Shown here in pieces: positions 1 to 64,000 of a DNA stretch of 64,000 nucleotides. Positions within the stretch are counted from its first letter, which is position 1; each line of letters begins with the position of its first letter. The position numbers were made by a program, and so were the translations under genes. This stretch comes from Zeaxanthinibacter enoshimensis (GTDB lineage: Bacteria > Bacteroidota > Bacteroidia > Flavobacteriales > Flavobacteriaceae): positions 248,001 through 312,000 of the forward strand of contig NZ_SNYI01000001.1 of the NCBI RefSeq assembly GCF_004362865.1, written 5' to 3'. The notes beneath the pieces were generated by a model. The model was not told where the DNA came from. It saw only the letters and a program-made list of their open reading frames with translations, and did no database searches.

Positions 1-770
1 CCCCACGCAATACCGTAGCGTGCAGAATCCAGGCAGCCCAGGGGAGCTCCTAACCCATTCTTCCCGGGAAGTAAATTCTCTTTGGGCACTTTCACGTTGT
101 CAAAAATAAGTTCCCCGGTAGCAGAGGCTCTCAATGACCATTTATTGTGTGTCTCCGGGGTACTGAAACCCTCCATTCCTCTTTCCACGATGAGACCGTG
201 AATACGTCCTTCTTCGTTCTTTGCCCAGACTACGGCAATGTCTGCGAAGGGCGAATTGGATATCCAGAGTTTTGCCCCGTTAAGTAAATAGTGGTCTCCT
301 TTATCCTTAAAATTGGTGACCATCCCGCTGGGATTAGACCCGTGGTCGGGTTCGGTCAATCCAAAACAACCGATAAGATCACCGGTTGCCAGCTTGGGGA
401 GGAATTTCTTTTTCTGCTCTTCTGTACCATAGGCAAAAATAGGGTACATGACCAGGGATGATTGCACTGAAGCCGTGGAGCGGATCCCGCTGTCCCCTCT
501 TTCAATCTCCTGCATGATCAGCCCGTAACTGATCTGGTCCAGGCCAGCTCCCCCGTATTCCTGGGGAATGTAAGGACCAAAAGCACCAATTTCTGCCAGG
601 CCTCCTAATAATTCTTTTGGGAATTCAGCTTTTTGGGCATACTCTTCGATGATAGGAGATACACTCCGCTTCACCCACTGCCGGGTAGCATCCCTGACCA
701 GTTTATGTTCTTCACTGAGAAGGTCGTCCAGCATAAAGTAATCAGGAGATTCAAAAAGATCGGGCTTCAT
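1..770 (-). CDS. gcdH: Glutaryl-CoA dehydrogenase-type acyl-CoA dehydrogenase (C-terminus outside window)
   Basis: The first 256 residues of an acyl-CoA dehydrogenase read leftward from the ATG at 770; the C-terminus and the catalytic glutamate lie beyond base 1. FAD-dependent enzymes of this branch oxidise and decarboxylate glutaryl-CoA to crotonyl-CoA in lysine and tryptophan breakdown. Visible family features are the N-terminal helical segment, the DSGIRSTASVQSSLV stretch, GCFGLTEPDHGSNPSG (substrate and FAD loop), LNGAKLWISNSP, and KWSLRASATGELIFDNV. These match glutaryl-CoA dehydrogenase more closely than short-chain acyl-CoA dehydrogenases. The neighbour on the same strand is a Rieske oxygenase 76 bp upstream; no functional link is evident. 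The substrate assignment is inference from motif similarity. Confidence 0.85.
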   Translation of the reverse strand, partial: MKPDLFESPDYFMLDDLLSEEHKLVRDATRQWVKRSVSPIIEEYAQKAEFPKELLGGLAEIGAFGPYIPQEYGGAGLDQISYGLIMQEIERGDSGIRSTASVQSSLVMYPIFAYGTEEQKKKFLPKLATGDLIGCFGLTEPDHGSNPSGMVTNFKDKGDHYLLNGAKLWISNSPFADIAVVWAKNEEGRIHGLIVERGMEGFSTPETHNKWSLRASATGELIFDNVKVPKENLLPGKNGLGAPLGCLDSARYGIAW

Positions 771-846
771 ATTACTTGGTTTTTCCCAAAGGTAGCTAAA
801 GAAATATCACATATACAACCCCGGTTGTTAGAATTTAAAACGAGGA

Positions 847-1938
847 TCAGCTTCTGAGGAAGCGGGACAGAAGAATGTGAAAGTGGTGCACTCCCCTTTC
901 CCTTGTGGGTGAAAACCGGCCATGGGTATACAAACTTGATTGCACACCTTTCTGAACACTTTCCACTACGGCTTCATCTTCCATTTCTACCGTATCAAGA
1001 CCGGCACCTGCACCTTTGTCGAGCTTGGATTCGTCATAGACATAGGTCCGGAAGCTAACTTTACTCTTTTCCTCACTTACCGGTTTCACCACGTTGACCG
1101 ACAAGCCCCAGGGATAAAAATTGAACATCAGGTTAGGAAACACCCAGAAGTAATATGCCGCCACTTTTTTACCGTGATCCACATGTCCTTCAGGCAGGTC
1201 AAAAACCAGCTCATCGGGAGAGGAAGCATAGCCTATTTGCAGTGAAAGATGATCGAACAGGAAGGTATCATAGCTACCGTAATCCAATACTGCATCCAGT
1301 TCTTTATGAACGAAGGGGATATGAAATCCTTCCAGGTAATTGTCACAATACAATGCCCAGTGAGCATTTATCAGGTAATCATTGGAACGATCTTTATGAG
1401 GACGAAAATTCTTTATCCCCATAAATCCGATCCGTTCTTCCATAACAGCAAGAATCTCCCGCAGGTCGAAGCCGGGATCAAGCGAAGTAAACAGATGGGG
1501 GCCCCAATGATAGAGATGTAGTTTGGTCAGGTTATCACAATCCGCAGGAAAGGATTTGGCCTGTTCAAACTCTGGCATAAATTCAAAGGTTCCGTCCAGT
1601 GCAAACCTCCGGCCATGGTAACCACAGACCAGTTTCCTCGATTTACAGGGTTCGCTGATCAGAAGGTTGCCCCGGTGGGTACAAACGTTACTCAGGCAAC
1701 AGACCTCCCCGGTGGTATCTTTGGTGAGTAAGAGCGGCTCCGGGATAAAACCATCGAGCAGGTAGAAGGGATAGACCCGGTGTGGGCCAGGAACAAGAGA
1801 TTCATCGCCAATCCACTGCCAGGACCTTCTGAGTATTTTATTTTTGAGGGCTTTAAAAACTTTCGGATCGCGGTAGAAAGAAGCCGGTAGCGTCCTTGCC
1901 TTGGTGATATCCGGATCGATATAGAAATCGTACAGCAT
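847..1938 (-). CDS. Rieske non-heme iron oxygenase, alpha-subunit type
   Basis: A 363-residue aromatic ring-hydroxylating/choline-monooxygenase-like oxygenase. The Rieske [2Fe-2S] site is C86-x-H88 and C105-x2-H108. The mononuclear iron site is D199-N-Y-x4-H206-x4-H211, with a late acidic residue near D325 completing the facial triad. Such enzymes use electrons from a separate reductase to insert oxygen into an organic substrate. No ferredoxin or reductase gene lies next to it, so the partner must be encoded elsewhere. The gene is transcribed away from the APC permease at 2017 and toward the acyl-CoA dehydrogenase. Substrate is unknown. Related flavobacterial proteins are annotated only as ring-hydroxylating dioxygenase alpha subunits. 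Confidence 0.85.
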   Translation of the reverse strand: MLYDFYIDPDITKARTLPASFYRDPKVFKALKNKILRRSWQWIGDESLVPGPHRVYPFYLLDGFIPEPLLLTKDTTGEVCCLSNVCTHRGNLLISEPCKSRKLVCGYHGRRFALDGTFEFMPEFEQAKSFPADCDNLTKLHLYHWGPHLFTSLDPGFDLREILAVMEERIGFMGIKNFRPHKDRSNDYLINAHWALYCDNYLEGFHIPFVHKELDAVLDYGSYDTFLFDHLSLQIGYASSPDELVFDLPEGHVDHGKKVAAYYFWVFPNLMFNFYPWGLSVNVVKPVSEEKSKVSFRTYVYDESKLDKGAGAGLDTVEMEDEAVVESVQKGVQSSLYTHGRFSPTRERGVHHFHILLSRFLRS

Positions 1939-2016
1939 AACCGAATGATTTTGTACTTTAGGAGAACAAACCTCTCAAATGTAACCAATTAATCCCGATT
2001 ATTCCGGGCGGTTTTT

Positions 2017-3330
2017 ATGGCAGAAACATCGGAAGGAAAGAAAATGGGATTATGGATGAGTACCTCGCTCGTCGTCGGCAATATGGTTGGTGCCGGGATA
2101 TTTTTAATGCCTGCAGCCCTTGCGGCATACGGAGGCATCAGTATCTTGGGATGGATCGCCTCTGCTTTCGGGGCATTGGTCCTCGCAAAGATCTTCAGTA
2201 AACTCAGTACACTTATCAGCGACAAAAGCGGGGGTCCGTATGCGTATACCCACATTGCTTTCGGAGATTTTATGGGTTTTATGATGGCATGGGGATACTG
2301 GATCTCTATCTGGGTGAGTAATGCCGCCATTGCCATTGCCTTTGTCAGTGCCCTGACCGTTCTTTTTCCCATCCTCGGGGAAAATTCGTTACTGGCAGTA
2401 GGGACTGGGCTCAGCGCCATCTGGTTCCTTACCTGGATAAATTCTAAAGGCGCAAGGTCTTCCGGGGCCATGCAGCTGGTGACCACTATACTGAAAATTG
2501 CCCCGATCACTGTGGTAATCGTAGGGGGGTTCTTTTTTTTCGATATCGCGAATTTCACCCCCTTCAATCCCAGTGAAGAAAGCAATTTTGGCGCATTTGT
2601 GATTACTGCGAGCATGACCCTTTATGCCTATCTCGGTATAGAAAGTGCCACTGTTTCATCAGGGACCATCCGTAACCCAGAAGTTACCATCCCGCGGGCA
2701 ACAATGCTTGGCACCGCGATAACCACATTACTCTACGTATTGAGCACCGTAGTGATCATGGGAATGATCCCCTTGGGGCAACTGGAAATATCCCCGGCCC
2801 CGTTTGCCGATGCCATGGGAATTATGACCGGGGAATGGGGTCGGCAGGTAGTTGCTGCAGGAGCTGCCATCAGTGCATTTGGCGCTCTGAATGGCTGGAT
2901 TCTCCTCGTGGGGCAGGTTCCGCTGGCCGCTGCAAAAGACCGGTTGTTTCCCCCGGTATTCGGAAAAACCAATAAAAATGAAACGCCCTTCCTGGGCGTT
3001 CTGATCGGAAGTATTCTTACTTCTTTAGTGATGCTGATGAATTTTACCGAAGGCCTGGTAGACCAATTCAAATTCCTTATTCTTCTCACCACTGTTTGTA
3101 TGCTGGTTCCCTATCTTTTTACCACCGGTGCATTCATGGTCATCATGATGAAGCGCAAAGTACCCAAGACGCCCTGGTGGCCGATCGTAACCCTGGCCGG
3201 CATTGGATTTATTTACTCGCTCTGGAGTATTTACGGAACGGGTGAGAAATCCGTGTTCTGGGGGTTCCTCCTCCTTATGAGCGGGGTTCCTCTCTACGTC
3301 TGGCTGAAATGGAGGAACAGGGAGAAATAA
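2017..3330 (+). CDS. APC-superfamily amino acid permease/antiporter
   Basis: A 437-residue inner-membrane protein with about 12 hydrophobic helices. The first helix carries GNMVGAGIFLMP, the unwound TM1 substrate-binding signature of the amino acid-polyamine-organocation superfamily. GGPYAYTHIAFGDFMGF follows in TM3, as in AdiC/PotE-type antiporters. It probably exchanges or imports an amino acid or amine; the substrate cannot be read from the sequence. The gene is divergent from the Rieske oxygenase (78 bp apart). Its stop codon lies one base from the stop of the convergent trmN6 gene, so the two transcripts must overlap or share a termination zone. Confidence 0.85.
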   Translation: MAETSEGKKMGLWMSTSLVVGNMVGAGIFLMPAALAAYGGISILGWIASAFGALVLAKIFSKLSTLISDKSGGPYAYTHIAFGDFMGFMMAWGYWISIWVSNAAIAIAFVSALTVLFPILGENSLLAVGTGLSAIWFLTWINSKGARSSGAMQLVTTILKIAPITVVIVGGFFFFDIANFTPFNPSEESNFGAFVITASMTLYAYLGIESATVSSGTIRNPEVTIPRATMLGTAITTLLYVLSTVVIMGMIPLGQLEISPAPFADAMGIMTGEWGRQVVAAGAAISAFGALNGWILLVGQVPLAAAKDRLFPPVFGKTNKNETPFLGVLIGSILTSLVMLMNFTEGLVDQFKFLILLTTVCMLVPYLFTTGAFMVIMMKRKVPKTPWWPIVTLAGIGFIYSLWSIYGTGEKSVFWGFLLLMSGVPLYVWLKWRNREK

Positions 3331-3331
3331 T

Positions 3332-4063
3332 TTACATATTCAGGTAGAAATCACCGGTGAGCCTGCGGTATTCCTCGGTATAGATATGTCGTTCCTTTTC
3401 AATGACCAGTTCCTCCACCATAAGATCTTCCTTTTGGAAAGTCAATGTTAACAGGCTTCGGACCAGGGCTGTATCTGCCCTCCCCCTTACGCGACATATT
3501 CTCAGAGGCCATAGCTTGTTTTCGGCTGCTAATGACAGGAATTCCTCCTCCGCTAAATAGGGTATAACGAATGAACATTGCCCTTTTTCCGATAATAATC
3601 GGGCACAACTTGCCAGGAGTTCGGAAAAAGGCAGGGAATTAAACTGCCTCGCTTTCATCCTGGCTTCGTCCTTGGTCTGGTCCCCATTTCCCTTGCCGCT
3701 ATGCGGTTCAAAGTAAGGCGGGTTGCAACTGATCAGGTCATAGGTCTCATCCATCTCATCAACAAACTCGTCCAGGCCGGCATGGTAGCAAAACAAACGG
3801 TCTCCCCAGGGAGAGTTTTCAAAATTTTCCACGCACTCCTCGTAGGCCTCTTCATCAAGTTCTATGGCATCTATCAATTCTGCCCCACAGCGCTGGGCCA
3901 GCATAAGTGCAACAAGCCCTGTCCCGGCCCCGATATCAAGAATACTTTGGGGATCATGGTCTACAGAGGTCCAGGCGCCCAACAGTACACCATCGGTCCC
4001 GACTTTCATTGCCGAACGCTGTTGCTGCAGGCTGAACTGCTTAAACCGGAATGGCTTGCTCAT
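3332..4063 (-). CDS. trmN6: tRNA1(Val) (adenine(37)-N6)-methyltransferase
   Basis: A 243-residue Rossmann-fold SAM-dependent methyltransferase. The N-terminus F-x-F-K-Q-F-S-L with MKVGTDGVLLGAW is characteristic of TrmN6/YfiC. The SAM loop is ILDIGAGTGL (residues 41-50), and the N6-adenine catalytic motif N-P-P-Y-F is at 114-118. It methylates A37 of tRNA-Val in the cytoplasm. It follows rimM on the same strand with a 93-bp gap, so it may be the last gene of an rpsP-rimM-trmN6 transcript. The 3' end abuts the convergent APC permease. Confidence 0.9.
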   Translation of the reverse strand: MSKPFRFKQFSLQQQRSAMKVGTDGVLLGAWTSVDHDPQSILDIGAGTGLVALMLAQRCGAELIDAIELDEEAYEECVENFENSPWGDRLFCYHAGLDEFVDEMDETYDLISCNPPYFEPHSGKGNGDQTKDEARMKARQFNSLPFSELLASCARLLSEKGQCSFVIPYLAEEEFLSLAAENKLWPLRICRVRGRADTALVRSLLTLTFQKEDLMVEELVIEKERHIYTEEYRRLTGDFYLNM

Positions 4064-4156
4064 CGTCTTTAACTGTTATTGATAGGGGTGATTGATATCT
4101 GGTATAGTAAAAGAAGGTAAAATTTACCTATGGCTGTAACTGTGAGGAGGTATTGT

Positions 4157-4687
4157 TTAGTCCAGGTATAAAGCGATGAGTCCTTCTGGTGTCCGGACGT
4201 GGATCTCTTTCTTCTCCCGGTCTACCCGGCTGATGATCTCGTCGTTGACGGGGATCAGCAGTTCTTTACCTTTAAATTCCGCCACAAATAGAGCCTGGGC
4301 TGCAGAATCATTGATTCCTTTTATCGTGCCTACAGGACCCATCGCCTCATCTATTAATTTGAAACCAACTACTTCGTGGTAATAGAATTTCTTGCCGGAC
4401 AGTTTAGGAAGCATTGTAAGTGGAAGGTACAATTCGGCCCCCAGGATGGCATCGGCACCCGCTTCATCGTCTATCTCCTCGAAACGGATTCGCAGCAGGC
4501 TGGATTTCTGCAGCAGGGATCTTTCAATAAAAAATGGAACCAGGCTATCTCCCATAGAGATAAACACTGATTCCATTTCTTCGTAAATTTCAGGTTCGTC
4601 CGTATCCAGTTTAACCAGTACTTCTCCCCTAAAACTATGTTTTGAAACTACTTTGCCCAGATAGAAACATTCTTCTTTACTAAGCAT
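4157..4687 (-). CDS. rimM: 16S rRNA processing protein RimM
   Basis: A 176-residue ribosome maturation factor. The N-terminal beta-barrel begins with CFYLGKVVSKHSFRGEVLVKL, the usual RimM opening in which the protein binds S19 in the 30S head, and the C-terminal PRC-barrel-like half contains FYYHEVVGFKL and GKELLIPVNDEII. It assists 30S maturation and 16S processing. The start lies 8 bp after the rpsP stop, an arrangement widely conserved in bacteria, so co-transcription with rpsP is very likely. Confidence 0.95.
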   Translation of the reverse strand: MLSKEECFYLGKVVSKHSFRGEVLVKLDTDEPEIYEEMESVFISMGDSLVPFFIERSLLQKSSLLRIRFEEIDDEAGADAILGAELYLPLTMLPKLSGKKFYYHEVVGFKLIDEAMGPVGTIKGINDSAAQALFVAEFKGKELLIPVNDEIISRVDREKKEIHVRTPEGLIALYLD

Positions 4688-4695
4688 CGCAATTC

Positions 4696-5289
4696 TTATT
4701 CTTCTTCAGAAGAAGCTTTAGTCTCTTCAGCAGCAGGAACTTCCTCTGACTGCTCTACCTCAGCTTCAGGTTTTGGAGATTCTTCAACAGCTTCTGTCTC
4801 CTCGGTGGCGTCTCCCGCTACTTCAGCTTCAGGAGCTTCTGCTTCAGCAGCAGCCTGTGCTCTTTTCTCGTTTACTTCTTTTTCTGCCTCGAGTGCCTTA
4901 GCCCTGGCTTCAGCTTTCGCTTTTTCCAGTTCTTCTTCCCTCTGGCTAACTGATTTACCTTTCTCTTCTAACCAGGCATTGTACTTCTCCTCAACCTGCT
5001 CTTCAGTAAGAGCCCCTTTACGAAGTCCTCCCAACAGGTGGTGCTTCAGCAATACTCCTTTGTAAGAAAGGATCCTTTTAGCGGTTTCAGAAGGCTGCGC
5101 CCCGTTATCCAACCAACGTACTGCGTCATCTACATTGATGTCTATGGTTGCAGGGTTAGTGTTAGGGTTGTAGATTCCTAATTTTTCAAGGAATTTTCCA
5201 TCTCTTTTTGCGCGCGCATCGGCGGCTACGATCCAGTAAAAAGGTTTTCCTTTTTTACCGTGTCTTTGTAATCTGATTCTAACTGGCAT
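4696..5289 (-). CDS. rpsP: 30S ribosomal protein S16 with acidic C-terminal extension
   Basis: Residues 1 to about 85 form canonical S16 (MPVRIRLQRHGKKGKPFYWI, then DARAKRDGKFLEKLGIYNPN and a D-x-A-x-x-W-L-x-x-G-A-Q-P segment). S16 binds 16S rRNA in the 30S body. The protein is 197 residues long, more than twice the bacterial norm of about 80-90. The remainder is a charged helical stretch rich in E, K and A (about 100-150) followed by an almost purely acidic, alanine-rich tail. Extended S16 tails are common in Flavobacteriia and their role is not established. It is the first gene of the rpsP-rimM unit, with a promoter box at 5405-5412. Confidence 0.97.
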   Translation of the reverse strand: MPVRIRLQRHGKKGKPFYWIVAADARAKRDGKFLEKLGIYNPNTNPATIDINVDDAVRWLDNGAQPSETAKRILSYKGVLLKHHLLGGLRKGALTEEQVEEKYNAWLEEKGKSVSQREEELEKAKAEARAKALEAEKEVNEKRAQAAAEAEAPEAEVAGDATEETEAVEESPKPEAEVEQSEEVPAAEETKASSEEE

Positions 5290-5404
5290 ATCACATTAAT
5301 TTGTAGGGTGCCCGACCCAGGGTTATTAATTCTTTCATTCCGTTTTTGAAGGCTACGGTCTGCCAAGTTCTTTAAGCACAGAACACTGTACATTTAAGAG
5401 GGTG

Positions 5405-5412
5405 CAAATATA
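5405..5412 (-). promoter_or_regulatory. Probable -7 box of the rpsP promoter
   Basis: On the minus strand the sequence reads TATATTTG, a full match to the Bacteroidota -7 consensus TAnnTTTG. It lies about 115 bases upstream of the rpsP start and leaves a leader of roughly 105 nt. The -33 element is not clear. Confidence 0.5.
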
Positions 5413-5603
5413 AGTCTAAAAATTAAAGTGTGCCCCATGAAATTAAAAGAAATTGAGCGGAAGACGATTTTCCTTTTAACATTTGACCGGAACAGCTGTT
5501 AAATCTTTGCAAAACCCCCGTATTTACTTGTGTTTCCGCCATAATCTTTTATCTTATATATAGTCGCCGTTGAGAATCAACGGCTTGATTTTGAAAGATA
5601 AAA
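5413..5603. other. Intergenic region between rpsP and the DUF2383 gene
   Basis: A non-coding, A+T-rich stretch between divergent genes. It holds an inverted repeat GCCGTTG (5566-5572) / CAACGGC (5578-5584) with a 5-nt loop, ending 20 bases before the ATG at 5604. The hairpin would lie in the 5' leader of that mRNA, where it could affect stability or translation, or it may be a protein-binding site. No RNA gene or further open frame is visible. Confidence 0.4.
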
Positions 5604-6074
5604 ATGAAGATAGATAGTATGAAGTATTCAGACAAGATTACAAGTAAATTAAACGATTTATTAGAAAAAGCATATGATGCCAAAAAGGGATACGCCCTTG
5701 CGGCCGACAAGATTGAAACCCCAACCGTTCACCGGTTCCTGTATGATAAAGTGAGCCAGCGTGCGAACTTTGCCCAGGAATTAGAGAATGAAATGAGAGA
5801 ATACGGGGAAGTCAAGGAAGGCAGCAGCAGCTTTAAAGGTGACATGCACAGGACCTGGATGAATCTCACTTCCAGCCTGTCCGGAGATGATACCGAACGC
5901 ATCCTGGAAGAAGTTGAACGAGGAGAAAAAGCAAGCCTTGAAGATTACAACGATATTCTTTCCAATGAAGAGTACAGCTTGCCGCCATCTACCAGGAACC
6001 TGCTGACCAAGCAACGCAACGCTATTCAAAGTGCGTTGAATACGGCCAAGGTTTATGAAGAAATGGTATCCTGA
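5604..6074 (+). CDS. PA2169-family four-helix-bundle protein (DUF2383)
   Basis: A 156-residue soluble, helical, charged protein. It matches the DUF2383/PA2169 family, ferritin-like four-helix bundles without a defined enzymatic activity and often linked to stress responses. The first helix carries KLNDLLEKAYDAKKGYALAA. Later segments are F-L-Y-D-K-V-S-Q-R-A-x-F-A-x-E-L, the tryptophan-containing H-R-T-W-M-N-L, and E-R-G-E-K-A-S-L-E-D-Y, the usual family landmarks. The alternative start at 5619 (MKYSDK) is also plausible. It is monocistronic, with its own leader hairpin and a strong terminator downstream. Confidence 0.8.
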   Translation: MKIDSMKYSDKITSKLNDLLEKAYDAKKGYALAADKIETPTVHRFLYDKVSQRANFAQELENEMREYGEVKEGSSSFKGDMHRTWMNLTSSLSGDDTERILEEVERGEKASLEDYNDILSNEEYSLPPSTRNLLTKQRNAIQSALNTAKVYEEMVS

Positions 6075-6099
6075 TCATAAACAGATAACCAATTGATTA

Positions 6100-6131
6100 A
6101 AAATCCGAGAGTTAGACTCCCGGATTTTTTT
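6100..6131 (+). terminator. Rho-independent terminator after the DUF2383 gene
   Basis: The stem AAAATCCGaGAG pairs with CTCcCGGATTTT around a TTAGA loop and is followed directly by a T-run ending near 6131. Confidence 0.85.
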
Positions 6132-6220
6132 TGGTTGATAACTACTGACAATTCACTTTTCCCGGCTGGGCCCGTTTATGTAATTTTATAGCCTGCTTTT
6201 CAACCTCTAAGCTTGTATTC

Positions 6221-9200
6221 ATGTACCTGATTTTTGATACCGAAACCACGGGACTACCCAAACGGTGGGATGCCCCTGTTCACGATACAGATAACTGGCC
6301 ACGCTGCGTGCAAATTGCATGGCAATTACACGACAGTATGGGTCGGCTTGTGGAACACCAGGACTACCTGATCCGGCCTGATGGTTTTGATATTCCCTAT
6401 GACGCGGAAAAGATTCATGGCATTTCTACCGACCTTGCCAGGGAACAAGGCATCCCGCTCGGGGAAGCCCTTGAAAAATTTAACACCGCCCTTGCCCAGG
6501 CTAAATTCATTGTAGGTCAGAATGTAGGTTTTGACGTGAACATCATGGGGGCAGAATTCCACCGGGAAGCGGTTGACAATCCCCTGCAGGAGCTCCCTGT
6601 CCTGGACACCTGTACAGAGGTAACAGCAGAACTCTGCCAGATCCCCGGGGGTCGTGGTGGTAAATTTAAACTCCCTACACTAACAGAATTACATCAGCAC
6701 CTCTTCGGAGAACCGTTCGCAGAAGCGCATAATGCAACAGCAGATGTGGAAGCAACAACCCGCTGTTTCCTTGAACTGCTGCGTAGGAGGCAGTACTCCC
6801 TCCAAACACTGCAGCAAGCTCCCGGGTATTATGAAAAATACGAGGAAGTTAATCCCACCGAAATTCCCAAGATCGGCCTGAGGCATGTGAACCTCAAGAA
6901 AGCCTCAAAAAAGATCGCGGAAAAATTAGGGACCCACGAAGGTCCAAGCATTTCCAAGGAAGAGATCAGGGAAAACCTCGAAAACCTGGAAGAGGCTCCT
7001 TTCGTACACTTACACAACCACTCGCAGTTCTCTGTACTGCAATCAACCATCAAGATAAAGGACCTGGTTCAGACCGCCGGCGAGATGGGAATGCCCGCGG
7101 TAGCAATTACGGACCACGCCAACATGATGGGTGCATTCCATTTTGTACGGGAGGTCAAGGCCTACAATAAGTCAGTCAAAGATCAGGCAGAAGGAGAAAG
7201 CGATGAAGCTAAAGAACTTATCCCCATAATCGGCTGTGAATTCTTTGTCTGTGAAGACCACACAAATAAGAATGTAAAAGATATCGGGTACCAGGTAGTA
7301 TTCCTGGCCAAGAATAAAAGAGGATACCATAACCTCGCCAAAATGTCTTCTCTCGCCTATACCGCAGGTTTCTACTACGTCCCCAGGATAGACCGTAAAA
7401 TTGTGGAACAGTACAAGGACGATATTATCGTACTTACCGGGAACACCTACGGGGAAGTACCCTCCAAGATCCTGAATGTAGGTGAAAAACAAGCCGAAGA
7501 AGCCCTGCTGTGGTGGAAATCCGTTTTTGGAGACGACTTGTATATCGAGGTAATGCGGCATGGACAGGAAGATGAGGATAGGGCTAACCAGGTCCTTATC
7601 AGCATGTCTCAAAAGCACGACATCCCGCTTATCGCCACCAACAATACGTATTACATGCAGAAAGAGGACGCTGAAGCACACGACATCCTTCTCTGTGTAA
7701 AAGACGGTGAAAAACAGTCCACCCCTATCGGGAAGGGTCGCGGCTACCGCTACGGACTCCCCAACCAGGAGTACTATTTTAAGTCTCCCTCGGAGATGAA
7801 AAGCCTGTTCAAAGACCTGCCGGACTCTATCCTCAACATTGCCGACCTGGTCAAAAAAATAGAACCTTACGACCTGGCGAGGGATGTACTACTTCCGGCC
7901 TTTGAGATCCCGGAAGAATTTAAAGTCGCTGAAGATGAACAAGACGGGGGAAAACGGGGAGAAAATGCGTACCTGCGTCACATCACTTTTGAAGGAGCCA
8001 AAAAGCGATATGGGGAGATAACCCCGGAGATCGAAGAGCGCCTCAACTTTGAATTGCAGACCATAGAAAACTCGGGTTACCCCGGCTACTTCCTTATCGT
8101 AGAAGATTTTATCCGCGAAGCCCGGAACATGGGTGTATCGGTAGGTCCGGGACGAGGGTCAGCTGCAGGCTCTGTGGTTGCTTACTGCCTAACGATCACC
8201 AATATAGACCCGATAAAGTACGACCTGCTTTTTGAGCGGTTTCTTAATCCGGACAGGGTATCCATGCCTGATATCGATATCGACTTTGACGATGAAGGGC
8301 GGAGCAAAGTTATGGATTATGTGATAGAGAAATACGGGGCCAACCAGGTGGCGCAAATTATCACTTATGGTACCATGGCTGCCAAATCCTCTATCCGGGA
8401 TACTGCAAGGGTCCTGGACCTGCCGTTAAGTGAGGCAGATCGTATAGCTAAACTGATCCCGGCCATGTCCAAGCTAGGCAAGATCTTCGGGATCCCCGAG
8501 GCTGAGCTGAAGAAGAAGTTCCGTTCTGATGATATGGAAAAGGTGAACCATCTTCTGAATCTCTCTGAAGGGGACGACCTGGAGGCCCAGACCGTAAACA
8601 TGGCCAGGATATTGGAGGGCTCTGTAAGGAACACAGGGATCCATGCCTGTGGGGTGATCATTACCCCGGATGATATTACCAAATTCGTCCCGGTTGCCAC
8701 CGCAAAGGATTCGGAGCTCTATGTGACCCAGTTTGATAACTCGGTCGTGGAAAGTGCCGGACTCCTGAAAATGGACTTCCTGGGGTTGAAGACCCTGACC
8801 CTGATCAAGGATACGGTGAAGATCGTGAAGGCCAAACATGGCATCTCCCTGGTTCCCGATGATTTCCCCCTGGATGACACCAAGACCTACGAATTATTCC
8901 AGCGGGGAGAGACTATTGGGGTATTCCAGTACGAATCTCCGGGAATGCAGAAACACATGAAGGACCTGAAGCCTACGGTGTTTGATGACCTGATCGCCAT
9001 GAACGCCCTTTACAGGCCCGGGCCAATGGAATACATCCCGAGTTTCATCGCCAGGAAGCATGGCAGGGAAGAGATCAGTTATGACCTCCCGGAAATGGAG
9101 GAATACCTGCAAGAGACTTACGGTATCACCGTATACCAGGAGCAGGTGATGTTGCTCTCCCAGAAACTCGCGGGCTTCTCTAAAGGTGAGGCCGATGTCC

Positions 9201-10591
9201 TGAGGAAAGCGATGGGTAAAAAGATATTTGCCCTGCTGGAGAAACTCAAGCCCAAGTTCCTCGATGGCGGGGAGGAAAGAGGACACCCCCGGGATATCCT
9301 GGAGAAGATATGGAAAGACTGGGAAGCTTTTGCTTCCTATGCCTTTAATAAGAGTCACTCCACCTGCTATGCCTACATTGCTTACCAGACGGCTTACCTG
9401 AAGGCACACTACCCCGCAGAATACATGGCGGCGGTGCTCTCCAATAACATGAACGACATAAAGCAGGTAACCTTTTTCATGGAAGAATGCCGACGAATGG
9501 GACTGGAGGTATTAGGTCCGGATGTGAATGAATCTTACTATAAGTTTGCTGTGAACAACCAGAACGCCATCCGTTTTGGAATGGGAGCAATTAAAGGAGT
9601 GGGCAGGTCTGCCGTAGAAACCATCGTGGAGGAAAGAAAAGAGAACGGGCCTTTCCGTTCCGTCTTCGATCTTTCAAAGCGAATAGACCTGAGGGCTGCA
9701 AATAAAAAGGCTTTTGAGAACCTGGCTCTTGCCGGTGGCTTTGATTCGTTTGGAGATACCCATCGCGCCCAGTATTTCCACGACGAAGGTGATGGAATTA
9801 CTTTCCTGGAAAAGGTGATCAAGTACGGAGCACGAGCGCAGGAGAGCGCTAATTCTTCACAGGTCAGCCTGTTCGGCAGCGCCAGTGAGGTACAGATCCC
9901 CGAACCGGAAGTGCCTCCCTGCGAGCCCTGGGGAACTATGGAGAAACTCAGGAAAGAAAAAGAAGTGGTGGGAATATACATCTCCGGTCACCCGCTGGAT
10001 GATTTTAAGATCGAAGTAAAAACCTTCTGCAATGCCGATCTGTCGTGCTTCCAGAATCTGCCCGAATATGTTAACCGGGAACTGTCCTTTGCAGGTGTAA
10101 TCACCGATGTACAGCACAGGGTATCGAAAAACGGGAAGGGCTGGGGACTATTTACCGTGGAGGACTACAATGAATCATTCGAGTTCCGGATCTTCGGGGA
10201 AGAATACCTGAAATTCCGCCATTTCCTGATGATCAATTCCTTTATCTACATCAAAGCTTTTGTACGTGAAGGGTGGACCAACCGGGATACAGGAGCAAAA
10301 GGAGACCCGAGGATACAGTTTAACAGCTTTATGCTCCTGCAGGATGTCATGGAGAATTACGCGAAAAAATTAACTATCAACCTGGACATTGACATGCTCG
10401 AGGAAAGCAACATCCATAAACTGAAAGACACGTTATCATCATTCCAGGGAAATCACCCGCTTTTCTTTTCAATATATGAAATGGAAGATTCGATCAAAGT
10501 AAACCTCAGCAGCAGAAAACAGAAAGTGGAAATCAGCAGCGAACTGCTGCAGCAGTTAGAAGAACAAAACGTTCTTTTTAAACTGAATTGA
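6221..10591 (+). CDS. dnaE: DNA polymerase III subunit alpha with fused N-terminal proofreading exonuclease
   Basis: The 1456-residue replicative polymerase. Residues 1-190 are a DnaQ-type DEDDh exonuclease: D6-T-E8-T-T-G, then NVGFDVN and the late HNATADVEATTR with the catalytic His and Asp. A linker follows, then a PHP domain from about 260 with an intact metal-binding look (H-x-H in FVHLHNHSQFSVLQ and AITDHANMMGAFHF). The polymerase core carries PDIDIDFDD at about 683-691. Helix-hairpin-helix and OB-fold regions lie beyond about 1150. Fusing epsilon-like and alpha activities in one chain is the usual flavobacterial arrangement, unlike E. coli, where they are separate subunits. The gene stands alone, with no clear promoter consensus immediately upstream. 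Confidence 0.97.
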   Translation: MYLIFDTETTGLPKRWDAPVHDTDNWPRCVQIAWQLHDSMGRLVEHQDYLIRPDGFDIPYDAEKIHGISTDLAREQGIPLGEALEKFNTALAQAKFIVGQNVGFDVNIMGAEFHREAVDNPLQELPVLDTCTEVTAELCQIPGGRGGKFKLPTLTELHQHLFGEPFAEAHNATADVEATTRCFLELLRRRQYSLQTLQQAPGYYEKYEEVNPTEIPKIGLRHVNLKKASKKIAEKLGTHEGPSISKEEIRENLENLEEAPFVHLHNHSQFSVLQSTIKIKDLVQTAGEMGMPAVAITDHANMMGAFHFVREVKAYNKSVKDQAEGESDEAKELIPIIGCEFFVCEDHTNKNVKDIGYQVVFLAKNKRGYHNLAKMSSLAYTAGFYYVPRIDRKIVEQYKDDIIVLTGNTYGEVPSKILNVGEKQAEEALLWWKSVFGDDLYIEVMRHGQEDEDRANQVLISMSQKHDIPLIATNNTYYMQKEDAEAHDILLCVKDGEKQSTPIGKGRGYRYGLPNQEYYFKSPSEMKSLFKDLPDSILNIADLVKKIEPYDLARDVLLPAFEIPEEFKVAEDEQDGGKRGENAYLRHITFEGAKKRYGEITPEIEERLNFELQTIENSGYPGYFLIVEDFIREARNMGVSVGPGRGSAAGSVVAYCLTITNIDPIKYDLLFERFLNPDRVSMPDIDIDFDDEGRSKVMDYVIEKYGANQVAQIITYGTMAAKSSIRDTARVLDLPLSEADRIAKLIPAMSKLGKIFGIPEAELKKKFRSDDMEKVNHLLNLSEGDDLEAQTVNMARILEGSVRNTGIHACGVIITPDDITKFVPVATAKDSELYVTQFDNSVVESAGLLKMDFLGLKTLTLIKDTVKIVKAKHGISLVPDDFPLDDTKTYELFQRGETIGVFQYESPGMQKHMKDLKPTVFDDLIAMNALYRPGPMEYIPSFIARKHGREEISYDLPEMEEYLQETYGITVYQEQVMLLSQKLAGFSKGEADVLRKAMGKKIFALLEKLKPKFLDGGEERGHPRDILEKIWKDWEAFASYAFNKSHSTCYAYIAYQTAYLKAHYPAEYMAAVLSNNMNDIKQVTFFMEECRRMGLEVLGPDVNESYYKFAVNNQNAIRFGMGAIKGVGRSAVETIVEERKENGPFRSVFDLSKRIDLRAANKKAFENLALAGGFDSFGDTHRAQYFHDEGDGITFLEKVIKYGARAQESANSSQVSLFGSASEVQIPEPEVPPCEPWGTMEKLRKEKEVVGIYISGHPLDDFKIEVKTFCNADLSCFQNLPEYVNRELSFAGVITDVQHRVSKNGKGWGLFTVEDYNESFEFRIFGEEYLKFRHFLMINSFIYIKAFVREGWTNRDTGAKGDPRIQFNSFMLLQDVMENYAKKLTINLDIDMLEESNIHKLKDTLSSFQGNHPLFFSIYEMEDSIKVNLSSRKQKVEISSELLQQLEEQNVLFKLN

Positions 10592-10734
10592 TCGCCAGGA
10601 GTGTCAGAAGTCTGCCCTGAAGAGCTGGTGAGCAGAGCACACTCGTTAACAGCCTCTTAAAGAGATAGGAAGAATTGATGGTTATATAGGTAAAATGTAT
10701 TCGTATGGAGTAAGAAAAAGCGCGAATAATTGAC

Positions 10735-10742
10735 TAAATTTG
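10735..10742 (+). promoter_or_regulatory. -7 box of the trxA promoter
   Basis: TAAATTTG matches TAnnTTTG and lies 23 bases before the trxA ATG, giving a short leader of about 17 nt. A canonical -33 TTTG is not evident. Confidence 0.55.
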
Positions 10743-10765
10743 CATAATTCGAAAAACTAGATAAA

Positions 10766-11083
10766 ATGGCTTTAGAAATAACAGACGCTACTTTTGACGA
10801 GGTAGTATTGAAAAGTGATAAACCCGTAGTTGTAGATTTCTGGGCGGCCTGGTGCGGTCCTTGTAGGATGGTAGGCCCCATCATTGATGAGGTCAGCGAA
10901 GAATACAAAGACAAAGCAGTCGTCGGGAAGGTAGATGTAGATGCTAACCAGGAGTTCGCTGCCAAGTACGGTGTGCGTAACATCCCAACAGTATTGGTCT
11001 TCAAAGACGGTGAAATCGTGAACAGACAAGTAGGTGTATCCCCTAAGAAGGTATACACAGATGCTATAGACGCAGTTCTGTAA
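10766..11083 (+). CDS. trxA: Thioredoxin
   Basis: A 105-residue classic thioredoxin with the active site W29-C30-G-P-C33 and preceding V-V-V-D-F-W-A-A. The cis-proline segment is R-N-I-P-T, followed by V-L-V-F-K-D-G-E. It is a cytoplasmic dithiol-disulfide carrier for ribonucleotide reductase and other reductases; there is no signal peptide. Length and motifs match the family exactly. It is a single-gene transcript between the promoter box at 10735 and the terminator at 11111. Confidence 0.97.
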   Translation: MALEITDATFDEVVLKSDKPVVVDFWAAWCGPCRMVGPIIDEVSEEYKDKAVVGKVDVDANQEFAAKYGVRNIPTVLVFKDGEIVNRQVGVSPKKVYTDAIDAVL

Positions 11084-11110
11084 GAACCCGGAATAGCTAT
11101 GATAAAGAGG

Positions 11111-11137
11111 AATCCGGCCAGTTGGCCGGATTTTTTT
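11111..11137 (+). terminator. Rho-independent terminator after trxA
   Basis: AATCCGGCCA pairs perfectly with TGGCCGGATT across a 2-nt gap and runs into seven Ts. Confidence 0.9.
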
Positions 11138-11188
11138 ATGCCCATAGTACAGGGCGGTTTGCACCTATAAGTTCTTTATATTCGTACT

Positions 11189-12118
11189 ATGGACCTATCC
11201 AAGGAATTACATAAAGCGGCATTGATTCCTAACCTGGAGCTCCTGGCAAGGCAGATCGTGGAAGGATATATCAGTGGTATCCATAAAAGCCCCTTTCACG
11301 GGTTTTCCGCGGAATTTGCGGAACACGCCATTTACAATACCGGGGAAAGCACCAAGCATATTGACTGGAAGCTCTTTGCCCGTACAGATAAGCTTTACAC
11401 CAAGAAATACGAAGAGGAGACCAACCTCAGGTGTCATATGATCCTGGATAATTCGGCTTCTATGTATTACCCGGAAATGGTGGCACCAGTATTGGAAAAC
11501 CTGAACAAGATGGGTTTTGCAGCACTGGCCATTGCAGCTTTAATGGAACTTTTAAAGAAGCAGCGGGACGCTGTTGGATTAAGTGTCTTTTCTGACAACT
11601 ACCACTACTATGCCCCGGATAAGGGAAGCGAGCGACACCGGCAGATGCTTTTAGATAAATTAGGAGAAATGGTCAATGCACCGAAACCGGGCAAACAGAC
11701 TGAAATTTATACCTACCTGCACCAGATCGCTGAAAAAATAAAAAGAAGAAGCCTGGTATTCCTGTTCACTGACCTGTGGCAGACAGGTCAGGATGATGAG
11801 AAACTTTTCGAGGCGCTGCGACACCTGAAATATAACAGACATGAGGTAGTAGTTTTCCACCTGCTGGATAGGGATACCGAGGTGAGTTTTAACTTCGGAA
11901 GCGGGCCAAAGCGCTTTTTGGATGTGGAGACCGGGGAGTATATAGACCTCTACTCGGATAACGTAAAAGAGGCTTATGAGCGAAAAGTGAATGAATTTTT
12001 CCAGCATATAAAATTGCAATGCGCCCGGTACCGGATCAAATATGTGGAAATTGATGTAGGGGAATCATTTGCCAAGGTACTGAATACCTTTATGATAGAA
12101 AGACAACAATTCGGGTGA
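11189..12118 (+). CDS. DUF58 domain protein (VWA-like fold)
   Basis: A 309-residue cytoplasmic protein with the DUF58 signature GESTKHIDWKLFARTDKLY (residues 52-70) and a MIDAS-like D87-N-S89-A-S91 metal motif in a von Willebrand A-type fold. DUF58 proteins usually sit beside MoxR AAA+ ATPases and VWA proteins in a chaperone-like cluster. Here no MoxR neighbour is present, so this is a stand-alone copy. The start is the first ATG in frame and follows the trxA terminator by about 50 bp. The molecular role is unknown. Confidence 0.85.
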   Translation: MDLSKELHKAALIPNLELLARQIVEGYISGIHKSPFHGFSAEFAEHAIYNTGESTKHIDWKLFARTDKLYTKKYEEETNLRCHMILDNSASMYYPEMVAPVLENLNKMGFAALAIAALMELLKKQRDAVGLSVFSDNYHYYAPDKGSERHRQMLLDKLGEMVNAPKPGKQTEIYTYLHQIAEKIKRRSLVFLFTDLWQTGQDDEKLFEALRHLKYNRHEVVVFHLLDRDTEVSFNFGSGPKRFLDVETGEYIDLYSDNVKEAYERKVNEFFQHIKLQCARYRIKYVEIDVGESFAKVLNTFMIERQQFG

Positions 12119-12150
12119 CAAAATCTTTTTGTGGTTTTTGAATAAAATTG

Positions 12151-12181
12151 TTTGTCAAATTGAAATAGCAATGTATATTTG
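12151..12181 (+). promoter_or_regulatory. Promoter of tRNA-Asp
   Basis: TTTG at 12151-12154 and TATATTTG at 12174-12181 are separated by 19 bases, an exact Bacteroidota housekeeping promoter. It lies 17 bases before the mature tRNA 5' end. Confidence 0.85.
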
Positions 12182-12198
12182 CACACGCTAAACGCCAC

Positions 12199-12272
12199 GG
12201 TCTGGTAGTTCAGTTGGTTAGAATACCTGCCTGTCACGCAGGGGGTCGCGGGTTCGAGTCCCGTCCAGACCG
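12199..12272 (+). tRNA. tRNA-Asp (anticodon GTC)
   Basis: A complete 74-nt cloverleaf. The acceptor GGTCTGG pairs with CCAGACC and the discriminator is G. The anticodon stem is CCTGC/GCAGG with loop CTGTCAC (anticodon GTC), and the T-arm contains GGTTCGAGTCC. CCA is not encoded. It has its own promoter and terminator and is followed immediately by a large non-coding repeat block. Confidence 0.97.
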
Positions 12273-12280
12273 CAAGAATC

Positions 12281-12314
12281 AAAGCCCTTTACACGGAGTG
12301 TAAGGGGCTTTTTC
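12281..12314 (+). terminator. Terminator of tRNA-Asp
   Basis: AAGCCCTTTACAC pairs with GTGTAAGGGGCTT with one G-T pair, followed by TTT. Confidence 0.8.
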
Positions 12315-12354
12315 TGTTTAAAGCTCGCTTTGGAAGCGAATAAACGGAAAAAGC
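12307..12354. repeat. Long imperfect hairpin downstream of tRNA-Asp
   Basis: GCTTTTTC (12307-12314) pairs with GAAAAAGC (12347-12354). Inside it GTTTA pairs with TAAAC and CGCTT with AAGCG around a TGG loop. It shares its first bases with the tRNA terminator, so the two structures are mutually exclusive. It marks the left edge of the repeat block. Confidence 0.6.
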
Positions 12355-12359
12355 CCTGG

Positions 12360-12790
12360 AGGTCTGTAGGCAGTTTGCAGTAAACAGTACCTGGTTCGAG
12401 GTTTGAGGCCTGCCTCCGGCAGGTAAATTTGAGGTTCGAGACAGGTCTTGGGTCCGATCGCCACCTGCCCGACTACGTCATTCAGGCGGGCGGGCGGGTA
12501 GGTAAATTCGCGGTTCGCGGTTCGCAAAAAAATCATCACAAAGTCACCTTTGTCCCCCCTGTCACCTTTGTCATCCTTTACGCCTATGTGCGGGGTACCG
12601 GTATTCCCGCTTACCTCTATCACGGTTTGACGGTGTGAACGTAACACTACAACTTTGTATCACCGCTTCACCGTATCACCGCATCACCGCTTCACTGTTT
12701 CACGGCGTGACGGCATGACCGTTTACCCGATGCAAGGTTCCTGCAGTGAACCTGGCTATCTTGAAACCGGGGCGGGGTTAAGAACCCCGG
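12360..12790. repeat. Large interspersed repeat, copy A
   Basis: A non-coding unit of about 430 bp. In order it holds TTCGAGG/TTTGAGG heptamers, a CCTGCCTCCGGCAGG hairpin, the block TGGGTCCGATCG plus CACCTGCCCGACTACGTC and a CGGGCGGGCGGG run. Then come AAATTCGCGGTTCGCGGTTCG, two GTCACCTTTGTC repeats, an octamer array of the ATCACCGC type, its reverse-complement type (GACGGCATGACC), and an ending hairpin GGGGTTAAGAACCCC. From 12449 on it is nearly identical to copy B. Confidence 0.85.
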
Positions 12791-13192
12791 TTTTCAGTAG
12801 GCAGTTTTGCAGTTCGCAGTAAACAGTACCTGGTTTGAGGTTCGAAGTTTGAAGTTTGAGGCAGACATTGGGTCCGATCGCCACCTGCCCGACTACGTCA
12901 TTCAGGCGGGCGGGCGGGTAGGTAAATTCGCGGTTCGCGGTTCGCAAAAAAATCATCACAAAGTCACCTTTGTCCCCCCTGTCACCTTTGTCATCCTTTA
13001 CGCCTATGTGCCGGGGTACCGGTATTCCCGCTTACCTCTATCACGGTTTGACGGTGTGAACGTAACACTACAACTTTGTATCACCGCATCACCGCTTCAC
13101 TGTTTCACGGCGTGACGGCATGACCGTTTACCCGATGCAAGGTTCCTGCAGTGAACATGGTTATCTTGAAACCGGGGCGGGGTTAAGAACCC
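12791..13192. repeat. Large interspersed repeat, copy B
   Basis: It is nearly identical to copy A from TGGGTCCGATCG (12869) to the closing GGGGTTAAGAACCCC hairpin. Differences are one inserted C and the loss of 16 bp, which is exactly two octamers of the ATCACCGC array. The 5' part carries TTCGAAG/TTTGAAG heptamers instead of the CCTGCCTCCGGCAGG hairpin. No gene is supported inside it. Confidence 0.85.
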
Positions 13193-13475
13193 CAGAGGTC
13201 TGTAGGCAGTTTACGGTTCGCAGTGAACAGTACCTGGTTCGAGGCCTGCCTCCGGCAGGTAAATTTGAGGTTCGATACAAGTCTTGGATCCGATCGGCAC
13301 CTGCCCAACTACGTCATTCAGGCGGGTGAGTGGGCCGCATCACCGCATCACCGCATCACTGCATCACTGTATCACTGTATCACCCGCCCGTACCGGACGG
13401 TACGTTCCTGCCCGACTAAGTCATTCAGGCGGGCGGGCGGGCTGTTTGACGGCATGACGGTATGACCGTTATTGA
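13193..13475. repeat. Large interspersed repeat, copy C (rearranged)
   Basis: A shorter, diverged copy. It begins like copy A (CTGTAGGCAG) and contains the CCTGCCTCCGGCAGG hairpin and the CACCTGCCC block. It then has six tandem octamers (GCATCACC/GCATCACT/GTATCACT type) at 13337-13384 and a perfect inverted repeat CGTACCG-GA-CGGTACG at 13389-13404. A second CCTGCCCGACTAAGTC block and GACGGCATGACGG octamers close it. It ends 17 bp before the stop of the RraA-like gene. Confidence 0.8.
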
Positions 13476-13491
13476 AATAATATTATTGAAG

Positions 13492-14208
13492 TTAATCAAA
13501 GGTATTGTCCCGACGTGCTTTCCAGGTATTGAAAGCGGCTTTTTGATCTTCAGAAGTTAAGGGGTATAAACCGATGACACTCTCCCCCTCGGCCACTCTT
13601 TGAATCACGTATTCTTCATATAAGGTCATTTCCGTACATTCTTCCGCAACCTCTTCTGCCAGGTGCTGCGGGATGACCATTACTCCGTCGTTATCACCTA
13701 CGAGATAATCCCCGGGAAATACGGCCACATCCCCACATCCAATGGGATCGTTGATCGCGATCGCCTGGTGAAGGGTCAGATTGGTGGGGGCAGATGGACA
13801 TTGGTGAAACGAAGGCATATCCAATCCGGCAATTTCATCAGAGTCCCGGAAACCTCCGTCGGTGACCAATCCAGCTACACCCCGATGCATTAATCGCGTG
13901 GCAAGGATAGAACCTGCAGATGCAGCCCGGGCATTTTGACGACTGTCTATGACCAGGACATGACCTTCCGGGCACTCTTCTACAGCTACCCTCTGTAAAT
14001 GTTTTGGGTCTTTGAATACTTCAATGGGATTTAGATCTTCCCTCGCAGGGATATATCGGAGGGTATAGGCCTGGCCAACCATATTGGCTGTCATTTTTTT
14101 CAATGGTAACACCCCTTGCATATATTGATTGCGGAGCCCTTTTTTAAAAAGGCAGGTAGCTATGGTAGCTGTACTTATTCCCTTAAGTTTTTCAGTAATG
14201 GGATTCAT
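13492..14208 (-). CDS. RraA-like / HMG-CHA-type pyruvate aldolase family protein
   Basis: A 238-residue protein of the RraA/4-hydroxy-4-methyl-2-oxoglutarate aldolase fold. The core A-S-A-G-S-I-L-A-T-R-L-M-H-R-G-V then G-L-V-T-D-G-G-F-R121-D122 carries the Arg and Asp that bind pyruvate carboxylate and the divalent metal in true class II aldolases. The RNase E-inhibitor role of E. coli RraA is therefore less likely than aldol cleavage. The gene starts 28 bp after the TIM-barrel gene and is probably co-transcribed from the operator-bearing promoter at 15246-15285. Its place in an alginate regulon suggests cleavage of a 2-keto-3-deoxy sugar acid; this is inference. Confidence 0.8.
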   Translation of the reverse strand: MNPITEKLKGISTATIATCLFKKGLRNQYMQGVLPLKKMTANMVGQAYTLRYIPAREDLNPIEVFKDPKHLQRVAVEECPEGHVLVIDSRQNARAASAGSILATRLMHRGVAGLVTDGGFRDSDEIAGLDMPSFHQCPSAPTNLTLHQAIAINDPIGCGDVAVFPGDYLVGDNDGVMVIPQHLAEEVAEECTEMTLYEEYVIQRVAEGESVIGLYPLTSEDQKAAFNTWKARRDNTFD

Positions 14209-14236
14209 AATCCTCGGAGTATTAGGTTGGTTAGTA

Positions 14237-15199
14237 TTATTCTGCTCGATCCCAGTGCGTCCTTATAAAGTTGAGATCCTGTTTCATGTGTTTGAAAATA
14301 ATGGATTTATCAATGGTTATTTCGTCGGCCCCATGTTCAGCTCCTCCTAGGTCGTATTCAAGATGTAAGGATATAGGAACGTCAATTTTGTATTTCTTAA
14401 GGAGTGAGAAATAGCGTGTAAAATCAACCATACCATCTCCCAGTGGAGTATTGATCAATGTCCATCGACCACCTTCCCGACCCCATTTAAAATCTTTAAT
14501 TACTAAAGATTTGATCAGGGGGTGAACTAATCTCAAACCGAGCTCCCAGCTTTTTCCGCCTTCAACGACCGCATGCCGGATATCATATTGGCATCCCAAA
14601 TATGCGGGGTTGGCAGTTTCCAGTATTCTCGGGAGATCCCATATAGGAGCCCCTACGTGGTTCCCTGCATGGTTTTGATAGCAGCCGATAAGACCTAGTT
14701 CCTTGTTCACTGCCCCTAATTGTCTTAATTGTTCCGCAAAGATTTCCTGGCTTTCTGTAATACTTCTATGCTCAGGGTATGAAAGCCAGGCGGTGCGGTA
14801 GTGGGTGAATCCAGATTGACTAGCGCTTTTCAATACCTGCATTTGCGCTTCATTGTTGACATCCAATACGTTTGTGGTCATCAGGGCGGGGTTTAAGCCA
14901 TAGTGCTTCATAGCGGCTACAGCTTGCGGTAGTTTATCGGCCACTTGCTCTGGAAGGACATGCCCCTTTTCCCTCACGGTGAGATCGATTCCCTGGAATC
15001 CAAGATCTGCTGCGGCCTCCGACATTTCCTCGTAATTTAGGAATTGCAGTTGCTTGGAGAAAATATGAATATCCAGGTTGGCGGGACTGTTGGTTGAAAA
15101 CATAGAAGACGCAAAACTGCCAAATGGAATTCCGCCAATTCCCAAAGCTGAAAGTTTGGTGAAATTTCTTCTGCTTAAATGCGTATAGTGATCATCCAT
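14237..15199 (-). CDS. Tat-exported sugar phosphate isomerase/epimerase-like TIM-barrel protein
   Basis: A 320-residue xylose isomerase-like (AP endonuclease 2 superfamily) TIM barrel. The N-terminus S9-R10-R11-N-F-T-K followed by a hydrophobic stretch to about residue 33 is a twin-arginine signal, so the folded, probably metal-loaded protein is exported. Barrel strands include LGFQGIDLTVR near 65, GLIGCYQNHAG, GCQYDIRHAV and SLHLEYDL, with acidic and His residues placed like metal ligands of this superfamily. It is divergent from the PL6 lyase and shares its operator region. It could isomerise or epimerise a sugar acid released by the lyases; the substrate is unknown. Confidence 0.8.
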   Translation of the reverse strand: MDDHYTHLSRRNFTKLSALGIGGIPFGSFASSMFSTNSPANLDIHIFSKQLQFLNYEEMSEAAADLGFQGIDLTVREKGHVLPEQVADKLPQAVAAMKHYGLNPALMTTNVLDVNNEAQMQVLKSASQSGFTHYRTAWLSYPEHRSITESQEIFAEQLRQLGAVNKELGLIGCYQNHAGNHVGAPIWDLPRILETANPAYLGCQYDIRHAVVEGGKSWELGLRLVHPLIKSLVIKDFKWGREGGRWTLINTPLGDGMVDFTRYFSLLKKYKIDVPISLHLEYDLGGAEHGADEITIDKSIIFKHMKQDLNFIRTHWDRAE

Positions 15200-15232
15200 A
15201 ATTTAAAATTTCAGGAGTTTGTAATTTAAAAA

Positions 15233-15285
15233 TTTGGCAGTCTCACAAATATAGCTATTTTTGGTAAACCAAACTGGTTTACCAA
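15233..15285 (+). promoter_or_regulatory. PL6 promoter with perfect GntR-type operator (bidirectional region)
   Basis: The plus-strand promoter is TTTG (15233-15236), 19 bases, TATTTTTG (15256-15263). The operator 15261-15285 is a perfect inverted repeat with arms TTGGTAAACCA and TGGTTTACCAA and centre AAC; it begins on the last three bases of the -7 box. On the minus strand TATATTTG (15246-15253) is a -7 box for the TIM-barrel/RraA-like pair, so a bound regulator would block both directions. FadR-type GntR proteins recognise TGGTnnnACCA-like sites. Confidence 0.85.
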
Positions 15286-15379
15286 TTGTATTCCATGTTA
15301 GATAAAGTAGTTCTCCCGAAAATATAGCGATCTTCTTGGTTAAGTGAGTTCATTAATAACACCTTTATAATATTTTCAA

Positions 15380-17701
15380 ATGATCCAGAAAAGTTTCTTA
15401 CTGTTAAGTACCGTTCTATTACTGTTTTCATGTAGCGAAAGTTCAAGGTCTGAAGATATTTATGTAAACGATATCATTGAATTGAATGCTGCGATATCTA
15501 ATGCCTCTCCGGGAGATGAAATTATCATGACCAATAATGATTGGACCGATGTGGAAATACGATTTGTAGGCTACGGGACTGAGCAACGGCCCATTACTCT
15601 CAAAGCAGAAACTCCTGGTAAGGTTCTTATAAATGGAAAATCTGATTTAAAACTTGGCGGTGAATACCTCATTGTAGATGGTTTGTATTTCACAGATGGC
15701 ATGTCTCCCTCTAACGCTGTTATCGAATTTGCCATCAACCAGGATACCGTGGCCAATCATTCAAAAGTGACCAACTGTGTTATTCTGGATTTCAATAAAG
15801 GCCAAAGAAATCAGACCGACCTCTGGGTACTCTTTAAAGGTCGACATAATGAGCTGACTCATTCTTACATAGCCGGTAAGGCCAATAGGGGTCCTACCGT
15901 AAGGGTGGATTTAGAGGGAAATAAGAACATAAAGAATTATCACAAGATCACGAATAACCACTTTGGTCCCAGACCCCCCAAAGGTGGTCCGAGTGCGGAA
16001 ACCATCCAACTTGGCAACAGCTATACGTCTATGGCTCCTAGCTATACTCTGGTGGCCAACAATCTATTTGATAGATGCAATGGAGAAGTTGAAATCATTT
16101 CAAGTAAAACAAACTTCAATGAATTCCGGAACAATGTGTTTTACAAAAGTGAAGGTTCATTGGTCACAAGACACGGCAACTACTGTACCGTTGATGGCAA
16201 TTATTTCATCGGAGATAGCAATTCCGAACAAATTGGCGGTGTACGATTAATCGGTACGGGCCATTGGGTTACTAATAATTATTTCTATAACCTGAAAGGG
16301 AAAGTTTTCAGGAGTCCGCTTGCAGTGATGAACGGAATTCCCAAATCGCCCTTGAACAGGTACATACAGGTAACGGATGTGGTGGTGGCCTATAATTCCT
16401 GGATCAATTGTATCTCGCCCTGGCAATTTGGAGTGGGATCTAATACAGACCAAAAAGATGTGTTACCGGCTTCAGAAATAAGGTCGGAAAGACCTATCAG
16501 GACCTTGGTGGCCAACAACCTTATCTTTAATAGAAAAAGGGATGAACCATCCATTGTCGCCCATGATTCCCTGGATGGAATAATTTTTAAAAGCAATATA
16601 ATCAATAGCCAAGGGATTACTTTTCAACATGATTCGATCTTGAAGCAAGCAGAGTTTTCATTAACGGAACTAGATGACAACATTTTTATACCGGCTGAGG
16701 ATCTATCGGAATTTGAACGCTTTAGCGGTTTCGAATTTGATTTGATTTCAAAGGATTTGTTTGGGAATTCACGGGCTGAGAATAATTCGGTCGGTGCGAT
16801 TGCTGGCGAACCGGAGGAAAAGATAAATATTATGGATGACTCTCAATATGGACCCTTTTGGTATTCCACTAAACCTGCGGATGAGCGGAATGCTCAAAGC
16901 CACCTTGTAAGTTCATCGGACGAACTACAGAATGCGATCAAAGCCGCCGCCTACAGCGATACTATTATATTGAAAGCGGAACGATATGCACTGAAATCGA
17001 CATTGAAAATTGACAAGAAATTAACCATAAGATCTGCAGACATTGATAACAAGGCAACCATACAATATCTTGGGGAAGCAGGGGCTCCTGCTTTTGAAAT
17101 GAATCCCAAAGGAGAGCTTTCTCTGATAGCAGTAATTCTCGAGGGAAATGGGGAAAACTATGCATTTGCACCCTTAAAAGAAAACATGTCCAGTTTGTAC
17201 AATTTAAACATTAAGGATTCTGAGATATTCAACTTTGATTATGTCCTTAAGGGCTTTAAACATTCTTTTGCAGAATACATTAAAATACGATCCACGACGA
17301 TACAAAATTGTAAGAATGGCCTCGAACTTTCTGCGGAGGATGATGATCGAGGGGATTATAATGCTGAGAACGTCATTATAGCCGACTGTACCTTTTCTAA
17401 TATTAGTAAGAATGTAATCGATTATTACCGAGGCGGTTATGATGAATCTACGGTTGGTGGTAATTTAACAGTCACCAATAGCACTTTTACACAAAGCGGT
17501 TCCCAAGAGGAAAACGGCATCTTAATTGACACCTATGGCATTATCAATGTAAACATAACCGGCAATACGTTTAGAAACAATAATGTGAGACTGGTAGCAA
17601 GGTTATGGGGTGCCAAAAACAATACACATTCGGATAATATGATAGAAAATTCAGGGAAATTGATCGTGGAAGAAAATCTGCCGCTTAAGTTAATGTATTA
17701 G
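15380..17701 (+). CDS. PL6 alginate lyase with two beta-helix domains
   Basis: A 773-residue lipoprotein (lipobox LLFSC18) predicted to be envelope- or surface-anchored. Residues about 25-440 form the parallel beta-helix of polysaccharide lyase family 6. The catalytic Lys-Arg pair is K243 (IISSKTN) and R264 (VTRHGN), spaced by 21 as in the characterised PL6 enzyme AlyGC (K220/R241). Residues about 470-773 form a second beta-helix-like region, also seen in AlyGC, an exo-acting enzyme. It cleaves alginate by beta-elimination to unsaturated uronates. It is the first gene after the operator at 15261 and is followed 5 bp later by the KdgK-like gene. Confidence 0.88.
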   Translation: MIQKSFLLLSTVLLLFSCSESSRSEDIYVNDIIELNAAISNASPGDEIIMTNNDWTDVEIRFVGYGTEQRPITLKAETPGKVLINGKSDLKLGGEYLIVDGLYFTDGMSPSNAVIEFAINQDTVANHSKVTNCVILDFNKGQRNQTDLWVLFKGRHNELTHSYIAGKANRGPTVRVDLEGNKNIKNYHKITNNHFGPRPPKGGPSAETIQLGNSYTSMAPSYTLVANNLFDRCNGEVEIISSKTNFNEFRNNVFYKSEGSLVTRHGNYCTVDGNYFIGDSNSEQIGGVRLIGTGHWVTNNYFYNLKGKVFRSPLAVMNGIPKSPLNRYIQVTDVVVAYNSWINCISPWQFGVGSNTDQKDVLPASEIRSERPIRTLVANNLIFNRKRDEPSIVAHDSLDGIIFKSNIINSQGITFQHDSILKQAEFSLTELDDNIFIPAEDLSEFERFSGFEFDLISKDLFGNSRAENNSVGAIAGEPEEKINIMDDSQYGPFWYSTKPADERNAQSHLVSSSDELQNAIKAAAYSDTIILKAERYALKSTLKIDKKLTIRSADIDNKATIQYLGEAGAPAFEMNPKGELSLIAVILEGNGENYAFAPLKENMSSLYNLNIKDSEIFNFDYVLKGFKHSFAEYIKIRSTTIQNCKNGLELSAEDDDRGDYNAENVIIADCTFSNISKNVIDYYRGGYDESTVGGNLTVTNSTFTQSGSQEENGILIDTYGIINVNITGNTFRNNNVRLVARLWGAKNNTHSDNMIENSGKLIVEENLPLKLMY

Positions 17702-17706
17702 AAATT

Positions 17707-18708
17707 ATGCCTAAAAAAGTAATCACATTTGGTGAAGTAATGATGCGCTTGTCCCCACCTGGTTATGAGAAATTTTCTCAGGCTTCATCGTTTGATTTGG
17801 TGTATGGAGGTGGTGAGGCAAATGTTGCTATTTCATGTGCTTATTTGGGCATGAAAGCTGCCCATGTGACCCGTTTTCCGGATAATGCCCTCGGTCGAGC
17901 GGCCACACAATTTTTACGTAAGCATTGGCTGAGTACGGAGCACGTTATTTATGGCGATCAAATGCTGGGCAAGTATTTTCTGGAAAAAGGTGCGGTGCAT
18001 AGGCCCAGTGAGGTGATTTATGAACGGGAAGGATCTTCTTTTTCTTTAATAGAACCGTCAATGATCAATTGGGAAGATGTGCTAAAGGATGCTGATTGGT
18101 TCCATTGGACCGGCATAACCCCAGCGATCTCGGAAGGCGCTTATTTTTGTTGTTTGGAGGCCGTAAAGGCCGCCAATAAAATGGGGATACCTGTTTCTGG
18201 AGACATAAATTCACGTAGTAACATGTGGAAATACGGGAAAACCATGCAAGAGGTAATCCCCACTTTGGTGGAGCATAGTGACGTAGTAATTACCAGTAGC
18301 CGTGGAATTCGTGAAATGTTTGAACTGGATCGGCCTAATGATAAATTTCAGGATTTAGCCATCGAACTGATCAACCTGTTTCCCAATATCAATAAAGTGG
18401 TTAAGAAGACCCGCAGAACTTTAAGTGCTTCACATAACCAGATCCAGGGTAAGTTGTGGAATGGGAAAACCTATTTGACCAGCAACATGCTCAATATTAC
18501 CCACATCATAGACCGTGTAGGCACGGGAGATGCTTTCGCCGCCGGTCTTATTTATGGGCTTTTACATTATAACGACGCGAAGGCCATAGCGTTTGCTTCT
18601 GCTGCGTGTGCCTTAAAACACACGGTTCCGGGGGATGTTAATATGGTCTCTTTAGAAAACGTGCAAAGTCTGATGGAGGGGGATACCTCCGGGGCTATCA
18701 AAAGATAG
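17707..18708 (+). CDS. Divergent KdgK-like PfkB sugar kinase
   Basis: A 333-residue PfkB-family kinase clearly homologous to the KdgK at 32482 (shared ITFGEVMMRL, YGGGEANVA, WFHWTGITPAIS, SASHN). The ATP/catalytic loop G-T-G-D275-A-F-A-A-G is intact. However, the substrate loop DLNYRAKLW of the other copy is DINSRSNMW here. The ILGNEEDA segment that holds the NXXE-type Mg/phosphate motif is VITSSRGI, and TTLRGSIS is KKTRRTLS. It may phosphorylate a different 2-keto-3-deoxy acid, or be impaired. It is co-transcribed with PL6 (5 bp gap). Confidence 0.8.
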   Translation: MPKKVITFGEVMMRLSPPGYEKFSQASSFDLVYGGGEANVAISCAYLGMKAAHVTRFPDNALGRAATQFLRKHWLSTEHVIYGDQMLGKYFLEKGAVHRPSEVIYEREGSSFSLIEPSMINWEDVLKDADWFHWTGITPAISEGAYFCCLEAVKAANKMGIPVSGDINSRSNMWKYGKTMQEVIPTLVEHSDVVITSSRGIREMFELDRPNDKFQDLAIELINLFPNINKVVKKTRRTLSASHNQIQGKLWNGKTYLTSNMLNITHIIDRVGTGDAFAAGLIYGLLHYNDAKAIAFASAACALKHTVPGDVNMVSLENVQSLMEGDTSGAIKR

Positions 18709-18812
18709 TTTTCGAATAAAATAAATTTTTACTGGTTCAATTTAATATAAAGCCAGAAACAAATTCTAATAGTAGATATCATATAAAGAGTTGATCTATT
18801 TTATGTTAATTA

Positions 18813-18865
18813 TTTGGAAATGTCAGGAATATGTTTATATTTGGTAAACCAAACTGGTAAACCAA
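18813..18865 (+). promoter_or_regulatory. Promoter and operator of the PL7-PL7 / kdgF / SDR unit
   Basis: TTTG (18813-18816), 19 bases, TATATTTG (18836-18843) is an exact Bacteroidota promoter. The operator is 18841-18865: left arm TTGGTAAACCA, centre AAC, right arm TGGTAAACCAA (two mismatches from the perfect arm). It starts on the last bases of the -7 box, as in the other operators. The leader to the ATG at 18985 is about 130 nt. Confidence 0.85.
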
Positions 18866-18984
18866 TTTTAGCAAATGACGTTTTAGATTCATTTTTTCTG
18901 AATGAAATCTATGAAAATCGAATCTAAAATTAAAAGAGCCTATCTGGCATTAAGATAGCTCTATTAGAAATCAATAAAAATTCC

Positions 18985-21042
18985 ATGATCGTTAAAAGAA
19001 TCAAATCCATCTTCCTTTGTACTTTTTTCAGTATTGGGACTGCCTTACTTCTCATAAGTTGTGGGAATATGAATAAAAAAAAGGACGGTCTAAAAGAGGA
19101 TGGGGAGTCCTCAAAGGTAAAAGCAAATGATGTTATTCCATTTTTCCAGCATTGGAATTTAATCTTGGGTGATGGTTCTAATGTTGGACCTGCCACTGAT
19201 TATGAGAACCAGGATTTCTTTTATACCGCAAGTGATGATGATGGTGATTGGGTAGTATTTAAGTCACCTAACGGAGGAAGTACTCATGGTTCTTCCAATA
19301 ACACTAGAACCGAGTTGGCCCAATTAAAAAAATGGACGCCTATGACCGAGGCCAAAATGAATGCTACACTCAAAGTAATGAATGTGTCTGCTACAGGTGA
19401 TGCCCGGGTTGCCTCTACACATTCAGTAGTGGTAGGCCAGATACATAGTGCAGATGGTCATGAGAATGAACCGTTAAAAATCTTTTATAAAAAATTTCCG
19501 GGGCATACTAAGGGATCCGTGTTTTGGCATTACGAAATCAATACGGAAGGTGAAGATAATTCACAACGTTGGGATTATTCCCATCCTGTTTGGGGCTATG
19601 ATTTCTCCGTTGTTGGTACCGATGAAAATACATATCCGCCGGAGCCTGAAGATGGTATTGCTTTAAATGAAGAATTCAGCTACGAAGTTGAGATTAAAGA
19701 AGGAATGATGCATTTAACTTTTACTAGTGAAGGCCATGAAACAAAAACCTTTAAGAAAAATCTCATTTCTTCTGAGTATGCTGAACGCTCAGAGATTCCG
19801 GAGCAAGTGCGAAATCTTTTTTTCCCAATCGGTCAAGATGGCGTAGAACGTAAGAATGCCTATGCTGGCGAAGGGCTTTTTTTTAAATTGGGAACATATA
19901 ACCAAACCAATGGCAAAGATCCTAAAGTTAATAAGGTCTGGTGCTCAGGAGCCGAAACTCATGGAGGTGATCTTCAAAAACAATATGCAGACGGTAATTA
20001 TGCTGAGGTTTGGTTTAAATCTGCAGACATTACTATCAGTGATGAGGCCATATCCAATGCAGGGTATTTTGAGGCTAATGATGACTTAAGTACTAAGACC
20101 GTATATCCCCATGAAGTCATTCCTTTTATGGATAAATTCAAAATATTATTGGGGAATGGTACTACTGTAGAGGATATCACAGCGTTTGAACATAAGGATT
20201 TTTTCTACACCGTAATTGATGGGACTAGGCGATGGGTAGTTTATAAAACTCCAAATTCTGGCATCACCTCTAAAAATTCAAGTAATACGAGAACAGAGTT
20301 GCATGAAAAAAGAGATTGGACGCCTGAAGATGGCGGTAAATTAACAGGCACCTGTAAGGTTATGCAGGTCTCCGTTTCGGGTGATGCAAGGGTCCCTGCC
20401 GCTTACTCAGTCGTAATTGGACAAATTCATAGTGGAGAAGGGCATGAGAATGAGCCACTTAAGATATTCTATAAGAAATTTCCGGGCCACTCCAAGGGAT
20501 CAGTGTTCTGGAATTATGAGATCAACACCGCCGGAGATGACAATTCTGACAGATGGGATTTTTCAACCGCTGTGTGGGGAAATGATATGTCCGTAACAGC
20601 TTCTAGCCAAGATGGGGCACCTGCAGAACCGGTAGATGGAATTGAATTAGGGGAAGAATTCAGTTATGAAATTAATGTATATGATGGTATTATGTACCTG
20701 ACATTCACCAGTGAAGGGCATGAAACCAAAACATTTACCAAGAACCTGGTCGCATCTGAATATATAGAACGTTCAGACTTGCCGGCACAAACGCAAAAAT
20801 TATTCGTACCCATTGGTCAGGATGGTACGGAAAGGGCAACTGCTTATAAAGGGGAGTTAAATTATTTTAAACAGGGAGCTTATAACCAAACTAACGGTAA
20901 AAGTCCGGAGACAAATAGGGTTTGGTCAGCTGGTGCAGAAACCTATGATGGTGATATTGCTAAGCAATATGAAAATGGGTGTTATACCGAAGTGTGGTTT
21001 CGAGAAGCTACGGTTGGTCCAGGTGTCATGCCCAACAAGTAA
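18985..21042 (+). CDS. Tandem PL7-PL7 alginate lyase lipoprotein
   Basis: A 685-residue lipoprotein (LLLISC26) with two complete alginate-lyase-2 (PL7) jelly-roll domains, about 47-365 and 375-685. Domain 1 has R108-T-E-L, Q152-I-H154 and F-F-K-L-G-T-Y305-N-Q. Domain 2 has R436-T-E-L, Q480-I-H482 and Y-F-K-Q-G-A-Y633-N-Q. Every catalytic position is offset by exactly 328 residues, showing an internal duplication without indels between these sites. Both halves keep Arg, Gln, His and Tyr and should be active. The QIH motif is usually associated with tolerance of guluronate. It is probably the first gene of a unit with kdgF and SDR. Confidence 0.9.
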   Translation: MIVKRIKSIFLCTFFSIGTALLLISCGNMNKKKDGLKEDGESSKVKANDVIPFFQHWNLILGDGSNVGPATDYENQDFFYTASDDDGDWVVFKSPNGGSTHGSSNNTRTELAQLKKWTPMTEAKMNATLKVMNVSATGDARVASTHSVVVGQIHSADGHENEPLKIFYKKFPGHTKGSVFWHYEINTEGEDNSQRWDYSHPVWGYDFSVVGTDENTYPPEPEDGIALNEEFSYEVEIKEGMMHLTFTSEGHETKTFKKNLISSEYAERSEIPEQVRNLFFPIGQDGVERKNAYAGEGLFFKLGTYNQTNGKDPKVNKVWCSGAETHGGDLQKQYADGNYAEVWFKSADITISDEAISNAGYFEANDDLSTKTVYPHEVIPFMDKFKILLGNGTTVEDITAFEHKDFFYTVIDGTRRWVVYKTPNSGITSKNSSNTRTELHEKRDWTPEDGGKLTGTCKVMQVSVSGDARVPAAYSVVIGQIHSGEGHENEPLKIFYKKFPGHSKGSVFWNYEINTAGDDNSDRWDFSTAVWGNDMSVTASSQDGAPAEPVDGIELGEEFSYEINVYDGIMYLTFTSEGHETKTFTKNLVASEYIERSDLPAQTQKLFVPIGQDGTERATAYKGELNYFKQGAYNQTNGKSPETNRVWSAGAETYDGDIAKQYENGCYTEVWFREATVGPGVMPNK

Positions 21043-21195
21043 TGATTTTGAGTTGGTCAAATGTTCAAATTACGTAGGAGTTCTTACATCTTAAAAAAAG
21101 GTAGGAATACAGATTCCGGTTAAAACAAGTATATGAAAATAAGCACAATTACTGACACAACGGTTCTCTGTGTTTTAAACTGCAATAAATAAGTT

Positions 21196-21570
21196 ATGAA
21201 ACGATTTAGCGAGAAGTTCATTACCACAAAAGAAATGGAATGGGAAGAACTAGGAGGTGGAGTATCAAGAAAGTTCTTGGGGTACGATAACCAGATTATG
21301 ATGGTAAGAGTAAAATTCGACAAAGGAGCATTAGGTGCTCCTCATCAGCATTTCCATACACAAGCTACCTACTGTGTTTCAGGTAAATTTGAATTTGAAA
21401 TAGATGGGGAAAAGAAAATCGTCGAAGCAGGTGACGGCGTTTATATTGAACCAAATTTATTGCATAGTGCAATTTGCCTGGAAGAAGGAGAACTCATTGA
21501 CACCTTTAGCCCGGTTAGAGAAGATTTCTTAACGGGTGAAGGACCCTCTTATTTTGGAGATAAGTCATAA
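21196..21570 (+). CDS. kdgF: KdgF, uronate-linearising cupin
   Basis: A 124-residue single-domain cupin. Metal ligands fit H50, H52, Q56 (PHQHFHTQ) and H90 (PNLLHSA), the KdgF pattern, and GKFEFEIDGEK forms the second cupin strand. KdgF converts 4,5-unsaturated monouronates from pectin or alginate lyases into the linear ketouronate (DEH for alginate), the step before reduction. There is no signal peptide, so it acts in the cytoplasm. It sits 153 bp after the tandem PL7 gene and 44 bp before an SDR reductase. Confidence 0.92.
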   Translation: MKRFSEKFITTKEMEWEELGGGVSRKFLGYDNQIMMVRVKFDKGALGAPHQHFHTQATYCVSGKFEFEIDGEKKIVEAGDGVYIEPNLLHSAICLEEGELIDTFSPVREDFLTGEGPSYFGDKS

Positions 21571-21614
21571 CCTGGCAACTTACAAATAGCTATTCTCATA
21601 TTAAATGAGCAAGG

Positions 21615-22379
21615 ATGAAAGATAAATTGATTGGTAAAAATGTGCTCGTGACAGCAGGAGCACAAGGTATTGGCGCTGCGATCACCAAACTCTTTATTGA
21701 CTATGGAGCCAATGTGGCCATCCATTATTTCTCAAGTGCCGAAACCGCCGATCAATTATGCGAATACGCAGCTAGTAAGGAACAAAAAGCAATTGCGCTG
21801 TCCGGTGATCTAACGAAGGAAACCGATGCAAATGTAGTGGTCGAGAAAACCGTGGAAGCTTTTGGTAGTTTAGATATATTGATCAATAATGCAGGTTCTC
21901 TGGTGGCCCGTAAAATGCTGAGCGAAATGGAGACCGATTTTTGGCATAAGGTTATGGACATCAATATGACCTCCATGATGTTCGTGACACGGGCCGCAGC
22001 TCCCCAACTGGCAAAGAACGATTATAGTAGCATTGTCAACTTGGCATCACTGGCTGGGCGCAAGGGTGGCCATCCAGGATCTCTGGTATATTCTACCAGT
22101 AAAGGGGCTATTCTGACTTTTACAAGAGCACTATCCACTGAGTTGGGAGCACAAGGGACTAGGGTCAATGCTGTAGCCCCGGGACTTATCCTCGGGACTT
22201 CGTTTCACAATACACACACGACAAAGGAATCAGCAATTGCCACCACTGCTGGAATACCTCTCCAACGTGCCGGTAATGCCGACGATGTTGCGCGGGCGGT
22301 TTTATATCTGGCATCCGAATATGATGGCTTTATTACGGGCGCTACACTAGATATCAATGGCGGGGTTTACAATATGTAG
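21615..22379 (+). CDS. SDR-family oxidoreductase, candidate DEH reductase (copy 1)
   Basis: A 254-residue classical short-chain dehydrogenase. The NAD(P) loop is T13-A-G-A-Q-G-I-G20, NNAG is at 91-94, and the catalytic S145, Y159 and K163 (YSTSK) are present. The C-terminus ends in ITGATLDINGG. In alginate loci such SDRs reduce DEH to KDG. A second, clearly different SDR with the same expected role is at 31673, so this copy may serve a different uronate isomer or cofactor. It ends the kdgF-containing unit; the SusC leader starts about 250 bp further on. Confidence 0.82.
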   Translation: MKDKLIGKNVLVTAGAQGIGAAITKLFIDYGANVAIHYFSSAETADQLCEYAASKEQKAIALSGDLTKETDANVVVEKTVEAFGSLDILINNAGSLVARKMLSEMETDFWHKVMDINMTSMMFVTRAAAPQLAKNDYSSIVNLASLAGRKGGHPGSLVYSTSKGAILTFTRALSTELGAQGTRVNAVAPGLILGTSFHNTHTTKESAIATTAGIPLQRAGNADDVARAVLYLASEYDGFITGATLDINGGVYNM

Positions 22380-22631
22380 ATCTATAATAATTTCCTTGGT
22401 CAGAAACCGCCGTATAACAGTTAAAGCTGAATCTTAAAACGATTTTGCCCTAACCATGCAAAACACCTACTAGAAAGAAAGGCAGGTAAGATTTTTAGCA
22501 ATCTGCTTTGCGAAGTCTTTTTCGTTAAGATTTGCCAATTCTGTTTGATAAGGATCTGGCCTTCAGAATGTGAGCCTGGCAAAGACCATAAAAAAACTGC
22601 AGATAAATTTTTTTTTAACAGGCTAATAACT
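22380..22631. other. Intergenic region upstream of the susC promoter
   Basis: A non-coding stretch after the SDR gene. It contains a poly-T tract just upstream of the -7 box at 22632 that stands where a -33 element would be. No open frame, RNA gene or strong terminator is visible. Confidence 0.5.
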
Positions 22632-22661
22632 TATATTTGGTAAACCAGTCTGGTTAACCAA
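22632..22661 (+). promoter_or_regulatory. -7 box and GntR-type operator of the susCD operon
   Basis: TATATTTG at 22632-22639 is a perfect -7 box. The operator 22637-22661 has arms TTGGTAAACCA and TGGTTAACCAA (one mismatch) with centre GTC and begins on the last bases of the box. A -33 TTTG is absent (poly-T instead), which may make this promoter depend on an activator or on regulator release. The predicted start near 22646 gives susC a leader of about 305 nt. Confidence 0.8.
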
Positions 22662-22711
22662 TATGGAATACCAGTTTTCGCTTAACTTTTAACCAACCAT
22701 AATCACTACAC

Positions 22712-22795
22712 ATGAAACACTTAAGCACTATAAACAAGAAAAGGATAGGTGCACGCCTATCCTTTTCAATCATTACTTCTTTCGGAGGGAAGTAA
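22712..22795 (+). CDS. Possible 27-residue leader peptide upstream of susC
   Basis: ATG at 22712, 27 codons, TAA at 22793. The peptide begins MKHLSTINKK and ends IITSFGGK: a basic N-terminus followed by a short hydrophobic run. Its middle codons are the two arms of the hairpin at 22739-22766. It lies entirely in the long susC leader. It could be a translated leader peptide that couples ribosome movement to the hairpin, or a chance frame; no homology can be claimed. Confidence 0.35.
   Translation: MKHLSTINKKRIGARLSFSIITSFGGK
22739..22766 (+). promoter_or_regulatory. Perfect hairpin in the susC leader (attenuator-like)
   Basis: AAAAGGATAGG (22739-22749) pairs perfectly with CCTATCCTTTT (22756-22766) across a 6-nt loop. 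The stem ends in four Ts, so it resembles an intrinsic terminator. It lies about 95 nt after the predicted transcription start and 185 nt before the susC ATG. Confidence 0.6.
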
Positions 22796-22950
22796 CTCGA
22801 CAAATGCATTTACATGCGAATTTGCAGAATTCAAAAGTAATCAAATTTCAGCAAAACATTCGCCGCTGTAGTGCAATTGAAGGGAACAGCCAGGTAATTC
22901 AAGATTGAATTACCTATTAAACTCAACTTTTGAATTTAATTGAACAACAG
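22796..22950. other. Distal part of the susC 5' leader
   Basis: A 155-nt untranslated stretch between the possible leader peptide and the chosen susC ATG. No further structure or open frame stands out. Confidence 0.4.
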
Positions 22951-25900
22951 ATGAACTTTAAAACTAAACTTCTCTTAATTGTGGTATTGCTGGTCAATAT
23001 CCAATTATTTGCACAAACCTCCCTCACTGTTTCAGGTACCGTCACTGACGTGAACAATGTACCTGTTCCTGGGGTAAACGTACTGGTTGTTGGAACAACA
23101 CAGGGTACACAAACAGATTTTGACGGAAACTACACAATCGAGGTAGCGTCCGGCAATGTCCTGCGCTTTTCGTCAATCGGTTACCTTACACAATCCATAC
23201 CTGTAGCTGACCAAGCCCAGATCGATGTAGTACTGCAGGAAGACACGGAACAACTGGATGAGGTGGTTCTTATCGGGTACGGCTCCCGTAAAAAAGTACA
23301 CATGACCGGTGCAGTATCTAGCGTGGTCAATGAGGATCTTGATGAGATCGCCGTAGCCAGGGTAGACGACGCCCTTGTCGGGCAAATTGCCGGGGTAAAT
23401 ATTTCGGCAACTGAAGGTGAGGCAGGTTCTGCTCCCACCATCAGGATCAGGGGGGTTGGCTCCCTTAACGGGGATTCCGCTCCTTTAGTTGTGGTGGATG
23501 GTCTGCCTGTGGAGAGTGATTTCCTAGGGAACCTGGACATGAACGAGGTCGAATCTTTTGATGTTTTAAAGGATGCCGCCTCTTCCGCGATCTACGGATC
23601 CAGGGGTTCTAACGGGGTTATACTGATCACGACCAAGCAGGGTAAAGAAGGAAAGACCAAATTTGCCTACAATACCTTTATGGGTTTCAAGGAAGCCCGG
23701 CAGAGCGAAGACTATTATTTCTCCGTAGCAGACGCGGTGGAAAGAGAGATCGCCGCCAATGGAACCTTGTCTAACCGGACATTTTATAAACAACTGATCG
23801 GAGTAGACCGGGATTGGCAGGATATAATCTTTGACGGGGGTGTTATTGAAAACCATTCTTTGAGTGCAAGAGGAGGCAGTAAAAATACCAAGTTCAGCGT
23901 TTCCCTGGGCTACCTTCACGATGAAGGAGTACTGCTGACTGATGATTACAAAAGGTATAATGCCAGGCTGAAGATCGACACCAAGGTCGGCAATAACCTC
24001 AGCTTTGGTGGGAACCTTGCCCCCTCCTATTCCAGGAGACGTCGATTTGACGGTTCCACCCATGATATCCTGAGACAAACCCCATGGCTGCCAGTATACC
24101 ATGATGCCAATACTATCCAGTATGTGGATCGTAACGTATATCCGGATGTGCAGATAGGGGATTACGCAATTCAGCGTCACTTTGATAACTACGACCTGTT
24201 TGGGGACGGTAGTGTCTTACAGGATATCAGTAATACCTCCAATACCAACCCTGCAGCGAAAGTTTTGGAGCGCGATCGAAACGATTATAAATTCAAAATG
24301 GCAGGTGGCGTCTATGCACAGTATAAGATACTTGACGGACTGAATTTCAGGACCGGTTTATCCGGGGATTACCAGAATACTTTCCAGGACAGGTGGCAAG
24401 GCGTCCTCTCTAACAGGAATGGGGCCTCGGCAGCCAGTTATGCCCTTTCTAATGAAAACCGTATTCATATCCTTTTTGAGAATTATCTCTCCTATGACAA
24501 GGTTTTTGGCGAGCATGATGTGGCCATTATTGCCGGTACATCCACTGAAAAATGGGATTACCAGGGTGACAGCGCCTCAGGCTCTGGCTACACTTCAGAC
24601 CTGCTGAAAACACTGGATGCCGCATCGATCATTAATGATATCGGCTCCTTTAAATTAGCTGAGCGTTTCCGCTCCTACTTCGCAAGGGTTAACTATGCGT
24701 TCGCAGATAAGTATCTTGCCTCTATCAGCTACAGGAGAGATGGTAGCTCTATCTTCGGGGTGGATAAGAAATATGGAGATTTCCCGGCAGCCTCTGTCGG
24801 CTGGAGTATTTCTGAAGAGAATTTTCTGAAGGACAGTGACTTTATCAATAACCTAAAGCTGAGAGTCAGTTACGGGTTTACCGGGAATAAAGACATAGAC
24901 ACAGGCAGTGACATCATCGACCTGTATCCTTCCGTACCCTTGCTTGAAGCTGGTTCCGCCATAGTGAATGGGAACCCACAAACAGCTTTTATCGCGTTGA
25001 ATATTGAAAACCCCATCCTGCAGTGGGAACGATTAAAGGAGATCAACCCCGGTATCGATTTTGGGTTCTTTAATAACAGGATCAGTGGATCCGTAGATTA
25101 TTACGAGAGAACCAGTGACAGGCTGTTACTCAATAACCCGGTACCTTCCACAACCGGTTTCTCCAGCGCCCTTGTGAACCTGGGTGAGGTAAAAAACAGT
25201 GGTATTGAAATAGAGTTACGCACCAAAAATGTCACAACCGAAAACTTCAGGTGGTCTACCACTTTCCTTGCCTCTATGAATGAAAATGAATTAACTGATT
25301 TTGCAGATGCCAATGGCCAGATCCAAAATGTTGACGATAAAAGAGCTGCGGAATGGATCAACCTGGTCGGTAACCCTATCTCTTCATATTACGGGTGGGT
25401 AGTAGACCGTGAAATTCCACTGGAATTTCTTCGGGAGCCCTATCATCCTATTGGAGCCCAGGCCCAGGATGTTTATGTAAAAGACCTTAATGGGGATGGG
25501 TTGATCGACGATGACGACAAAACCCTCCTGGGAGATCCTTACCCGGACCTGATCTGGAGTGTGACCAATGACTTTCAATTTGGAGACCTGGATTTCAGCT
25601 TTCTTTTCCAGGGCAGCCATGGAGCAGAGATCAGGAACATGGGTGATCAGTATATCTTCAACCACTTTAACAGCGGACAGGATTTTGATCCTTCAATCAC
25701 ACCTGACCAGGGCTTCATCAAAGAAAAGATCTTTACAAACAGCATCATTCAGGATGCATCATATATAGCGCTGAGAACTTTAACTATCGGGTATAATTTC
25801 CCCAAAGATGTACTCTCTACCCTCGGAGTTTCAAACTTCCGGTTATACGCAACAGGACAGAATTTAATGTACCTGACTGCGGACGATTATACCGGGTTTA

Positions 25901-26004
25901 ATCCAGAGTCGGTAAATGATACCTCCCCTACCACCTACGGTTACCAAAGGGCAGGATCCCCTATTGCCAGGACCATATCCGTTGGAGCAAATATTGAATT
26001 TTAA
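22951..26004 (+). CDS. SusC/RagA-family TonB-dependent outer-membrane receptor
   Basis: A 1017-residue TonB-dependent transporter. The ATG at 22951 (MNFKTKLLLIVVLLV, signal peptide ending LFAQ) is preferred to the TTG 21 bases earlier because it gives a standard signal sequence. Residues about 27-105 are a carboxypeptidase-regulatory-like domain (SGTVTDVNNVPVPGVNVL), then the plug with D-E-V-V-L-I-G-Y-G-S, R-I-R-G-V-G-S-L and D-A-A-S-S-A-I-Y-G-S-R-G-S-N-G-V. The rest is a 22-strand barrel ending in the GANIEF strand. It should import alginate oligosaccharides with the SusD lipoprotein downstream; substrate is inferred from the adjacent lyases. Confidence 0.95.
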   Translation: MNFKTKLLLIVVLLVNIQLFAQTSLTVSGTVTDVNNVPVPGVNVLVVGTTQGTQTDFDGNYTIEVASGNVLRFSSIGYLTQSIPVADQAQIDVVLQEDTEQLDEVVLIGYGSRKKVHMTGAVSSVVNEDLDEIAVARVDDALVGQIAGVNISATEGEAGSAPTIRIRGVGSLNGDSAPLVVVDGLPVESDFLGNLDMNEVESFDVLKDAASSAIYGSRGSNGVILITTKQGKEGKTKFAYNTFMGFKEARQSEDYYFSVADAVEREIAANGTLSNRTFYKQLIGVDRDWQDIIFDGGVIENHSLSARGGSKNTKFSVSLGYLHDEGVLLTDDYKRYNARLKIDTKVGNNLSFGGNLAPSYSRRRRFDGSTHDILRQTPWLPVYHDANTIQYVDRNVYPDVQIGDYAIQRHFDNYDLFGDGSVLQDISNTSNTNPAAKVLERDRNDYKFKMAGGVYAQYKILDGLNFRTGLSGDYQNTFQDRWQGVLSNRNGASAASYALSNENRIHILFENYLSYDKVFGEHDVAIIAGTSTEKWDYQGDSASGSGYTSDLLKTLDAASIINDIGSFKLAERFRSYFARVNYAFADKYLASISYRRDGSSIFGVDKKYGDFPAASVGWSISEENFLKDSDFINNLKLRVSYGFTGNKDIDTGSDIIDLYPSVPLLEAGSAIVNGNPQTAFIALNIENPILQWERLKEINPGIDFGFFNNRISGSVDYYERTSDRLLLNNPVPSTTGFSSALVNLGEVKNSGIEIELRTKNVTTENFRWSTTFLASMNENELTDFADANGQIQNVDDKRAAEWINLVGNPISSYYGWVVDREIPLEFLREPYHPIGAQAQDVYVKDLNGDGLIDDDDKTLLGDPYPDLIWSVTNDFQFGDLDFSFLFQGSHGAEIRNMGDQYIFNHFNSGQDFDPSITPDQGFIKEKIFTNSIIQDASYIALRTLTIGYNFPKDVLSTLGVSNFRLYATGQNLMYLTADDYTGFNPESVNDTSPTTYGYQRAGSPIARTISVGANIEF

Positions 26005-26037
26005 TAAAGAACGAAAATCAGTTTTAAGACAAAAGAT

Positions 26038-27462
26038 ATGAAACAGTATACATACATAGGAGTAGCCTTGTTCCTCGCGGTAGTTACCCTTTCTTGCGAC
26101 GAGGACTTCCTGCAGCCGGTTCCGGAATCTGCTGTGAGCAGTGTGGGCTATTTTTCTAACGATGAGGAAATAGAGACCGGTGTTATCGGAATCTATGATG
26201 CCCTTCAAGGCGAGAATTCGACCAACCTTAATGATAAACGTGGGGTGCAGATCGAGTTCTATGTCACGGAGATGAGAAGTGATAACACCAGGACAAAGAG
26301 CCAGGAAGGTGAAGCGGCCCAATTTGAAAGCTACACCATTACCGCCAATAACGGCCTGGTAGAAAATTATTACCGTAGTTCCTACAATACCATCTACAGG
26401 GCAAACCTGGTGCTGGATAATTTAGCCAATGCGTCGGAAAGCGCAGCTGAAAGATTTGAGGGGGAAGCAAAATTTGCCAGGGCCTACAGCTACTTTAACC
26501 TGGTTAGATTATATGGTGAAATACCCTTGATTGATAAAGTGATCGGACCGCTGGATAAAGAAGCGGCATTCACCAAGGCCTCTTCTGCAGCAATCTACGA
26601 ACTGATCGTCAGTGACCTGGAAACTGCGGTGGCCAACCTGGAAAACGGAGAGATCAACAGGGCTTCAAAGGCTGCAGCCCAGGCTTTATTAGCTAAAGTA
26701 CACCTTACCCTTGGTAATTATACCCAGGCTCAGACCCTGCTGGAAAGTGTCATGAACAGTGGCTTTAGCCTGGAGTCAAATTTCAACGATATCTTTTATA
26801 ATGAAGGTAATAACGAGGTCATTTTCGCCATCGGGTATAATCCCGGGGTAGAGACCGATAGCCAGGACTTCTCTGCAGAATTCATGAACGGAGTAGGAAG
26901 AACTTCCGGGGTTAATTATGTAACTGATGAGGCCCGTGCTATCCTGGACGAGAAGGGCGGAAACCGCACGCAATATTCATACAGGCAGGATCCTTCCCAA
27001 TTAACACAATACCAGGTGACGAAATATTTACCTAATGGTGAAGATGGTGGCAGTGACGGAAAAACTTTTGACTCAGATGCTACACTTTCCGGGAACGACT
27101 GGATCGTACTGCGCTATGCCGATGTACTGCTGATGCACGTGGAGGCCATCATGGCCGGCGGCCCTGAAACTTCTGCAGCTGCTGCCCTGAATTCATTTCA
27201 ACAAGTACGAAACAGGGCCGGGTTAACCGATCCGGTGACCAGCATCACCAAGCAGGATCTGCTCGATGAGCGCAGGGTAGAACTGGCGTTTGAAAACCAG
27301 CGCTTTTTTGACCTGTTGCGATTTGGTGTTGCCCAGGAAACGCTCTCCGCGCTTTCTGATGCCAATGGATATAGCTTTAGTGCTACTGACCTGTTACTGC
27401 CCATACCTCAACGAGAAATTAATTTGAGCAATGGTCTGTTGGAACAAAATCCCGGTTATTAA
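26038..27462 (+). CDS. SusD/RagB-family surface glycan-binding lipoprotein
   Basis: A 474-residue lipoprotein (VVTLSC20). It has the SusD N-terminal region (FLQPVPESAVS, then A-L-Q-G-E-N) and TPR-like helices with KFARAYSYFNLVRLYGEIPLI. The conserved C-terminal RagB part carries LRYADVLLMHVEA, RNRAGL and DERRVELAFENQRFFDLLRFG. It forms the lid over SusC and captures oligosaccharide at the cell surface. It begins 33 bp after susC and is followed 18 bp later by the PKD lipoprotein, all in one operon. Confidence 0.95.
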   Translation: MKQYTYIGVALFLAVVTLSCDEDFLQPVPESAVSSVGYFSNDEEIETGVIGIYDALQGENSTNLNDKRGVQIEFYVTEMRSDNTRTKSQEGEAAQFESYTITANNGLVENYYRSSYNTIYRANLVLDNLANASESAAERFEGEAKFARAYSYFNLVRLYGEIPLIDKVIGPLDKEAAFTKASSAAIYELIVSDLETAVANLENGEINRASKAAAQALLAKVHLTLGNYTQAQTLLESVMNSGFSLESNFNDIFYNEGNNEVIFAIGYNPGVETDSQDFSAEFMNGVGRTSGVNYVTDEARAILDEKGGNRTQYSYRQDPSQLTQYQVTKYLPNGEDGGSDGKTFDSDATLSGNDWIVLRYADVLLMHVEAIMAGGPETSAAAALNSFQQVRNRAGLTDPVTSITKQDLLDERRVELAFENQRFFDLLRFGVAQETLSALSDANGYSFSATDLLLPIPQREINLSNGLLEQNPGY

Positions 27463-27480
27463 GATTTTAAAAATTGTATT

Positions 27481-28341
27481 ATGAAATCAATATTAAATAA
27501 ACTGAACTTAAGTGCTATCACACCTGGCCTGATCATCATGGTCTTATTAACGGCTTGTGATTTTGAATACGACCTGCCAGAAGAGGGTTCGTTTGAAGAT
27601 AAAACACCTCCTTCGGCCAATTTTACCTACTCCCAGGGGGAAGGAGACAACTGGATGGTTTATAGCTTTGCCAACCAATCTACCAGTGCTACTGATTTTG
27701 AGTGGGATTTCGGGGACGGAAATTCCTCTACAGAACTTGACGCTCAGAATACGTACCCGGGGGAAGGCACCTATACCGTAACCTTGACGGCTTCTGATAA
27801 ACTTGGTGTAACCAATGTAAGCAGCCAGGTTGTGGAAGTTGTAGAACCCGAAGTTCCCCTGGCCCGTATTCCTGTAATACTGGAGGCGGATTTTGAAGAC
27901 AACAGCCTGCCGGACGGAACCGGGGATGGCCGAGATTCATGGAGAAACGATTTCGGGGGAGTGATCCAGATCACTAGTAGCCCTGTACAATCAGGTGCCC
28001 AGGCGGCAAAATTCCCCTCTGCAGGGGACAGGGTTGCCTACCAGGACGGACTGGAAGTTACTCCGAATACAGAATATGTATTAACATATTACTATACCTT
28101 GAAAACTAATAACCCGGGCTCCATTACCTTAACGGTATTAGGAGGTACTATCACAGATCTTGCCGAGGTTGCCGGTGCTACCCTCGCATCGTTTGAAGGC
28201 ACAGACCAGGATTCTGCAAGCACTTATGTAAAAGTAGATTTACCCTTCAATTCCGGGGCTAATGAAACCATATCCATTCTTATCACGAACCAGGGAGAAG
28301 AAGCCAGGTTAGACAATATAACTATTGACCTGGGTGTATAA
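27481..28341 (+). CDS. PKD-domain surface glycan-binding lipoprotein
   Basis: A 286-residue lipoprotein (VLLTAC26). Residues about 38-120 are a PKD domain (SANFTYS, DFEWDFGDGNSS, YTVTLTASDKLG). Residues about 130-286 form a beta-sandwich with a carbohydrate-binding look (ILEADFEDNSLPDG, SGAQAAKF, LDNITIDLG at the end), as in CBM4/9-like or galactose-binding folds. Its position directly after susD is where SusE/SusF-type binding proteins occur, so it probably holds alginate at the surface. Binding specificity is inferred from context. Confidence 0.85.
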   Translation: MKSILNKLNLSAITPGLIIMVLLTACDFEYDLPEEGSFEDKTPPSANFTYSQGEGDNWMVYSFANQSTSATDFEWDFGDGNSSTELDAQNTYPGEGTYTVTLTASDKLGVTNVSSQVVEVVEPEVPLARIPVILEADFEDNSLPDGTGDGRDSWRNDFGGVIQITSSPVQSGAQAAKFPSAGDRVAYQDGLEVTPNTEYVLTYYYTLKTNNPGSITLTVLGGTITDLAEVAGATLASFEGTDQDSASTYVKVDLPFNSGANETISILITNQGEEARLDNITIDLGV

Positions 28342-28377
28342 CAGAAACGAAGAGAATAGATAATACAGCTCTGTTTT

Positions 28378-29280
28378 ATGAGATTACTAAATATCATTTT
28401 ATTAGTAGTGCTGCACTCCCTAGTATGTTACTGTCAAGGCAATTCAGTGGAAACGTATCCGCAGGAAGAAATTGAGACGGTAATGCTGCCGGAAGAGAAA
28501 AAGTACAAGTTGCCCAAGATCGACCTTAGCCACTGGAAAGTTACCATTCCTGCCGGTGAAGGTAAAGGCGGTGCGGTCAGTGTAGAACCACCTGAGATCC
28601 TGGATTATGCAACCAATGAAACTTTAAAACCCTATATGTATAATGATTCCGTTTCAGGAGCACTGGTATTCTATGCCTATCCAAGTGATGCGACCACAGC
28701 TAATACCAAGTATTCGAGGTCAGAATTACGGGAGCAGATGGTGCCTGGTGAAGACAATGTAAACTGGACCTTTGCCCAGGGCGGAACACTGAAAGCGAAG
28801 ATAGCTATGGAGGAAGTGTCCAGGCAGACTGACGGCAAGTACCACAGGGTGATCATTGCTCAAATCCACGGTCGTCTGACCAATGAACAACGGGACCTCA
28901 TCGGGCAAAAAGACAACAATGCACCGCCCGTTTTAAAGATATATTGGGATAACGGGAAGATCAGGGTCAAGACCAAAGTACTTAAATTCAGCGGAGTCGG
29001 ACCAGAAGGAATCCTGCATGAAGAAGCCTGGACGGATGATGAAGGAAGAAATTTTGAACAGGAAGTGGACTTCAGGAAGTTCCTGCTGGAGATCAAAGTT
29101 ACTGAGGGGAAAATGGTGGTATCCCTGAATAAGAATGAATATTTCGTATACGACGATGCCAACATACGCCGCTGGGGTGTGTTTGAAAATTATTTCAAAG
29201 CTGGGAACTATTTACAGACCAGGGATGAAGGTGCATTTGCAAGAGTGAAATTTTACGAGTTAGAGGTTAATCATGATTAG
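28378..29280 (+). CDS. PL7 alginate lyase
   Basis: A 300-residue single-domain PL7 enzyme. Catalytic motifs are Y-S-R114-S-E-L-R, Q162-I-H164 and Y-F-K-A-G-N-Y278-L-Q. The N-terminal signal peptide ends near VCYCQ (cysteine 20 may be a lipid site). QIH suggests activity on guluronate-containing blocks. It is a different branch from the tandem PL7 protein: RSELR instead of RTEL, and a Leu in place of Asn in YLQ. It is the last gene of the susC-susD-PKD-PL7 operon. Confidence 0.92.
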   Translation: MRLLNIILLVVLHSLVCYCQGNSVETYPQEEIETVMLPEEKKYKLPKIDLSHWKVTIPAGEGKGGAVSVEPPEILDYATNETLKPYMYNDSVSGALVFYAYPSDATTANTKYSRSELREQMVPGEDNVNWTFAQGGTLKAKIAMEEVSRQTDGKYHRVIIAQIHGRLTNEQRDLIGQKDNNAPPVLKIYWDNGKIRVKTKVLKFSGVGPEGILHEEAWTDDEGRNFEQEVDFRKFLLEIKVTEGKMVVSLNKNEYFVYDDANIRRWGVFENYFKAGNYLQTRDEGAFARVKFYELEVNHD

Positions 29281-29393
29281 TTGTTTGAGTTAGGAAGGCA
29301 TGGTAAGGAGGCTAATGAGCACTTAGTTGCTCAATAGTTTCCCCCCTGCTTAAAAAAGCCCGTCTCTAATCCGGTTTTATGAAAGTAATTTCA

Positions 29394-29423
29394 TAATTTT
29401 AACAAACCAATCTGGTAAACCAA
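29394..29423 (+). promoter_or_regulatory. Autoregulatory operator upstream of the GntR gene
   Basis: The operator 29399-29423 has arms TTAACAAACCA and TGGTAAACCAA with centre ATC, and starts at the sixth base of the box-like TAATTTTA (29394-29401), the same geometry as the other three sites. It is the weakest match, and ends 15 bases before the regulator ATG, as expected for autoregulation. Confidence 0.7.
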
Positions 29424-29438
29424 TCTGGAAATTTAAAG

Positions 29439-30140
29439 ATGAAGATAGAATTACTGAACAAGAACGAGAATACTGAAATTCAGAAGGAGATCATTACCAA
29501 ACTCAAGGATTATATTGAATTTAAAAACCTGGAGCCCGGTGATAAACTGCCATCCGAACGAATGCTCTCTGAGAAATTTGGGGTCAGCAGAAGTAATATC
29601 AGGGAGGCCATTCATAAACTCGAGTTTTTTGGTATCCTCAAGTCGCGACCACAAAGCGGGACATTCATAGCCAATATTGGCCGTGTCGCCATGAGTGGAA
29701 TGCTGGAAGATATTCTCGGGCTGGAGGAACCCGATTTTAAATGCCTGGTGGAAACCCGGATCCTGCTGGAGCTGAAAACGGTGCGACTTGCATCATTGCG
29801 AAGGACGGACGAGGACCTGACCAAAATACAAGATGCTCTTGATGCATATAAGGAAAAAGTATTACAGGGGAAAGACGCAGTAGAGGAAGACCTTTTATTT
29901 CACCTGGCCATTGCCAAGGCTAGTAAGAATAATACGTTAAATACCTTTATGCTGATCATTACCCCGGAGATCATCACCAATTTTGAAAAATACCATGTAT
30001 GTGATTCCAACCTCGCTTTAAAAGGTATTAAGGAACACGAAGATATTTTCCTGGCGATCAAAGAACAGGACCCGCAAAAAGCTAAGGAAAAAATGAAAAC
30101 TCATTTCAGGGTCCTTTACCAGTATTGTTATAATACTTAA
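29439..30140 (+). CDS. FadR-subfamily GntR transcriptional regulator
   Basis: A 233-residue regulator. Residues about 14-80 form the winged helix (GDKLPSERMLSEKFGVSRSNIREAIHKLE, wing SGTFI). Residues about 100-225 form the all-helical FCD ligand domain with the metal-site pattern D151-x3-H155, H200 and H222. FCD regulators bind sugar acids such as uronates or KDG and are usually repressors. The four operators around 15.3, 18.8, 22.6 and 29.4 kb have the TGGTn3ACCA half-site expected for this subfamily, and one precedes its own gene. The natural inducer is likely a DEH or KDG-type intermediate (inference). Confidence 0.9.
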   Translation: MKIELLNKNENTEIQKEIITKLKDYIEFKNLEPGDKLPSERMLSEKFGVSRSNIREAIHKLEFFGILKSRPQSGTFIANIGRVAMSGMLEDILGLEEPDFKCLVETRILLELKTVRLASLRRTDEDLTKIQDALDAYKEKVLQGKDAVEEDLLFHLAIAKASKNNTLNTFMLIITPEIITNFEKYHVCDSNLALKGIKEHEDIFLAIKEQDPQKAKEKMKTHFRVLYQYCYNT

Positions 30141-30370
30141 GTGAATAAAAGTAAAGCGCAGCAGGTATTGCACGCTACATGCTGCGCAATTAAATAAAAG
30201 GGAGGGAATTATAACTTGACAGAATACAACTGACCTTGCCCTGGCCCAAAGCCCGGAACCCTTGTATTTTGTTGGAAATAAAAGTTACTCAGCGCGGGAA
30301 ATCCAGCCATTCGTCTAGGATATTGCTCGCTCTGGACAGGCTGATCCTATCTCAAAACTAAAGACTGAAT

Positions 30371-31642
30371 ATGAAAATAAAAGGGTTACGTTGGTGGATC
30401 ATCACGCTGATTTGTATAGCGACCGTGATCAATTACATTGACAGGACGGCATTCGGAGTCATGTGGCCAGAAATGGGCAAAGACCTGGGAATGGACGAGT
30501 CTGATTACGCGGTAATGCTCAATGTGTTTATGGTCACTTATGCGCTCGGAAAATTTTTGTCCGGCAAGCTTTACGATCAGATAGGCACACGCCTGGGGTT
30601 CGTATTCTCTATTGCACTCTGGTCTATTGCAGCTGTGCTCCATGCTTTTGCCCGGGGGCTTGTATCTCTTTCCCTGGTCAGAGCCATGTTAGGCCTGGGT
30701 GAAGCCGGGAACTGGCCTGGGGCTGTTAAGAGTAACGGGGAATGGTTCCCAATAAAGGAACGAGCAATTGCTCAGGGTATCTTCAATGCCGGTGCTTCTT
30801 TAGGCAGTGTGATCGCCCCAGCCCTTATCGCCTTCCTGTATGCACAATTCGGATGGAGGACTACATTCATAATATTAGGACTTGTCGGACTGCTCTGGAT
30901 CATTCCGTGGCTTTTCATAAATAAATCCAAACCTGAGCAGCATCCGTGGCTTACTGAAAAAGAAAGAGATATGATTCTAAAGGATCGTATCGCTCCTGTC
31001 GAGGAGACCAAGAAAGAGAAAGGTTTGTCTCTGAAGCAGATCCTCAGTTACAGGGAATCCTGGGGTGTGCTTTCCGCACGATTTTTTATTGAACCTATCT
31101 GGTGGCTGTTCGTAGGCTGGATGCCCCTCTACCTTCATTCCAAATTCAATTTCAGTATTGAAGAGATCGGGTCTACAATCTGGATCTCTTATTTGGGAGG
31201 TATGGTCGGTAGTATTGCTGGTGGATGGTTCTGTGGTAAACTGATGGAAACTCACTCGCTGAACTTTGCGCGAAAAGTATCTATTCTCATCGGTGGAATT
31301 TTAATATTCGCAGGCCTGATGGGTATCATCTTCTTCGTAAAAGGAGACAACCCCATGACCTTTATTTATATCGTGGGAGTAGTGCTATTCGGATTCCAAT
31401 TTGCTATCGGCAATATACAGACCCTTTCCAGTGATCTGCTTAAAGGTCCCTCGGTGGGAACCCTGGCTGGATTGGCCGGGACCATCGCCGCAGTTTCGGT
31501 CATCATAATGAACTGGCTTATCCCCCGTATTACCACAGTTTCCTATACCCCCGCCTTCGTGGTGATTACGGTACTGGTCCCCCTGGCAATACTATCTATT
31601 TACGTATTGATACGCCGGGTACAGCCTGTAGAAATTAATTGA
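30371..31642 (+). CDS. ExuT-like MFS hexuronate transporter (probable DEH importer)
   Basis: A 423-residue inner-membrane transporter of the anion:cation symporter branch of the MFS, with about 12 helices. VINYIDRTAFGVMWPEMGKDLG in helix 1, GLGEAGNWPGAVKSNGEWFP and ERAIAQGIFNAGASLG are ExuT/GudP signatures. It should carry unsaturated or linear uronates into the cytoplasm. It starts a second catabolic operon (MFS, SDR, kdgK, PFK, kdgA, NRAMP-like), with gaps of 4 to 47 bp between genes. No copy of the GntR operator is visible in the 230 bp upstream, so this unit may be regulated differently or by read-through. Confidence 0.9.
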   Translation: MKIKGLRWWIITLICIATVINYIDRTAFGVMWPEMGKDLGMDESDYAVMLNVFMVTYALGKFLSGKLYDQIGTRLGFVFSIALWSIAAVLHAFARGLVSLSLVRAMLGLGEAGNWPGAVKSNGEWFPIKERAIAQGIFNAGASLGSVIAPALIAFLYAQFGWRTTFIILGLVGLLWIIPWLFINKSKPEQHPWLTEKERDMILKDRIAPVEETKKEKGLSLKQILSYRESWGVLSARFFIEPIWWLFVGWMPLYLHSKFNFSIEEIGSTIWISYLGGMVGSIAGGWFCGKLMETHSLNFARKVSILIGGILIFAGLMGIIFFVKGDNPMTFIYIVGVVLFGFQFAIGNIQTLSSDLLKGPSVGTLAGLAGTIAAVSVIIMNWLIPRITTVSYTPAFVVITVLVPLAILSIYVLIRRVQPVEIN

Positions 31643-31672
31643 ATTAACATTAACCAGTAATAAGAATAAGAG

Positions 31673-32434
31673 ATGAAATTAAACGGAAAAATAGCAGTGA
31701 TCACAGGTGCCACAGGAGGTATTGGATTTGCAGTTGCGAAAAAGCTAGGTCAGGACGGGTGCACCGTGATAATGAATGGTATTGATGACGAGGCCGGAGC
31801 CAAAAGGGTGCAGGAGCTTGAAGCAGAAGGAATAACTGCCGAATACCGTGGTTTTGACGTAACTGATGAAGAAGCAGTAACAAAAAACATCCAGTCTGTT
31901 GGTGAGAAGTACGGAAAAATAGACATCCTTGTCAATAATGCTGGTGGCCTGGGTGGAAGATCCAGGTTTGAAGATATGACCACAGAATTTTACAGGTCTG
32001 TAATGGCCCTGAACCTGGATTCGGTATTCTTTGCTTCAAGGGCGGCCATACCTTACCTCAAGAAAGGAGATAACGCTACAATAATAAATTATACCTCTAT
32101 CGCGGGATGGAATGCCGGGGGGCCGGGAGCGGGAATATACGGCACCTCCAAAGCCGGGGTTCATGCCATCAGCAGGGCCATGGCCAAAGACCTCGCTGAA
32201 TACGGTATCAGGGTGAACGCTGTTTCTCCCGGGACGATAGACACCCCTTTCCATGCGCAAATCAAGTCGACAAAACCGGAAGTATTTGCCTCCTGGAAGA
32301 ACAATATCCTGCTGGGTAGGTTAGGACAACCCGAGGATGTAGCTAAAGTTGTTTCCTTCCTGGCCAGCGATGAGGCTTCTTTCCTGACGGCTGAAACTAT
32401 ACAGATAACCGGGGGACAAGGATTAGGAATATAA
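31673..32434 (+). CDS. SDR-family DEH reductase (copy 2)
   Basis: A 253-residue classical SDR. The cofactor loop is T11-G-A-T-G-G-I-G, NNAGG is at 88-92, and catalytic S142, Y156 and K160 are present. It resembles DehR-type enzymes that reduce 4-deoxy-L-erythro-5-hexoseulose uronate to KDG in alginate catabolism. Position between the importer and kdgK fits that step. It shares the fold but little detailed sequence with the SDR at 21615. Confidence 0.85.
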   Translation: MKLNGKIAVITGATGGIGFAVAKKLGQDGCTVIMNGIDDEAGAKRVQELEAEGITAEYRGFDVTDEEAVTKNIQSVGEKYGKIDILVNNAGGLGGRSRFEDMTTEFYRSVMALNLDSVFFASRAAIPYLKKGDNATIINYTSIAGWNAGGPGAGIYGTSKAGVHAISRAMAKDLAEYGIRVNAVSPGTIDTPFHAQIKSTKPEVFASWKNNILLGRLGQPEDVAKVVSFLASDEASFLTAETIQITGGQGLGI

Positions 32435-32481
32435 TATCAGACATAAGTTAAGACAACAATAACACCACAATACATATACAT

Positions 32482-33522
32482 ATGAAAAGAGTAGTAACAT
32501 TTGGCGAGATAATGCTTCGCCTTGCACCAGAAGGCTTCCTGAGATTTTCCCAGGCCAACCGGTTTGATGTGGTCTACGGTGGGGGTGAATCTAATGTAGC
32601 CGTCTCTTTGGCTAATTACGGAGTTCCTGTGGATTTCGTAACCCGTTTACCCGATAATGATATAGGTCAATGCGCCCTGATGGAAATGAGAAAAAGAGGC
32701 GTAGGCACAGATAAAATTATTTTTGGTGGGGATCGTTTGGGAATATATTTCCTGGAAACCGGGGCAGTTAGCAGGGGAAGTAAAGTGGTTTACGATCGTG
32801 CCCATTCCGCCATCTGTGAAATTGAACCTGGCATGATCGACTGGAAGTCGGTTTTTGAAGGAGCAGGTTGGTTTCACTGGACAGGGATTACCCCGGCCAT
32901 TTCCCAAAGCGCCGCTGACGTATGCCTGGAGGCTGTAAAAACAGCACGTGAAATGGGTGTTACCATCTCAACTGACCTCAATTACCGGGCTAAGCTATGG
33001 AAATACGGAGGTGACCGGGAGGCTATAATGACAGAACTCACATCCTATTGCGATATCATCCTGGGGAATGAAGAAGATGCAGAAAAACACTTCAATATTA
33101 AACCTGAAGGATTGGATATTACAACAGAAGGACACAATGTAAAGGCTGAGGCCTTCCTGTCTGTATGTAAGCAAATGATGAAGAAATTCCCGAATGCTAA
33201 AAAAGTGATCACCACTTTGCGAGGTTCAATTTCTGCTTCCCACAACACCTGGGCTGGAGTCTTGTACGACGGTAAAAAAATGTACGAAACCCGGCAATAC
33301 CAGATCACTGATATCGTGGACCGAGTTGGAGGAGGGGATTCCTTCATGGGTGGTTTAATTTACGGTCTGCTCAAATATCCCGAGGATGACCAGAACGCTT
33401 TGGATTTTGCCGTAGCGGCTTCTTGCCTGAAACACACCATAAAAGGAGATGCAAACCTGGTCACCGTAGACGAGGTGGAGAAACTTATGGGAGGGGACGC
33501 CTCCGGCCGGGTTGCCAGGTAA
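32482..33522 (+). CDS. kdgK: 2-keto-3-deoxygluconate kinase
   Basis: A 346-residue PfkB kinase with all KdgK landmarks: TFGEIMLRL, VYGGGESNVA, D165-L-N-Y-R (substrate loop), I-L-G-N196-E-E-D, T-T-L-R-G-S and the catalytic G-G-G-D286-S-F. It phosphorylates KDG to KDPG in the cytoplasm. Gene order SDR-kdgK-PFK-kdgA matches pathway order. It ends 21 bp before the PFK gene. It is the intact counterpart of the divergent copy at 17707. Confidence 0.93.
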   Translation: MKRVVTFGEIMLRLAPEGFLRFSQANRFDVVYGGGESNVAVSLANYGVPVDFVTRLPDNDIGQCALMEMRKRGVGTDKIIFGGDRLGIYFLETGAVSRGSKVVYDRAHSAICEIEPGMIDWKSVFEGAGWFHWTGITPAISQSAADVCLEAVKTAREMGVTISTDLNYRAKLWKYGGDREAIMTELTSYCDIILGNEEDAEKHFNIKPEGLDITTEGHNVKAEAFLSVCKQMMKKFPNAKKVITTLRGSISASHNTWAGVLYDGKKMYETRQYQITDIVDRVGGGDSFMGGLIYGLLKYPEDDQNALDFAVAASCLKHTIKGDANLVTVDEVEKLMGGDASGRVAR

Positions 33523-33543
33523 GATGATCAAAAACATGAAAGC

Positions 33544-34761
33544 ATGAACAAATCTATCCTCATTCTTTGCGGGGGAGGTCCTGCCCCGGGAATAAATTCG
33601 GTTATCAGCACTGTTGCCAAGGCTTTTCTAAAGGATGGGTATAGGGTACTTGGGTTGCATGAAGGTTTCAAAGGGATCTTCAGTTCGGAGCCTCAGATCA
33701 AGGAGTTCGATTTCTTCCATGCTGACAGGATTTTCAGTCGAGGGGGGTCTACGCTTATCATGAGCCGGTTTAAACCAAGGGATGAGAAACTGAACAAACG
33801 TCTTTTTTCAGATAATAATGTAAAACTCCTGGTAAGTATTGGCGGGGATGATACGGCTTCGACGGCAAACAGGATTACGAATTTCCTTCAAAAAGAGGAT
33901 ATCTCCATCGCCAACATCCATGTTCCGAAAACAATAGACAACGACCTGCCCCTACCCGATCGAAATCCGACTTTTGGATTCCATTCGGCAAAGGATGAAG
34001 GCGTGCGTATCGGGAATACCACTTACGAGGATGCACGGACAAGCCAGAATTGGTTTGTCATGTCCGCTATGGGACGTTCTGCAGGCCACCTGGCTTTTGG
34101 TATTGCGGCAAGTTGCCACTTCCCCATGATGATCATTCCGGAAATGTTCAGCAGATCCAGTGTGACTTTTGATAAAGTGGTTCGACTTGTCATCTCATCC
34201 ATGATCAAACGAAAATTGAAAAATATCCACTACGGGGTTGCCATGATCAGTGAAGGTATTTTCCACAACATGCCTAAATCGGAATTAGATAAATGTGGAA
34301 TCGATTTTACGTATGATGACCATGGTCATCCGGAATTGGGTAATGTAAGTAAAGCCCATATTCTGAACATGCTCGTACAAAAGAAACTAAAAGAGCTGGG
34401 AATAGATATTAAAAGCAGGCCGGTCGAATTAGGATACGAACTGCGTTGTTGCAGGCCCATTGGATTGGACCTCACCTTATGCACTCTCCTGGGGCTAGGG
34501 GTGAAAAAACTTTTTGATGAAGGTAAAAGCGGATGCATGGTCACCGCAAATTCCCGGGGCGAGGTCACACCCCTTTACCTCTCCGACATTCAGAACGAAG
34601 AAGGTAAGATAGCCCCCCGGCTGGTGGAAGTAGAAACCGAATTTGTACAACTCTGTTTTCAGAATCTATACTACCTGGAGGAGTCCGATTACGAGCAGGC
34701 TAAGACCTATGTTCCCGACCCCTCAGAATACGATTTTCATAAAATATTAATTGAAGCATAA
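33544..34761 (+). CDS. Phosphofructokinase of the PPi-dependent type
   Basis: A 405-residue phosphofructokinase. The phosphoryl-donor loop is G100-G-D-D103-T and the catalytic segment is P-K129-T-I-D-N-D. The Asp103/Lys129 pair is the accepted hallmark of pyrophosphate-dependent PFKs; ATP enzymes have Gly at both positions. PPi-PFK is reversible, so it can make fructose 6-phosphate from fructose 1,6-bisphosphate during gluconeogenic growth on alginate, where carbon enters as pyruvate and glyceraldehyde 3-phosphate. It lies between kdgK and kdgA. Cofactor use is inferred from these residues. Confidence 0.85.
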   Translation: MNKSILILCGGGPAPGINSVISTVAKAFLKDGYRVLGLHEGFKGIFSSEPQIKEFDFFHADRIFSRGGSTLIMSRFKPRDEKLNKRLFSDNNVKLLVSIGGDDTASTANRITNFLQKEDISIANIHVPKTIDNDLPLPDRNPTFGFHSAKDEGVRIGNTTYEDARTSQNWFVMSAMGRSAGHLAFGIAASCHFPMMIIPEMFSRSSVTFDKVVRLVISSMIKRKLKNIHYGVAMISEGIFHNMPKSELDKCGIDFTYDDHGHPELGNVSKAHILNMLVQKKLKELGIDIKSRPVELGYELRCCRPIGLDLTLCTLLGLGVKKLFDEGKSGCMVTANSRGEVTPLYLSDIQNEEGKIAPRLVEVETEFVQLCFQNLYYLEESDYEQAKTYVPDPSEYDFHKILIEA

Positions 34762-34768
34762 GATCATT

Positions 34769-35437
34769 ATGGCACATTATTCAAGGATAGAAGTTATAAA
34801 CGCGATGCAGGAAACGGGAATGGTTCCCTTGTTTTATCATCCCGATATTGAACTGGGCAAGCAAGTACTTAAAGCTTGTTATGACGGCGGTGCGCGACTG
34901 ATGGAATTTACGGCCCGCGGTGATTTTGCCTTTGAAGTTTTTTCAGAATTAAATAAGTACGCTCTTCGAGAACTTCCGGGTATGATCATGGGGGTGGGGT
35001 CTGTGACTGATGCCAGTGCTGCATCTCTCTATATGCAAATGGGGTGCAACTTCGTGGTTACCCCTTCTTTACGCGAAGATATCGCGGTAGTATGCAATCG
35101 CAGAAAAGTCTTGTGGTCCCCGGGTTGCGGATCCCTGACAGAGATAAACCGGGCGGAAGAGCTGGGCTGTGAGCTCGTAAAACTTTTCCCGGGAGATCTT
35201 TACGGACCCGGTTTCGTGAAAGCTATCAAAGGTCCTCAACCATGGACCAGTGTGATGCCAACCGGGGGAGTAAGTACAGAAGAATCCAATTTAAGGGAAT
35301 GGTTCAATGCCGGCGTAACCTGTGTGGGATTAGGTTCAAAACTGATCAGTAAGGAGCTGCTGGCTAATAGAGATTTTGAAGCCCTGGAAAAAACAGTGAG
35401 GGACACTTTACAGCTGATATCTAATTTGAGGAAATAA
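34769..35437 (+). CDS. kdgA: KDPG aldolase (2-dehydro-3-deoxyphosphogluconate aldolase)
   Basis: A 222-residue class I aldolase of the Eda family. The ATG at 34769 is chosen; an in-frame TTG at 34751 would overlap the PFK gene. E46-F-T-A-R50 matches the Glu/Arg of E. coli Eda (E45, R49). The Schiff-base lysine is K138 in ELVKLFPGD, followed by P-T-G-G-V-S and G-L-G-S-K-L phosphate loops. It cleaves KDPG into pyruvate and glyceraldehyde 3-phosphate and completes the pathway. It is 4 bp from the NRAMP-like gene, so the two are tightly coupled. Confidence 0.93.
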   Translation: MAHYSRIEVINAMQETGMVPLFYHPDIELGKQVLKACYDGGARLMEFTARGDFAFEVFSELNKYALRELPGMIMGVGSVTDASAASLYMQMGCNFVVTPSLREDIAVVCNRRKVLWSPGCGSLTEINRAEELGCELVKLFPGDLYGPGFVKAIKGPQPWTSVMPTGGVSTEESNLREWFNAGVTCVGLGSKLISKELLANRDFEALEKTVRDTLQLISNLRK

Positions 35438-35441
35438 CTCA

Positions 35442-36716
35442 ATGAAAGAATCCACTGGTAAAAGTTCATTCTTAAAAAAAATACTCGCTCTCGTACTCGC
35501 TTTCGGGCCGGGGATCTTTGCTATTGGTTATACCATAGGGACCGGGAGTGTTACTTCCATGATCGTTGCGGGGAGTACCTATGGAATGCAACTATTGTGG
35601 GTACTCCTGATCAGTTGTGTATTTTCCGGCCTCCTGATGTATGTCTACGGTAATTACACCCTGGTTTCCGGGGAAACGGCACTCTTTGGGTTTAAAAGGA
35701 ATATGCCTGCCGGAAAGATAATTGCTATCCTGATAATTGCCGGTATATCTTTCGGTCAGTGGAATTCCCTGATGGGGATCCTTGGCATCTCGGCCAATAT
35801 TATATATGAGATTTTTCTCATCTATTTTCCCGGCCTTGCCGGCCTGAGGTATGAGACTGTGCTGCTCGTAGCTATTGTTATTATTGTCGCCATGTATTCC
35901 CTTTTATGGGTCGGTAAATATTCCTTCTTTGAAAAGATCCTGGTCATATTTGTAACCCTGATGGGCCTGTCCTTTATTGTATCACTTTTTATGGTATACC
36001 CCCTTCCTGAGGAAGTCGTCCGGGGACTGATCCCTTCGGTGCCACAGGTGGAAGGAGGCAAAATGATGGTAGCAGCCTTTGTCGGTACCACCATGGCGGC
36101 AGCGACATTCCTGTCGCGCCCATTATTTATCAATGGAAAAGGGTGGACCATAGAAAATCGCAGGCAGCAAAAGAACGATGCCATCACCGCAGCCCTGTTG
36201 GTTTTTATTATCAGCGGGTCTATCATGGCTGTTGCGTGTGGGGCTTTATTCCACCAGGGTGAACCAGTGACTAAGGTGCTGGATATGGTAAATACGCTGG
36301 AGCCGGTTGCCGGGAAATTCGCATTAACCTTATTCTTCTGCGGCACCCTAAGTGCCGGGTTATCCTCTATATTCCCCTGTTTACTGATTGCTCCTATTCT
36401 GGTAGCTGATTACCAGTCGGGAGAATTGGATACCAATTCCAGGCAGTTTCGCATCATTACGGCGATCGCGTGTTTATTTGCGCTGATCGTACCCGTTTTC
36501 GGAGCTAACCCTATAGAAATGCAGATCATGAGCCAGGTATTTAACGTCTTTGTTCTACCACTGGTGATCATCGGGATCTTATACCTGATCAATAATAAAA
36601 AGATAATGAAGGGACATTCTACCAGTATATGGATCAACATTGGACTGTTTGCTGCACTGGTCTTTGCCTGCCTGATATCCTATAACGGAATTCTGGCTCT
36701 ACTGGAATATTTTTAG
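35442..36716 (+). CDS. NRAMP-fold membrane transporter lacking the canonical metal motifs
   Basis: A 424-residue protein with about 11 hydrophobic helices. The opening GPGIFAIGYTIGTGSVTSM aligns with NRAMP TM1, and FVGTTMAAATFLSRP (from 213) with TM6. In metal-transporting NRAMPs TM1 carries D-P-G-N and TM6 M-P-H; here the positions read I-G-T34-G-S and A-A-A-T-F. The metal ligands Asp, Asn and Met are thus missing. It is translationally linked to KDPG aldolase (4 bp). It may carry a non-metal solute of the alginate pathway or another ion; the substrate is unknown. Confidence 0.75.
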   Translation: MKESTGKSSFLKKILALVLAFGPGIFAIGYTIGTGSVTSMIVAGSTYGMQLLWVLLISCVFSGLLMYVYGNYTLVSGETALFGFKRNMPAGKIIAILIIAGISFGQWNSLMGILGISANIIYEIFLIYFPGLAGLRYETVLLVAIVIIVAMYSLLWVGKYSFFEKILVIFVTLMGLSFIVSLFMVYPLPEEVVRGLIPSVPQVEGGKMMVAAFVGTTMAAATFLSRPLFINGKGWTIENRRQQKNDAITAALLVFIISGSIMAVACGALFHQGEPVTKVLDMVNTLEPVAGKFALTLFFCGTLSAGLSSIFPCLLIAPILVADYQSGELDTNSRQFRIITAIACLFALIVPVFGANPIEMQIMSQVFNVFVLPLVIIGILYLINNKKIMKGHSTSIWINIGLFAALVFACLISYNGILALLEYF

Positions 36717-36899
36717 ATCCATCCACTCATTATAAAAAAAGACCTTTCCTTGGGACCACAGCCTTTTAGTTCGAGGTTTGAAGTTTGAAGTTTGAAGTCG
36801 GTTAATGAGAGGTAGTTATTAAAAAAATCACCTACTAAACTGCAAGTATTTTGCATTGTATTCTGTTAACTTGTAACTGGGGTGGGGTAAGAACCCCGA
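36717..36899. other. Intergenic region with heptamer microrepeats
   Basis: After the NRAMP-like gene. TTTGAAG-type heptamers repeat four times around 36770-36797, the same module that opens the large repeats. It ends in a GGGGTAAGAACCCC-like hairpin near 36884-36898. No gene is visible. Confidence 0.5.
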
Positions 36900-37262
36900 A
36901 GTTCAGTAGGCAGTTTGCGCTTCGCAGTAAACATTACCTGGTTTGAGGTTCGAAGTTTGAAGTTTGAGGCAGACATTGGGTCCGATCGGCACCTGCCTGA
37001 CTACATCATTCAGGCGAGCGGGCAGTTAAATTCGCGGTCGCAGTTCGCGGTTTTCAAAAGAACCATCACAAAGTCACCTTTGTCACCCCTGTCACCTTTG
37101 TCACCCTTGCCACCAATGTGCCTATGTACCCGTGTGCCCGCATACCTCTATCCCGGTTTGACAGCATGACGGTGTGACTTTGTGACGGCATGACGATCTC
37201 CCCTAAAAGGATTTTGCAGTAAAAAACTATAACTTAAGACCGGGGCGGGGTTAAGAACCCCG
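36900..37262. repeat. Large interspersed repeat, copy D
   Basis: It has the same module order as copy B (CAGTAGGCAG, TTTGAAG heptamers, TTGGGTCCGATCG, CACCTGCC block, GTCACCTTTGTC repeats, GACGGCATGACG octamers, GGGGTTAAGAACCCC hairpin) but with many substitutions. Its CGGGCGGG run is reduced and the ATCACCGC octamers are missing. Confidence 0.8.
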
Positions 37263-37575
37263 GTTTTCAGTAGGCAGTTTTGCAGTTCGCAGTAAACAGT
37301 ACCTGGATCGAGGATTGAGGTTCGAGGTTTGAGGCCAGCCTCCGACAGGTAAATTCGAGGTTTGCGGTTTGAGATTCGAACTACGCAGTTTGCAGTTCGC
37401 GGTTCGTAGGATCGTTTAATCTGCTGAACCGTTTGACGGCGTGACGGTGTGACGGTGTGAGAGCATAACCCGTATCCCTGCATCCCCGCATCACCGCATC
37501 ACCCGCCCGTACCGGACGGCACGTTCGGGCGGGCCGCATCACTGTTTCACTGTTTCACCGTTTGACAGCGGACGA
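37263..37575. repeat. Large interspersed repeat, copy E
   Basis: It begins like copy B (TTTTCAGTAGGCAG). It then has expanded TTCGAGG/TTTGAGG heptamers, GACGGTGTGACGG octamers, CATCACCGCATCACC octamers, and a nested hairpin: CCCGCCCG (37502-37509) pairs with CGGGCGGG (37526-37533) around CGTACCG-GA-CGGCACG. It lacks the GTCACCTTTGTC module. The transglutaminase gene follows at 37640. Confidence 0.8.
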
Positions 37576-37639
37576 AGGTACACGCAGGAACTTTAAGGGA
37601 ATTGTTGTAAATTCCTGAAGCTAATAATCCAACCCTAGA

Positions 37640-39010
37640 ATGAAATATCCACGATTCATCTATTTCCTCCCGCTTTTCGTAATTGTGGCCTGCAATAACG
37701 GTATAAAACAAAAGGAAAATATTAAACCAGGCAAGGCGGATATCAAGGCTCCGAGTGTAGTCACTGCTGATATTGAGGCGGGGATTCGAGCCAATATTGC
37801 CAGTAAAGTTGAAGAGGGCGGGGGATATTTTACCATAGAAACAGAGGAAAAGATATTACAGCTGGAACTGGTACGGGTACACACGGAATACCTTTCTAAT
37901 TTAGGTCCTCAACGTCATTTTGCATGCGTAGACCTCGCCGACATTAACGGTGATGTTTACGATGTTGATTTTTTCCTCAAAGGAGATCCGGGCAGCATGA
38001 CGGTTACGGAAACGACGCTACACAAGCTCAATGGTAAACCTTTATACACCTGGAAGCAAAGAAAGGACAAAACCTGGTACAGGGTCCCCGTAGAGAACGC
38101 CTCATCCGATTTACTGGGCATTATTGAAGGGGAGGATAGTTTTATTTTTAATTACGAGGTTACCCTTCCCGAAATGAAGGAAGCAGCAAAAATGTGGATT
38201 CCCGTCCCACAAAGCGATCGATTTCAAAATATTGAATTAGTATCTCTCCAAACTCCGGTTCCTCATCAAATGCTCGAAGAGAAAACTAATGGCAATACCA
38301 TTTTGTTTATGGAATTTTCTCCTGAGCATAGTGGGAAGAAAATACAAATCCAATACGATGTTCAAAGAATTGAGAAGAAGCCCTACGAGGAAGATTCGTC
38401 GCCAGCGCCTTATTTAAATGCCAATATCCTGATGCCGGTAGGCGACCGATTCCAGGTCCTTGCAGATTCAATTATTGGCGCTAAACGTACAGGCGGAACT
38501 ATTATGCAGGCAAGGGCATTATATGATTACATCATTGATAATATGCGGTACATGAAGGCCGGGAAATATGGCACTGGTGACGCAGTTTACGCTTGTGATG
38601 CCCTAACTGGTAATTGTACAGAATTTCATTCGCTCTTCATTTCCCTGGCCAGGTCGGCGGGAATTCCTGCAAGATTTGCGGTAGGTGCCTCAATTCCGTC
38701 AGATCGGGATGAAGGTGGTATTGATGGTTATCACTGTTGGGCCGAATTTTATGCTGAAGGCAAGTGGTGGCCGGTTGATATAAGCGAGGCCAATAAATAC
38801 ACTGCCCTTGCAACTTATTACTTTGGCAGGCATCCGGCCAATCGTATAGAATTCAGTCGTGGGCGCGATCTTCAAATAGATCCCGGTCCTAAGGCAGGGG
38901 CAATAAACTTCCTTGCCTACCCGGTTATGGAAGTGGGCAATTCCCCTGCCTTCCCCGTGACCTTTTTCTCATTTCAAAGGAATATGGAAACAAAAAATGC
39001 CTCCATCTGA
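37640..39010 (+). CDS. Transglutaminase-like (TgpA/TGc) lipoprotein
   Basis: A 456-residue lipoprotein (VIVAC18). The N-terminal half is beta-rich and of unknown fold, with a repeated F-N-Y-E-V-T-L-P-type sandwich near 160. The C-terminal half is a transglutaminase-like cysteine-protease fold with the triad C326 (GNCTEFH), H365 (YHCWAEF) and D380 (PVDISE). All three catalytic residues are present, so it is probably an active amidase, peptidase or transamidase in the envelope. It lies just outside the repeat block and has no clear link to alginate use. Confidence 0.85.
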   Translation: MKYPRFIYFLPLFVIVACNNGIKQKENIKPGKADIKAPSVVTADIEAGIRANIASKVEEGGGYFTIETEEKILQLELVRVHTEYLSNLGPQRHFACVDLADINGDVYDVDFFLKGDPGSMTVTETTLHKLNGKPLYTWKQRKDKTWYRVPVENASSDLLGIIEGEDSFIFNYEVTLPEMKEAAKMWIPVPQSDRFQNIELVSLQTPVPHQMLEEKTNGNTILFMEFSPEHSGKKIQIQYDVQRIEKKPYEEDSSPAPYLNANILMPVGDRFQVLADSIIGAKRTGGTIMQARALYDYIIDNMRYMKAGKYGTGDAVYACDALTGNCTEFHSLFISLARSAGIPARFAVGASIPSDRDEGGIDGYHCWAEFYAEGKWWPVDISEANKYTALATYYFGRHPANRIEFSRGRDLQIDPGPKAGAINFLAYPVMEVGNSPAFPVTFFSFQRNMETKNASI

Positions 39011-39016
39011 TCGAGT

Positions 39017-39292
39017 TTACCCTGAAACAGAATCTTTTGTCGGGTGTTCCTCGCCTGTTGGATGCTCTCCTTCCTCCTTAGAAGGATGTTCCTCCCCTTT
39101 TGGGTGTTCGTCTTTAGCAGGATGCTCCTCTCCTGTTGGATGTTCGTCTTCAGAAACAGCACCTTCTTCGATGGTCTGCTCCTCCCCGTCTTTCTTCTTC
39201 TGATCTCTGCAGGAACTTAAAGAGCCTGCAGTGATAAATCCAAATAGAAGTAAAGCGGTGGTAATGTATCTAAGATATTTTGGTCGGCTCAT
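39017..39292 (-). CDS. Small His/Glu-rich repeat lipoprotein
   Basis: A 91-residue lipoprotein (SLSSC28) whose mature part is almost entirely E, H, P, K, G and D. The motif E-H-P recurs seven times (E-H-P-T-G-E, E-H-P-A-K-D, E-H-P-K-G-E and so on). Such low-complexity His/Glu sequences often bind transition metals, but no activity can be assigned. It is convergent with the transglutaminase gene, 6 bp apart. Confidence 0.7.
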   Translation of the reverse strand: MSRPKYLRYITTALLLFGFITAGSLSSCRDQKKKDGEEQTIEEGAVSEDEHPTGEEHPAKDEHPKGEEHPSKEEGEHPTGEEHPTKDSVSG

Positions 39293-39677
39293 TTTTAAAG
39301 TTGTTTAGTTTAAAATTAATCAGTCCGAGTTAACTATGGTAGTATCAATTAAATATAATGAATTTAATCCAACCTTATTAATATGTTTAATGGCAGGGAA
39401 ATGTGTTATAACCTTTCCGTCTCTTGAAGAGAAAATTTGAAATTCGCTTACCAGCGAAGTTAACCAACAACTTATCAAGAAAACCGTTAAGCCAGTCTCG
39501 TATTAAACGCCCACCCACGGGCCTGCTCGATCAAGGAAGTAGAACCATAGCCCTGTTCGCTTTTTATTTTATTTGGTCCAGGCACACTCTATATACATCA
39601 GCGTGATTTCTCCCTTAGGTCACCCCTTAGAACGCCCTGTTAAGTATACCCATCACCGTCTTATAGAATTCAACAAA
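39293..39677. other. Gene-free stretch
   Basis: 385 bp between the His/Glu-rich lipoprotein and a small membrane-protein gene. It is A+T-rich near 39310-39400. No credible open frame, RNA gene or repeat is seen. Confidence 0.5.
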
Positions 39678-39935
39678 CTATAATATTCCGGTTGCCCGGA
39701 GTATCCCAATCATTCCTACCCCGATCCAGAAGACGTTTAAAAGAGTATAAGCCCTGTCTTTCTTGAGAACTGCGGTCCATGAAAGGATAATAGCATCCAG
39801 GGTGTTTAATGTCCAGACAAACAAAAACGGACTTTGGTCTCCCATCCAACTCACCAGTGAAAAGCTGAAAATACGCATCAGAACACCAACCAGCTCAATC
39901 AAACGGACATGCTGCAGTATAAAATTATTTATCAT
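39678..39935 (-). CDS. Small conserved-looking membrane protein
   Basis: An 85-residue protein with about three hydrophobic segments: I-E-L-V-G-V-L-M-R-I-F-S-F-S-L-V, then F-L-F-V-W-T-L-N-T-L-D-A-I-I-L-S-W, and a C-terminal F-W-I-G-V-G-M-I-G-I-L. The arrangement of W-T-L-N-T and R-A-Y-T-L-L-N recalls short PQ-loop-like membrane proteins, but the family is not certain. It is on the same strand as dedA, 90 bp downstream. Confidence 0.6.
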   Translation of the reverse strand: MINNFILQHVRLIELVGVLMRIFSFSLVSWMGDQSPFLFVWTLNTLDAIILSWTAVLKKDRAYTLLNVFWIGVGMIGILRATGIL

Positions 39936-40025
39936 GTTCTTACCGGATTGTTTTTATCGTTTAATTATGAGTTTATATCTTCTTATTAGTTGTCCTGGTT
40001 ATATGTGGCAATAAAAAGCAAAAGC

Positions 40026-40646
40026 TTACCTACTCCTCAAAATCTTGAAAACCTTGAACAGAAACGGAAGTAAAGTGAGAATTATTAATCCCAGGAATAT
40101 GAGCCCATAGTTTGCTTTTACCCAGGGAATTTCCCCGGTAAAAAATCCGGTAAGGCAGAAAAGACTAACCCAGAGGACACCCCCGACAACCGTCTGCCTC
40201 CGGAAAAGTTTATAATTCATTTGCACAGCTCCCGCAACAAAGGGTACGTAAGTCCGAACGATGGGAAAAAACCTTGAAATAATAACGGCCTTTCCTCCAT
40301 GGTCCGTCATAAAGATTTCCGTTTTATAATAAGCTTTGCTGATAGTTTTTATATCCCTATCTAATATCCAGCGCCCGAAAGTGCGACCAAGGCGATAATT
40401 AAATAGGTAACCCAGAATCGCGGCAAGAGATAAAAAGGGGATAACGATATATATATTCAAAGGTGTCACTGCGGTCACTACCCCAATGGAGAACAACAGG
40501 CCATCTCCCGGAAGAAAAGGGCATAGAATGATCCCAGATTCTGAAAAAATAATAGCGAAAAGGATTAAATAGGTCAGCATAAGGTTAGCCGTAACCTGTT
40601 CGATTAAATATTCATCTGTATTACTGATCAAGTCGATCAAATCCAT
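40026..40646 (-). CDS. DedA-family membrane protein
   Basis: A 206-residue inner-membrane protein with the DedA/SNARE-associated core. E-S-G-I-I-L-C-P-F-L-P-G-D is the first re-entrant loop, G-Y-L-F-N-Y-R-L-G-R follows, and S-R-F-F-P-I-V-R-T-Y-V-P-F-V-A-G is the signature arginine-proline motif. Several DedA proteins flip undecaprenyl phosphate or phospholipids and support envelope homeostasis. The exact paralogue function is not assignable. Confidence 0.92.
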   Translation of the reverse strand: MDLIDLISNTDEYLIEQVTANLMLTYLILFAIIFSESGIILCPFLPGDGLLFSIGVVTAVTPLNIYIVIPFLSLAAILGYLFNYRLGRTFGRWILDRDIKTISKAYYKTEIFMTDHGGKAVIISRFFPIVRTYVPFVAGAVQMNYKLFRRQTVVGGVLWVSLFCLTGFFTGEIPWVKANYGLIFLGLIILTLLPFLFKVFKILRSR

Positions 40647-40867
40647 AGTCTATTAATTTATGGAGAAAAGCTTCTCCTTTATTCTAGTAATAATTAAAAT
40701 AAGTTTTAAGAATAATCTTGTGAGTGCTACCAATGTAGGCCGTTACATTGATTTGATAGACATTAGATCAAACCGAACCCTTTTACCTGGATGCAGCGGC
40801 TGTTAAATGTATTATAGAATGTCACGAAGCCTTGACACAAAGTCATTTTGCAACCCCGGTGTCCCAT
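40647..40867. other. Non-coding region upstream of dedA
   Basis: No gene, tRNA or repeat is seen; it contains the presumed dedA promoter. Confidence 0.4.
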
Positions 40868-41065
40868 TCAGATCATCGAGTAGATAAGCAGCAGGTTTAA
40901 TACAATAAATAGAGTGGCCGGCACATGGTAATCAAGATCATATTGCCGCACTATTTTTTTGAGAACAGCTTTTTTTACAAGTATAGGGGAACCAATCTTT
41001 GGTTTACTGCCCGTTGGAAATGAGCTCGAAGGAAGCGCATTTAAAGAAAATTGTCTGGCCATCAT
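40868..41065 (-). CDS. Possible 65-residue tail-anchored peptide
   Basis: An open frame with a basic N-terminal half and a single hydrophobic C-terminal helix (VPATLFIVLNLLLIYSMI). It starts with ATG ATG. No family is recognised and there is no operon partner; it may be a chance frame in an otherwise empty 560-bp region. Confidence 0.3.
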   Translation of the reverse strand: MMARQFSLNALPSSSFPTGSKPKIGSPILVKKAVLKKIVRQYDLDYHVPATLFIVLNLLLIYSMI

Positions 41066-41207
41066 TTACAGAATAAAAGGTACCTGCTACATTCAGAGTG
41101 CATATCTGCCGGGAACTATATATCTATAGCTCCTTATGTTGCAACTTCCTTACAGTATCGTATCTATATACGTAGCCGGTGAAATTCTGGATAGTTAAAA
41201 CCGGGAT

Positions 41208-42122
41208 TTATTTATTAACCGGGAGATGAAGCTCTATAAATAGGCTAATCTGTTCCTGTATGTCTTCCAGGTCTTCTGCACTCCAGTCATCCCCGTGTCC
41301 TCCTTCGTAAACTGTAAAAGAATGCTCTATTTCGTAGGTTGATAATACCTCCTCGAGCGCAATCCCGTTCGACAACGGAACCAAAGGATCCTGTTCTCCA
41401 TAGAACAAAGCGACCGGGCTACTGGAGGAACTGACGTTAAAAACCGGGCTGACAGCTTTTGCGTAATCAGTTCCCTCAGGATACTGATCCTGGTCCACGA
41501 ACAGGGACAGCGCCAATTGAAAGTTGGGATTTTCAGAGAAATACGGGTCGGTGAAATCAGTAGGACCAACGATATCAACAACGAATTTCACGAGGTCTTC
41601 CTGGTCATATACAAAATCGTACATCAGTGACAGGTGCGCCCCGGCACTAGTCCCGATCAAGCCAAATTGCGGTAAGACCTGGTATTGCTCTTTTTCTGCG
41701 GTTATTTTCTTTACTACCGCATCTATATCCAGGAATTGGTCAGGGAAGGCAGGGGTTACGGCCGGACTGATCCCTGCCAATACATAGTTCATATTTACAA
41801 TAGCGTGATCGGGATGATGCTCTTTTATCAGGTCGATAAAAGGAGACATATTCTCTTTATCTCCCTCTATCCATCCGCCTCCATGTACCAGGAGAATGAC
41901 CTTGGTCTTTAGAGAAGAGCGTTCTGATGGCAGGTAAATATCGAATTTCTGCTGCGGGTGTGTTCCGTAACTCACATCGGTAAAGACGGTTTCCTCGAGG
42001 GAAGGGCCTTCCCCGGATGTATCCCCGTCTATTCCTCCTACCTCTTCAAAGGCTGAACTGCAGGAAATAAGAATCAAAGAGAACAGTCCAAGAACAAGTC
42101 TGGCTAAATTGGGATTTTTCAT
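41208..42122 (-). CDS. Alpha/beta-hydrolase lipoprotein (carboxylesterase-like)
   Basis: A 304-residue lipoprotein. The ATG at 42122 is chosen over an upstream one (42191) because it places a clean lipobox (LILISC21) after a basic start. H80-G-G-G-W is the oxyanion-hole motif of hormone-sensitive-lipase-like esterases. The nucleophile is S159 in G-T-S-A-G, with a late D in G-E-Q-D-P-L-V and His in E-G-G-H-G. It probably removes acyl or feruloyl-type esters in the periplasm or at the surface. No polysaccharide genes are adjacent. Confidence 0.85.
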   Translation of the reverse strand: MKNPNLARLVLGLFSLILISCSSAFEEVGGIDGDTSGEGPSLEETVFTDVSYGTHPQQKFDIYLPSERSSLKTKVILLVHGGGWIEGDKENMSPFIDLIKEHHPDHAIVNMNYVLAGISPAVTPAFPDQFLDIDAVVKKITAEKEQYQVLPQFGLIGTSAGAHLSLMYDFVYDQEDLVKFVVDIVGPTDFTDPYFSENPNFQLALSLFVDQDQYPEGTDYAKAVSPVFNVSSSSSPVALFYGEQDPLVPLSNGIALEEVLSTYEIEHSFTVYEGGHGDDWSAEDLEDIQEQISLFIELHLPVNK

Positions 42123-42421
42123 TTTGCAGATGGAAATTTTGTCTATGATCTTTTCAACGCTGGTTAAAGATATAGAAAGAATACAAGGCATAGTATCGGA
42201 ATCCGATCAACCCCATGAAAATCCTATTCAAAGGGAAATAATCGATGGTCCTCCTGCCCGTGTACAGTATTTACCCGCATAGGTCTCCACACTTTAAGAA
42301 AACTTATGAGGGAAAATGAAGGAAGAAATTATTCATTATCATCCAATTTAAAACTGTTTAAGTAGCACTGAAGATTAGAATACTTTATTTTTAATCAGTC
42401 CCGCTGAACTCTTTATCTATA

Positions 42422-43534
42422 ATGGAGGGAATTAATATGTGTGCCAAAAAATCTGAATTCACAGAATTGTTAGACGAACTCCTGGAGAATCCCGAAAAAG
42501 TCATCTCGGAATTCAACTTGGTTTATGTATACCAGGACCAGTTGCCTATCAGGCGGAAGCGTAGATCTGAGGGCTTCATTTACCTACTGAACGGGAAACC
42601 TTTAAAATTAAAGAAACACCTGGAGCGGATAAACAAGTTAGTCATACCTCCCGCATGGGAAGATGTTAGGATATCGGATCTTGCCAACGGTCACCTGCAG
42701 GCCATCGGGAAAGATAATAAAAGCAGAAAACAGTATAAATACCACGAACTGTGGTCAAAGATCAGGAACCAGACCAAGTTTTACAAAATGGCTTCCTTTG
42801 GTGCCAGCTTGCCGGGGATACGGGAACAGGTAGATGAAGACCTGGACCAGGAAAACTGGACCAAGACCAAGGTACTGGCCCTGGTGATCAGGCTCATGGA
42901 GGAGACCCACATCCGTATAGGGAATGAACAATATGCCCGGCAGAACAAGACTTATGGGTTATCGACCCTGAGAGATCGTCATGTAAAAGCCTATAAAGAC
43001 GGCCTGAAGTTCGAATTTAAAGGCAAGCGCGGTAAAAAACACAAAGTCACCCTGAGGAATAAGAAATTGGTCCGGCTCGTTAATCAATGTGAAGAAATCC
43101 CGGGCTGGGAACTGTTCCAGTATTTTGATAAGGATGGTGAAAAACACGCTATAGAAAGCGGGCAGGTCAATGAATATATACAGGAGATCAGCGGGAAATC
43201 ATTTACTGCCAAGGATTTCAGAACCTGGGCTGCGACCCTTGTTTTTTTTGAAAGTTTGAAAAACATGGAATTTCCGGAATCCATGGAGCAGAAACAAAAG
43301 AATATCCTTTGTGCCTATGATGATGCCGCATCCGAGCTTGGAAATACTAGGAATGTTTGCAGGCAATATTACGTGCATCCGGCATTGCCCGAATATTATG
43401 AATCCGGTAAGATAGGTTCATATTTTGAACTAGCCGAAAAGAAACCTGGACCAGACAAATTTTTCACAGCATCAGAAAAGGCTCTATTAAAATTGATCCA
43501 GGGCTACAAACCTGACCTTACTACTGTGTCATAA
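42422..43534 (+). CDS. DNA topoisomerase IB (poxvirus type)
   Basis: A 370-residue type IB topoisomerase. Active-site elements are R-I-G-N-E-Q-Y-A, the K-D-F-R-T-W segment and the nucleophile Y317 in R-Q-Y-Y-V-H-P. These relax supercoils through a 3'-phosphotyrosine intermediate and are common accessory enzymes in Bacteroidota. The start at 42422 (MEGINM) or at 42437 (MCAKK) are both possible. It is monocistronic and convergent with the lipoprotein at 43680. Confidence 0.92.
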   Translation: MEGINMCAKKSEFTELLDELLENPEKVISEFNLVYVYQDQLPIRRKRRSEGFIYLLNGKPLKLKKHLERINKLVIPPAWEDVRISDLANGHLQAIGKDNKSRKQYKYHELWSKIRNQTKFYKMASFGASLPGIREQVDEDLDQENWTKTKVLALVIRLMEETHIRIGNEQYARQNKTYGLSTLRDRHVKAYKDGLKFEFKGKRGKKHKVTLRNKKLVRLVNQCEEIPGWELFQYFDKDGEKHAIESGQVNEYIQEISGKSFTAKDFRTWAATLVFFESLKNMEFPESMEQKQKNILCAYDDAASELGNTRNVCRQYYVHPALPEYYESGKIGSYFELAEKKPGPDKFFTASEKALLKLIQGYKPDLTTVS

Positions 43535-43630
43535 AATATTTGTTTTAGCAAATTACATCCTCGCATTTTTCTTTATCGCTCAGATACCCCGTTCGGGCCA
43601 CCAGTCAGTTGAATCGGCCAGGACCGGAAA

Positions 43631-43660
43631 TAAAAAACCCCGTAGGAAACTACGGGGTTG
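43631..43660 (-). terminator. Terminator of the lipoprotein gene at 43680
   Basis: AACCCCGTAG pairs perfectly with CTACGGGGTT around GAAA. On the minus strand the stem runs into TTTTTT. On the plus strand it lies 100 bp after topoisomerase IB and could also stop that transcript. Confidence 0.85.
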
Positions 43661-43679
43661 GTTTGATGTTCAAGGCAAT

Positions 43680-44129
43680 TTATTGTACGTTAGAACCGAT
43701 ATTACCCTGTACGAGGATGGTCTCCATTTTGGCGTCGCTTAAATGCACTCGTACATGACCGTTAAAACGCAACAGGTCATCATAGGTTAGTCGAACTCCA
43801 TTCTTTAATTTAGAGACCTCTGTAGTACTGGACTGGCAGGCACAATCGATAGGCTTTAATGTTACCGCAACTTCGCCTCCTTTAGCCACGTCATTATAAT
43901 AAATAAAGGCCGGGTGAATATCCGTCGAGGAATTGTTGAGCGCTACCAGCACACTTGCGGTACCGTCTTTCTTTTCAGTAACAGTTACAGTTCCTGAAAC
44001 CTTACTTGTGCCCACTGGGTGCAATACATATTCCTTGGAACGGAATGCTTGAGCGGCGTCGTCGTCTTTGCTACAGGCACCTAGTACAAACATGGCAATA
44101 ATGCCTATAATTAAAGTATAATTTTTCAT
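43680..44129 (-). CDS. CHRD-like lipoprotein, paralogue 1
   Basis: A 149-residue lipoprotein (FVLGAC19) with a single beta-rich domain. It is clearly paralogous to the protein at 45167: shared SKEY, FIYYND-AKGGEVA, D-C-x-C-Q-S-x-T-T-E-V-S-K-L and Q-G-N-I-G-S-N-V. The N-G-H-V-R-V-H motif and overall pattern resemble CHRD-type (chordin-like) domains, which are of unknown biochemical role in bacteria. Both paralogues have their own terminators and flank a response regulator on the opposite strand. Confidence 0.7.
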   Translation of the reverse strand: MKNYTLIIGIIAMFVLGACSKDDDAAQAFRSKEYVLHPVGTSKVSGTVTVTEKKDGTASVLVALNNSSTDIHPAFIYYNDVAKGGEVAVTLKPIDCACQSSTTEVSKLKNGVRLTYDDLLRFNGHVRVHLSDAKMETILVQGNIGSNVQ

Positions 44130-44637
44130 AAGTCAAACAGCGATTGGGTTATATTTCGCGAAGTAAATGTCATACAAAAAATGATTCACAGGCACGGCTA
44201 ATATGTTAAATATTAGTGTCTGACGATGAATAACATATCTATAAATCAATTCGCTTATAATTGAGAATTTAAGCCGTTAAAATGGAGGTTTTGCACCAAA
44301 AAGAACGACAGCGAATTACCTAAAGGATTGAATTTTCCGGTCTGATTTGTTAAAATTAAATATAGGCCTGGCGAAAGAAGTCGACGGAAGCCCTTTTATA
44401 CATCTTATAAATTGAATTATTTTTTTTGAAAGTAAGTGCATAAATCCCTCTAAACGCCTATCAATTAGGCGGCTATTGTGTACGTTTTTAAAGATTATGT
44501 TGTATTTTAAGCTACCGGTAAGGGTAGATCCTGATTTTTTACCAGGGTTCTATGTTGAACACCTCTGAAGCTCGATAGAATTAAAACCAGGTACTACGGC
44601 CGGGCAACCAAACAAATAACTAATCCATAAAGGCTTT
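44130..44637. other. Non-coding region upstream of the response regulator
   Basis: 508 bp holding the divergent promoters of the lipoprotein and the response regulator. No gene, repeat or RNA structure is recognised, and no clear TAnnTTTG box with a -33 partner is found. Confidence 0.4.
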
Positions 44638-45084
44638 ATGGTACGGCAACCTCTATTTATAGGCCTGACCGATGATGATCCGGATGACCGGGAAATATTC
44701 GAAGATGCCCTGGCCCAGATCCGGCCACAATCTGAGTTGATCACATTTAAACATGGGGGCGAACTACTCGACTACCTGGAGGAACCTCCTGAGGTATTAC
44801 CTGATATTCTTTTCCTTGACCTTAACATGCCTGCTATCAGCGGGAAGCAATGCCTTGAGGACATCAGGTCCAGGCAGGAGTTTGATAAAATGATCATAGC
44901 CATTTACAGTACTTCCACTGCCCAGGATCACATCTCGGAGACTTTTAAACTGGGAGCCAATCTTTATATCAATAAGCCTAATAGTTTTCATCAACTCATT
45001 GAGATCCTGAAAAAGATCCTGGTCACTGACTGGCAGCAGCATGCAGAACAGGTAAACCGACAAAATTTCGTGTTTAAGGTCTGA
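44638..45084 (+). CDS. Stand-alone response regulator (Rcp1-like receiver)
   Basis: A 148-residue receiver domain without an output domain. The acidic pocket is D12-D13-D14, the phosphorylated residue D61 (L-F-L-D-L-N-M-P), then Y-S-T-S and K113 (N-K-P). Such single-domain regulators usually serve as phosphate shuttles for bacteriophytochrome-type or hybrid kinases. No histidine kinase is adjacent. It sits between two paralogous lipoproteins transcribed from the opposite strand. Confidence 0.9.
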   Translation: MVRQPLFIGLTDDDPDDREIFEDALAQIRPQSELITFKHGGELLDYLEEPPEVLPDILFLDLNMPAISGKQCLEDIRSRQEFDKMIIAIYSTSTAQDHISETFKLGANLYINKPNSFHQLIEILKKILVTDWQQHAEQVNRQNFVFKV

Positions 45085-45114
45085 CCCTACAGTAAAGTTA
45101 ATTAATATGTGAAA

Positions 45115-45144
45115 ATAAAAAACCCCGCAGTCTCCTGCAGGGTT
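45115..45144 (-). terminator. Terminator of the lipoprotein gene at 45167
   Basis: AACCCCGCAG pairs with CTGCAGGGTT with one mismatch around TCTC; the minus strand continues into TTTTTT. Confidence 0.8.
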
Positions 45145-45166
45145 TGTCTTATCTTTCCTGATCTAC

Positions 45167-45628
45167 CTAGTTTACATTAGACCCAATGTTTCCCTGGGCA
45201 ATGATGTTCTCCATATCTGTTTCACTCTGGTGCACTTTAATATGCCCATTGAAATTGATAAGTTCCTGGTAGGTGATTCTTACTCCGTTATCCAATTTAG
45301 ATACTTCCGTAGTAGCCGACTGGCAATCACAATCTATTGTGTTCAGTGTAATTGCAACTTCTCCTCCTTTGGCTTCATCGTTATAATAAATGAATACCGG
45401 GTGAGGAGTTTTATCAGCTAACTTGCTGATCTCAACGAATGCACTGGTAGTACCGTCAGATTTCTGAGTGAAGGTCACATTGCCTGTCACACCATCCGGG
45501 CCCACGGCTCTTAATGTATATTCCTTGGACTCTGCTGGATCTTTATCAGCAGCAGAATCATCCTTACTGCACCCGGCAAAAACCAAAAGTAACAGCATCA
45601 GTAAATAAGGGGCTTTGGTCATTTTCAT
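45167..45628 (-). CDS. CHRD-like lipoprotein, paralogue 2
   Basis: A 153-residue lipoprotein (VFAGC20). The ATG at 45628 is preferred because it yields MKMTKAPYLLML-type signal and lipobox; an upstream in-frame start at 45664 would add a non-signal extension. It shares the whole domain with the protein at 43680, including the D-C-D-C-Q-S pair of cysteines and the N-G-H-I-K-V-H motif. Function unknown. The duplication is recent enough for near-identical C-termini. Confidence 0.7.
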   Translation of the reverse strand: MKMTKAPYLLMLLLLVFAGCSKDDSAADKDPAESKEYTLRAVGPDGVTGNVTFTQKSDGTTSAFVEISKLADKTPHPVFIYYNDEAKGGEVAITLNTIDCDCQSATTEVSKLDNGVRITYQELINFNGHIKVHQSETDMENIIAQGNIGSNVN

Positions 45629-45863
45629 AATCAAGTTAATTAAAATTAGCAATTCTCTTTCCAAAAATACATGAAATACGTGTTATACCTGTAGATCAGA
45701 CATGTATTGGCGAATATAATCGGTGAACTACGTCAAAATTACCCGAATACCTTATCCCGGATGTTCGTTATCACACAAATTAATGCCCTGCAAGCAAGTG
45801 TTTAATAGCAGATTCACAAGTTAATACCGACAAATCCTTAAGAATCAGGCTTATAAAAAAAGA

Positions 45864-48800
45864 TTAATCTTCCGGTTTAGCACGAGAAGGTAATAAGCGG
45901 TTTGCCGTTTTCAATTCCGCATACCGGGGATCCTGGATATAATCCTGTTTCAGCATCTTTACCACTTCTATACTCAGAAACCCGAACTCACTGACCACTT
46001 TTCCATAGATACGATAGATCCCCCGGCCCCGGAAATAGAATTTAGCGGCTACGGGAGGGAAAAGAACCACGTCAAAAACAGCTCCTTCCCGGTCTACCAG
46101 GGTAGCAAAGAACATTTTCTGCCCCTTATGGGTACGGGTATTCTTCACGGCCACCAGGTAGCCATAAATATCAATATGGCGATCCAGGTGGCGGGGAAGA
46201 TCCAGGGTAGTGTTTTCATTCCTCGGGGGATCCTTCAAAAGAGAAAAGGGACTGCAAAGACAGAAACCCAGTAATTCCAGCTGGGTAAAGGCCAGTTCCG
46301 GCGCAGTGGTGTGCAGATCGGGGATCCGGAAATCCCTTTGCCGGGGCGGAAATAACTTAGGGTGTTCCGGCAGGGGGCCTTTGGAAAGGAAAAGGTGGGC
46401 CTGCCATAAAAGCTCATGTTGATTCTTGCCCGTAAACCGGAAGGCTTCAATCCGGATCAATATACTTAGCTGCTCCACGGAAATGGGCACCCGGTCCAGG
46501 AAATCTTCCAGTGAACCGAAGGGGCCCTCCTCTGAACGGGCAGCCAGGATACGGCTCATAACACGTGACTCCAGGTCTTTCAGGTATATGAAACCGAGGT
46601 AAATATCCGTTCCGTAGATACAAACGCCCGCCATGCTCTTATTAACACAAGGGGCATGCACCGTAGCTCCCAGCATCTTTGCTTCGTGCACGTAAAACTC
46701 CGGGCGGTAGAACCCTCCCCCATTGTTGAGCACAGCCACCATATACTCCAGCGGATAGTATGCCCGTAAAAAAAGACTCTGGTAACTCTCCACGGCATAG
46801 GAGGCCGAATGGCCTTTGGCAAAAGCATAGCCCGCAAAACTGGCTACCTGCTTCCATATCTCCTGGATCAAAGTTTCATCGTATCCTTTCTTACGACAAT
46901 TCTCAAGGAACTTATCCTGTACCTTCTGAAACTCTTCCCGAGAACGAAATTTACCGCTCATTCCCCTCCGCAACACATCGGCCTCGCCCAGACTCAATCC
47001 CGCAAAATAATGAGCTACCTTTATCACGTCTTCCTGGTAGACCATCACCCCGTAAGTTTCCGGCATGATCTGTAACATTACGGGATGAGCCTCTTTCTGT
47101 GCCCGTTCCTTATCCCTGTGCCGCAGTATGTACTCGCGCATCATCCCGCTTTTTGCTACCCCGGGACGGATGATAGAACTGGCCGCGACCAGACCCAGGT
47201 AGGTATCTACTTCCAGTTTCTTCAGCAACATCCGCATAGCAGGCGATTCTACGTAAAAGCACCCCATGCACTGGGCCGTTTTTATAAGGTTGTTGATGAC
47301 CGGATCTTGTTTAAAGCTCTTAACATCGTGGATATCTACCTGCAATGCTGTCTCAGGTTGATTCTGCCGGGCAATCTCCAGTGCCTCCTTGATCTTCGCA
47401 AGTCCTCTTTGGGCAAGGATATCAAATTTATACAGCCCCACATCTTCCGCGATCACCATATCAAACTGGGTAGTGGGAAAACCTTTGGGGGGCAAATGGG
47501 TGGCAGAAAAATAATGCAGGGGTTTTTCACTGATCAGGATGCCCCCCGCATGTATGCTCAGGTAATTGGGCATATCCTTGATAAGCGAACCGTATTTCAA
47601 TACCAGCTGGGACATCTCATCAAGCTGCGAGATATTAAAATGTCCTTCACTGAGGAGATCGATCTCTGCCTTTGGCAAGCCGAAAACTTTCCCAAGTTCC
47701 CGTATAATTCCCCGCTGCTTAAAGGTGACATAAGTTCCCAACAGTGCCACATGCCTGAAACGATCAAAAATATAACGGGTCATTTCTTCCCGGTCTCTCC
47801 AGGAAAAATCGATATCAAAATCAGGAGGGTTTACCCGGTACAGGTTTATAAAACGTTCAAAATAGAGATCGAGCTCGATAGGATCCACATCCGTGATCCG
47901 GAGCAGGTAGGCCACGATGCTATTGGCACCACTCCCCCGCCCCACGTAAAAAAATCCCCGTTTCCTGGCATAGCTGATAATGTCCCAGTTAATAAGGAAA
48001 TAAGAGACAAAACCTTTTTCCTTTATCAATGTCATCTCCTTCTCCAGGCGGGCTCTCACTGTTTTACCGGCCCGGGGGTAACGATATGGCAGACCTTCTT
48101 TGCAAAGTCTTTCCAGCAAGGCTTCATCTGCTTCACGAGATTCCAGGTAGGTCTGCTGGTTCTGGGGTTGACGCTCTTCGGAAAAATCGAAATGGATAGT
48201 ACACGATCGCATCAACCGATCGGTGTTTTCCAGGATATGCGGGAATTCAGAGAAAGCCGCTGCCAGGTTCGCAATGGGAAACATCTTCTCATTTTCGTCA
48301 GCTACTTCATCCCCGGGAAGTTTACTGAGCAATACATTATTGTCAATAGCGCGGAGCAGGCGGTGCGCATTAAAGTCGCGTTTATTGCGAAACGTCACCG
48401 GTTGTAATACCACCAATTTGTCTTTCTTTTCCCTCAGCCGGGAAAAAGGCAACCGTCTCAGATCGTTTACGGAGACCCCGATAAATTCATTTTCACGGAA
48501 TTCATCCTGCTCGTTCAGCACTACTTTTTCAAAAGGATAAATTACGTAGGCCTCTGAAAAACCAGGGGCTCGGAACGGGATAGGTTTATCCTTGTGCAGC
48601 TGTGCAGATAGGAAGTCGTTCAACTGCCGGTATCCTTCATTGTTTCTTGCAATCCCCACGAAACAAGGATCTACACCATTCCTGAAATCAATTCCCAACA
48701 AGGGTCGTATATCAAATTCCCTGGCTTTCCTGACGAAATTAAGTCCGGCAGACGTATTATTGATATCGGTCAGCACCAGCTGGGTTACCTGGTTTTCGTT

Positions 48801-48875
48801 CGCCAACCGCAACAAGTCCAGTTCTGAAAAGGTCCCGTAGCGGAGGCTGTAATATGTGTGGCAGTTCAGGTACAT
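45864..48875 (-). CDS. DnaE2/ImuC-like error-prone DNA polymerase III alpha paralogue
   Basis: A 1003-residue C-family polymerase. It lacks the fused exonuclease of the main DnaE, and its PHP domain has lost metal ligands (N-C-H-T-Y-Y-S instead of H-x-H; L-T-D-I-N-N instead of T-D-H-x-N). The polymerase acidic motif P-P-D-F-D-I-D-F is intact near residue 350, and Y-V-G-R-G-S-G-A-N-S-I-V precedes it. It is 8 bp downstream of dinB. The pair fits the widespread translesion cassette. The companion is a catalytically intact DinB rather than an ImuB-type pseudo-polymerase. Confidence 0.88.
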   Translation of the reverse strand: MYLNCHTYYSLRYGTFSELDLLRLANENQVTQLVLTDINNTSAGLNFVRKAREFDIRPLLGIDFRNGVDPCFVGIARNNEGYRQLNDFLSAQLHKDKPIPFRAPGFSEAYVIYPFEKVVLNEQDEFRENEFIGVSVNDLRRLPFSRLREKKDKLVVLQPVTFRNKRDFNAHRLLRAIDNNVLLSKLPGDEVADENEKMFPIANLAAAFSEFPHILENTDRLMRSCTIHFDFSEERQPQNQQTYLESREADEALLERLCKEGLPYRYPRAGKTVRARLEKEMTLIKEKGFVSYFLINWDIISYARKRGFFYVGRGSGANSIVAYLLRITDVDPIELDLYFERFINLYRVNPPDFDIDFSWRDREEMTRYIFDRFRHVALLGTYVTFKQRGIIRELGKVFGLPKAEIDLLSEGHFNISQLDEMSQLVLKYGSLIKDMPNYLSIHAGGILISEKPLHYFSATHLPPKGFPTTQFDMVIAEDVGLYKFDILAQRGLAKIKEALEIARQNQPETALQVDIHDVKSFKQDPVINNLIKTAQCMGCFYVESPAMRMLLKKLEVDTYLGLVAASSIIRPGVAKSGMMREYILRHRDKERAQKEAHPVMLQIMPETYGVMVYQEDVIKVAHYFAGLSLGEADVLRRGMSGKFRSREEFQKVQDKFLENCRKKGYDETLIQEIWKQVASFAGYAFAKGHSASYAVESYQSLFLRAYYPLEYMVAVLNNGGGFYRPEFYVHEAKMLGATVHAPCVNKSMAGVCIYGTDIYLGFIYLKDLESRVMSRILAARSEEGPFGSLEDFLDRVPISVEQLSILIRIEAFRFTGKNQHELLWQAHLFLSKGPLPEHPKLFPPRQRDFRIPDLHTTAPELAFTQLELLGFCLCSPFSLLKDPPRNENTTLDLPRHLDRHIDIYGYLVAVKNTRTHKGQKMFFATLVDREGAVFDVVLFPPVAAKFYFRGRGIYRIYGKVVSEFGFLSIEVVKMLKQDYIQDPRYAELKTANRLLPSRAKPED

Positions 48876-48883
48876 AGCAGGAG

Positions 48884-50098
48884 TTATTGTTTCCGGTGTG
48901 CCAATACCACAGGGGGTTGCCCATTAAAGGGATTCTGCATCCTCCCGATAGTCTTTGCCCCCATACCGGCAGCGCGCAATACGCTTTTATCACCGAAACG
49001 TTCGCGGATCTTGTCCATGGCTGCGTAGAGGTTGAGCGCCTCTTCTGTATCCTCGAACAGGTTGATCTGGTAATTCCCCGGCACCAGGTTACTAAAACGG
49101 ATCCCTACCAGTCTCACCAACAGCCGCCTGTTATAAAGGGTGTTAAAAAGTTCCAGTATCCGGGGAATCAGGATATGGTCTGCACTGGTGTAAGGAATCC
49201 TGAGCTGTTTGGAGTAGGTGTTGAAATCCGAATAGCGGATCTTGACCGAGATACAGGCAGTGAGTTTCTCTCCCCTACGCAACTGGAAAGCCAGGTTCTC
49301 TGTCATCGCTACCAGTATTCCTTTAAGCCGGACCACATCAATGGTATCCTTATCAAAGGTGCGCTCGGTGGAAATCGACTTCCTTTCATGGAAAGGGATG
49401 ACAGGACTGTGATCTACCCCGTTCGCTCTTTTCCAGATGAGTTCCCCGTTAGCCCCCAGTACCCGCTGCATAATATCCATCGGCATCTCCTGTATGGTTT
49501 TTACCTGCCGGATTCCCAGGTTTCTCAAGGTCTGGTAGGTTTTATCGCCTACCATGGGAATCTTCTTGATAGAGAGGGGAGCCAGGAAAGGTTTTTCATA
49601 GCCCAGGTCTATCTTCAGCTGGTTATTGGGTTTGGCTTCATTCGTAGCCACTTTAGAGACCACTTTATTTACAGAAAGTCCGAAGGAAATAGGGAGACCG
49701 GTTTCACGTGTTATGGTCTTGCGAAGTTCCGAGGCATACTGGTAACATCCAAAGAAACGATCCATCCCCGAAAGATCTGCATAGAACTCATCTATACTCG
49801 ATTTTTCAAAAAGCGGTACTTTTTCCCGGATGATCTCTGTCACTAATTCTGAGTGTTTGGTATAAGTGCCGGCATTTCCCCTGATGACCACCGCCTCGGG
49901 ACAAAGTTCCCGGGCCATTTTCATCGGCATACCGGAATGCACCCCGAAACCACGGGTCTCGTAACTGCAGGCCGCTACTACCCCCCGATCACTGGTACCT
50001 CCTACCAATAAAGGCTTATTGCGTAACTCGCTGTGAAGCAATCGCTCTACGGACACAAAAAATGTATCCAGATCCAGGTGTAAAATTGTCTTTTGCAT
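48884..50098 (-). CDS. dinB: DNA polymerase IV / DinB-like translesion polymerase
   Basis: A 404-residue Y-family polymerase with intact catalysis: D9 in H-L-D-L-D-T-F-F, and D103-E104 in S-S-I-D-E-F-Y. Palm, little-finger and C-terminal regions follow; Q-I-N-L-F near 360 is a beta-clamp-binding motif. The ATG at 50098 is chosen; two codons upstream is an in-frame TTG. It heads an operon with the DnaE2-like polymerase. Two palindromic elements at 50126-50158 lie 28-60 bases upstream and may mediate damage-inducible control. Confidence 0.92.
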   Translation of the reverse strand: MQKTILHLDLDTFFVSVERLLHSELRNKPLLVGGTSDRGVVAACSYETRGFGVHSGMPMKMARELCPEAVVIRGNAGTYTKHSELVTEIIREKVPLFEKSSIDEFYADLSGMDRFFGCYQYASELRKTITRETGLPISFGLSVNKVVSKVATNEAKPNNQLKIDLGYEKPFLAPLSIKKIPMVGDKTYQTLRNLGIRQVKTIQEMPMDIMQRVLGANGELIWKRANGVDHSPVIPFHERKSISTERTFDKDTIDVVRLKGILVAMTENLAFQLRRGEKLTACISVKIRYSDFNTYSKQLRIPYTSADHILIPRILELFNTLYNRRLLVRLVGIRFSNLVPGNYQINLFEDTEEALNLYAAMDKIRERFGDKSVLRAAGMGAKTIGRMQNPFNGQPPVVLAHRKQ

Positions 50099-50125
50099 AA
50101 CCAAAGAAATGGGACAGCTAATTTA

Positions 50126-50158
50126 TGGAATATTTCCAATTTTATGGAAAATATCCAT
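50126..50158 (-). promoter_or_regulatory. Double palindromic operator upstream of dinB-dnaE2
   Basis: Two palindromes sit 5 bp apart: TGGAA-TAT-TTCCA (50126-50138) and ATGGA-AAATA-TCCAT (50144-50158). Both share TGGA...TCCA half-sites. Their place directly upstream of a mutagenesis operon suggests binding by an SOS-type or peptidase-S24-type repressor. The regulator is not identified. Confidence 0.65.
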
Positions 50159-50188
50159 GTTAAAGTTAAGTAGACAAACCGGCCCACA

Positions 50189-50223
50189 GAAAAAAAAAAA
50201 GCCTCCGGGTTAACTCCGGAGGC
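50189..50223 (-). terminator. Terminator of the fasciclin gene
   Basis: GCCTCCGG pairs with CCGGAGGC around a 7-nt loop. On the minus strand it is followed by a run of 12 Ts. Confidence 0.9.
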
Positions 50224-50246
50224 TTTTAACTGGGCTAAACAAAATA

Positions 50247-50834
50247 TTACATTCCTGGAAGTACTACTGTATCCACCACGTGGATCACTCCATTAGATTG
50301 GTTCACATCAGCAATGGTCACTTTAGCATTATTGCCGTTTGCATCCATCAGCATTACATTTTTACCTTTCAACATGGCGCTGAGTTTTGCACCGTTCACC
50401 GTGGTGAACTCTGCTTTCCCCATACCTTTCTCAATAGCTGAAACAATATCCGCTGCGCTGTATTTTCCTGCCAGTACGTGGTAAGTAAGCACCCCTCGCA
50501 GTTTTTCTTTATTTTCCGGCTCTAATAAGGTAGCCACTGTACCTTCGGGTAATTTATCAAAAGCTTTATTGGAAGGAGCAAACACCGTAAAAGGTCCGGA
50601 GCCCTGTAAAGTCTCTACTAAACCGGCAGCTTTAACAGCAGCGACGAGGGTAGTATGATCTTTGGAGTTAACAGCATTAGCGATGATGTCCTTACTGGGG
50701 TACATGGCTGCACCGCCGACCATTTTGGTTGTTTCTTGTTTCATACTCATATTATCCTGCTGGGCGAGCAGGGAACTTCCGATGAAGAAAATTGCGAGTA
50801 CTGAAGCTTTACTTAAAATGTTGATGAGTTTCAT
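50247..50834 (-). CDS. Fasciclin (FAS1) domain secreted protein
   Basis: A 195-residue protein with a signal peptide ending near SSLLAQ and one FAS1 domain from about 45. Landmarks are T-L-V-A-A-V-K-A-A-G-L, G-P-F-T-V-F-A-P-S-N-K-A-F, L-T-Y-H-V-L-A-G-K-Y and G-V-I-H-V-V-D-T-V-V-L-P. Bacterial FAS1 proteins are secreted adhesion or stress-linked proteins. It is a single gene with its own strong terminator. Confidence 0.93.
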   Translation of the reverse strand: MKLINILSKASVLAIFFIGSSLLAQQDNMSMKQETTKMVGGAAMYPSKDIIANAVNSKDHTTLVAAVKAAGLVETLQGSGPFTVFAPSNKAFDKLPEGTVATLLEPENKEKLRGVLTYHVLAGKYSAADIVSAIEKGMGKAEFTTVNGAKLSAMLKGKNVMLMDANGNNAKVTIADVNQSNGVIHVVDTVVLPGM

Positions 50835-50932
50835 AATGATAGAATTGTTTTTATTGTTACACCCCCACTTACGGAAAGTGGTTCCCGGGGGTTTTATTAA
50901 AACAACCCTTATGAAAAATTTAACATTCAGAT

Positions 50933-51103
50933 TCAGTCAAAAGCGAAGCCGGTACTCACTCTGAAAACAAAGGCATAGACCGCAACCAGGTACATGATAA
51001 AACTGAACCAGGCGAAAAATTTGAAATAATGGGTTACCAGGAAATGTCCCAGGTTCCTGAACCCCTCTATATATATCTCCTTAATAAGTAACATCGTTTT
51101 CAT
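50933..51103 (-). CDS. Small single-span membrane protein (56 residues)
   Basis: ATG at 51103, stop at 50933. The sequence starts MKTMLLIKEIYIEGFRNLG and ends RVSTGFAFD, with one hydrophobic span F-A-W-F-S-F-I-M-Y-L-V-A-V-Y-A-F. The pattern I-Y-x-x-G-F-R-N-L-G then a membrane helix then T-G-F-x-F looks like a conserved flavobacterial small protein. The function is unknown. It is upstream of the fasciclin gene on the same strand, 98 bp apart. Confidence 0.55.
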   Translation of the reverse strand: MKTMLLIKEIYIEGFRNLGHFLVTHYFKFFAWFSFIMYLVAVYAFVFRVSTGFAFD

Positions 51104-51285
51104 AATTATAGATTTTTAGCTATAACAACAAAACAGGATCCATTACCTACCTGTGGAAAGGTTTATTTGATTAAGCGTACAGAAAAACGGATAAATGGCA
51201 AGATTGGCAAATGCAACCGGATAAGAGACAGGGAGAGCAGGGAAAACAGGAGTTTACCCTTCAAAGTTTCGATCAGCTTGTTTTT

Positions 51286-51408
51286 TTAGCGAAACAGAAT
51301 TACCAGGATCACAGCAGCAATGTAACCAAGGATGGCCAGAAAGCTTACAAATTCAATACTAATAGAACTGCTGAGCTGGGATAAAAATTGGAAGATAGTC
51401 GTTTTCAT
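51286..51408 (-). CDS. Possible 40-residue membrane peptide
   Basis: ATG at 51408 (MKTTIFQFLSQL) ending in V-I-L-V-I-L-F-R: one hydrophobic helix with a basic end. Its first residues mimic the 56-residue neighbour (MKT...). It may form a unit with it and the fasciclin gene. No family is recognised. Confidence 0.35.
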   Translation of the reverse strand: MKTTIFQFLSQLSSSISIEFVSFLAILGYIAAVILVILFR

Positions 51409-51555
51409 TTTCAGTGGGGGTTCTCAATCCTACTGCAACAAATCTGGTTATACTTCCTGATATATACCAAGTTTATCGGTGAACGGCATCTAAAAACAGG
51501 ATGAAATGCGCAAGCAGTCGTTCCGTTGCTTATTTTTACGCCTTTAATTGCCTAT

Positions 51556-52824
51556 ATGGGAAAAAATGATCCTTATGCAGCCCTGAGGTTCAGGGAGTTT
51601 AACATTTTTCTGGGAGTAAGATTTGCTATGGTATTCGCATGGACCATGCAATTCGTGGTGATTGAATGGGAAGTGTACAGTCTTACCAAAAACCCTTTAT
51701 CCCTTGGTATCATCGGGCTTGTAGAAGTAATCCCTGCGGTTTCCCTGGCACTGGTGGCAGGTCACGTGGTTGACCAGAAAGAAAAGAAAGGATTATTGCA
51801 AAAATGCATCCTTGGGTTTTCAGTGATCAGCGTGGGGCTGTTCCTGCTGACCTGGCCAAAAATCACCCAGGGGCTTTCACAAAACCTTGTGCTGTACTCC
51901 ATTTATTTCCTTGTTTTCCTGGGCGGAATTGTCCGGGCTTTCCTGGGGCCCACGATCTTCGCCTTGTTTTCCCTGCTTATTCCAAAAAAATTCTATCCCA
52001 ACGCTGCTACCTGGAGTAGTTCTGTCTGGCAGATGGGTGCTGTAATAGGACCGGCTGTGGCCGGGTTTGCCATCAGTTTGATTGGGGTCCACTGGTCTAT
52101 GTGCCTTATCGCTGCCTGTTCTATGATCGCTTTCCTGCTTCTGGTCCAAATTCCTAAAAAACCAATTCTCAATCCTAAAATCGGGGAACCTATGCGCAAA
52201 AGTCTGCGCGAGGGCATCAGGTTCGTATGGAATACTAAGGTGATACTGGGCGCTATTACCTTGGACATGATTGCTGTATTATTTGGTGGGGCCGTTGCCC
52301 TTTTACCTATTTTCGCCCAGGATATCCTGAAGGTCGGGGCCGAAGGATTCGGGATACTGAGGGCTGCCCCGGCGGTTGGTGCCTTCCTCATCATGTTCAC
52401 TTCGGCTTATTTCCCCCTGGACCGGAAAGCCGGAATGAAATTACTGGTGGCCATATTCGGATTCGGGTTGAGCATCATCGTATTCGGGCTCTCCACCTGG
52501 TTCTGGCTATCCGTTTTTGCGCTATTTATGAGCGGGGCGACAGATGGAATTTCCATGATCATCCGGCAGACCATCTTACAGCTCAAGACACCGGATCACA
52601 TGCGGGGGCGAGTAGCCTCGGTTAATTCAATGTTTGTTGGTTCATCGAATGAGCTGGGTGCATTTGAAAGCGGACTAACCGCTAAACTAATGGGCACCGT
52701 AACTGCGGTGGTCTTTGGGGGTTGCATGACGGTCGCTACCGTGATCACCACCGGCCTGGCTTTCCCTACCTTCCGGAAACTCGACCTTAGGGAAGATATG
52801 GAGGAAAACGCTAAACTCGATTAA
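51556..52824 (+). CDS. MFS transporter (EntS/MFS_3-like exporter)
   Basis: A 422-residue transporter. The ATG at 51556 is chosen; 30 bp upstream an in-frame TTG exists. R-F-A-M-V-F-A-W-T-M-Q-F-V-V-I-E-W in helix 1, A-G-H-V-V-D-Q-K-E-K-K-G-L (loop 2-3 signature) and D-H-M-R-G-R-V-A-S-V near the end are typical of the enterobactin-exporter-like MFS_3 family. It is predicted to export a small molecule. Its stop is one base from the next gene, so both are in one operon. Confidence 0.85.
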   Translation: MGKNDPYAALRFREFNIFLGVRFAMVFAWTMQFVVIEWEVYSLTKNPLSLGIIGLVEVIPAVSLALVAGHVVDQKEKKGLLQKCILGFSVISVGLFLLTWPKITQGLSQNLVLYSIYFLVFLGGIVRAFLGPTIFALFSLLIPKKFYPNAATWSSSVWQMGAVIGPAVAGFAISLIGVHWSMCLIAACSMIAFLLLVQIPKKPILNPKIGEPMRKSLREGIRFVWNTKVILGAITLDMIAVLFGGAVALLPIFAQDILKVGAEGFGILRAAPAVGAFLIMFTSAYFPLDRKAGMKLLVAIFGFGLSIIVFGLSTWFWLSVFALFMSGATDGISMIIRQTILQLKTPDHMRGRVASVNSMFVGSSNELGAFESGLTAKLMGTVTAVVFGGCMTVATVITTGLAFPTFRKLDLREDMEENAKLD

Positions 52825-52825
52825 T

Positions 52826-53428
52826 ATGTCCCGCTTCAGATCCAACTGTAAGTTTATGCCGTTATTCCTGGGCGCCCTGCTGTCCCTGCTGGGGTCCTGT
52901 GGCCATACCCCTTCCCTTCAGCCGGTGACTGTACAGGATTTTACCGCATTTGTGGAAGACACGGGGTATGTTTCGGATGCTGAAAAATATGGATGGTCCG
53001 TAGTGCAAACCAGTGTGTTTGGGTATAAGGTCGTTGAAGACGCCAATTGGAGATTGCCGGATGGATCACGCCCCGCCTCCCTGGAAATGCCGGTCACGCA
53101 GGTAAGTTACAACGATGCAAAAGCATATTGTGAATGGGCCGGGGTACGACTTCCTTCATACCGGGAATACTGGGAACTGGTAAAAGAAGATAAGCGCCCA
53201 ATTATTTCAGATCAGAAGGGACCAGTTTCCCCTGCTGGAACAGTGAATATCATCGGAAATGTCTGGGATATTACGAGCACTACTAAAAACAGCCAGGTAA
53301 GATTAGCGGGCGGTTCCATTTTCTGTTCAGAGAACACCTGCCACGGAACCCGCCCCGAAAGAGAATTTTACGTAGATCTTGAAACCGGAAACATCCATAT
53401 TGGTTTTAGCGTAATGACTATGGAGTAA
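52826..53428 (+). CDS. Formylglycine-generating-enzyme-like (SUMF1) lipoprotein
   Basis: A 200-residue lipoprotein (LLGSC25) with a compact FGE-sulfatase fold. P-V-T-Q-V-S-Y-N-D-A-K-A-Y-C-E-W-A-G-V-R-L-P is the core motif, followed by G-N-V-W-D-I and R-L-A-G-G-S-I-F-C167-S-E-N-T-C172. The C-x4-C pair matches the two cysteines that bind copper in active FGEs. It is shorter than enzymes of about 270-300 residues, and no sulfatase gene is nearby. It is co-transcribed with the MFS exporter (1 bp gap). It may activate a sulfatase elsewhere or have a different role. Confidence 0.8.
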   Translation: MSRFRSNCKFMPLFLGALLSLLGSCGHTPSLQPVTVQDFTAFVEDTGYVSDAEKYGWSVVQTSVFGYKVVEDANWRLPDGSRPASLEMPVTQVSYNDAKAYCEWAGVRLPSYREYWELVKEDKRPIISDQKGPVSPAGTVNIIGNVWDITSTTKNSQVRLAGGSIFCSENTCHGTRPEREFYVDLETGNIHIGFSVMTME

Positions 53429-53476
53429 ACAATGCACCCTGATCTCCAGGGTGCCGGAGCAGAGCCCCGGGTACTG

Positions 53477-53506
53477 TTAAACATTCTTTAATGTTTAATT
53501 TTTTAA
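53477..53506 (+). terminator. Terminator-like hairpin after the SUMF1-like gene
   Basis: TTAAACATT (53477-53485) pairs with AATGTTTAA (53490-53498) around CTTT, followed by TTTTTT. A preceding GCACCCTG/CAGGGTGC stem lies right after the stop codon. Confidence 0.65.
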
Positions 53507-53544
53507 ATTATTTATTAAACATTTTATATAATTTAGTGCCCGGC

Positions 53545-53607
53545 ACGGATACGGGCCTACAGAGCTAAGGGAAATCAATTGCTATGAAAAACCTTCCCCG
53601 TATCCGT
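53545..53607 (+). ncRNA. Possible structured RNA or hairpin before the integration site
   Basis: ACGGATACGGG (53545-53555) is the exact inverse complement of CCCGTATCCGT (53597-53607), 41 bp apart. Inside, AAGG pairs with CCTT. T-rich sequence follows. No open frame uses it. It may be a terminator, a small RNA or a protein site; RNA-gene status is unproven. Confidence 0.3.
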
Positions 53608-53750
53608 TTCATTTTTCAGAATATCTATTCAGATAATGCTTATCAAAGGGCCGGTTAAGTTCCTTGCGAATGTACTTCTGGCGGGAATGATCCCACGTTT
53701 CATGTAGCACTATTTCAAGCAGGCAGGTCTACCAGTTCCTGAAAACCATA

Positions 53751-53784
53751 AAAAAACCCTATCCATTGTTGATGAATAGGGTAT
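53751..53784 (-). terminator. Terminator of the interrupted tRNA-Leu
   Basis: On the minus strand ACCCTAT..ATAGGGT pairs with inner CAT/ATG and continues into TTTTTT. It lies just past the tRNA 3' end and belongs to the original chromosomal tRNA-Leu transcript. Confidence 0.75.
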
Positions 53785-53787
53785 TTG

Positions 53788-53845
53788 TACCTCGGGTGGG
53801 AATCGAACCCACACTCCCGAAAGAACTGGATTTTGAATCCAGCGT
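53788..53845 (-). tRNA. 3' half of tRNA-Leu (CAA): attachment-site remnant (attL)
   Basis: Reading the minus strand: anticodon stem CTGGA/TCCAG with loop TTCAAAA (anticodon CAA, Leu), a long variable arm with TTTCGGGAG, T-arm GTGGG-TTCGATT-CCCAC, acceptor strand CCGAGGT and discriminator A at 53788. The D-arm and 5' acceptor strand are absent; upstream of the anticodon the sequence is A+T-rich and unrelated. It directly precedes a tyrosine recombinase gene, so it marks the left junction of an integrated element. The full tRNA gene should be regenerated at the other end, outside the window. Confidence 0.8.
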
Positions 53846-53941
53846 ATTTGATGGTAAATTTAGCTAAATATACTTATAATCAACTGATTAATAAATATTT
53901 AATATTAATTGATTTCATTTAATATGATTTAAAATCAATAA

Positions 53942-53962
53942 ATGTTGTACCTATGTTGTACC
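53942..53962. repeat. Direct repeat ATGTTGTACC x2 upstream of the integrase
   Basis: ATGTTGTACC occurs at 53942-53951 and 53953-53962 (11-bp period). The 8-mer TTGTACCT contained in it also occurs at the tRNA 3' end (53785-53792). It may be an arm-type site for the recombinase. Confidence 0.45.
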
Positions 53963-53998
53963 AAAATTGATTATCTTTATAATCTAAAATTCAATGGT

Positions 53999-55210
53999 AT
54001 GGCCTCAAATGCAAAAGTAGTTATAAGAAAGAAACCAAATAAAGAAGGGCTTTATCCTTTGGCAATCCGCATAACCAAGAACCGTCGCTCAACATATCAC
54101 TATGTTGGTCATTACATAGATTTAAAAGATTGGGATGAGAAGAACTTACGTGTTAGGAAATCCCATACTAATGCTAACAGATTAAATAATTTGATTTCCA
54201 CCAAGCTATTAGAGGCCAATAAAACACTAATAGATTTACAGTCAGATAAAAAAGATTTCTCTGCAAATCAAATAAAAGAAGCACTCTATTCAGAGTCAAA
54301 ATCGAGTACTTTTTATGAAGTTGCAAGAGATTTTCTTTCCGAACTTGAATCCAATAAAAAGCTCTCTCAACTGTCTACCGATAAGGCTCGTGTTAACCAC
54401 GTAATAAACTTTAATAAGTCAAAGCAGTTGACCTTTCAAGAAATAGACGAAGCCTTTTTGAGAAAATTTAAGATTTATTTGAAAAAATTAAATCTCTCTG
54501 AAAGGTCGATAGTTAATAATCTTGTTGTTATAAGAACAATATACAACAGAGCGATAAAAATGGGTGTTGTTGATAGAAAATTTTATCCATTTGGCTCAGG
54601 TAAGATTAGGATAAAATTCCCTGAAACTGAAAAAATAGGATTGACCAAGAAAGAAATAAAGTCGTTTGAATCTGCTAAAAATCTTACTGAAAATGAAACT
54701 CACGCACGAAACGTATGGTTATTCAGTTTCTATTTTGCAGGTATCAGAGCTGCCGATTTGCTGAAAATTAGATGGTCAGATATTTATGATGATAGACTTC
54801 ACTACCGTATGAATAAAAATTCCAAATTACTATCTCTCAAAATACCAGAAAAAGTCTTCCCTATATTGGAATATTACAAATCTGAAAAACGGGACAATGA
54901 CGATTTCGTTTTTCCCGAAATGAAAAAGGCAGATTTAAAAGATGCGAAAGATGTCTATGCCAAGACCAAAACGGCTACTAAAAAGTTCAATAAATATTTG
55001 GTTGGGGTCGCCAAGAAAGCAAAAATTACCAAAAAGGTAACTATGCATATAGCTCGACACAGCTTTGGCCATATCTCAGAAGACAAAATTCCTATTAAAA
55101 TGCTTCAAAAACTTTACAGGCATTCATCCGTTACTACTACAATAAAATATCAAGCCAATTTCATCCATAAAGATGCAGATGATGCTTTGGACAGCGTTGT
55201 CAATTTTTAG
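53999..55210 (+). CDS. Tyrosine recombinase/integrase of the element
   Basis: A 403-residue tyrosine recombinase of the Bacteroidota mobile-element type. The ATG at 53999 (MASNAKVVIRKK) is chosen over an in-frame upstream ATG because the arm-binding domain starts here. It has an Arm-DNA-binding region (1-90), a SAM-like core-binding domain (about 105-215) and a catalytic domain with R250 (AGIRAADLL), H350-x2-R353, H375 (YRHSS) and the nucleophile Y384. It adjoins the tRNA-Leu remnant and is read away from it. All catalytic residues are intact. Base composition is clearly more A+T-rich than the chromosomal genes to the left. Confidence 0.93.
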   Translation: MASNAKVVIRKKPNKEGLYPLAIRITKNRRSTYHYVGHYIDLKDWDEKNLRVRKSHTNANRLNNLISTKLLEANKTLIDLQSDKKDFSANQIKEALYSESKSSTFYEVARDFLSELESNKKLSQLSTDKARVNHVINFNKSKQLTFQEIDEAFLRKFKIYLKKLNLSERSIVNNLVVIRTIYNRAIKMGVVDRKFYPFGSGKIRIKFPETEKIGLTKKEIKSFESAKNLTENETHARNVWLFSFYFAGIRAADLLKIRWSDIYDDRLHYRMNKNSKLLSLKIPEKVFPILEYYKSEKRDNDDFVFPEMKKADLKDAKDVYAKTKTATKKFNKYLVGVAKKAKITKKVTMHIARHSFGHISEDKIPIKMLQKLYRHSSVTTTIKYQANFIHKDADDALDSVVNF

Positions 55211-55302
55211 GCAAATTGTTTACCAGCTGTGAACATCTTAAATAGAAATTTTAACATTTTAGAACTTCATTCTTCTACCTTTACAAGCTAAACTTTTTGC
55301 GT

Positions 55303-56208
55303 ATGGTTTTAAAGGTCAAATGGATAGATTTTAAAAATAAAATTGAAGAACAGAAAGCTAAAGGCGAAGCTCTGGTCGAAAAATATAGGTCTTCAAGAAC
55401 TGAAAATGATTTAGAAAGCCTAAAGGAAGAAAAGCAACGTTGGGAAAATGAGGTCATAGACTATGTAAAAACTTCCTTTGAACCTGAACATACAAACTTT
55501 AGATATGAATTCAAAGCCCAAAGAGGTTATAATACTGGCTTGAAATTAGGTATTGACCAAAGGATTAAAAACATAATTCAAGACCTAAAAGATGAAATCA
55601 ATGGTCTTGACTACTACTTGAAAATGCTATTCATTTCCGATGCAATAATAAGAGCTGAAGAAATTAATTTAGAAGAACGCAAGAATCTTGACACCGAAGG
55701 TAGGCTCGACCTCATTCTTAGCAAACTCTATGAGCTTTATGATGACAGATTATATCATTCTATCAAATGGATTCTGGAAGGCAATGGTATAAAGTTGAAC
55801 AATCACGGCGAAGATTGGGATTATGCCAAAATGCTTGAAAACAGAAATCTTATTGATACTATTACTACAAAAGATACAGGCGCCAGACTTACGCTGGAAG
55901 GAAAGTATGCAATAGAACAGTCAAGAAAAGCGCAAGTTACAGACTACACGAAAATTAGTAGTTCTGATGAAGAGTTAAAAGCACTTATTGAGGGTGTTCT
56001 AAAAGAAGTCGAAAAATTGGGAATTGGCCAGCAAATCATTTTTGATGAATTTGATGAGCTACGAGATGATATTCCCAAGCTAAGTAAGAAATCTTTCGGG
56101 CAATTGTTAAAGTCAAAACTCGGGGATTTAATTGCTGCAAGGGCTTTAAACAAAACACTTGCCAGCGAGATATTCAAGCAATTTACCGACCAAATATTGC
56201 CATTCTAA
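55303..56208 (+). CDS. Unknown cassette protein 1: coiled coil plus winged-helix-like domain
   Basis: A 301-residue cytoplasmic protein, not recognised as a known family. The ATG at 55303 is used (a TTG lies two codons upstream). Residues about 8-55 are a charged coiled-coil-like helix (FKNKIEEQKAKGEALVEKYR). A segment D-L-I-L-S-K-L-Y-E-L-Y-D-D-R-L then G-A-R-L-T-L-E-G-K-Y-A-I-E (about 140-205) has the helix-turn-wing look of a winged-helix domain. A helical C-terminus follows. It is the first of four genes separated by 3, 7 and 11 bp, which strongly suggests a single functional unit. Confidence 0.6.
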   Translation: MVLKVKWIDFKNKIEEQKAKGEALVEKYRSSRTENDLESLKEEKQRWENEVIDYVKTSFEPEHTNFRYEFKAQRGYNTGLKLGIDQRIKNIIQDLKDEINGLDYYLKMLFISDAIIRAEEINLEERKNLDTEGRLDLILSKLYELYDDRLYHSIKWILEGNGIKLNNHGEDWDYAKMLENRNLIDTITTKDTGARLTLEGKYAIEQSRKAQVTDYTKISSSDEELKALIEGVLKEVEKLGIGQQIIFDEFDELRDDIPKLSKKSFGQLLKSKLGDLIAARALNKTLASEIFKQFTDQILPF

Positions 56209-56211
56209 TTT

Positions 56212-56988
56212 ATGAAAATACTGGCGAGACTCAAAAAAACAATTAGGACTTTCATTCAAAAAGAACCACCGCCTGAATACGAGGTTACACAATTTGTTAT
56301 TTCAGATAGACAACCTATTACAGGTGCATCAAAAATTTCATTTTTTGTGAATAATCCTCAGCCTGGTGCAAGCGTGACCAGAACCTTTGAAAATGAAGAC
56401 GATGTTATTAATTGGTTGATGAGCAATGCCGACTTTAAACATATACTTTTCAAAAATCTATTTTCATCATCCTCTGTCATCCATCATTGTGGCGTGAAAG
56501 AACCAATAACAGAACCTAAAAAGAAACCTGGCGACATTGACATCCTTCTTTACAAAGAAGGCAATGAAAGCAATGCAGTTGGCATAGAATGTAAAATAGT
56601 AAAATCAGAATCCTTAGAAAATCAACCGCCAAAAATCAACAAGATTACAAGCGTTCAGAAAAAAGGGACAAAGCAAGCAGATGGTTACATAAACATAGGT
56701 TTTAGTAGGGTCTTTCTTATGGTCATATTGCTGGACGATGGCAGACACTATAAAAATCCAAATTTCGTCTTTAGAACAACACCAACTGAAGAATTGAAAG
56801 AACTGTATGATTTCGACTGGAACACAAAAATGAATACGGAAGTTGGAATAATCTATGCCTATGTCAATCAACTTACATCAAACCATATTAACCAGACGAA
56901 AGGTCTGGGTTTAAGGATTGAACGAGAAGCCAAAGAAAGAATTCAATGTGATGGTTTAACTGAGAAAATTAAAAATCTTAATTACTAA
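56212..56988 (+). CDS. Predicted PD-(D/E)xK superfamily nuclease (cassette protein 2)
   Basis: A 258-residue protein with a restriction-endonuclease-like core: D108-I-D110-I-L-L-Y, then G-I-E126-C-K128, followed by K-G-T-K-Q-A-D-G-Y-I-N-I-G-F-S-R-V-F-L-M. The D/E-x-K arrangement and the following helix are what PD-(D/E)xK nucleases show. It starts 3 bp after protein 1. Substrate (DNA or RNA, modified or not) is unknown. Confidence 0.65.
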   Translation: MKILARLKKTIRTFIQKEPPPEYEVTQFVISDRQPITGASKISFFVNNPQPGASVTRTFENEDDVINWLMSNADFKHILFKNLFSSSSVIHHCGVKEPITEPKKKPGDIDILLYKEGNESNAVGIECKIVKSESLENQPPKINKITSVQKKGTKQADGYINIGFSRVFLMVILLDDGRHYKNPNFVFRTTPTEELKELYDFDWNTKMNTEVGIIYAYVNQLTSNHINQTKGLGLRIEREAKERIQCDGLTEKIKNLNY

Positions 56989-56995
56989 GTATTAG

Positions 56996-57706
56996 TTGAA
57001 GAAAGTAGGAATTTGCAGAATCTGCGGTAAGTATGCAAAATTGACGTTCGAGCACGTTCCGCCACAAAGTGCCTTCAATTCTAACCCTGTATTCTTTCAA
57101 AAGTCCGTCCATCTTCACGACAAAAAAAGTTTTCTATACGGTAAAAAAATTCGAAGTAATCAAGGTGCAGGTGGATATTACTTATGCAAATCTTGTAACA
57201 ATCTCACAGGTAGTTACTATGGGGACAGCTACAAGAAATTCGCCTATATGGGAATGATGGCGCTGACACATAGAATTTTGGCATCAAAAGATATTACTTT
57301 TGAATATGCCTTACAGCCACTAAACATTCTCAAACAGATTTTAGCAATGTTTATGGCGATAGATACAAGCGACCAACTTTTAAATTTAGAAGGGCTTGCG
57401 GATTTTATTTTGGATAAGGATTCAAGGGCGCTTCCAGATAGCTTGAGAGTATTTGTTTACCACACCATTACAAAACAAGTTAGAAATGGCTGGGGAATGG
57501 CAAGAACCGAAAAAGGGTTTCATCATCTTGGTGAAATTACCTTCCCACCATTTGGTGTTGTTTATGCTTTAGATTCTGAACCCACACGAAACGATTTTTA
57601 CGAAATAACAGATTTCAAAAATTTTAATTTTAATCAAACCGTTCAAGCGAGATTATCAATTCCTTTTCTTACACCTAAAACATATATTCCTGGACTGTAC
57701 AATTAA
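56996..57706 (+). CDS. HNH-like zinc-finger nuclease domain protein (cassette protein 3)
   Basis: A 236-residue protein with C7-x2-C10, E19-H20-V-P-P and C64-x2-C67-N68, the paired CxxC zinc knuckle and histidine of HNH-type endonucleases. No ATG is available before the zinc motif: TTG at 56996 follows an in-frame stop at 56993, so TTG is the start if the N-terminus is complete. The C-terminal 150 residues are unassigned. It begins 7 bp after the nuclease gene. Confidence 0.65.
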   Translation: MKKVGICRICGKYAKLTFEHVPPQSAFNSNPVFFQKSVHLHDKKSFLYGKKIRSNQGAGGYYLCKSCNNLTGSYYGDSYKKFAYMGMMALTHRILASKDITFEYALQPLNILKQILAMFMAIDTSDQLLNLEGLADFILDKDSRALPDSLRVFVYHTITKQVRNGWGMARTEKGFHHLGEITFPPFGVVYALDSEPTRNDFYEITDFKNFNFNQTVQARLSIPFLTPKTYIPGLYN

Positions 57707-57717
57707 ATATTTAAGAT

Positions 57718-58830
57718 ATGGCAAAAAACGAACCCATCAAACAACACTACATACCACGTTCCTACCTAAAAAATTTTGGTGTCGAAGCCAAAAAGGGCAA
57801 CTATTTAGTAGATGCTTATAGACTTGAAGACGATTTGCTACTTGAAAAGATTAGCACGAAAAGTATCTGTTTCAAAAAAAATCTTTACACAATTCCGAAT
57901 GCTGAAGTTGATAGGAAATACGATTTAGAACACCATTACGCCGAACACGTAGATTCAGAATTTCCCAAAATATATAGACTACTTGTTGATGAAAGTGTGA
58001 AAATATTGACCCCTGAGCAAAAGAAACAGGTATTATACGTATGTCTATCTCTTTACTTTAGAACACCAAGATTTCTTAATCATCAAAATGCCTTTACTGA
58101 CCAAATTTTAGATAGAATGCTACTGTATGCAGACGAAAATGGCGAGGTGAAATTTACGTTTGAAGAAGAAAGACACGAGTTCAATATAAAGGATATAGAT
58201 AAAGTTAGACAAGAATTTAAAGAGCGAAACAGGATTAAATTCTTGGTGCAGCACTTAGAGAAATGGAAAGAGTTTGTGGACTTTAAATATGATTGCACGA
58301 TAAATGTCCATCGAATTAATGATAAAGATGCACCATTGATTACCTGCGATAATCCAGTATCTATACGTGGTATAAAATCAACGCGATTCGAAGGCCTTTT
58401 CAATCCTGACTCAGTAATAACTTTACCGTTAGATACTCAATATTATTTGGAAATCTTTCCGAACAGCATTGCTGATGGTCAAACTATAATTCATAGAATG
58501 GTTCACGATAGGGATTATGTGTTTACGACCAACGCTATCATTCAGAGTAATGCTGAGAAGTTGATAATTGGAAAGCCAGGAACAATAGAAAAACATTTCG
58601 AAATTCAATCAAGTTATGAAGAATCTGAAAATGGCGAACAATTTGTTGAAAAGGCAAAATTTAAGTTAGAGGAACTTCAAAAGTTTCATCAAATTTGTGA
58701 AAAGACGGGATTAACTTCGACTGAAACAATTGGTCAGCTTAAAAAGATGCTTAACCATAAATATTTCAAAGATGAAGACCAACTCATTAAGATGAAAAGG
58801 CTTTTAATTGCAACTGGACATTGGAAATAA
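57718..58830 (+). CDS. DUF4238 domain protein (cassette protein 4)
   Basis: A 370-residue protein with the DUF4238 start K-Q-H-Y-I-P-R-S-Y-L-K-N-F (8-20) and the later C209-D-N-P-V-S-I. DUF4238 proteins have no established biochemistry but occur repeatedly in mobile and defence-associated islands. It starts 11 bp after the HNH-like gene and ends the cassette. The next gene, 81 bp on, has its own promoter-like box and belongs to the efflux operon. Confidence 0.75.
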   Translation: MAKNEPIKQHYIPRSYLKNFGVEAKKGNYLVDAYRLEDDLLLEKISTKSICFKKNLYTIPNAEVDRKYDLEHHYAEHVDSEFPKIYRLLVDESVKILTPEQKKQVLYVCLSLYFRTPRFLNHQNAFTDQILDRMLLYADENGEVKFTFEEERHEFNIKDIDKVRQEFKERNRIKFLVQHLEKWKEFVDFKYDCTINVHRINDKDAPLITCDNPVSIRGIKSTRFEGLFNPDSVITLPLDTQYYLEIFPNSIADGQTIIHRMVHDRDYVFTTNAIIQSNAEKLIIGKPGTIEKHFEIQSSYEESENGEQFVEKAKFKLEELQKFHQICEKTGLTSTETIGQLKKMLNHKYFKDEDQLIKMKRLLIATGHWK

Positions 58831-58898
58831 TTGTTGTCTATAAACTTAATGAGAAAATTAAATTTCTGTTAATCCCAATAAAAACTGTTAAATTTTTG

Positions 58899-58906
58899 TA
58901 ATTTTG
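58899..58906 (+). promoter_or_regulatory. Possible -7 box of the efflux operon
   Basis: TAATTTTG matches TAnnTTTG only 5 bases before the ATG at 58912, so transcription would start at or next to the start codon (near-leaderless). No TTTG lies at the expected -33 distance. Confidence 0.35.
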
Positions 58907-58911
58907 CAACG

Positions 58912-59331
58912 ATGAAACAGGCTTTCCATAAAATATTATCCATTTCGATGGCCTTTGTAGTGATGTTCTCTACTATGTCATTTACTGTGGATATGCATTA
59001 TTGTGGGGACAATTTGGTCGATTTCAGTTTATTCTCAAAAGCTGAAGGTTGCGGAATGGAAAAAGCGCAACCTACCAAAACTTGTGAGAATCCTAAAATG
59101 ACTGAGAAATCTTGTTGTACTGACCAACAAATTGTAAAGGAAGGCAAAGACGACCTTAAAATATCTTTTGACACACTTTCTTTCGAGCAGCAAACGTTCG
59201 TCGCTGCTTTTACCTATTCTTATATAAACTTATTTGAAGTAACCGAATCTGAAGAAGTTCCTTTCAACGATTACCCGCGACCCTTTGTCAAACGGGATGT
59301 GCAAGTGCTGCACCAGACTTTCTTAATTTGA
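58912..59331 (+). CDS. HYC_CC_PP family metal-handling protein
   Basis: A 139-residue exported protein: N-terminal signal sequence to about residue 27, then H-Y-C-G-D, a mid cysteine-rich part with E-K-S-C-C-T-D, and a late F-N-D-Y-P-R-P-F. The HYC, CC and P-x-P motifs define this family in Bacteroidota, usually next to CusA/CzcA-type efflux systems. It probably binds copper or a similar metal in the periplasm. It heads the metal efflux operon. Confidence 0.8.
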   Translation: MKQAFHKILSISMAFVVMFSTMSFTVDMHYCGDNLVDFSLFSKAEGCGMEKAQPTKTCENPKMTEKSCCTDQQIVKEGKDDLKISFDTLSFEQQTFVAAFTYSYINLFEVTESEEVPFNDYPRPFVKRDVQVLHQTFLI

Positions 59332-59439
59332 TTTATTAGATTTTCAGAATGAAGCCCAACAGCTACGCTGTCGTGGGCTAAAACTCGTGTTTGCCATATT
59401 CTGCAACACGTAATTCCAATTATCTAATAATCAAATGCT

Positions 59440-62400
59440 ATGCTAAATAAGAGCATTAAATTTCTCATAGAAAACAAACTTGTTGCCGTTCTACTACTCG
59501 CCCTATTTGTGGGTTGGGGCATCGTCAACGCACCCTTTAATTGGGAAACAGGCTTTTTGCCCACAGACCCAGTTGCCGTTGATGCCATACCTGATATTGG
59601 CGAGAACCAACAAATTGTTTTTACCAAGTGGCAAGGTCGCTCGCCACAGGATATTGAAGACCAAATCACATATCCGCTTACCACTTCCCTTCTTGGTATT
59701 CCAGGCGTAAAAACTATTCGTAGTTCTTCGATGTTTGGATTTTCCAGCATCTACATCATTTTTGAAGAAGACATCGAGTTCTATTGGTCGCGCAGTCGCA
59801 TACTGGAAAAACTGAACTCACTTCCTGCAAACCTTTTGCCCGATGGTGTCAATCCATCTCTTGGGCCAGATGCCACAGGTCTGGGACAGATTTTTTGGTA
59901 CACGCTGGAAGGTCGTGATAAAGACGGCAACGTAACTGGCGGATGGGATTTACAGGAATTGCGTAGCATACAGGATTACTATGTGAAATATGGATTGTCA
60001 TCGGCAAGTGGTGTTTCTGAAGTAGCTTCCATTGGTGGCTATGTTCAGGAATACCAAGTGGACATTGACCCAGAAAAAATGCGCCAGTACAATGTGAGTA
60101 TGGGCGATGTGGTTAAAGCCGTCAAACAGAGCAATCAAGATATAGGGGCACAGACTCTCGAAATCAATCAAGCCGAATACCTCGTACGCGGATTGGGTTA
60201 CGTCAAGTCCATAGCAGATATTGAAAATGCAGTTGTAGATTCTGAAAATTTCACTTCCATCCGCATCAAAGATGTGGCTAACGTCCATTTGGGGCCTGCT
60301 ACCAGACGTGGTATTCTCGATAAGGAAGGGGCCGAAGTCGTAGGTGGTGTCGTAGTCGCTCGCTACGGTGCAAATCCGTTGGAAGTTATCAATAATGTCA
60401 AGGCGCAAATTGCCGAAATAAGCTCTGGACTTCCCACAAAAACTTTATCAGATGGTCGCATTTCGCAAGTTACCATTGTACCATTTTATGACCGGACAGA
60501 ACTCATACAAGAAACGCTGGGAACGCTCAATGAAGCACTCACTTTGGAAATCCTAATTACCATTTTGGTCATTATTATAATGGTTTTCAATCTGCGTGCA
60601 TCCATCCTTATTTCAGGGTTGTTACCCGTAGCCGTTTTGATGGTTTTCATCACGATGAAGCTCTTTAATGTAGATGCAAATATCGTCGCACTTTCAGGTA
60701 TTGCCATTGCCATCGGTACAATGGTGGACGTGGGCGTGATACTCGCCGAAAATATGATACGGCACTTGGAAGATGAAAAGTTACGCCTTAATGAAAACGG
60801 TAAAGAATACACCACAAACGAAATCATCTACAACGCAACTGCCGAAGTTTCCGGCGCTATCCTTACGGCAGTTTTAACGACCATAATCAGTTTCCTACCA
60901 GTATTCACAATGATAGGTGCTGAAGGTAAACTATTCCGCCCGCTCGCCTTTACTAAAACAATGGCACTCACGGCATCGCTCATTATTGCGCTGTTTCTCA
61001 TTCCACCCATTGCGGCATTCCTTTTCCGTAAGACGAATTTGCGTGAACGGACACAGTACGTCATCAATGGCGCACTTGTTTTATTGGGAATTCTCGCCAT
61101 CGTTTACGGCTTTTGGTTAGGACTAATTCTAATCGCCTTTGCCATCACATCATTTTTAAAGATGCGCGGTACGCTTTCGCAAAAGCGCAAAAACCTGCTT
61201 GACATCATCATTTCATCTATTGCTATCGTAGTTTTATTAGCAGAATACTGGCGACCATTAGGCTTTGACCGAAGCATTGTTATGAACCTGATATTTGTTT
61301 CCATCATCTGTTTTGGACTGCTCGGTGTGTTCTCGATTTTTAGGATATACTATGCGCGTATTTTGCGATGGGCACTTCAGAACCGATATCTGTTCTTAAT
61401 CATTCCGGCTACGGTGCTCACGTTGGGCATCATCATTATGCGCAACACAGGTAAGGAATTTATGCCAGCACTCAATGAAGGTTCATTCTTATTGATGCCC
61501 ACATCCTTACCGCACGCAGGCGTTGAAGAAAACAAACGTGTATTGCAACAGCTGGATATGGCGGTGGCAAGCATCCCAGAGATTGAAACTGTGGTGGGAA
61601 AAGCTGGAAGAACGGAAAGCGCACTCGACCCAGCACCACTTTCAATGTATGAGAATGTCATTCAGTATAAATCTGAATATATGCGCAATGCATCTGGCCA
61701 ACGACAACGCTATAAAGTCAATGATGATGGATTGTTTGTACTGAAGAACGACAAATTCATTATCAATCCGAACAACGAGATAGATGAAGATGCCAACTAT
61801 GACGAAATATCGCTAAAAACTACTGCCACACGCGAAGACTTGATTGAAGATGAAGATGGCGAGTACTACCGAAATTGGCGACCAGACATCGAGAGTCCAG
61901 ATGATATTTGGAACGAGATAGTTCGAGTAACCAAACTACCAGGCGTGACATCTGCACCCAAGTTGCAACCCATCGAAACACGTTTGGTAATGCTACAAAC
62001 GGGAATGCGTGCGCCTATGGGCATCAAGGTAAAAGGTCCGGATTTAAAGTCCATAGAAAATTTTGGACTGCAACTGGAAGACATCTTGAAACAAGCCGAA
62101 GGCGTTAAAGAACAAGCTGTCTTTGCAGACCGTATCGTGGGCAAACCCTACTTGCTCATCGATATTAAGCGAGACCAATTGGCTCGATATGGGGTGTCCA
62201 TAATGGACGTGCAGGAAATCCTTCAAGTGGCCGTGGGCGGTATGCCACTAACGCAAACCGTGGAAGGTCGTGAGCGTTATGCCGTTCGGGTTCGCTATCC
62301 ACGAGAATTGCGGGCAAATCCAGACGACTTGCATAATATCTATGTTCCTGTTGAAAAAGGAAGTCCCGTACCGCTGGGCGAATTGGTTGAAATTCGATAC

Positions 62401-63192
62401 GAGCAAGGACCACAGGTCATTAAGAGTGAAGATACTTTTCTAATTGGCTATGTGCTGTTTGATAAACTCGATGGCTTTGCCGAAGTAGATGTGGTGGAAA
62501 ATGCCCAAGCCTTAATTCAAGAAAATATTGATAACGGTTCGCTGGTCGTACCACAAGGCGTGAGCTATCGCTTTACGGGAACCTATGAAAATCAGTTACG
62601 AGCAGAAAAAACGCTATCGGTTGTCGTACCGCTTTGTTTGCTGGTTATTTTCTTGATTTTGTATTTCCAATTCAGGTCGGTTTCCACATCGCTTATGGTG
62701 TTTACCGCAATCGCCGTGGCCTTTGCTGGTGGCTTTATAATGATATGGCTATACGGACAAGATTGGTTTTTCAATTTCGGCTTTTTTGGCGAAAATCTGC
62801 GGGATTTGTTCAATATGAAAACCATCAATTTAAGTGTAGCCGTTTGGGTAGGTTTTATCGCCCTATTTGGTATTGCTACGGATGATGGCGTGGTAATGGC
62901 CACCTATTTAGACCAATCTTTCAAAAGCAACGAACCAGACAATAAAAAGGGCATTCGTCTCGCCACTTTGGAAGCCGCAGGTAAACGTATTCGTCCGTGT
63001 TTGATGACTACTGTAACTACGGTACTGGCACTACTTCCCGTACTTACATCCACAGGCAAGGGAAGCGATATAATGATACCGATGGCGATACCCATTTTTG
63101 GCGGAATGATAATCGATGTTACGTCCTATTTCCTACTGCCAGTCTTATATAGCTGGAAAAAGGAATACCAACTTAAAAAAGCAAACAGATGA
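59440..63192 (+). CDS. cusA: CusA/CzcA-family heavy-metal RND efflux pump
   Basis: A 1250-residue inner-membrane RND transporter, long for the family (about 1040) mainly through an extra loop around residues 740-830. The first helix is followed by V-D-A-I-P-D-I-G-E-N-Q-Q-I-V. The porter segment M-L-Q-T-G-M-R-A-P-M-G-I-K-V and V-G-G-M-P-L-T contains methionines near those that carry Cu(I) in E. coli CusA. With TolC and a missing membrane-fusion protein it should export Cu/Ag or a divalent metal across both membranes. The TolC-like gene overlaps its stop by ATGA. Confidence 0.92.
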   Translation: MLNKSIKFLIENKLVAVLLLALFVGWGIVNAPFNWETGFLPTDPVAVDAIPDIGENQQIVFTKWQGRSPQDIEDQITYPLTTSLLGIPGVKTIRSSSMFGFSSIYIIFEEDIEFYWSRSRILEKLNSLPANLLPDGVNPSLGPDATGLGQIFWYTLEGRDKDGNVTGGWDLQELRSIQDYYVKYGLSSASGVSEVASIGGYVQEYQVDIDPEKMRQYNVSMGDVVKAVKQSNQDIGAQTLEINQAEYLVRGLGYVKSIADIENAVVDSENFTSIRIKDVANVHLGPATRRGILDKEGAEVVGGVVVARYGANPLEVINNVKAQIAEISSGLPTKTLSDGRISQVTIVPFYDRTELIQETLGTLNEALTLEILITILVIIIMVFNLRASILISGLLPVAVLMVFITMKLFNVDANIVALSGIAIAIGTMVDVGVILAENMIRHLEDEKLRLNENGKEYTTNEIIYNATAEVSGAILTAVLTTIISFLPVFTMIGAEGKLFRPLAFTKTMALTASLIIALFLIPPIAAFLFRKTNLRERTQYVINGALVLLGILAIVYGFWLGLILIAFAITSFLKMRGTLSQKRKNLLDIIISSIAIVVLLAEYWRPLGFDRSIVMNLIFVSIICFGLLGVFSIFRIYYARILRWALQNRYLFLIIPATVLTLGIIIMRNTGKEFMPALNEGSFLLMPTSLPHAGVEENKRVLQQLDMAVASIPEIETVVGKAGRTESALDPAPLSMYENVIQYKSEYMRNASGQRQRYKVNDDGLFVLKNDKFIINPNNEIDEDANYDEISLKTTATREDLIEDEDGEYYRNWRPDIESPDDIWNEIVRVTKLPGVTSAPKLQPIETRLVMLQTGMRAPMGIKVKGPDLKSIENFGLQLEDILKQAEGVKEQAVFADRIVGKPYLLIDIKRDQLARYGVSIMDVQEILQVAVGGMPLTQTVEGRERYAVRVRYPRELRANPDDLHNIYVPVEKGSPVPLGELVEIRYEQGPQVIKSEDTFLIGYVLFDKLDGFAEVDVVENAQALIQENIDNGSLVVPQGVSYRFTGTYENQLRAEKTLSVVVPLCLLVIFLILYFQFRSVSTSLMVFTAIAVAFAGGFIMIWLYGQDWFFNFGFFGENLRDLFNMKTINLSVAVWVGFIALFGIATDDGVVMATYLDQSFKSNEPDNKKGIRLATLEAAGKRIRPCLMTTVTTVLALLPVLTSTGKGSDIMIPMAIPIFGGMIIDVTSYFLLPVLYSWKKEYQLKKANR

Positions 63193-64000
63193 AGAAATTA
63201 AAATATATACTGGTGTTCTTGTTTGTTTCCGCTTTCGCGAAAGCGCAACAATTACAATCCTACATTAAGGAAGCCGAAGCGAACAATCCAGAAATTCAAG
63301 CCTTTGAACTGCGCTATAATATTGCCGAAGAAAAGGTAAATGAAGCCAACTGGATTCCAAATACCGAAGTGAGTGCCGGCTATTTTGTGAGTGAGCCTGA
63401 AACCAGAGTCGGTGCGCAACGTGCACGAATAGGCGTAAAACAGATGTTGCCGTGGTTTGGTACCATTACCGCTCGTGAAAATTATGCCACCGCAATGGCA
63501 GATGCCGAATATGTGGATATCACGATTGCAAAGCGCAAGCTCGCACTTTCGGTTGCACAATCCTATTATCGTTTATATTCCATACGTGCCAAGCAAGCCG
63601 TACTGGATGAAAACATACAACTACTGGAAACCTACGAACGACTTGCACTCACATCTGTAGAAGTGGGCAAAGCGAGTGCCGTAGATGTGTTGCGACTTCA
63701 GATTAGACAAAATGAATTACACCAACAAAAGAAAGTGCTGGAAGAAGAATTTACAGCAGAACAAACGGCTTTTAACAATCTGCTCAACCGTGATTCGATG
63801 ATGACGGTTATCGTCGTTCCAGAAATGGAAATTCCGCAGGAAGACCCATTTTACAACAATGAAGCGCTATCGCTCAATCCCGAACTGCTCAAATATGACA
63901 AACTCTATGAATCTGTAGCACAATCCGAACTGCTCAACCAACGTGAGAGTTTGCCTATGATTGGTTTTGGTGTAGACTACCTGCCCGTAACGGAACGTAG
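63189..64000 (+). CDS. TolC/CusC-family outer-membrane efflux protein (C-terminus outside window)
   Basis: The first 270 residues. The signal peptide is MKKLKYILVFLFVSAFAKAQ. The mature part has the coiled-coil TolC pattern (ANNPEIQAFELRYNIAEEKV, then long amphipathic helices with V-G-K-A-S-A-V-D-V-L-R-L). It forms the outer-membrane duct of the metal efflux pump. Its ATG overlaps the cusA stop (63189-63192), so translation is coupled. The membrane-fusion partner (CusB-like) should follow beyond 64000. Confidence 0.9.
   Translation, partial: MKKLKYILVFLFVSAFAKAQQLQSYIKEAEANNPEIQAFELRYNIAEEKVNEANWIPNTEVSAGYFVSEPETRVGAQRARIGVKQMLPWFGTITARENYATAMADAEYVDITIAKRKLALSVAQSYYRLYSIRAKQAVLDENIQLLETYERLALTSVEVGKASAVDVLRLQIRQNELHQQKKVLEEEFTAEQTAFNNLLNRDSMMTVIVVPEMEIPQEDPFYNNEALSLNPELLKYDKLYESVAQSELLNQRESLPMIGFGVDYLPVTER
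63230..63245. repeat. 16-bp palindrome CGCTTTCGCGAAAGCG
   Basis: A perfect palindrome inside the TolC signal-peptide codons (SAFAKAQ). A one-mismatch copy, CGCTTTCGCAAAAGCG, lies at 61172-61187 in cusA. I noticed no copy in the chromosomal part of the window. Confidence 0.6.

Follow-up and report, generated by a model that had tools for sequence, protein, structure and literature searches.

The AusR regulon of Zobellia galactanivorans was reportedly described by Dudek et al. in NAR in 2020, and Cao et al. are said to have described the DonS-type cis-antisense RNAs of Bacteroides PULs in 2016. Since the AusR regulon is already published, on the available portions of PMC8286568, PMC7874173 and PMC8073546, the general idea of a GntR-controlled alginate regulon is not new, and the pattern found here agrees with AusR. 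The available part of a survey of FadR-subfamily regulators gives binding sites with a gap of 2 or 3 nt between GT and AC, the gap of UxuR being 2, and a FadR set that contained no Bacteroidetes proteins (PMC4494728). The DonS-type RNAs are 78-128 nt long and antisense to susC homologues, according to the available part of PMC7366714.

Probable operators and promoters of the alginate locus

The 64,000-nt stretch of Zeaxanthinibacter enoshimensis DNA analysed here, referred to as the window, carries on its forward strand genes for a PL6-type alginate lyase (Chondroitinas_B, 15380..17701), a PfkB sugar kinase resembling KDG kinase (17707..18708), an alginate lyase with two PL7 stretches (18985..21042), a KdgF-like cupin and an SDR (21196..22379), SusC, SusD and a PKD protein (22951..28341) and a second PL7 alginate lyase (28378..29280), the last directly upstream of the gene for a 233-aa AusR-like GntR/FCD regulator (29439..30140). 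The start of susC is likely the ATG at 22951, which is in frame with the TTG at 22930 of the ORF list.

The initial annotation had placed four 25-bp operators in this region, at 15261-15285, 18841-18865, 22637-22661 and 29399-29423, and all four were found there; all lie on the plus strand. The AusR-type operator before PL6 (15261..15285; units 15262-15271 and 15275-15284) overlaps a -7 box TATTTTTG (15256-15263) with a TTTG at 15233-15236, and that before PL7-PL7 (18841..18865; units 18842-18851 and 18855-18864) sits on a -7 box TATATTTG (18836-18843) with a TTTG at 18813-18816. The susC operator sits on the same box sequence, TATATTTG (22632-22639), and extends over 22637..22673 (units 22638-22647, 22651-22660 and 22664-22673). 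The operator before the GntR gene (29399..29423) has an intact unit at 29413-29422, a degenerate one at 29400-29409 (5/8) and a -7-like box TAATTTTA (29394-29401). The original 25-bp extent, correct in its coordinates, missed both the third susC unit, which has one mismatch, and the palindromes within the arms. The GntR gene has one intact unit, PL6 and PL7-PL7 have two each and susC has three; the two arms agree at 11/11 (PL6), 9/11 (PL7-PL7), 10/11 (susC) and 6/11 (GntR gene) positions.

Throughout the 3.34-Mb genome these operators are the only matches to TTGGTAAACCANNCTGGTWWACCAA at up to 3 mismatches, and the reversed control of TTGGTAAACCANNCTGGTWWACCAA has 0 matches at the same threshold. 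In 80 ortholog loci (1.52 Mb), among which no named Zobellia locus is found, 202 sites score at least 15/18, compared with 0 in a single first-order Markov shuffle, 19 score 14/18 against 8 in the shuffle, and scores of 12 to 13 of 18 show no excess over it; 4/80 loci, some of them short contigs, have no site scoring at least 14/18. The motif YTGGTWWACCAR has 16 forward matches in the genome against 6 for its reversed control, and 7 of the 16 belong to the four operators. As candidates for a wider regulon we examined 8 of the 9 others (all except C3:69239), and all 8 lie within ORFs and have no -7 box; two more TTGGTNNACCAA matches (L118 and L119) also lie within ORFs, which speaks against a wider regulon. 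A search within the window found no AusR-type operator before the KDG operon (30371-35437). In one relative (L061) an array is located 107 bp upstream of an MFS homologue.

Each site begins at base 6 of its 8-mer -7 box, as had been proposed, the box being an exact TAnnTTTG at PL6, PL7-PL7 and susC and TAnnTTTA at the GntR gene. The bases 19 bp upstream of the boxes are TTTG (PL6), TTTG (PL7-PL7), TTTT (susC) and CCGG (GntR gene), so that the two perfect TTTG elements claimed at this spacing are present; the claim that all four sites are placed identically holds for three promoters and is only approximate for the GntR gene. Among relatives, 92/103 arrays have TAnnTTTG fused to their first unit; the 103 arrays comprise 69 before susC, 16 before ausR, 10 before PL7-PL7, 3 before other genes and 5 unassigned. 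TAnnTTTG is found on 69/69 susC and 10/10 PL7-PL7 arrays, and the exact box on just 8/16 ausR arrays and 0/1 PL6 array. The susC promoter also contains a conserved element, TTAAC-N6-ATAAC-N-TATATTTG (22615..22639, plus strand), which is its sole 0-mismatch match in the genome. On the minus strand at 15246..15253 a divergent -7 box TATATTTG faces the TIM-barrel/RraA genes, and the same box is present in 5/5 relatives in which an RraA or TIM homologue lies on the strand opposite the array.

The repeating unit and its probable regulator

The initial annotation had described each site as two 11-bp half-sites around 3 bp and had quoted TGGTn3ACCA for the sites of FadR-type proteins; neither fits the sites here. 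Each 11-bp arm is itself a complete FadR-type palindrome, YTGGTnnACCAR, repeated with a period of 13 bp; TGGTn3ACCA is absent from the window sites, whose central dyad is the inverse, ACCAn3TGGT. A TGGT-to-ACCA gap of 2 nt is seen 256 times, compared with 24 in shuffles, and distances of 13 and 26 bp predominate (140 and 54).

If the protein instead bound the central dyad ACCAnnnTGGT, whose half-sites the outer TGGT and ACCA would extend to 11 bp, this would suit the near symmetry of three of the four window sites about their centre and the enrichment of the 3-nt ACCA-to-TGGT gap (188 against 19), an enrichment that arises because units stand in tandem. Only the ausR leaders separate the two readings, because an array holds both unit and dyad. 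Scored for the exact unit and the exact central dyad, 79 such leaders from relatives (one more was too short) comprise 52 with both, 12 with the unit only, 0 with the dyad only and 15 with neither; the dyad is kept in 52/79, in keeping with the dyad reading, and in the 12 unit-only leaders the left ACCA keeps at most 2/4 bases in 10 and 3/4 in 2. Arrays of three and four units also exist and begin and end in whole units, contrary to the dyad reading, and the dyad is oriented the other way round from the FadR-subfamily consensus, TKGT...ACMA, as given in the available part of PMC4494728. Based on the gap and period counts and on the 12 unit-only against 0 dyad-only leaders, we rejected the single 25-bp dyad, which we now consider improbable, in favour of tandem units. 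By these counts the repeating unit of the operator is the 2-nt-spaced palindrome TGGTnnACCA, not one dyad of 11-bp half-sites.

The regulator has the GntR wHTH (PF00392, 3.9e-17) and FCD (PF07729, 4.2e-23) domains; among its relatives in the PDB are PdhR-type proteins and FadR. It has the domain pair of the FadR subfamily and, in TGGTnnACCA, a palindromic TKGT/ACMA site whose GT-AC gap of 2 nt is one of the two gaps, 2 or 3 nt, that define such sites. Across 199 family genomes the motif is found in 49/50 with this regulator and 0/149 without it (Fisher p 4.4e-46, computed on genomes that share descent, so that counts in relatives are not independent events), and the reversed control motif gives 0 throughout. 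A regulator other than the GntR protein might bind the four sites; against this stand the near-perfect co-occurrence of motif and GntR gene over the 199 genomes, the autoregulatory site of the GntR gene, the FadR-subfamily type of the motif and the finding of only this one PF00392 match in the genome, and we regard a different regulator as extremely improbable.

From the unit, its 13-bp period, placement and conservation and its co-occurrence with the regulator, all read directly off the genomes, it is very likely that the four sites are operators of one AusR-like GntR/FCD repressor (29439-30140) acting on tandem YTGGTnnACCAR units. As the initial annotation had suggested, one GntR, being the sole PF00392 protein and co-occurring with the motif, most likely controls PL6, PL7-PL7/kdgF/SDR, susCD and its own promoter, and it would most likely act by covering the core promoter. 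Probably one GntR dimer would occupy each unit, perhaps cooperatively, on units arranged head to tail at 13-bp intervals (one plus a degenerate unit at its own gene, two at PL6, two at PL7-PL7, three at susC). Because the array would extend across the transcription start point and its first unit has the TTTG in common with the -7 box, bound repressor would block initiation, and an alginate breakdown product would release it. The count of 13-bp units may then be a family-wide code, readable from sequence, that proposes which promoters are most tightly held, extending the published repressor model to family-wide scale.

A candidate antisense RNA in the susC leader

At susC there is likely a second layer of control, an antisense RNA about 95 nt long that would be transcribed from the minus strand of the leader. 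The predicted gene (22733..22827, minus strand) comprises a 5' hairpin, a hairpin TTACTTC...GAAGTAA at 22773-22795 and a terminator hairpin at 22738-22767, with an antisense -7 box TACTTTTG at 22832..22839 on the minus strand. Leaders shorter than 120 nt were dropped, leaving 68 sequences, window included, of which alignments A1 and A2 used 67 (L085, with a leader stretch of 110 nt, was left out) and one display omitted 4 without an anchor. In the aligned leaders the antisense box is at one fixed column, as an exact TAnnTTTG in 49/67 and with at most 1 mismatch in 62/67. A -33 TTTG for this promoter occurs in 1/67 at a spacing of 20, in 1/67 at 24 and in 1/67 at 25, and is therefore unsupported. 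At the susC leader no Rfam family reaches threshold; a minus-strand match to RF03533 was treated as chance because its 24.8 bits are far below the gathering score of 128.

A two-hairpin model of the RNA matches 37/199 family genomes, all 37 with the GntR regulator and 0/149 without it, and 13 regulator-positive genomes have no match under strict filters. Each of the 37 matching genomes has one copy of the predicted RNA, except for two in G026. The model also matches loci outside its build (L059, 111.6 bits; L063, 95.7; L093, 50.4), and in a class-wide sample it matches 3/395 genomes, only Flavobacteriaceae.

The susC leader was first read as a sense-strand attenuator, and this reading is retained as a rival. 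A role for the conserved leader hairpins in the susC mRNA itself, whether in attenuation or in transcript stability, would be consistent with folding window z values that are alike on both strands (-5.0 minus, -5.2 plus) and with an ATG ahead of the first hairpin in 51/62 leaders (1/62 mis-anchored), which mostly opens a very short ORF ending nearby. We consider this unlikely, since the strand-specific features favour the minus strand: wobble pairs are readable on it in 65 cells and on the plus strand in 11 (binomial p 1.8e-10, for cells that are not independent), 50/67 leaders have a U7 tract after the hairpin on the minus strand, the -7 box keeps its fixed column, and the terminator scan reported a susC-leader terminator on the minus strand only. 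This strand signature of the predicted antisense RNA is evident in the aligned leaders. The RNA would be transcribed from within the leader towards the susC promoter and, without alginate, would soak up transcripts from leaky susC expression or obstruct elongation.

We lean, with moderate confidence, towards two stacked switches at susC in the alginate PUL of many Flavobacteriaceae: the repressor on a promoter-fused tandem operator, and a cis-antisense RNA, about 95 nt long and so far unreported, that would be inherited only with the repressor. This is a concrete antisense-RNA candidate for marine alginate degraders, whose PUL control is described, in the available portions of the literature, mainly at transcription initiation. 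If expressed, the RNA would connect PUL regulation in flavobacteria with the antisense control known in gut Bacteroides.

Comparison with known systems

By analogy, the GntR regulator is probably the counterpart of Z. galactanivorans AusR. In both cases a GntR-family regulator lies inside an alginate PUL (here GntR plus FCD, with PL6, PL7 and SusCD as neighbours) and target promoters carry one, two or three operator copies (here one intact, two, two and three), a likeness drawn from descriptions of AusR. The present locus differs in that its genus is not Zobellia and in that its regulon includes PL6 and the divergent TIM/RraA genes.

UxuR and other FadR-subfamily regulators with a 2-nt gap, as described in the available part of PMC4494728, resemble the system here in being FCD-type GntR proteins with a TGGTnnACCA unit. 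Weaker extra boxes beside sites, reported in that survey, are a further likeness. The difference is that here whole units repeat at a fixed 13 bp.

The candidate RNA resembles the DonS-type RNAs in its predicted length (about 95 nt) and in its position opposite the susC leader, a likeness taken from the description of DonS. For the candidate, both a -7 box and a terminator are predicted on the minus strand. It differs from them in belonging to a Flavobacteriaceae alginate PUL, in lying wholly within the leader and in being found with AusR.

Operator sites and their probable regulator

The four 25-bp sites put forward in the initial annotation are borne out in the sequence. Site 1 (15261-15285) is flanked by the divergent TIM-barrel gene and PL6 and carries the -7-like box TATTTTTG with TTTG 19 bp upstream; site 2 (18841-18865) precedes PL7-PL7/cupin/SDR, with the box TATATTTG and TTTG at the same spacing; site 3 (22637-22661) precedes susC, with TATATTTG and TTTT 19 bp upstream; and site 4 (29399-29423) precedes the GntR gene, with TAATTTTA and CCGG 19 bp upstream. 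Allowing up to 3 mismatches, TTGGTAAACCANNCTGGTWWACCAA occurs in these four places only in the 3.34-Mb genome, and its reversed control gave 0 matches. Counted as the palindromic unit TGGTnnACCA, the PL6 and PL7-PL7 promoters hold two units each, susC holds three, of which the third, TGGAATACCA, had been overlooked, and the GntR gene has one intact and one degenerate unit.

The product of 29439-30140 combines a GntR with an FCD domain and is the single PF00392 match in the genome. Its best sequence relatives in the PDB are PdhR- and LldR-like FCD proteins, NanR and FadR. Orthologs of this regulator gene, here called ausR, are found in 50 of 199 Flavobacteriaceae genomes (E <= 1e-30), and the double-unit motif (at most 1 mismatch) in 49, every one among those 50, leaving G025 as the sole genome with the regulator and without the motif. 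The reversed motif gave 0 matches in each of the 199 genomes. Fisher p for this co-occurrence is 4.4e-46, a statistic that ignores the shared descent of the genomes.

Palindromic unit and inverse dyad

Across the 80 ortholog loci (1.52 Mb), TGGT-N2-ACCA was observed 256 times versus 24 in shuffled sequence, and the inverse dyad ACCA-N3-TGGT 188 times versus 19. The commonest unit-to-unit distances are 13 bp (140), 26 bp (54) and 39 bp (4), and the units are therefore tandem. Requiring at least one intact unit and no more than 2 mismatches in the others, we retained 103 arrays. Of these, 69 precede susC (53 triple, 14 double and 2 quadruple), 16 ausR and 10 PL7-PL7; PL6, a second PL7 and an MFS gene have one array each, and 5 arrays have no assigned gene.

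Since a tandem array holds both the unit and the dyad, arrays cannot tell which is bound. The ausR leaders, unlike the arrays, can distinguish the two at the level of sequence: 52 have unit and dyad, 12 the unit only, none the dyad only and 15 neither, one being too short. Among the 12 unit-only leaders, 10 retain no more than 2 of the 4 bases of the left ACCA and 2 retain 3. These counts go against the original description of each site as one dyad of two 11-bp half-sites. In 63 of the 64 unit-bearing ausR leaders the unit reads CTGGT(T/C)A-ACCA(A/G), and almost all of these are the perfect palindrome TGGTTAACCA. Its 2-nt gap between GT and AC falls within the spacings accepted for the FadR subfamily, UxuR among them (PMC4494728).

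Operator placement on promoters

TAnnTTTG ends inside the first unit in 69/69 susC, 10/10 PL7-PL7 and 8/16 ausR arrays (92 of all 103). Some of this agreement is inherent, since TTTG is part of the unit; its independent part is the TA at a fixed distance. All 10 PL7-PL7 arrays have TTTG at 19 bp. By analogy with the -7 box of Flavobacterium psychrophilum, placed at -12 to -5 in PMC9723704, transcription would be expected to start close to 15268, 18848, 22644 and 29406, within the arrays. Thus steric block of initiation is the natural reading that we infer for the operator mechanism.

Beside site 1, a divergent -7 box, TATATTTG (15246-15253, minus strand), points towards the TIM-barrel/RraA genes and is kept in 5/5 relatives with a divergent TIM/RraA gene, so that control from site 1 may extend to both directions. 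The susC promoter spacer holds TTAAC-N6-ATAAC, possibly an activator site, whose core bases are each present in 50 to 52 of 53 triple-array relatives; 22615-22639 is the only exact match to TTAACN6ATAACNTATATTTG in the genome. In one relative (locus L061) an MFS homologue has a double array (position 15864) in front of it; in some species, but not in the window, the regulon may therefore extend to the KDG-operon side.

Candidate antisense RNA and likeness to known systems

Two conserved hairpins lie in the leader that connects the susC operator to the start of the gene. In an alignment of 67 susC leaders, 89.9% of cells pair, and both-side pair changes number 11 versus 4.2 in shuffles. Folding z-scores, about -5 on both strands, do not separate the strands; G-U wobble cells (65 read on the minus strand versus 11 on the plus) tell it as minus. 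On that strand the outer hairpin is followed by C and seven T in 50/67 leaders, the window's own T tract being interrupted (TTTTCTTGTT), and TAnnTTTG stands at one fixed column (exact in 49/67, at most one mismatch in 62/67; never more than 1 at other columns). At -33 relative to this predicted promoter, TTTG is not conserved in the 67 leaders. Together, hairpins, wobbles, T tract and fixed -7 box predict a roughly 95-nt antisense RNA, from 22827 to 22733 on the minus strand; with -7 box and terminator the putative gene occupies 22733-22839. An ATG at 22712, and in relatives' leaders, stands about 17-30 nt before the first hairpin; the ORF that follows has 2-8 codons in most long leaders and 27, running through the hairpins, in the window.

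The plus-strand hairpin model R1 has a single confident hit in this genome, at 77.4 bits (the next reaches 27.5), and matches 37 of the 199 family genomes (E <= 1e-4), every one among the 50 with the regulator. The second model, R2, recovers L059, L063 and L093, loci outside its build set, and in a class-wide sample 3/395 genomes matched, each of the same family. At L059 (9387-10001) a susC-type array (9387) and a model match (9459-9578) sit immediately upstream of ausR. They fall inside some 600 bp, which leaves no room for a complete susC in between; this is a possible remnant. No Rfam family reaches threshold at the antisense RNA region; elsewhere in the window, 5295-5330 (minus strand) scores above the gathering score for the S16-Flavobacteria ribosomal protein leader. 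No description of an alginate-PUL antisense RNA of this sort was found in the partial literature searched. PMC7366714 describes DonS and its kin in Bacteroides, RNAs of 78-128 nt that are cis-antisense to susC homologues.

Compared by description, the copy-number code here agrees with that of Zobellia galactanivorans AusR. The regulon would on this likeness be a further case of already described AusR-type control, not new in principle.
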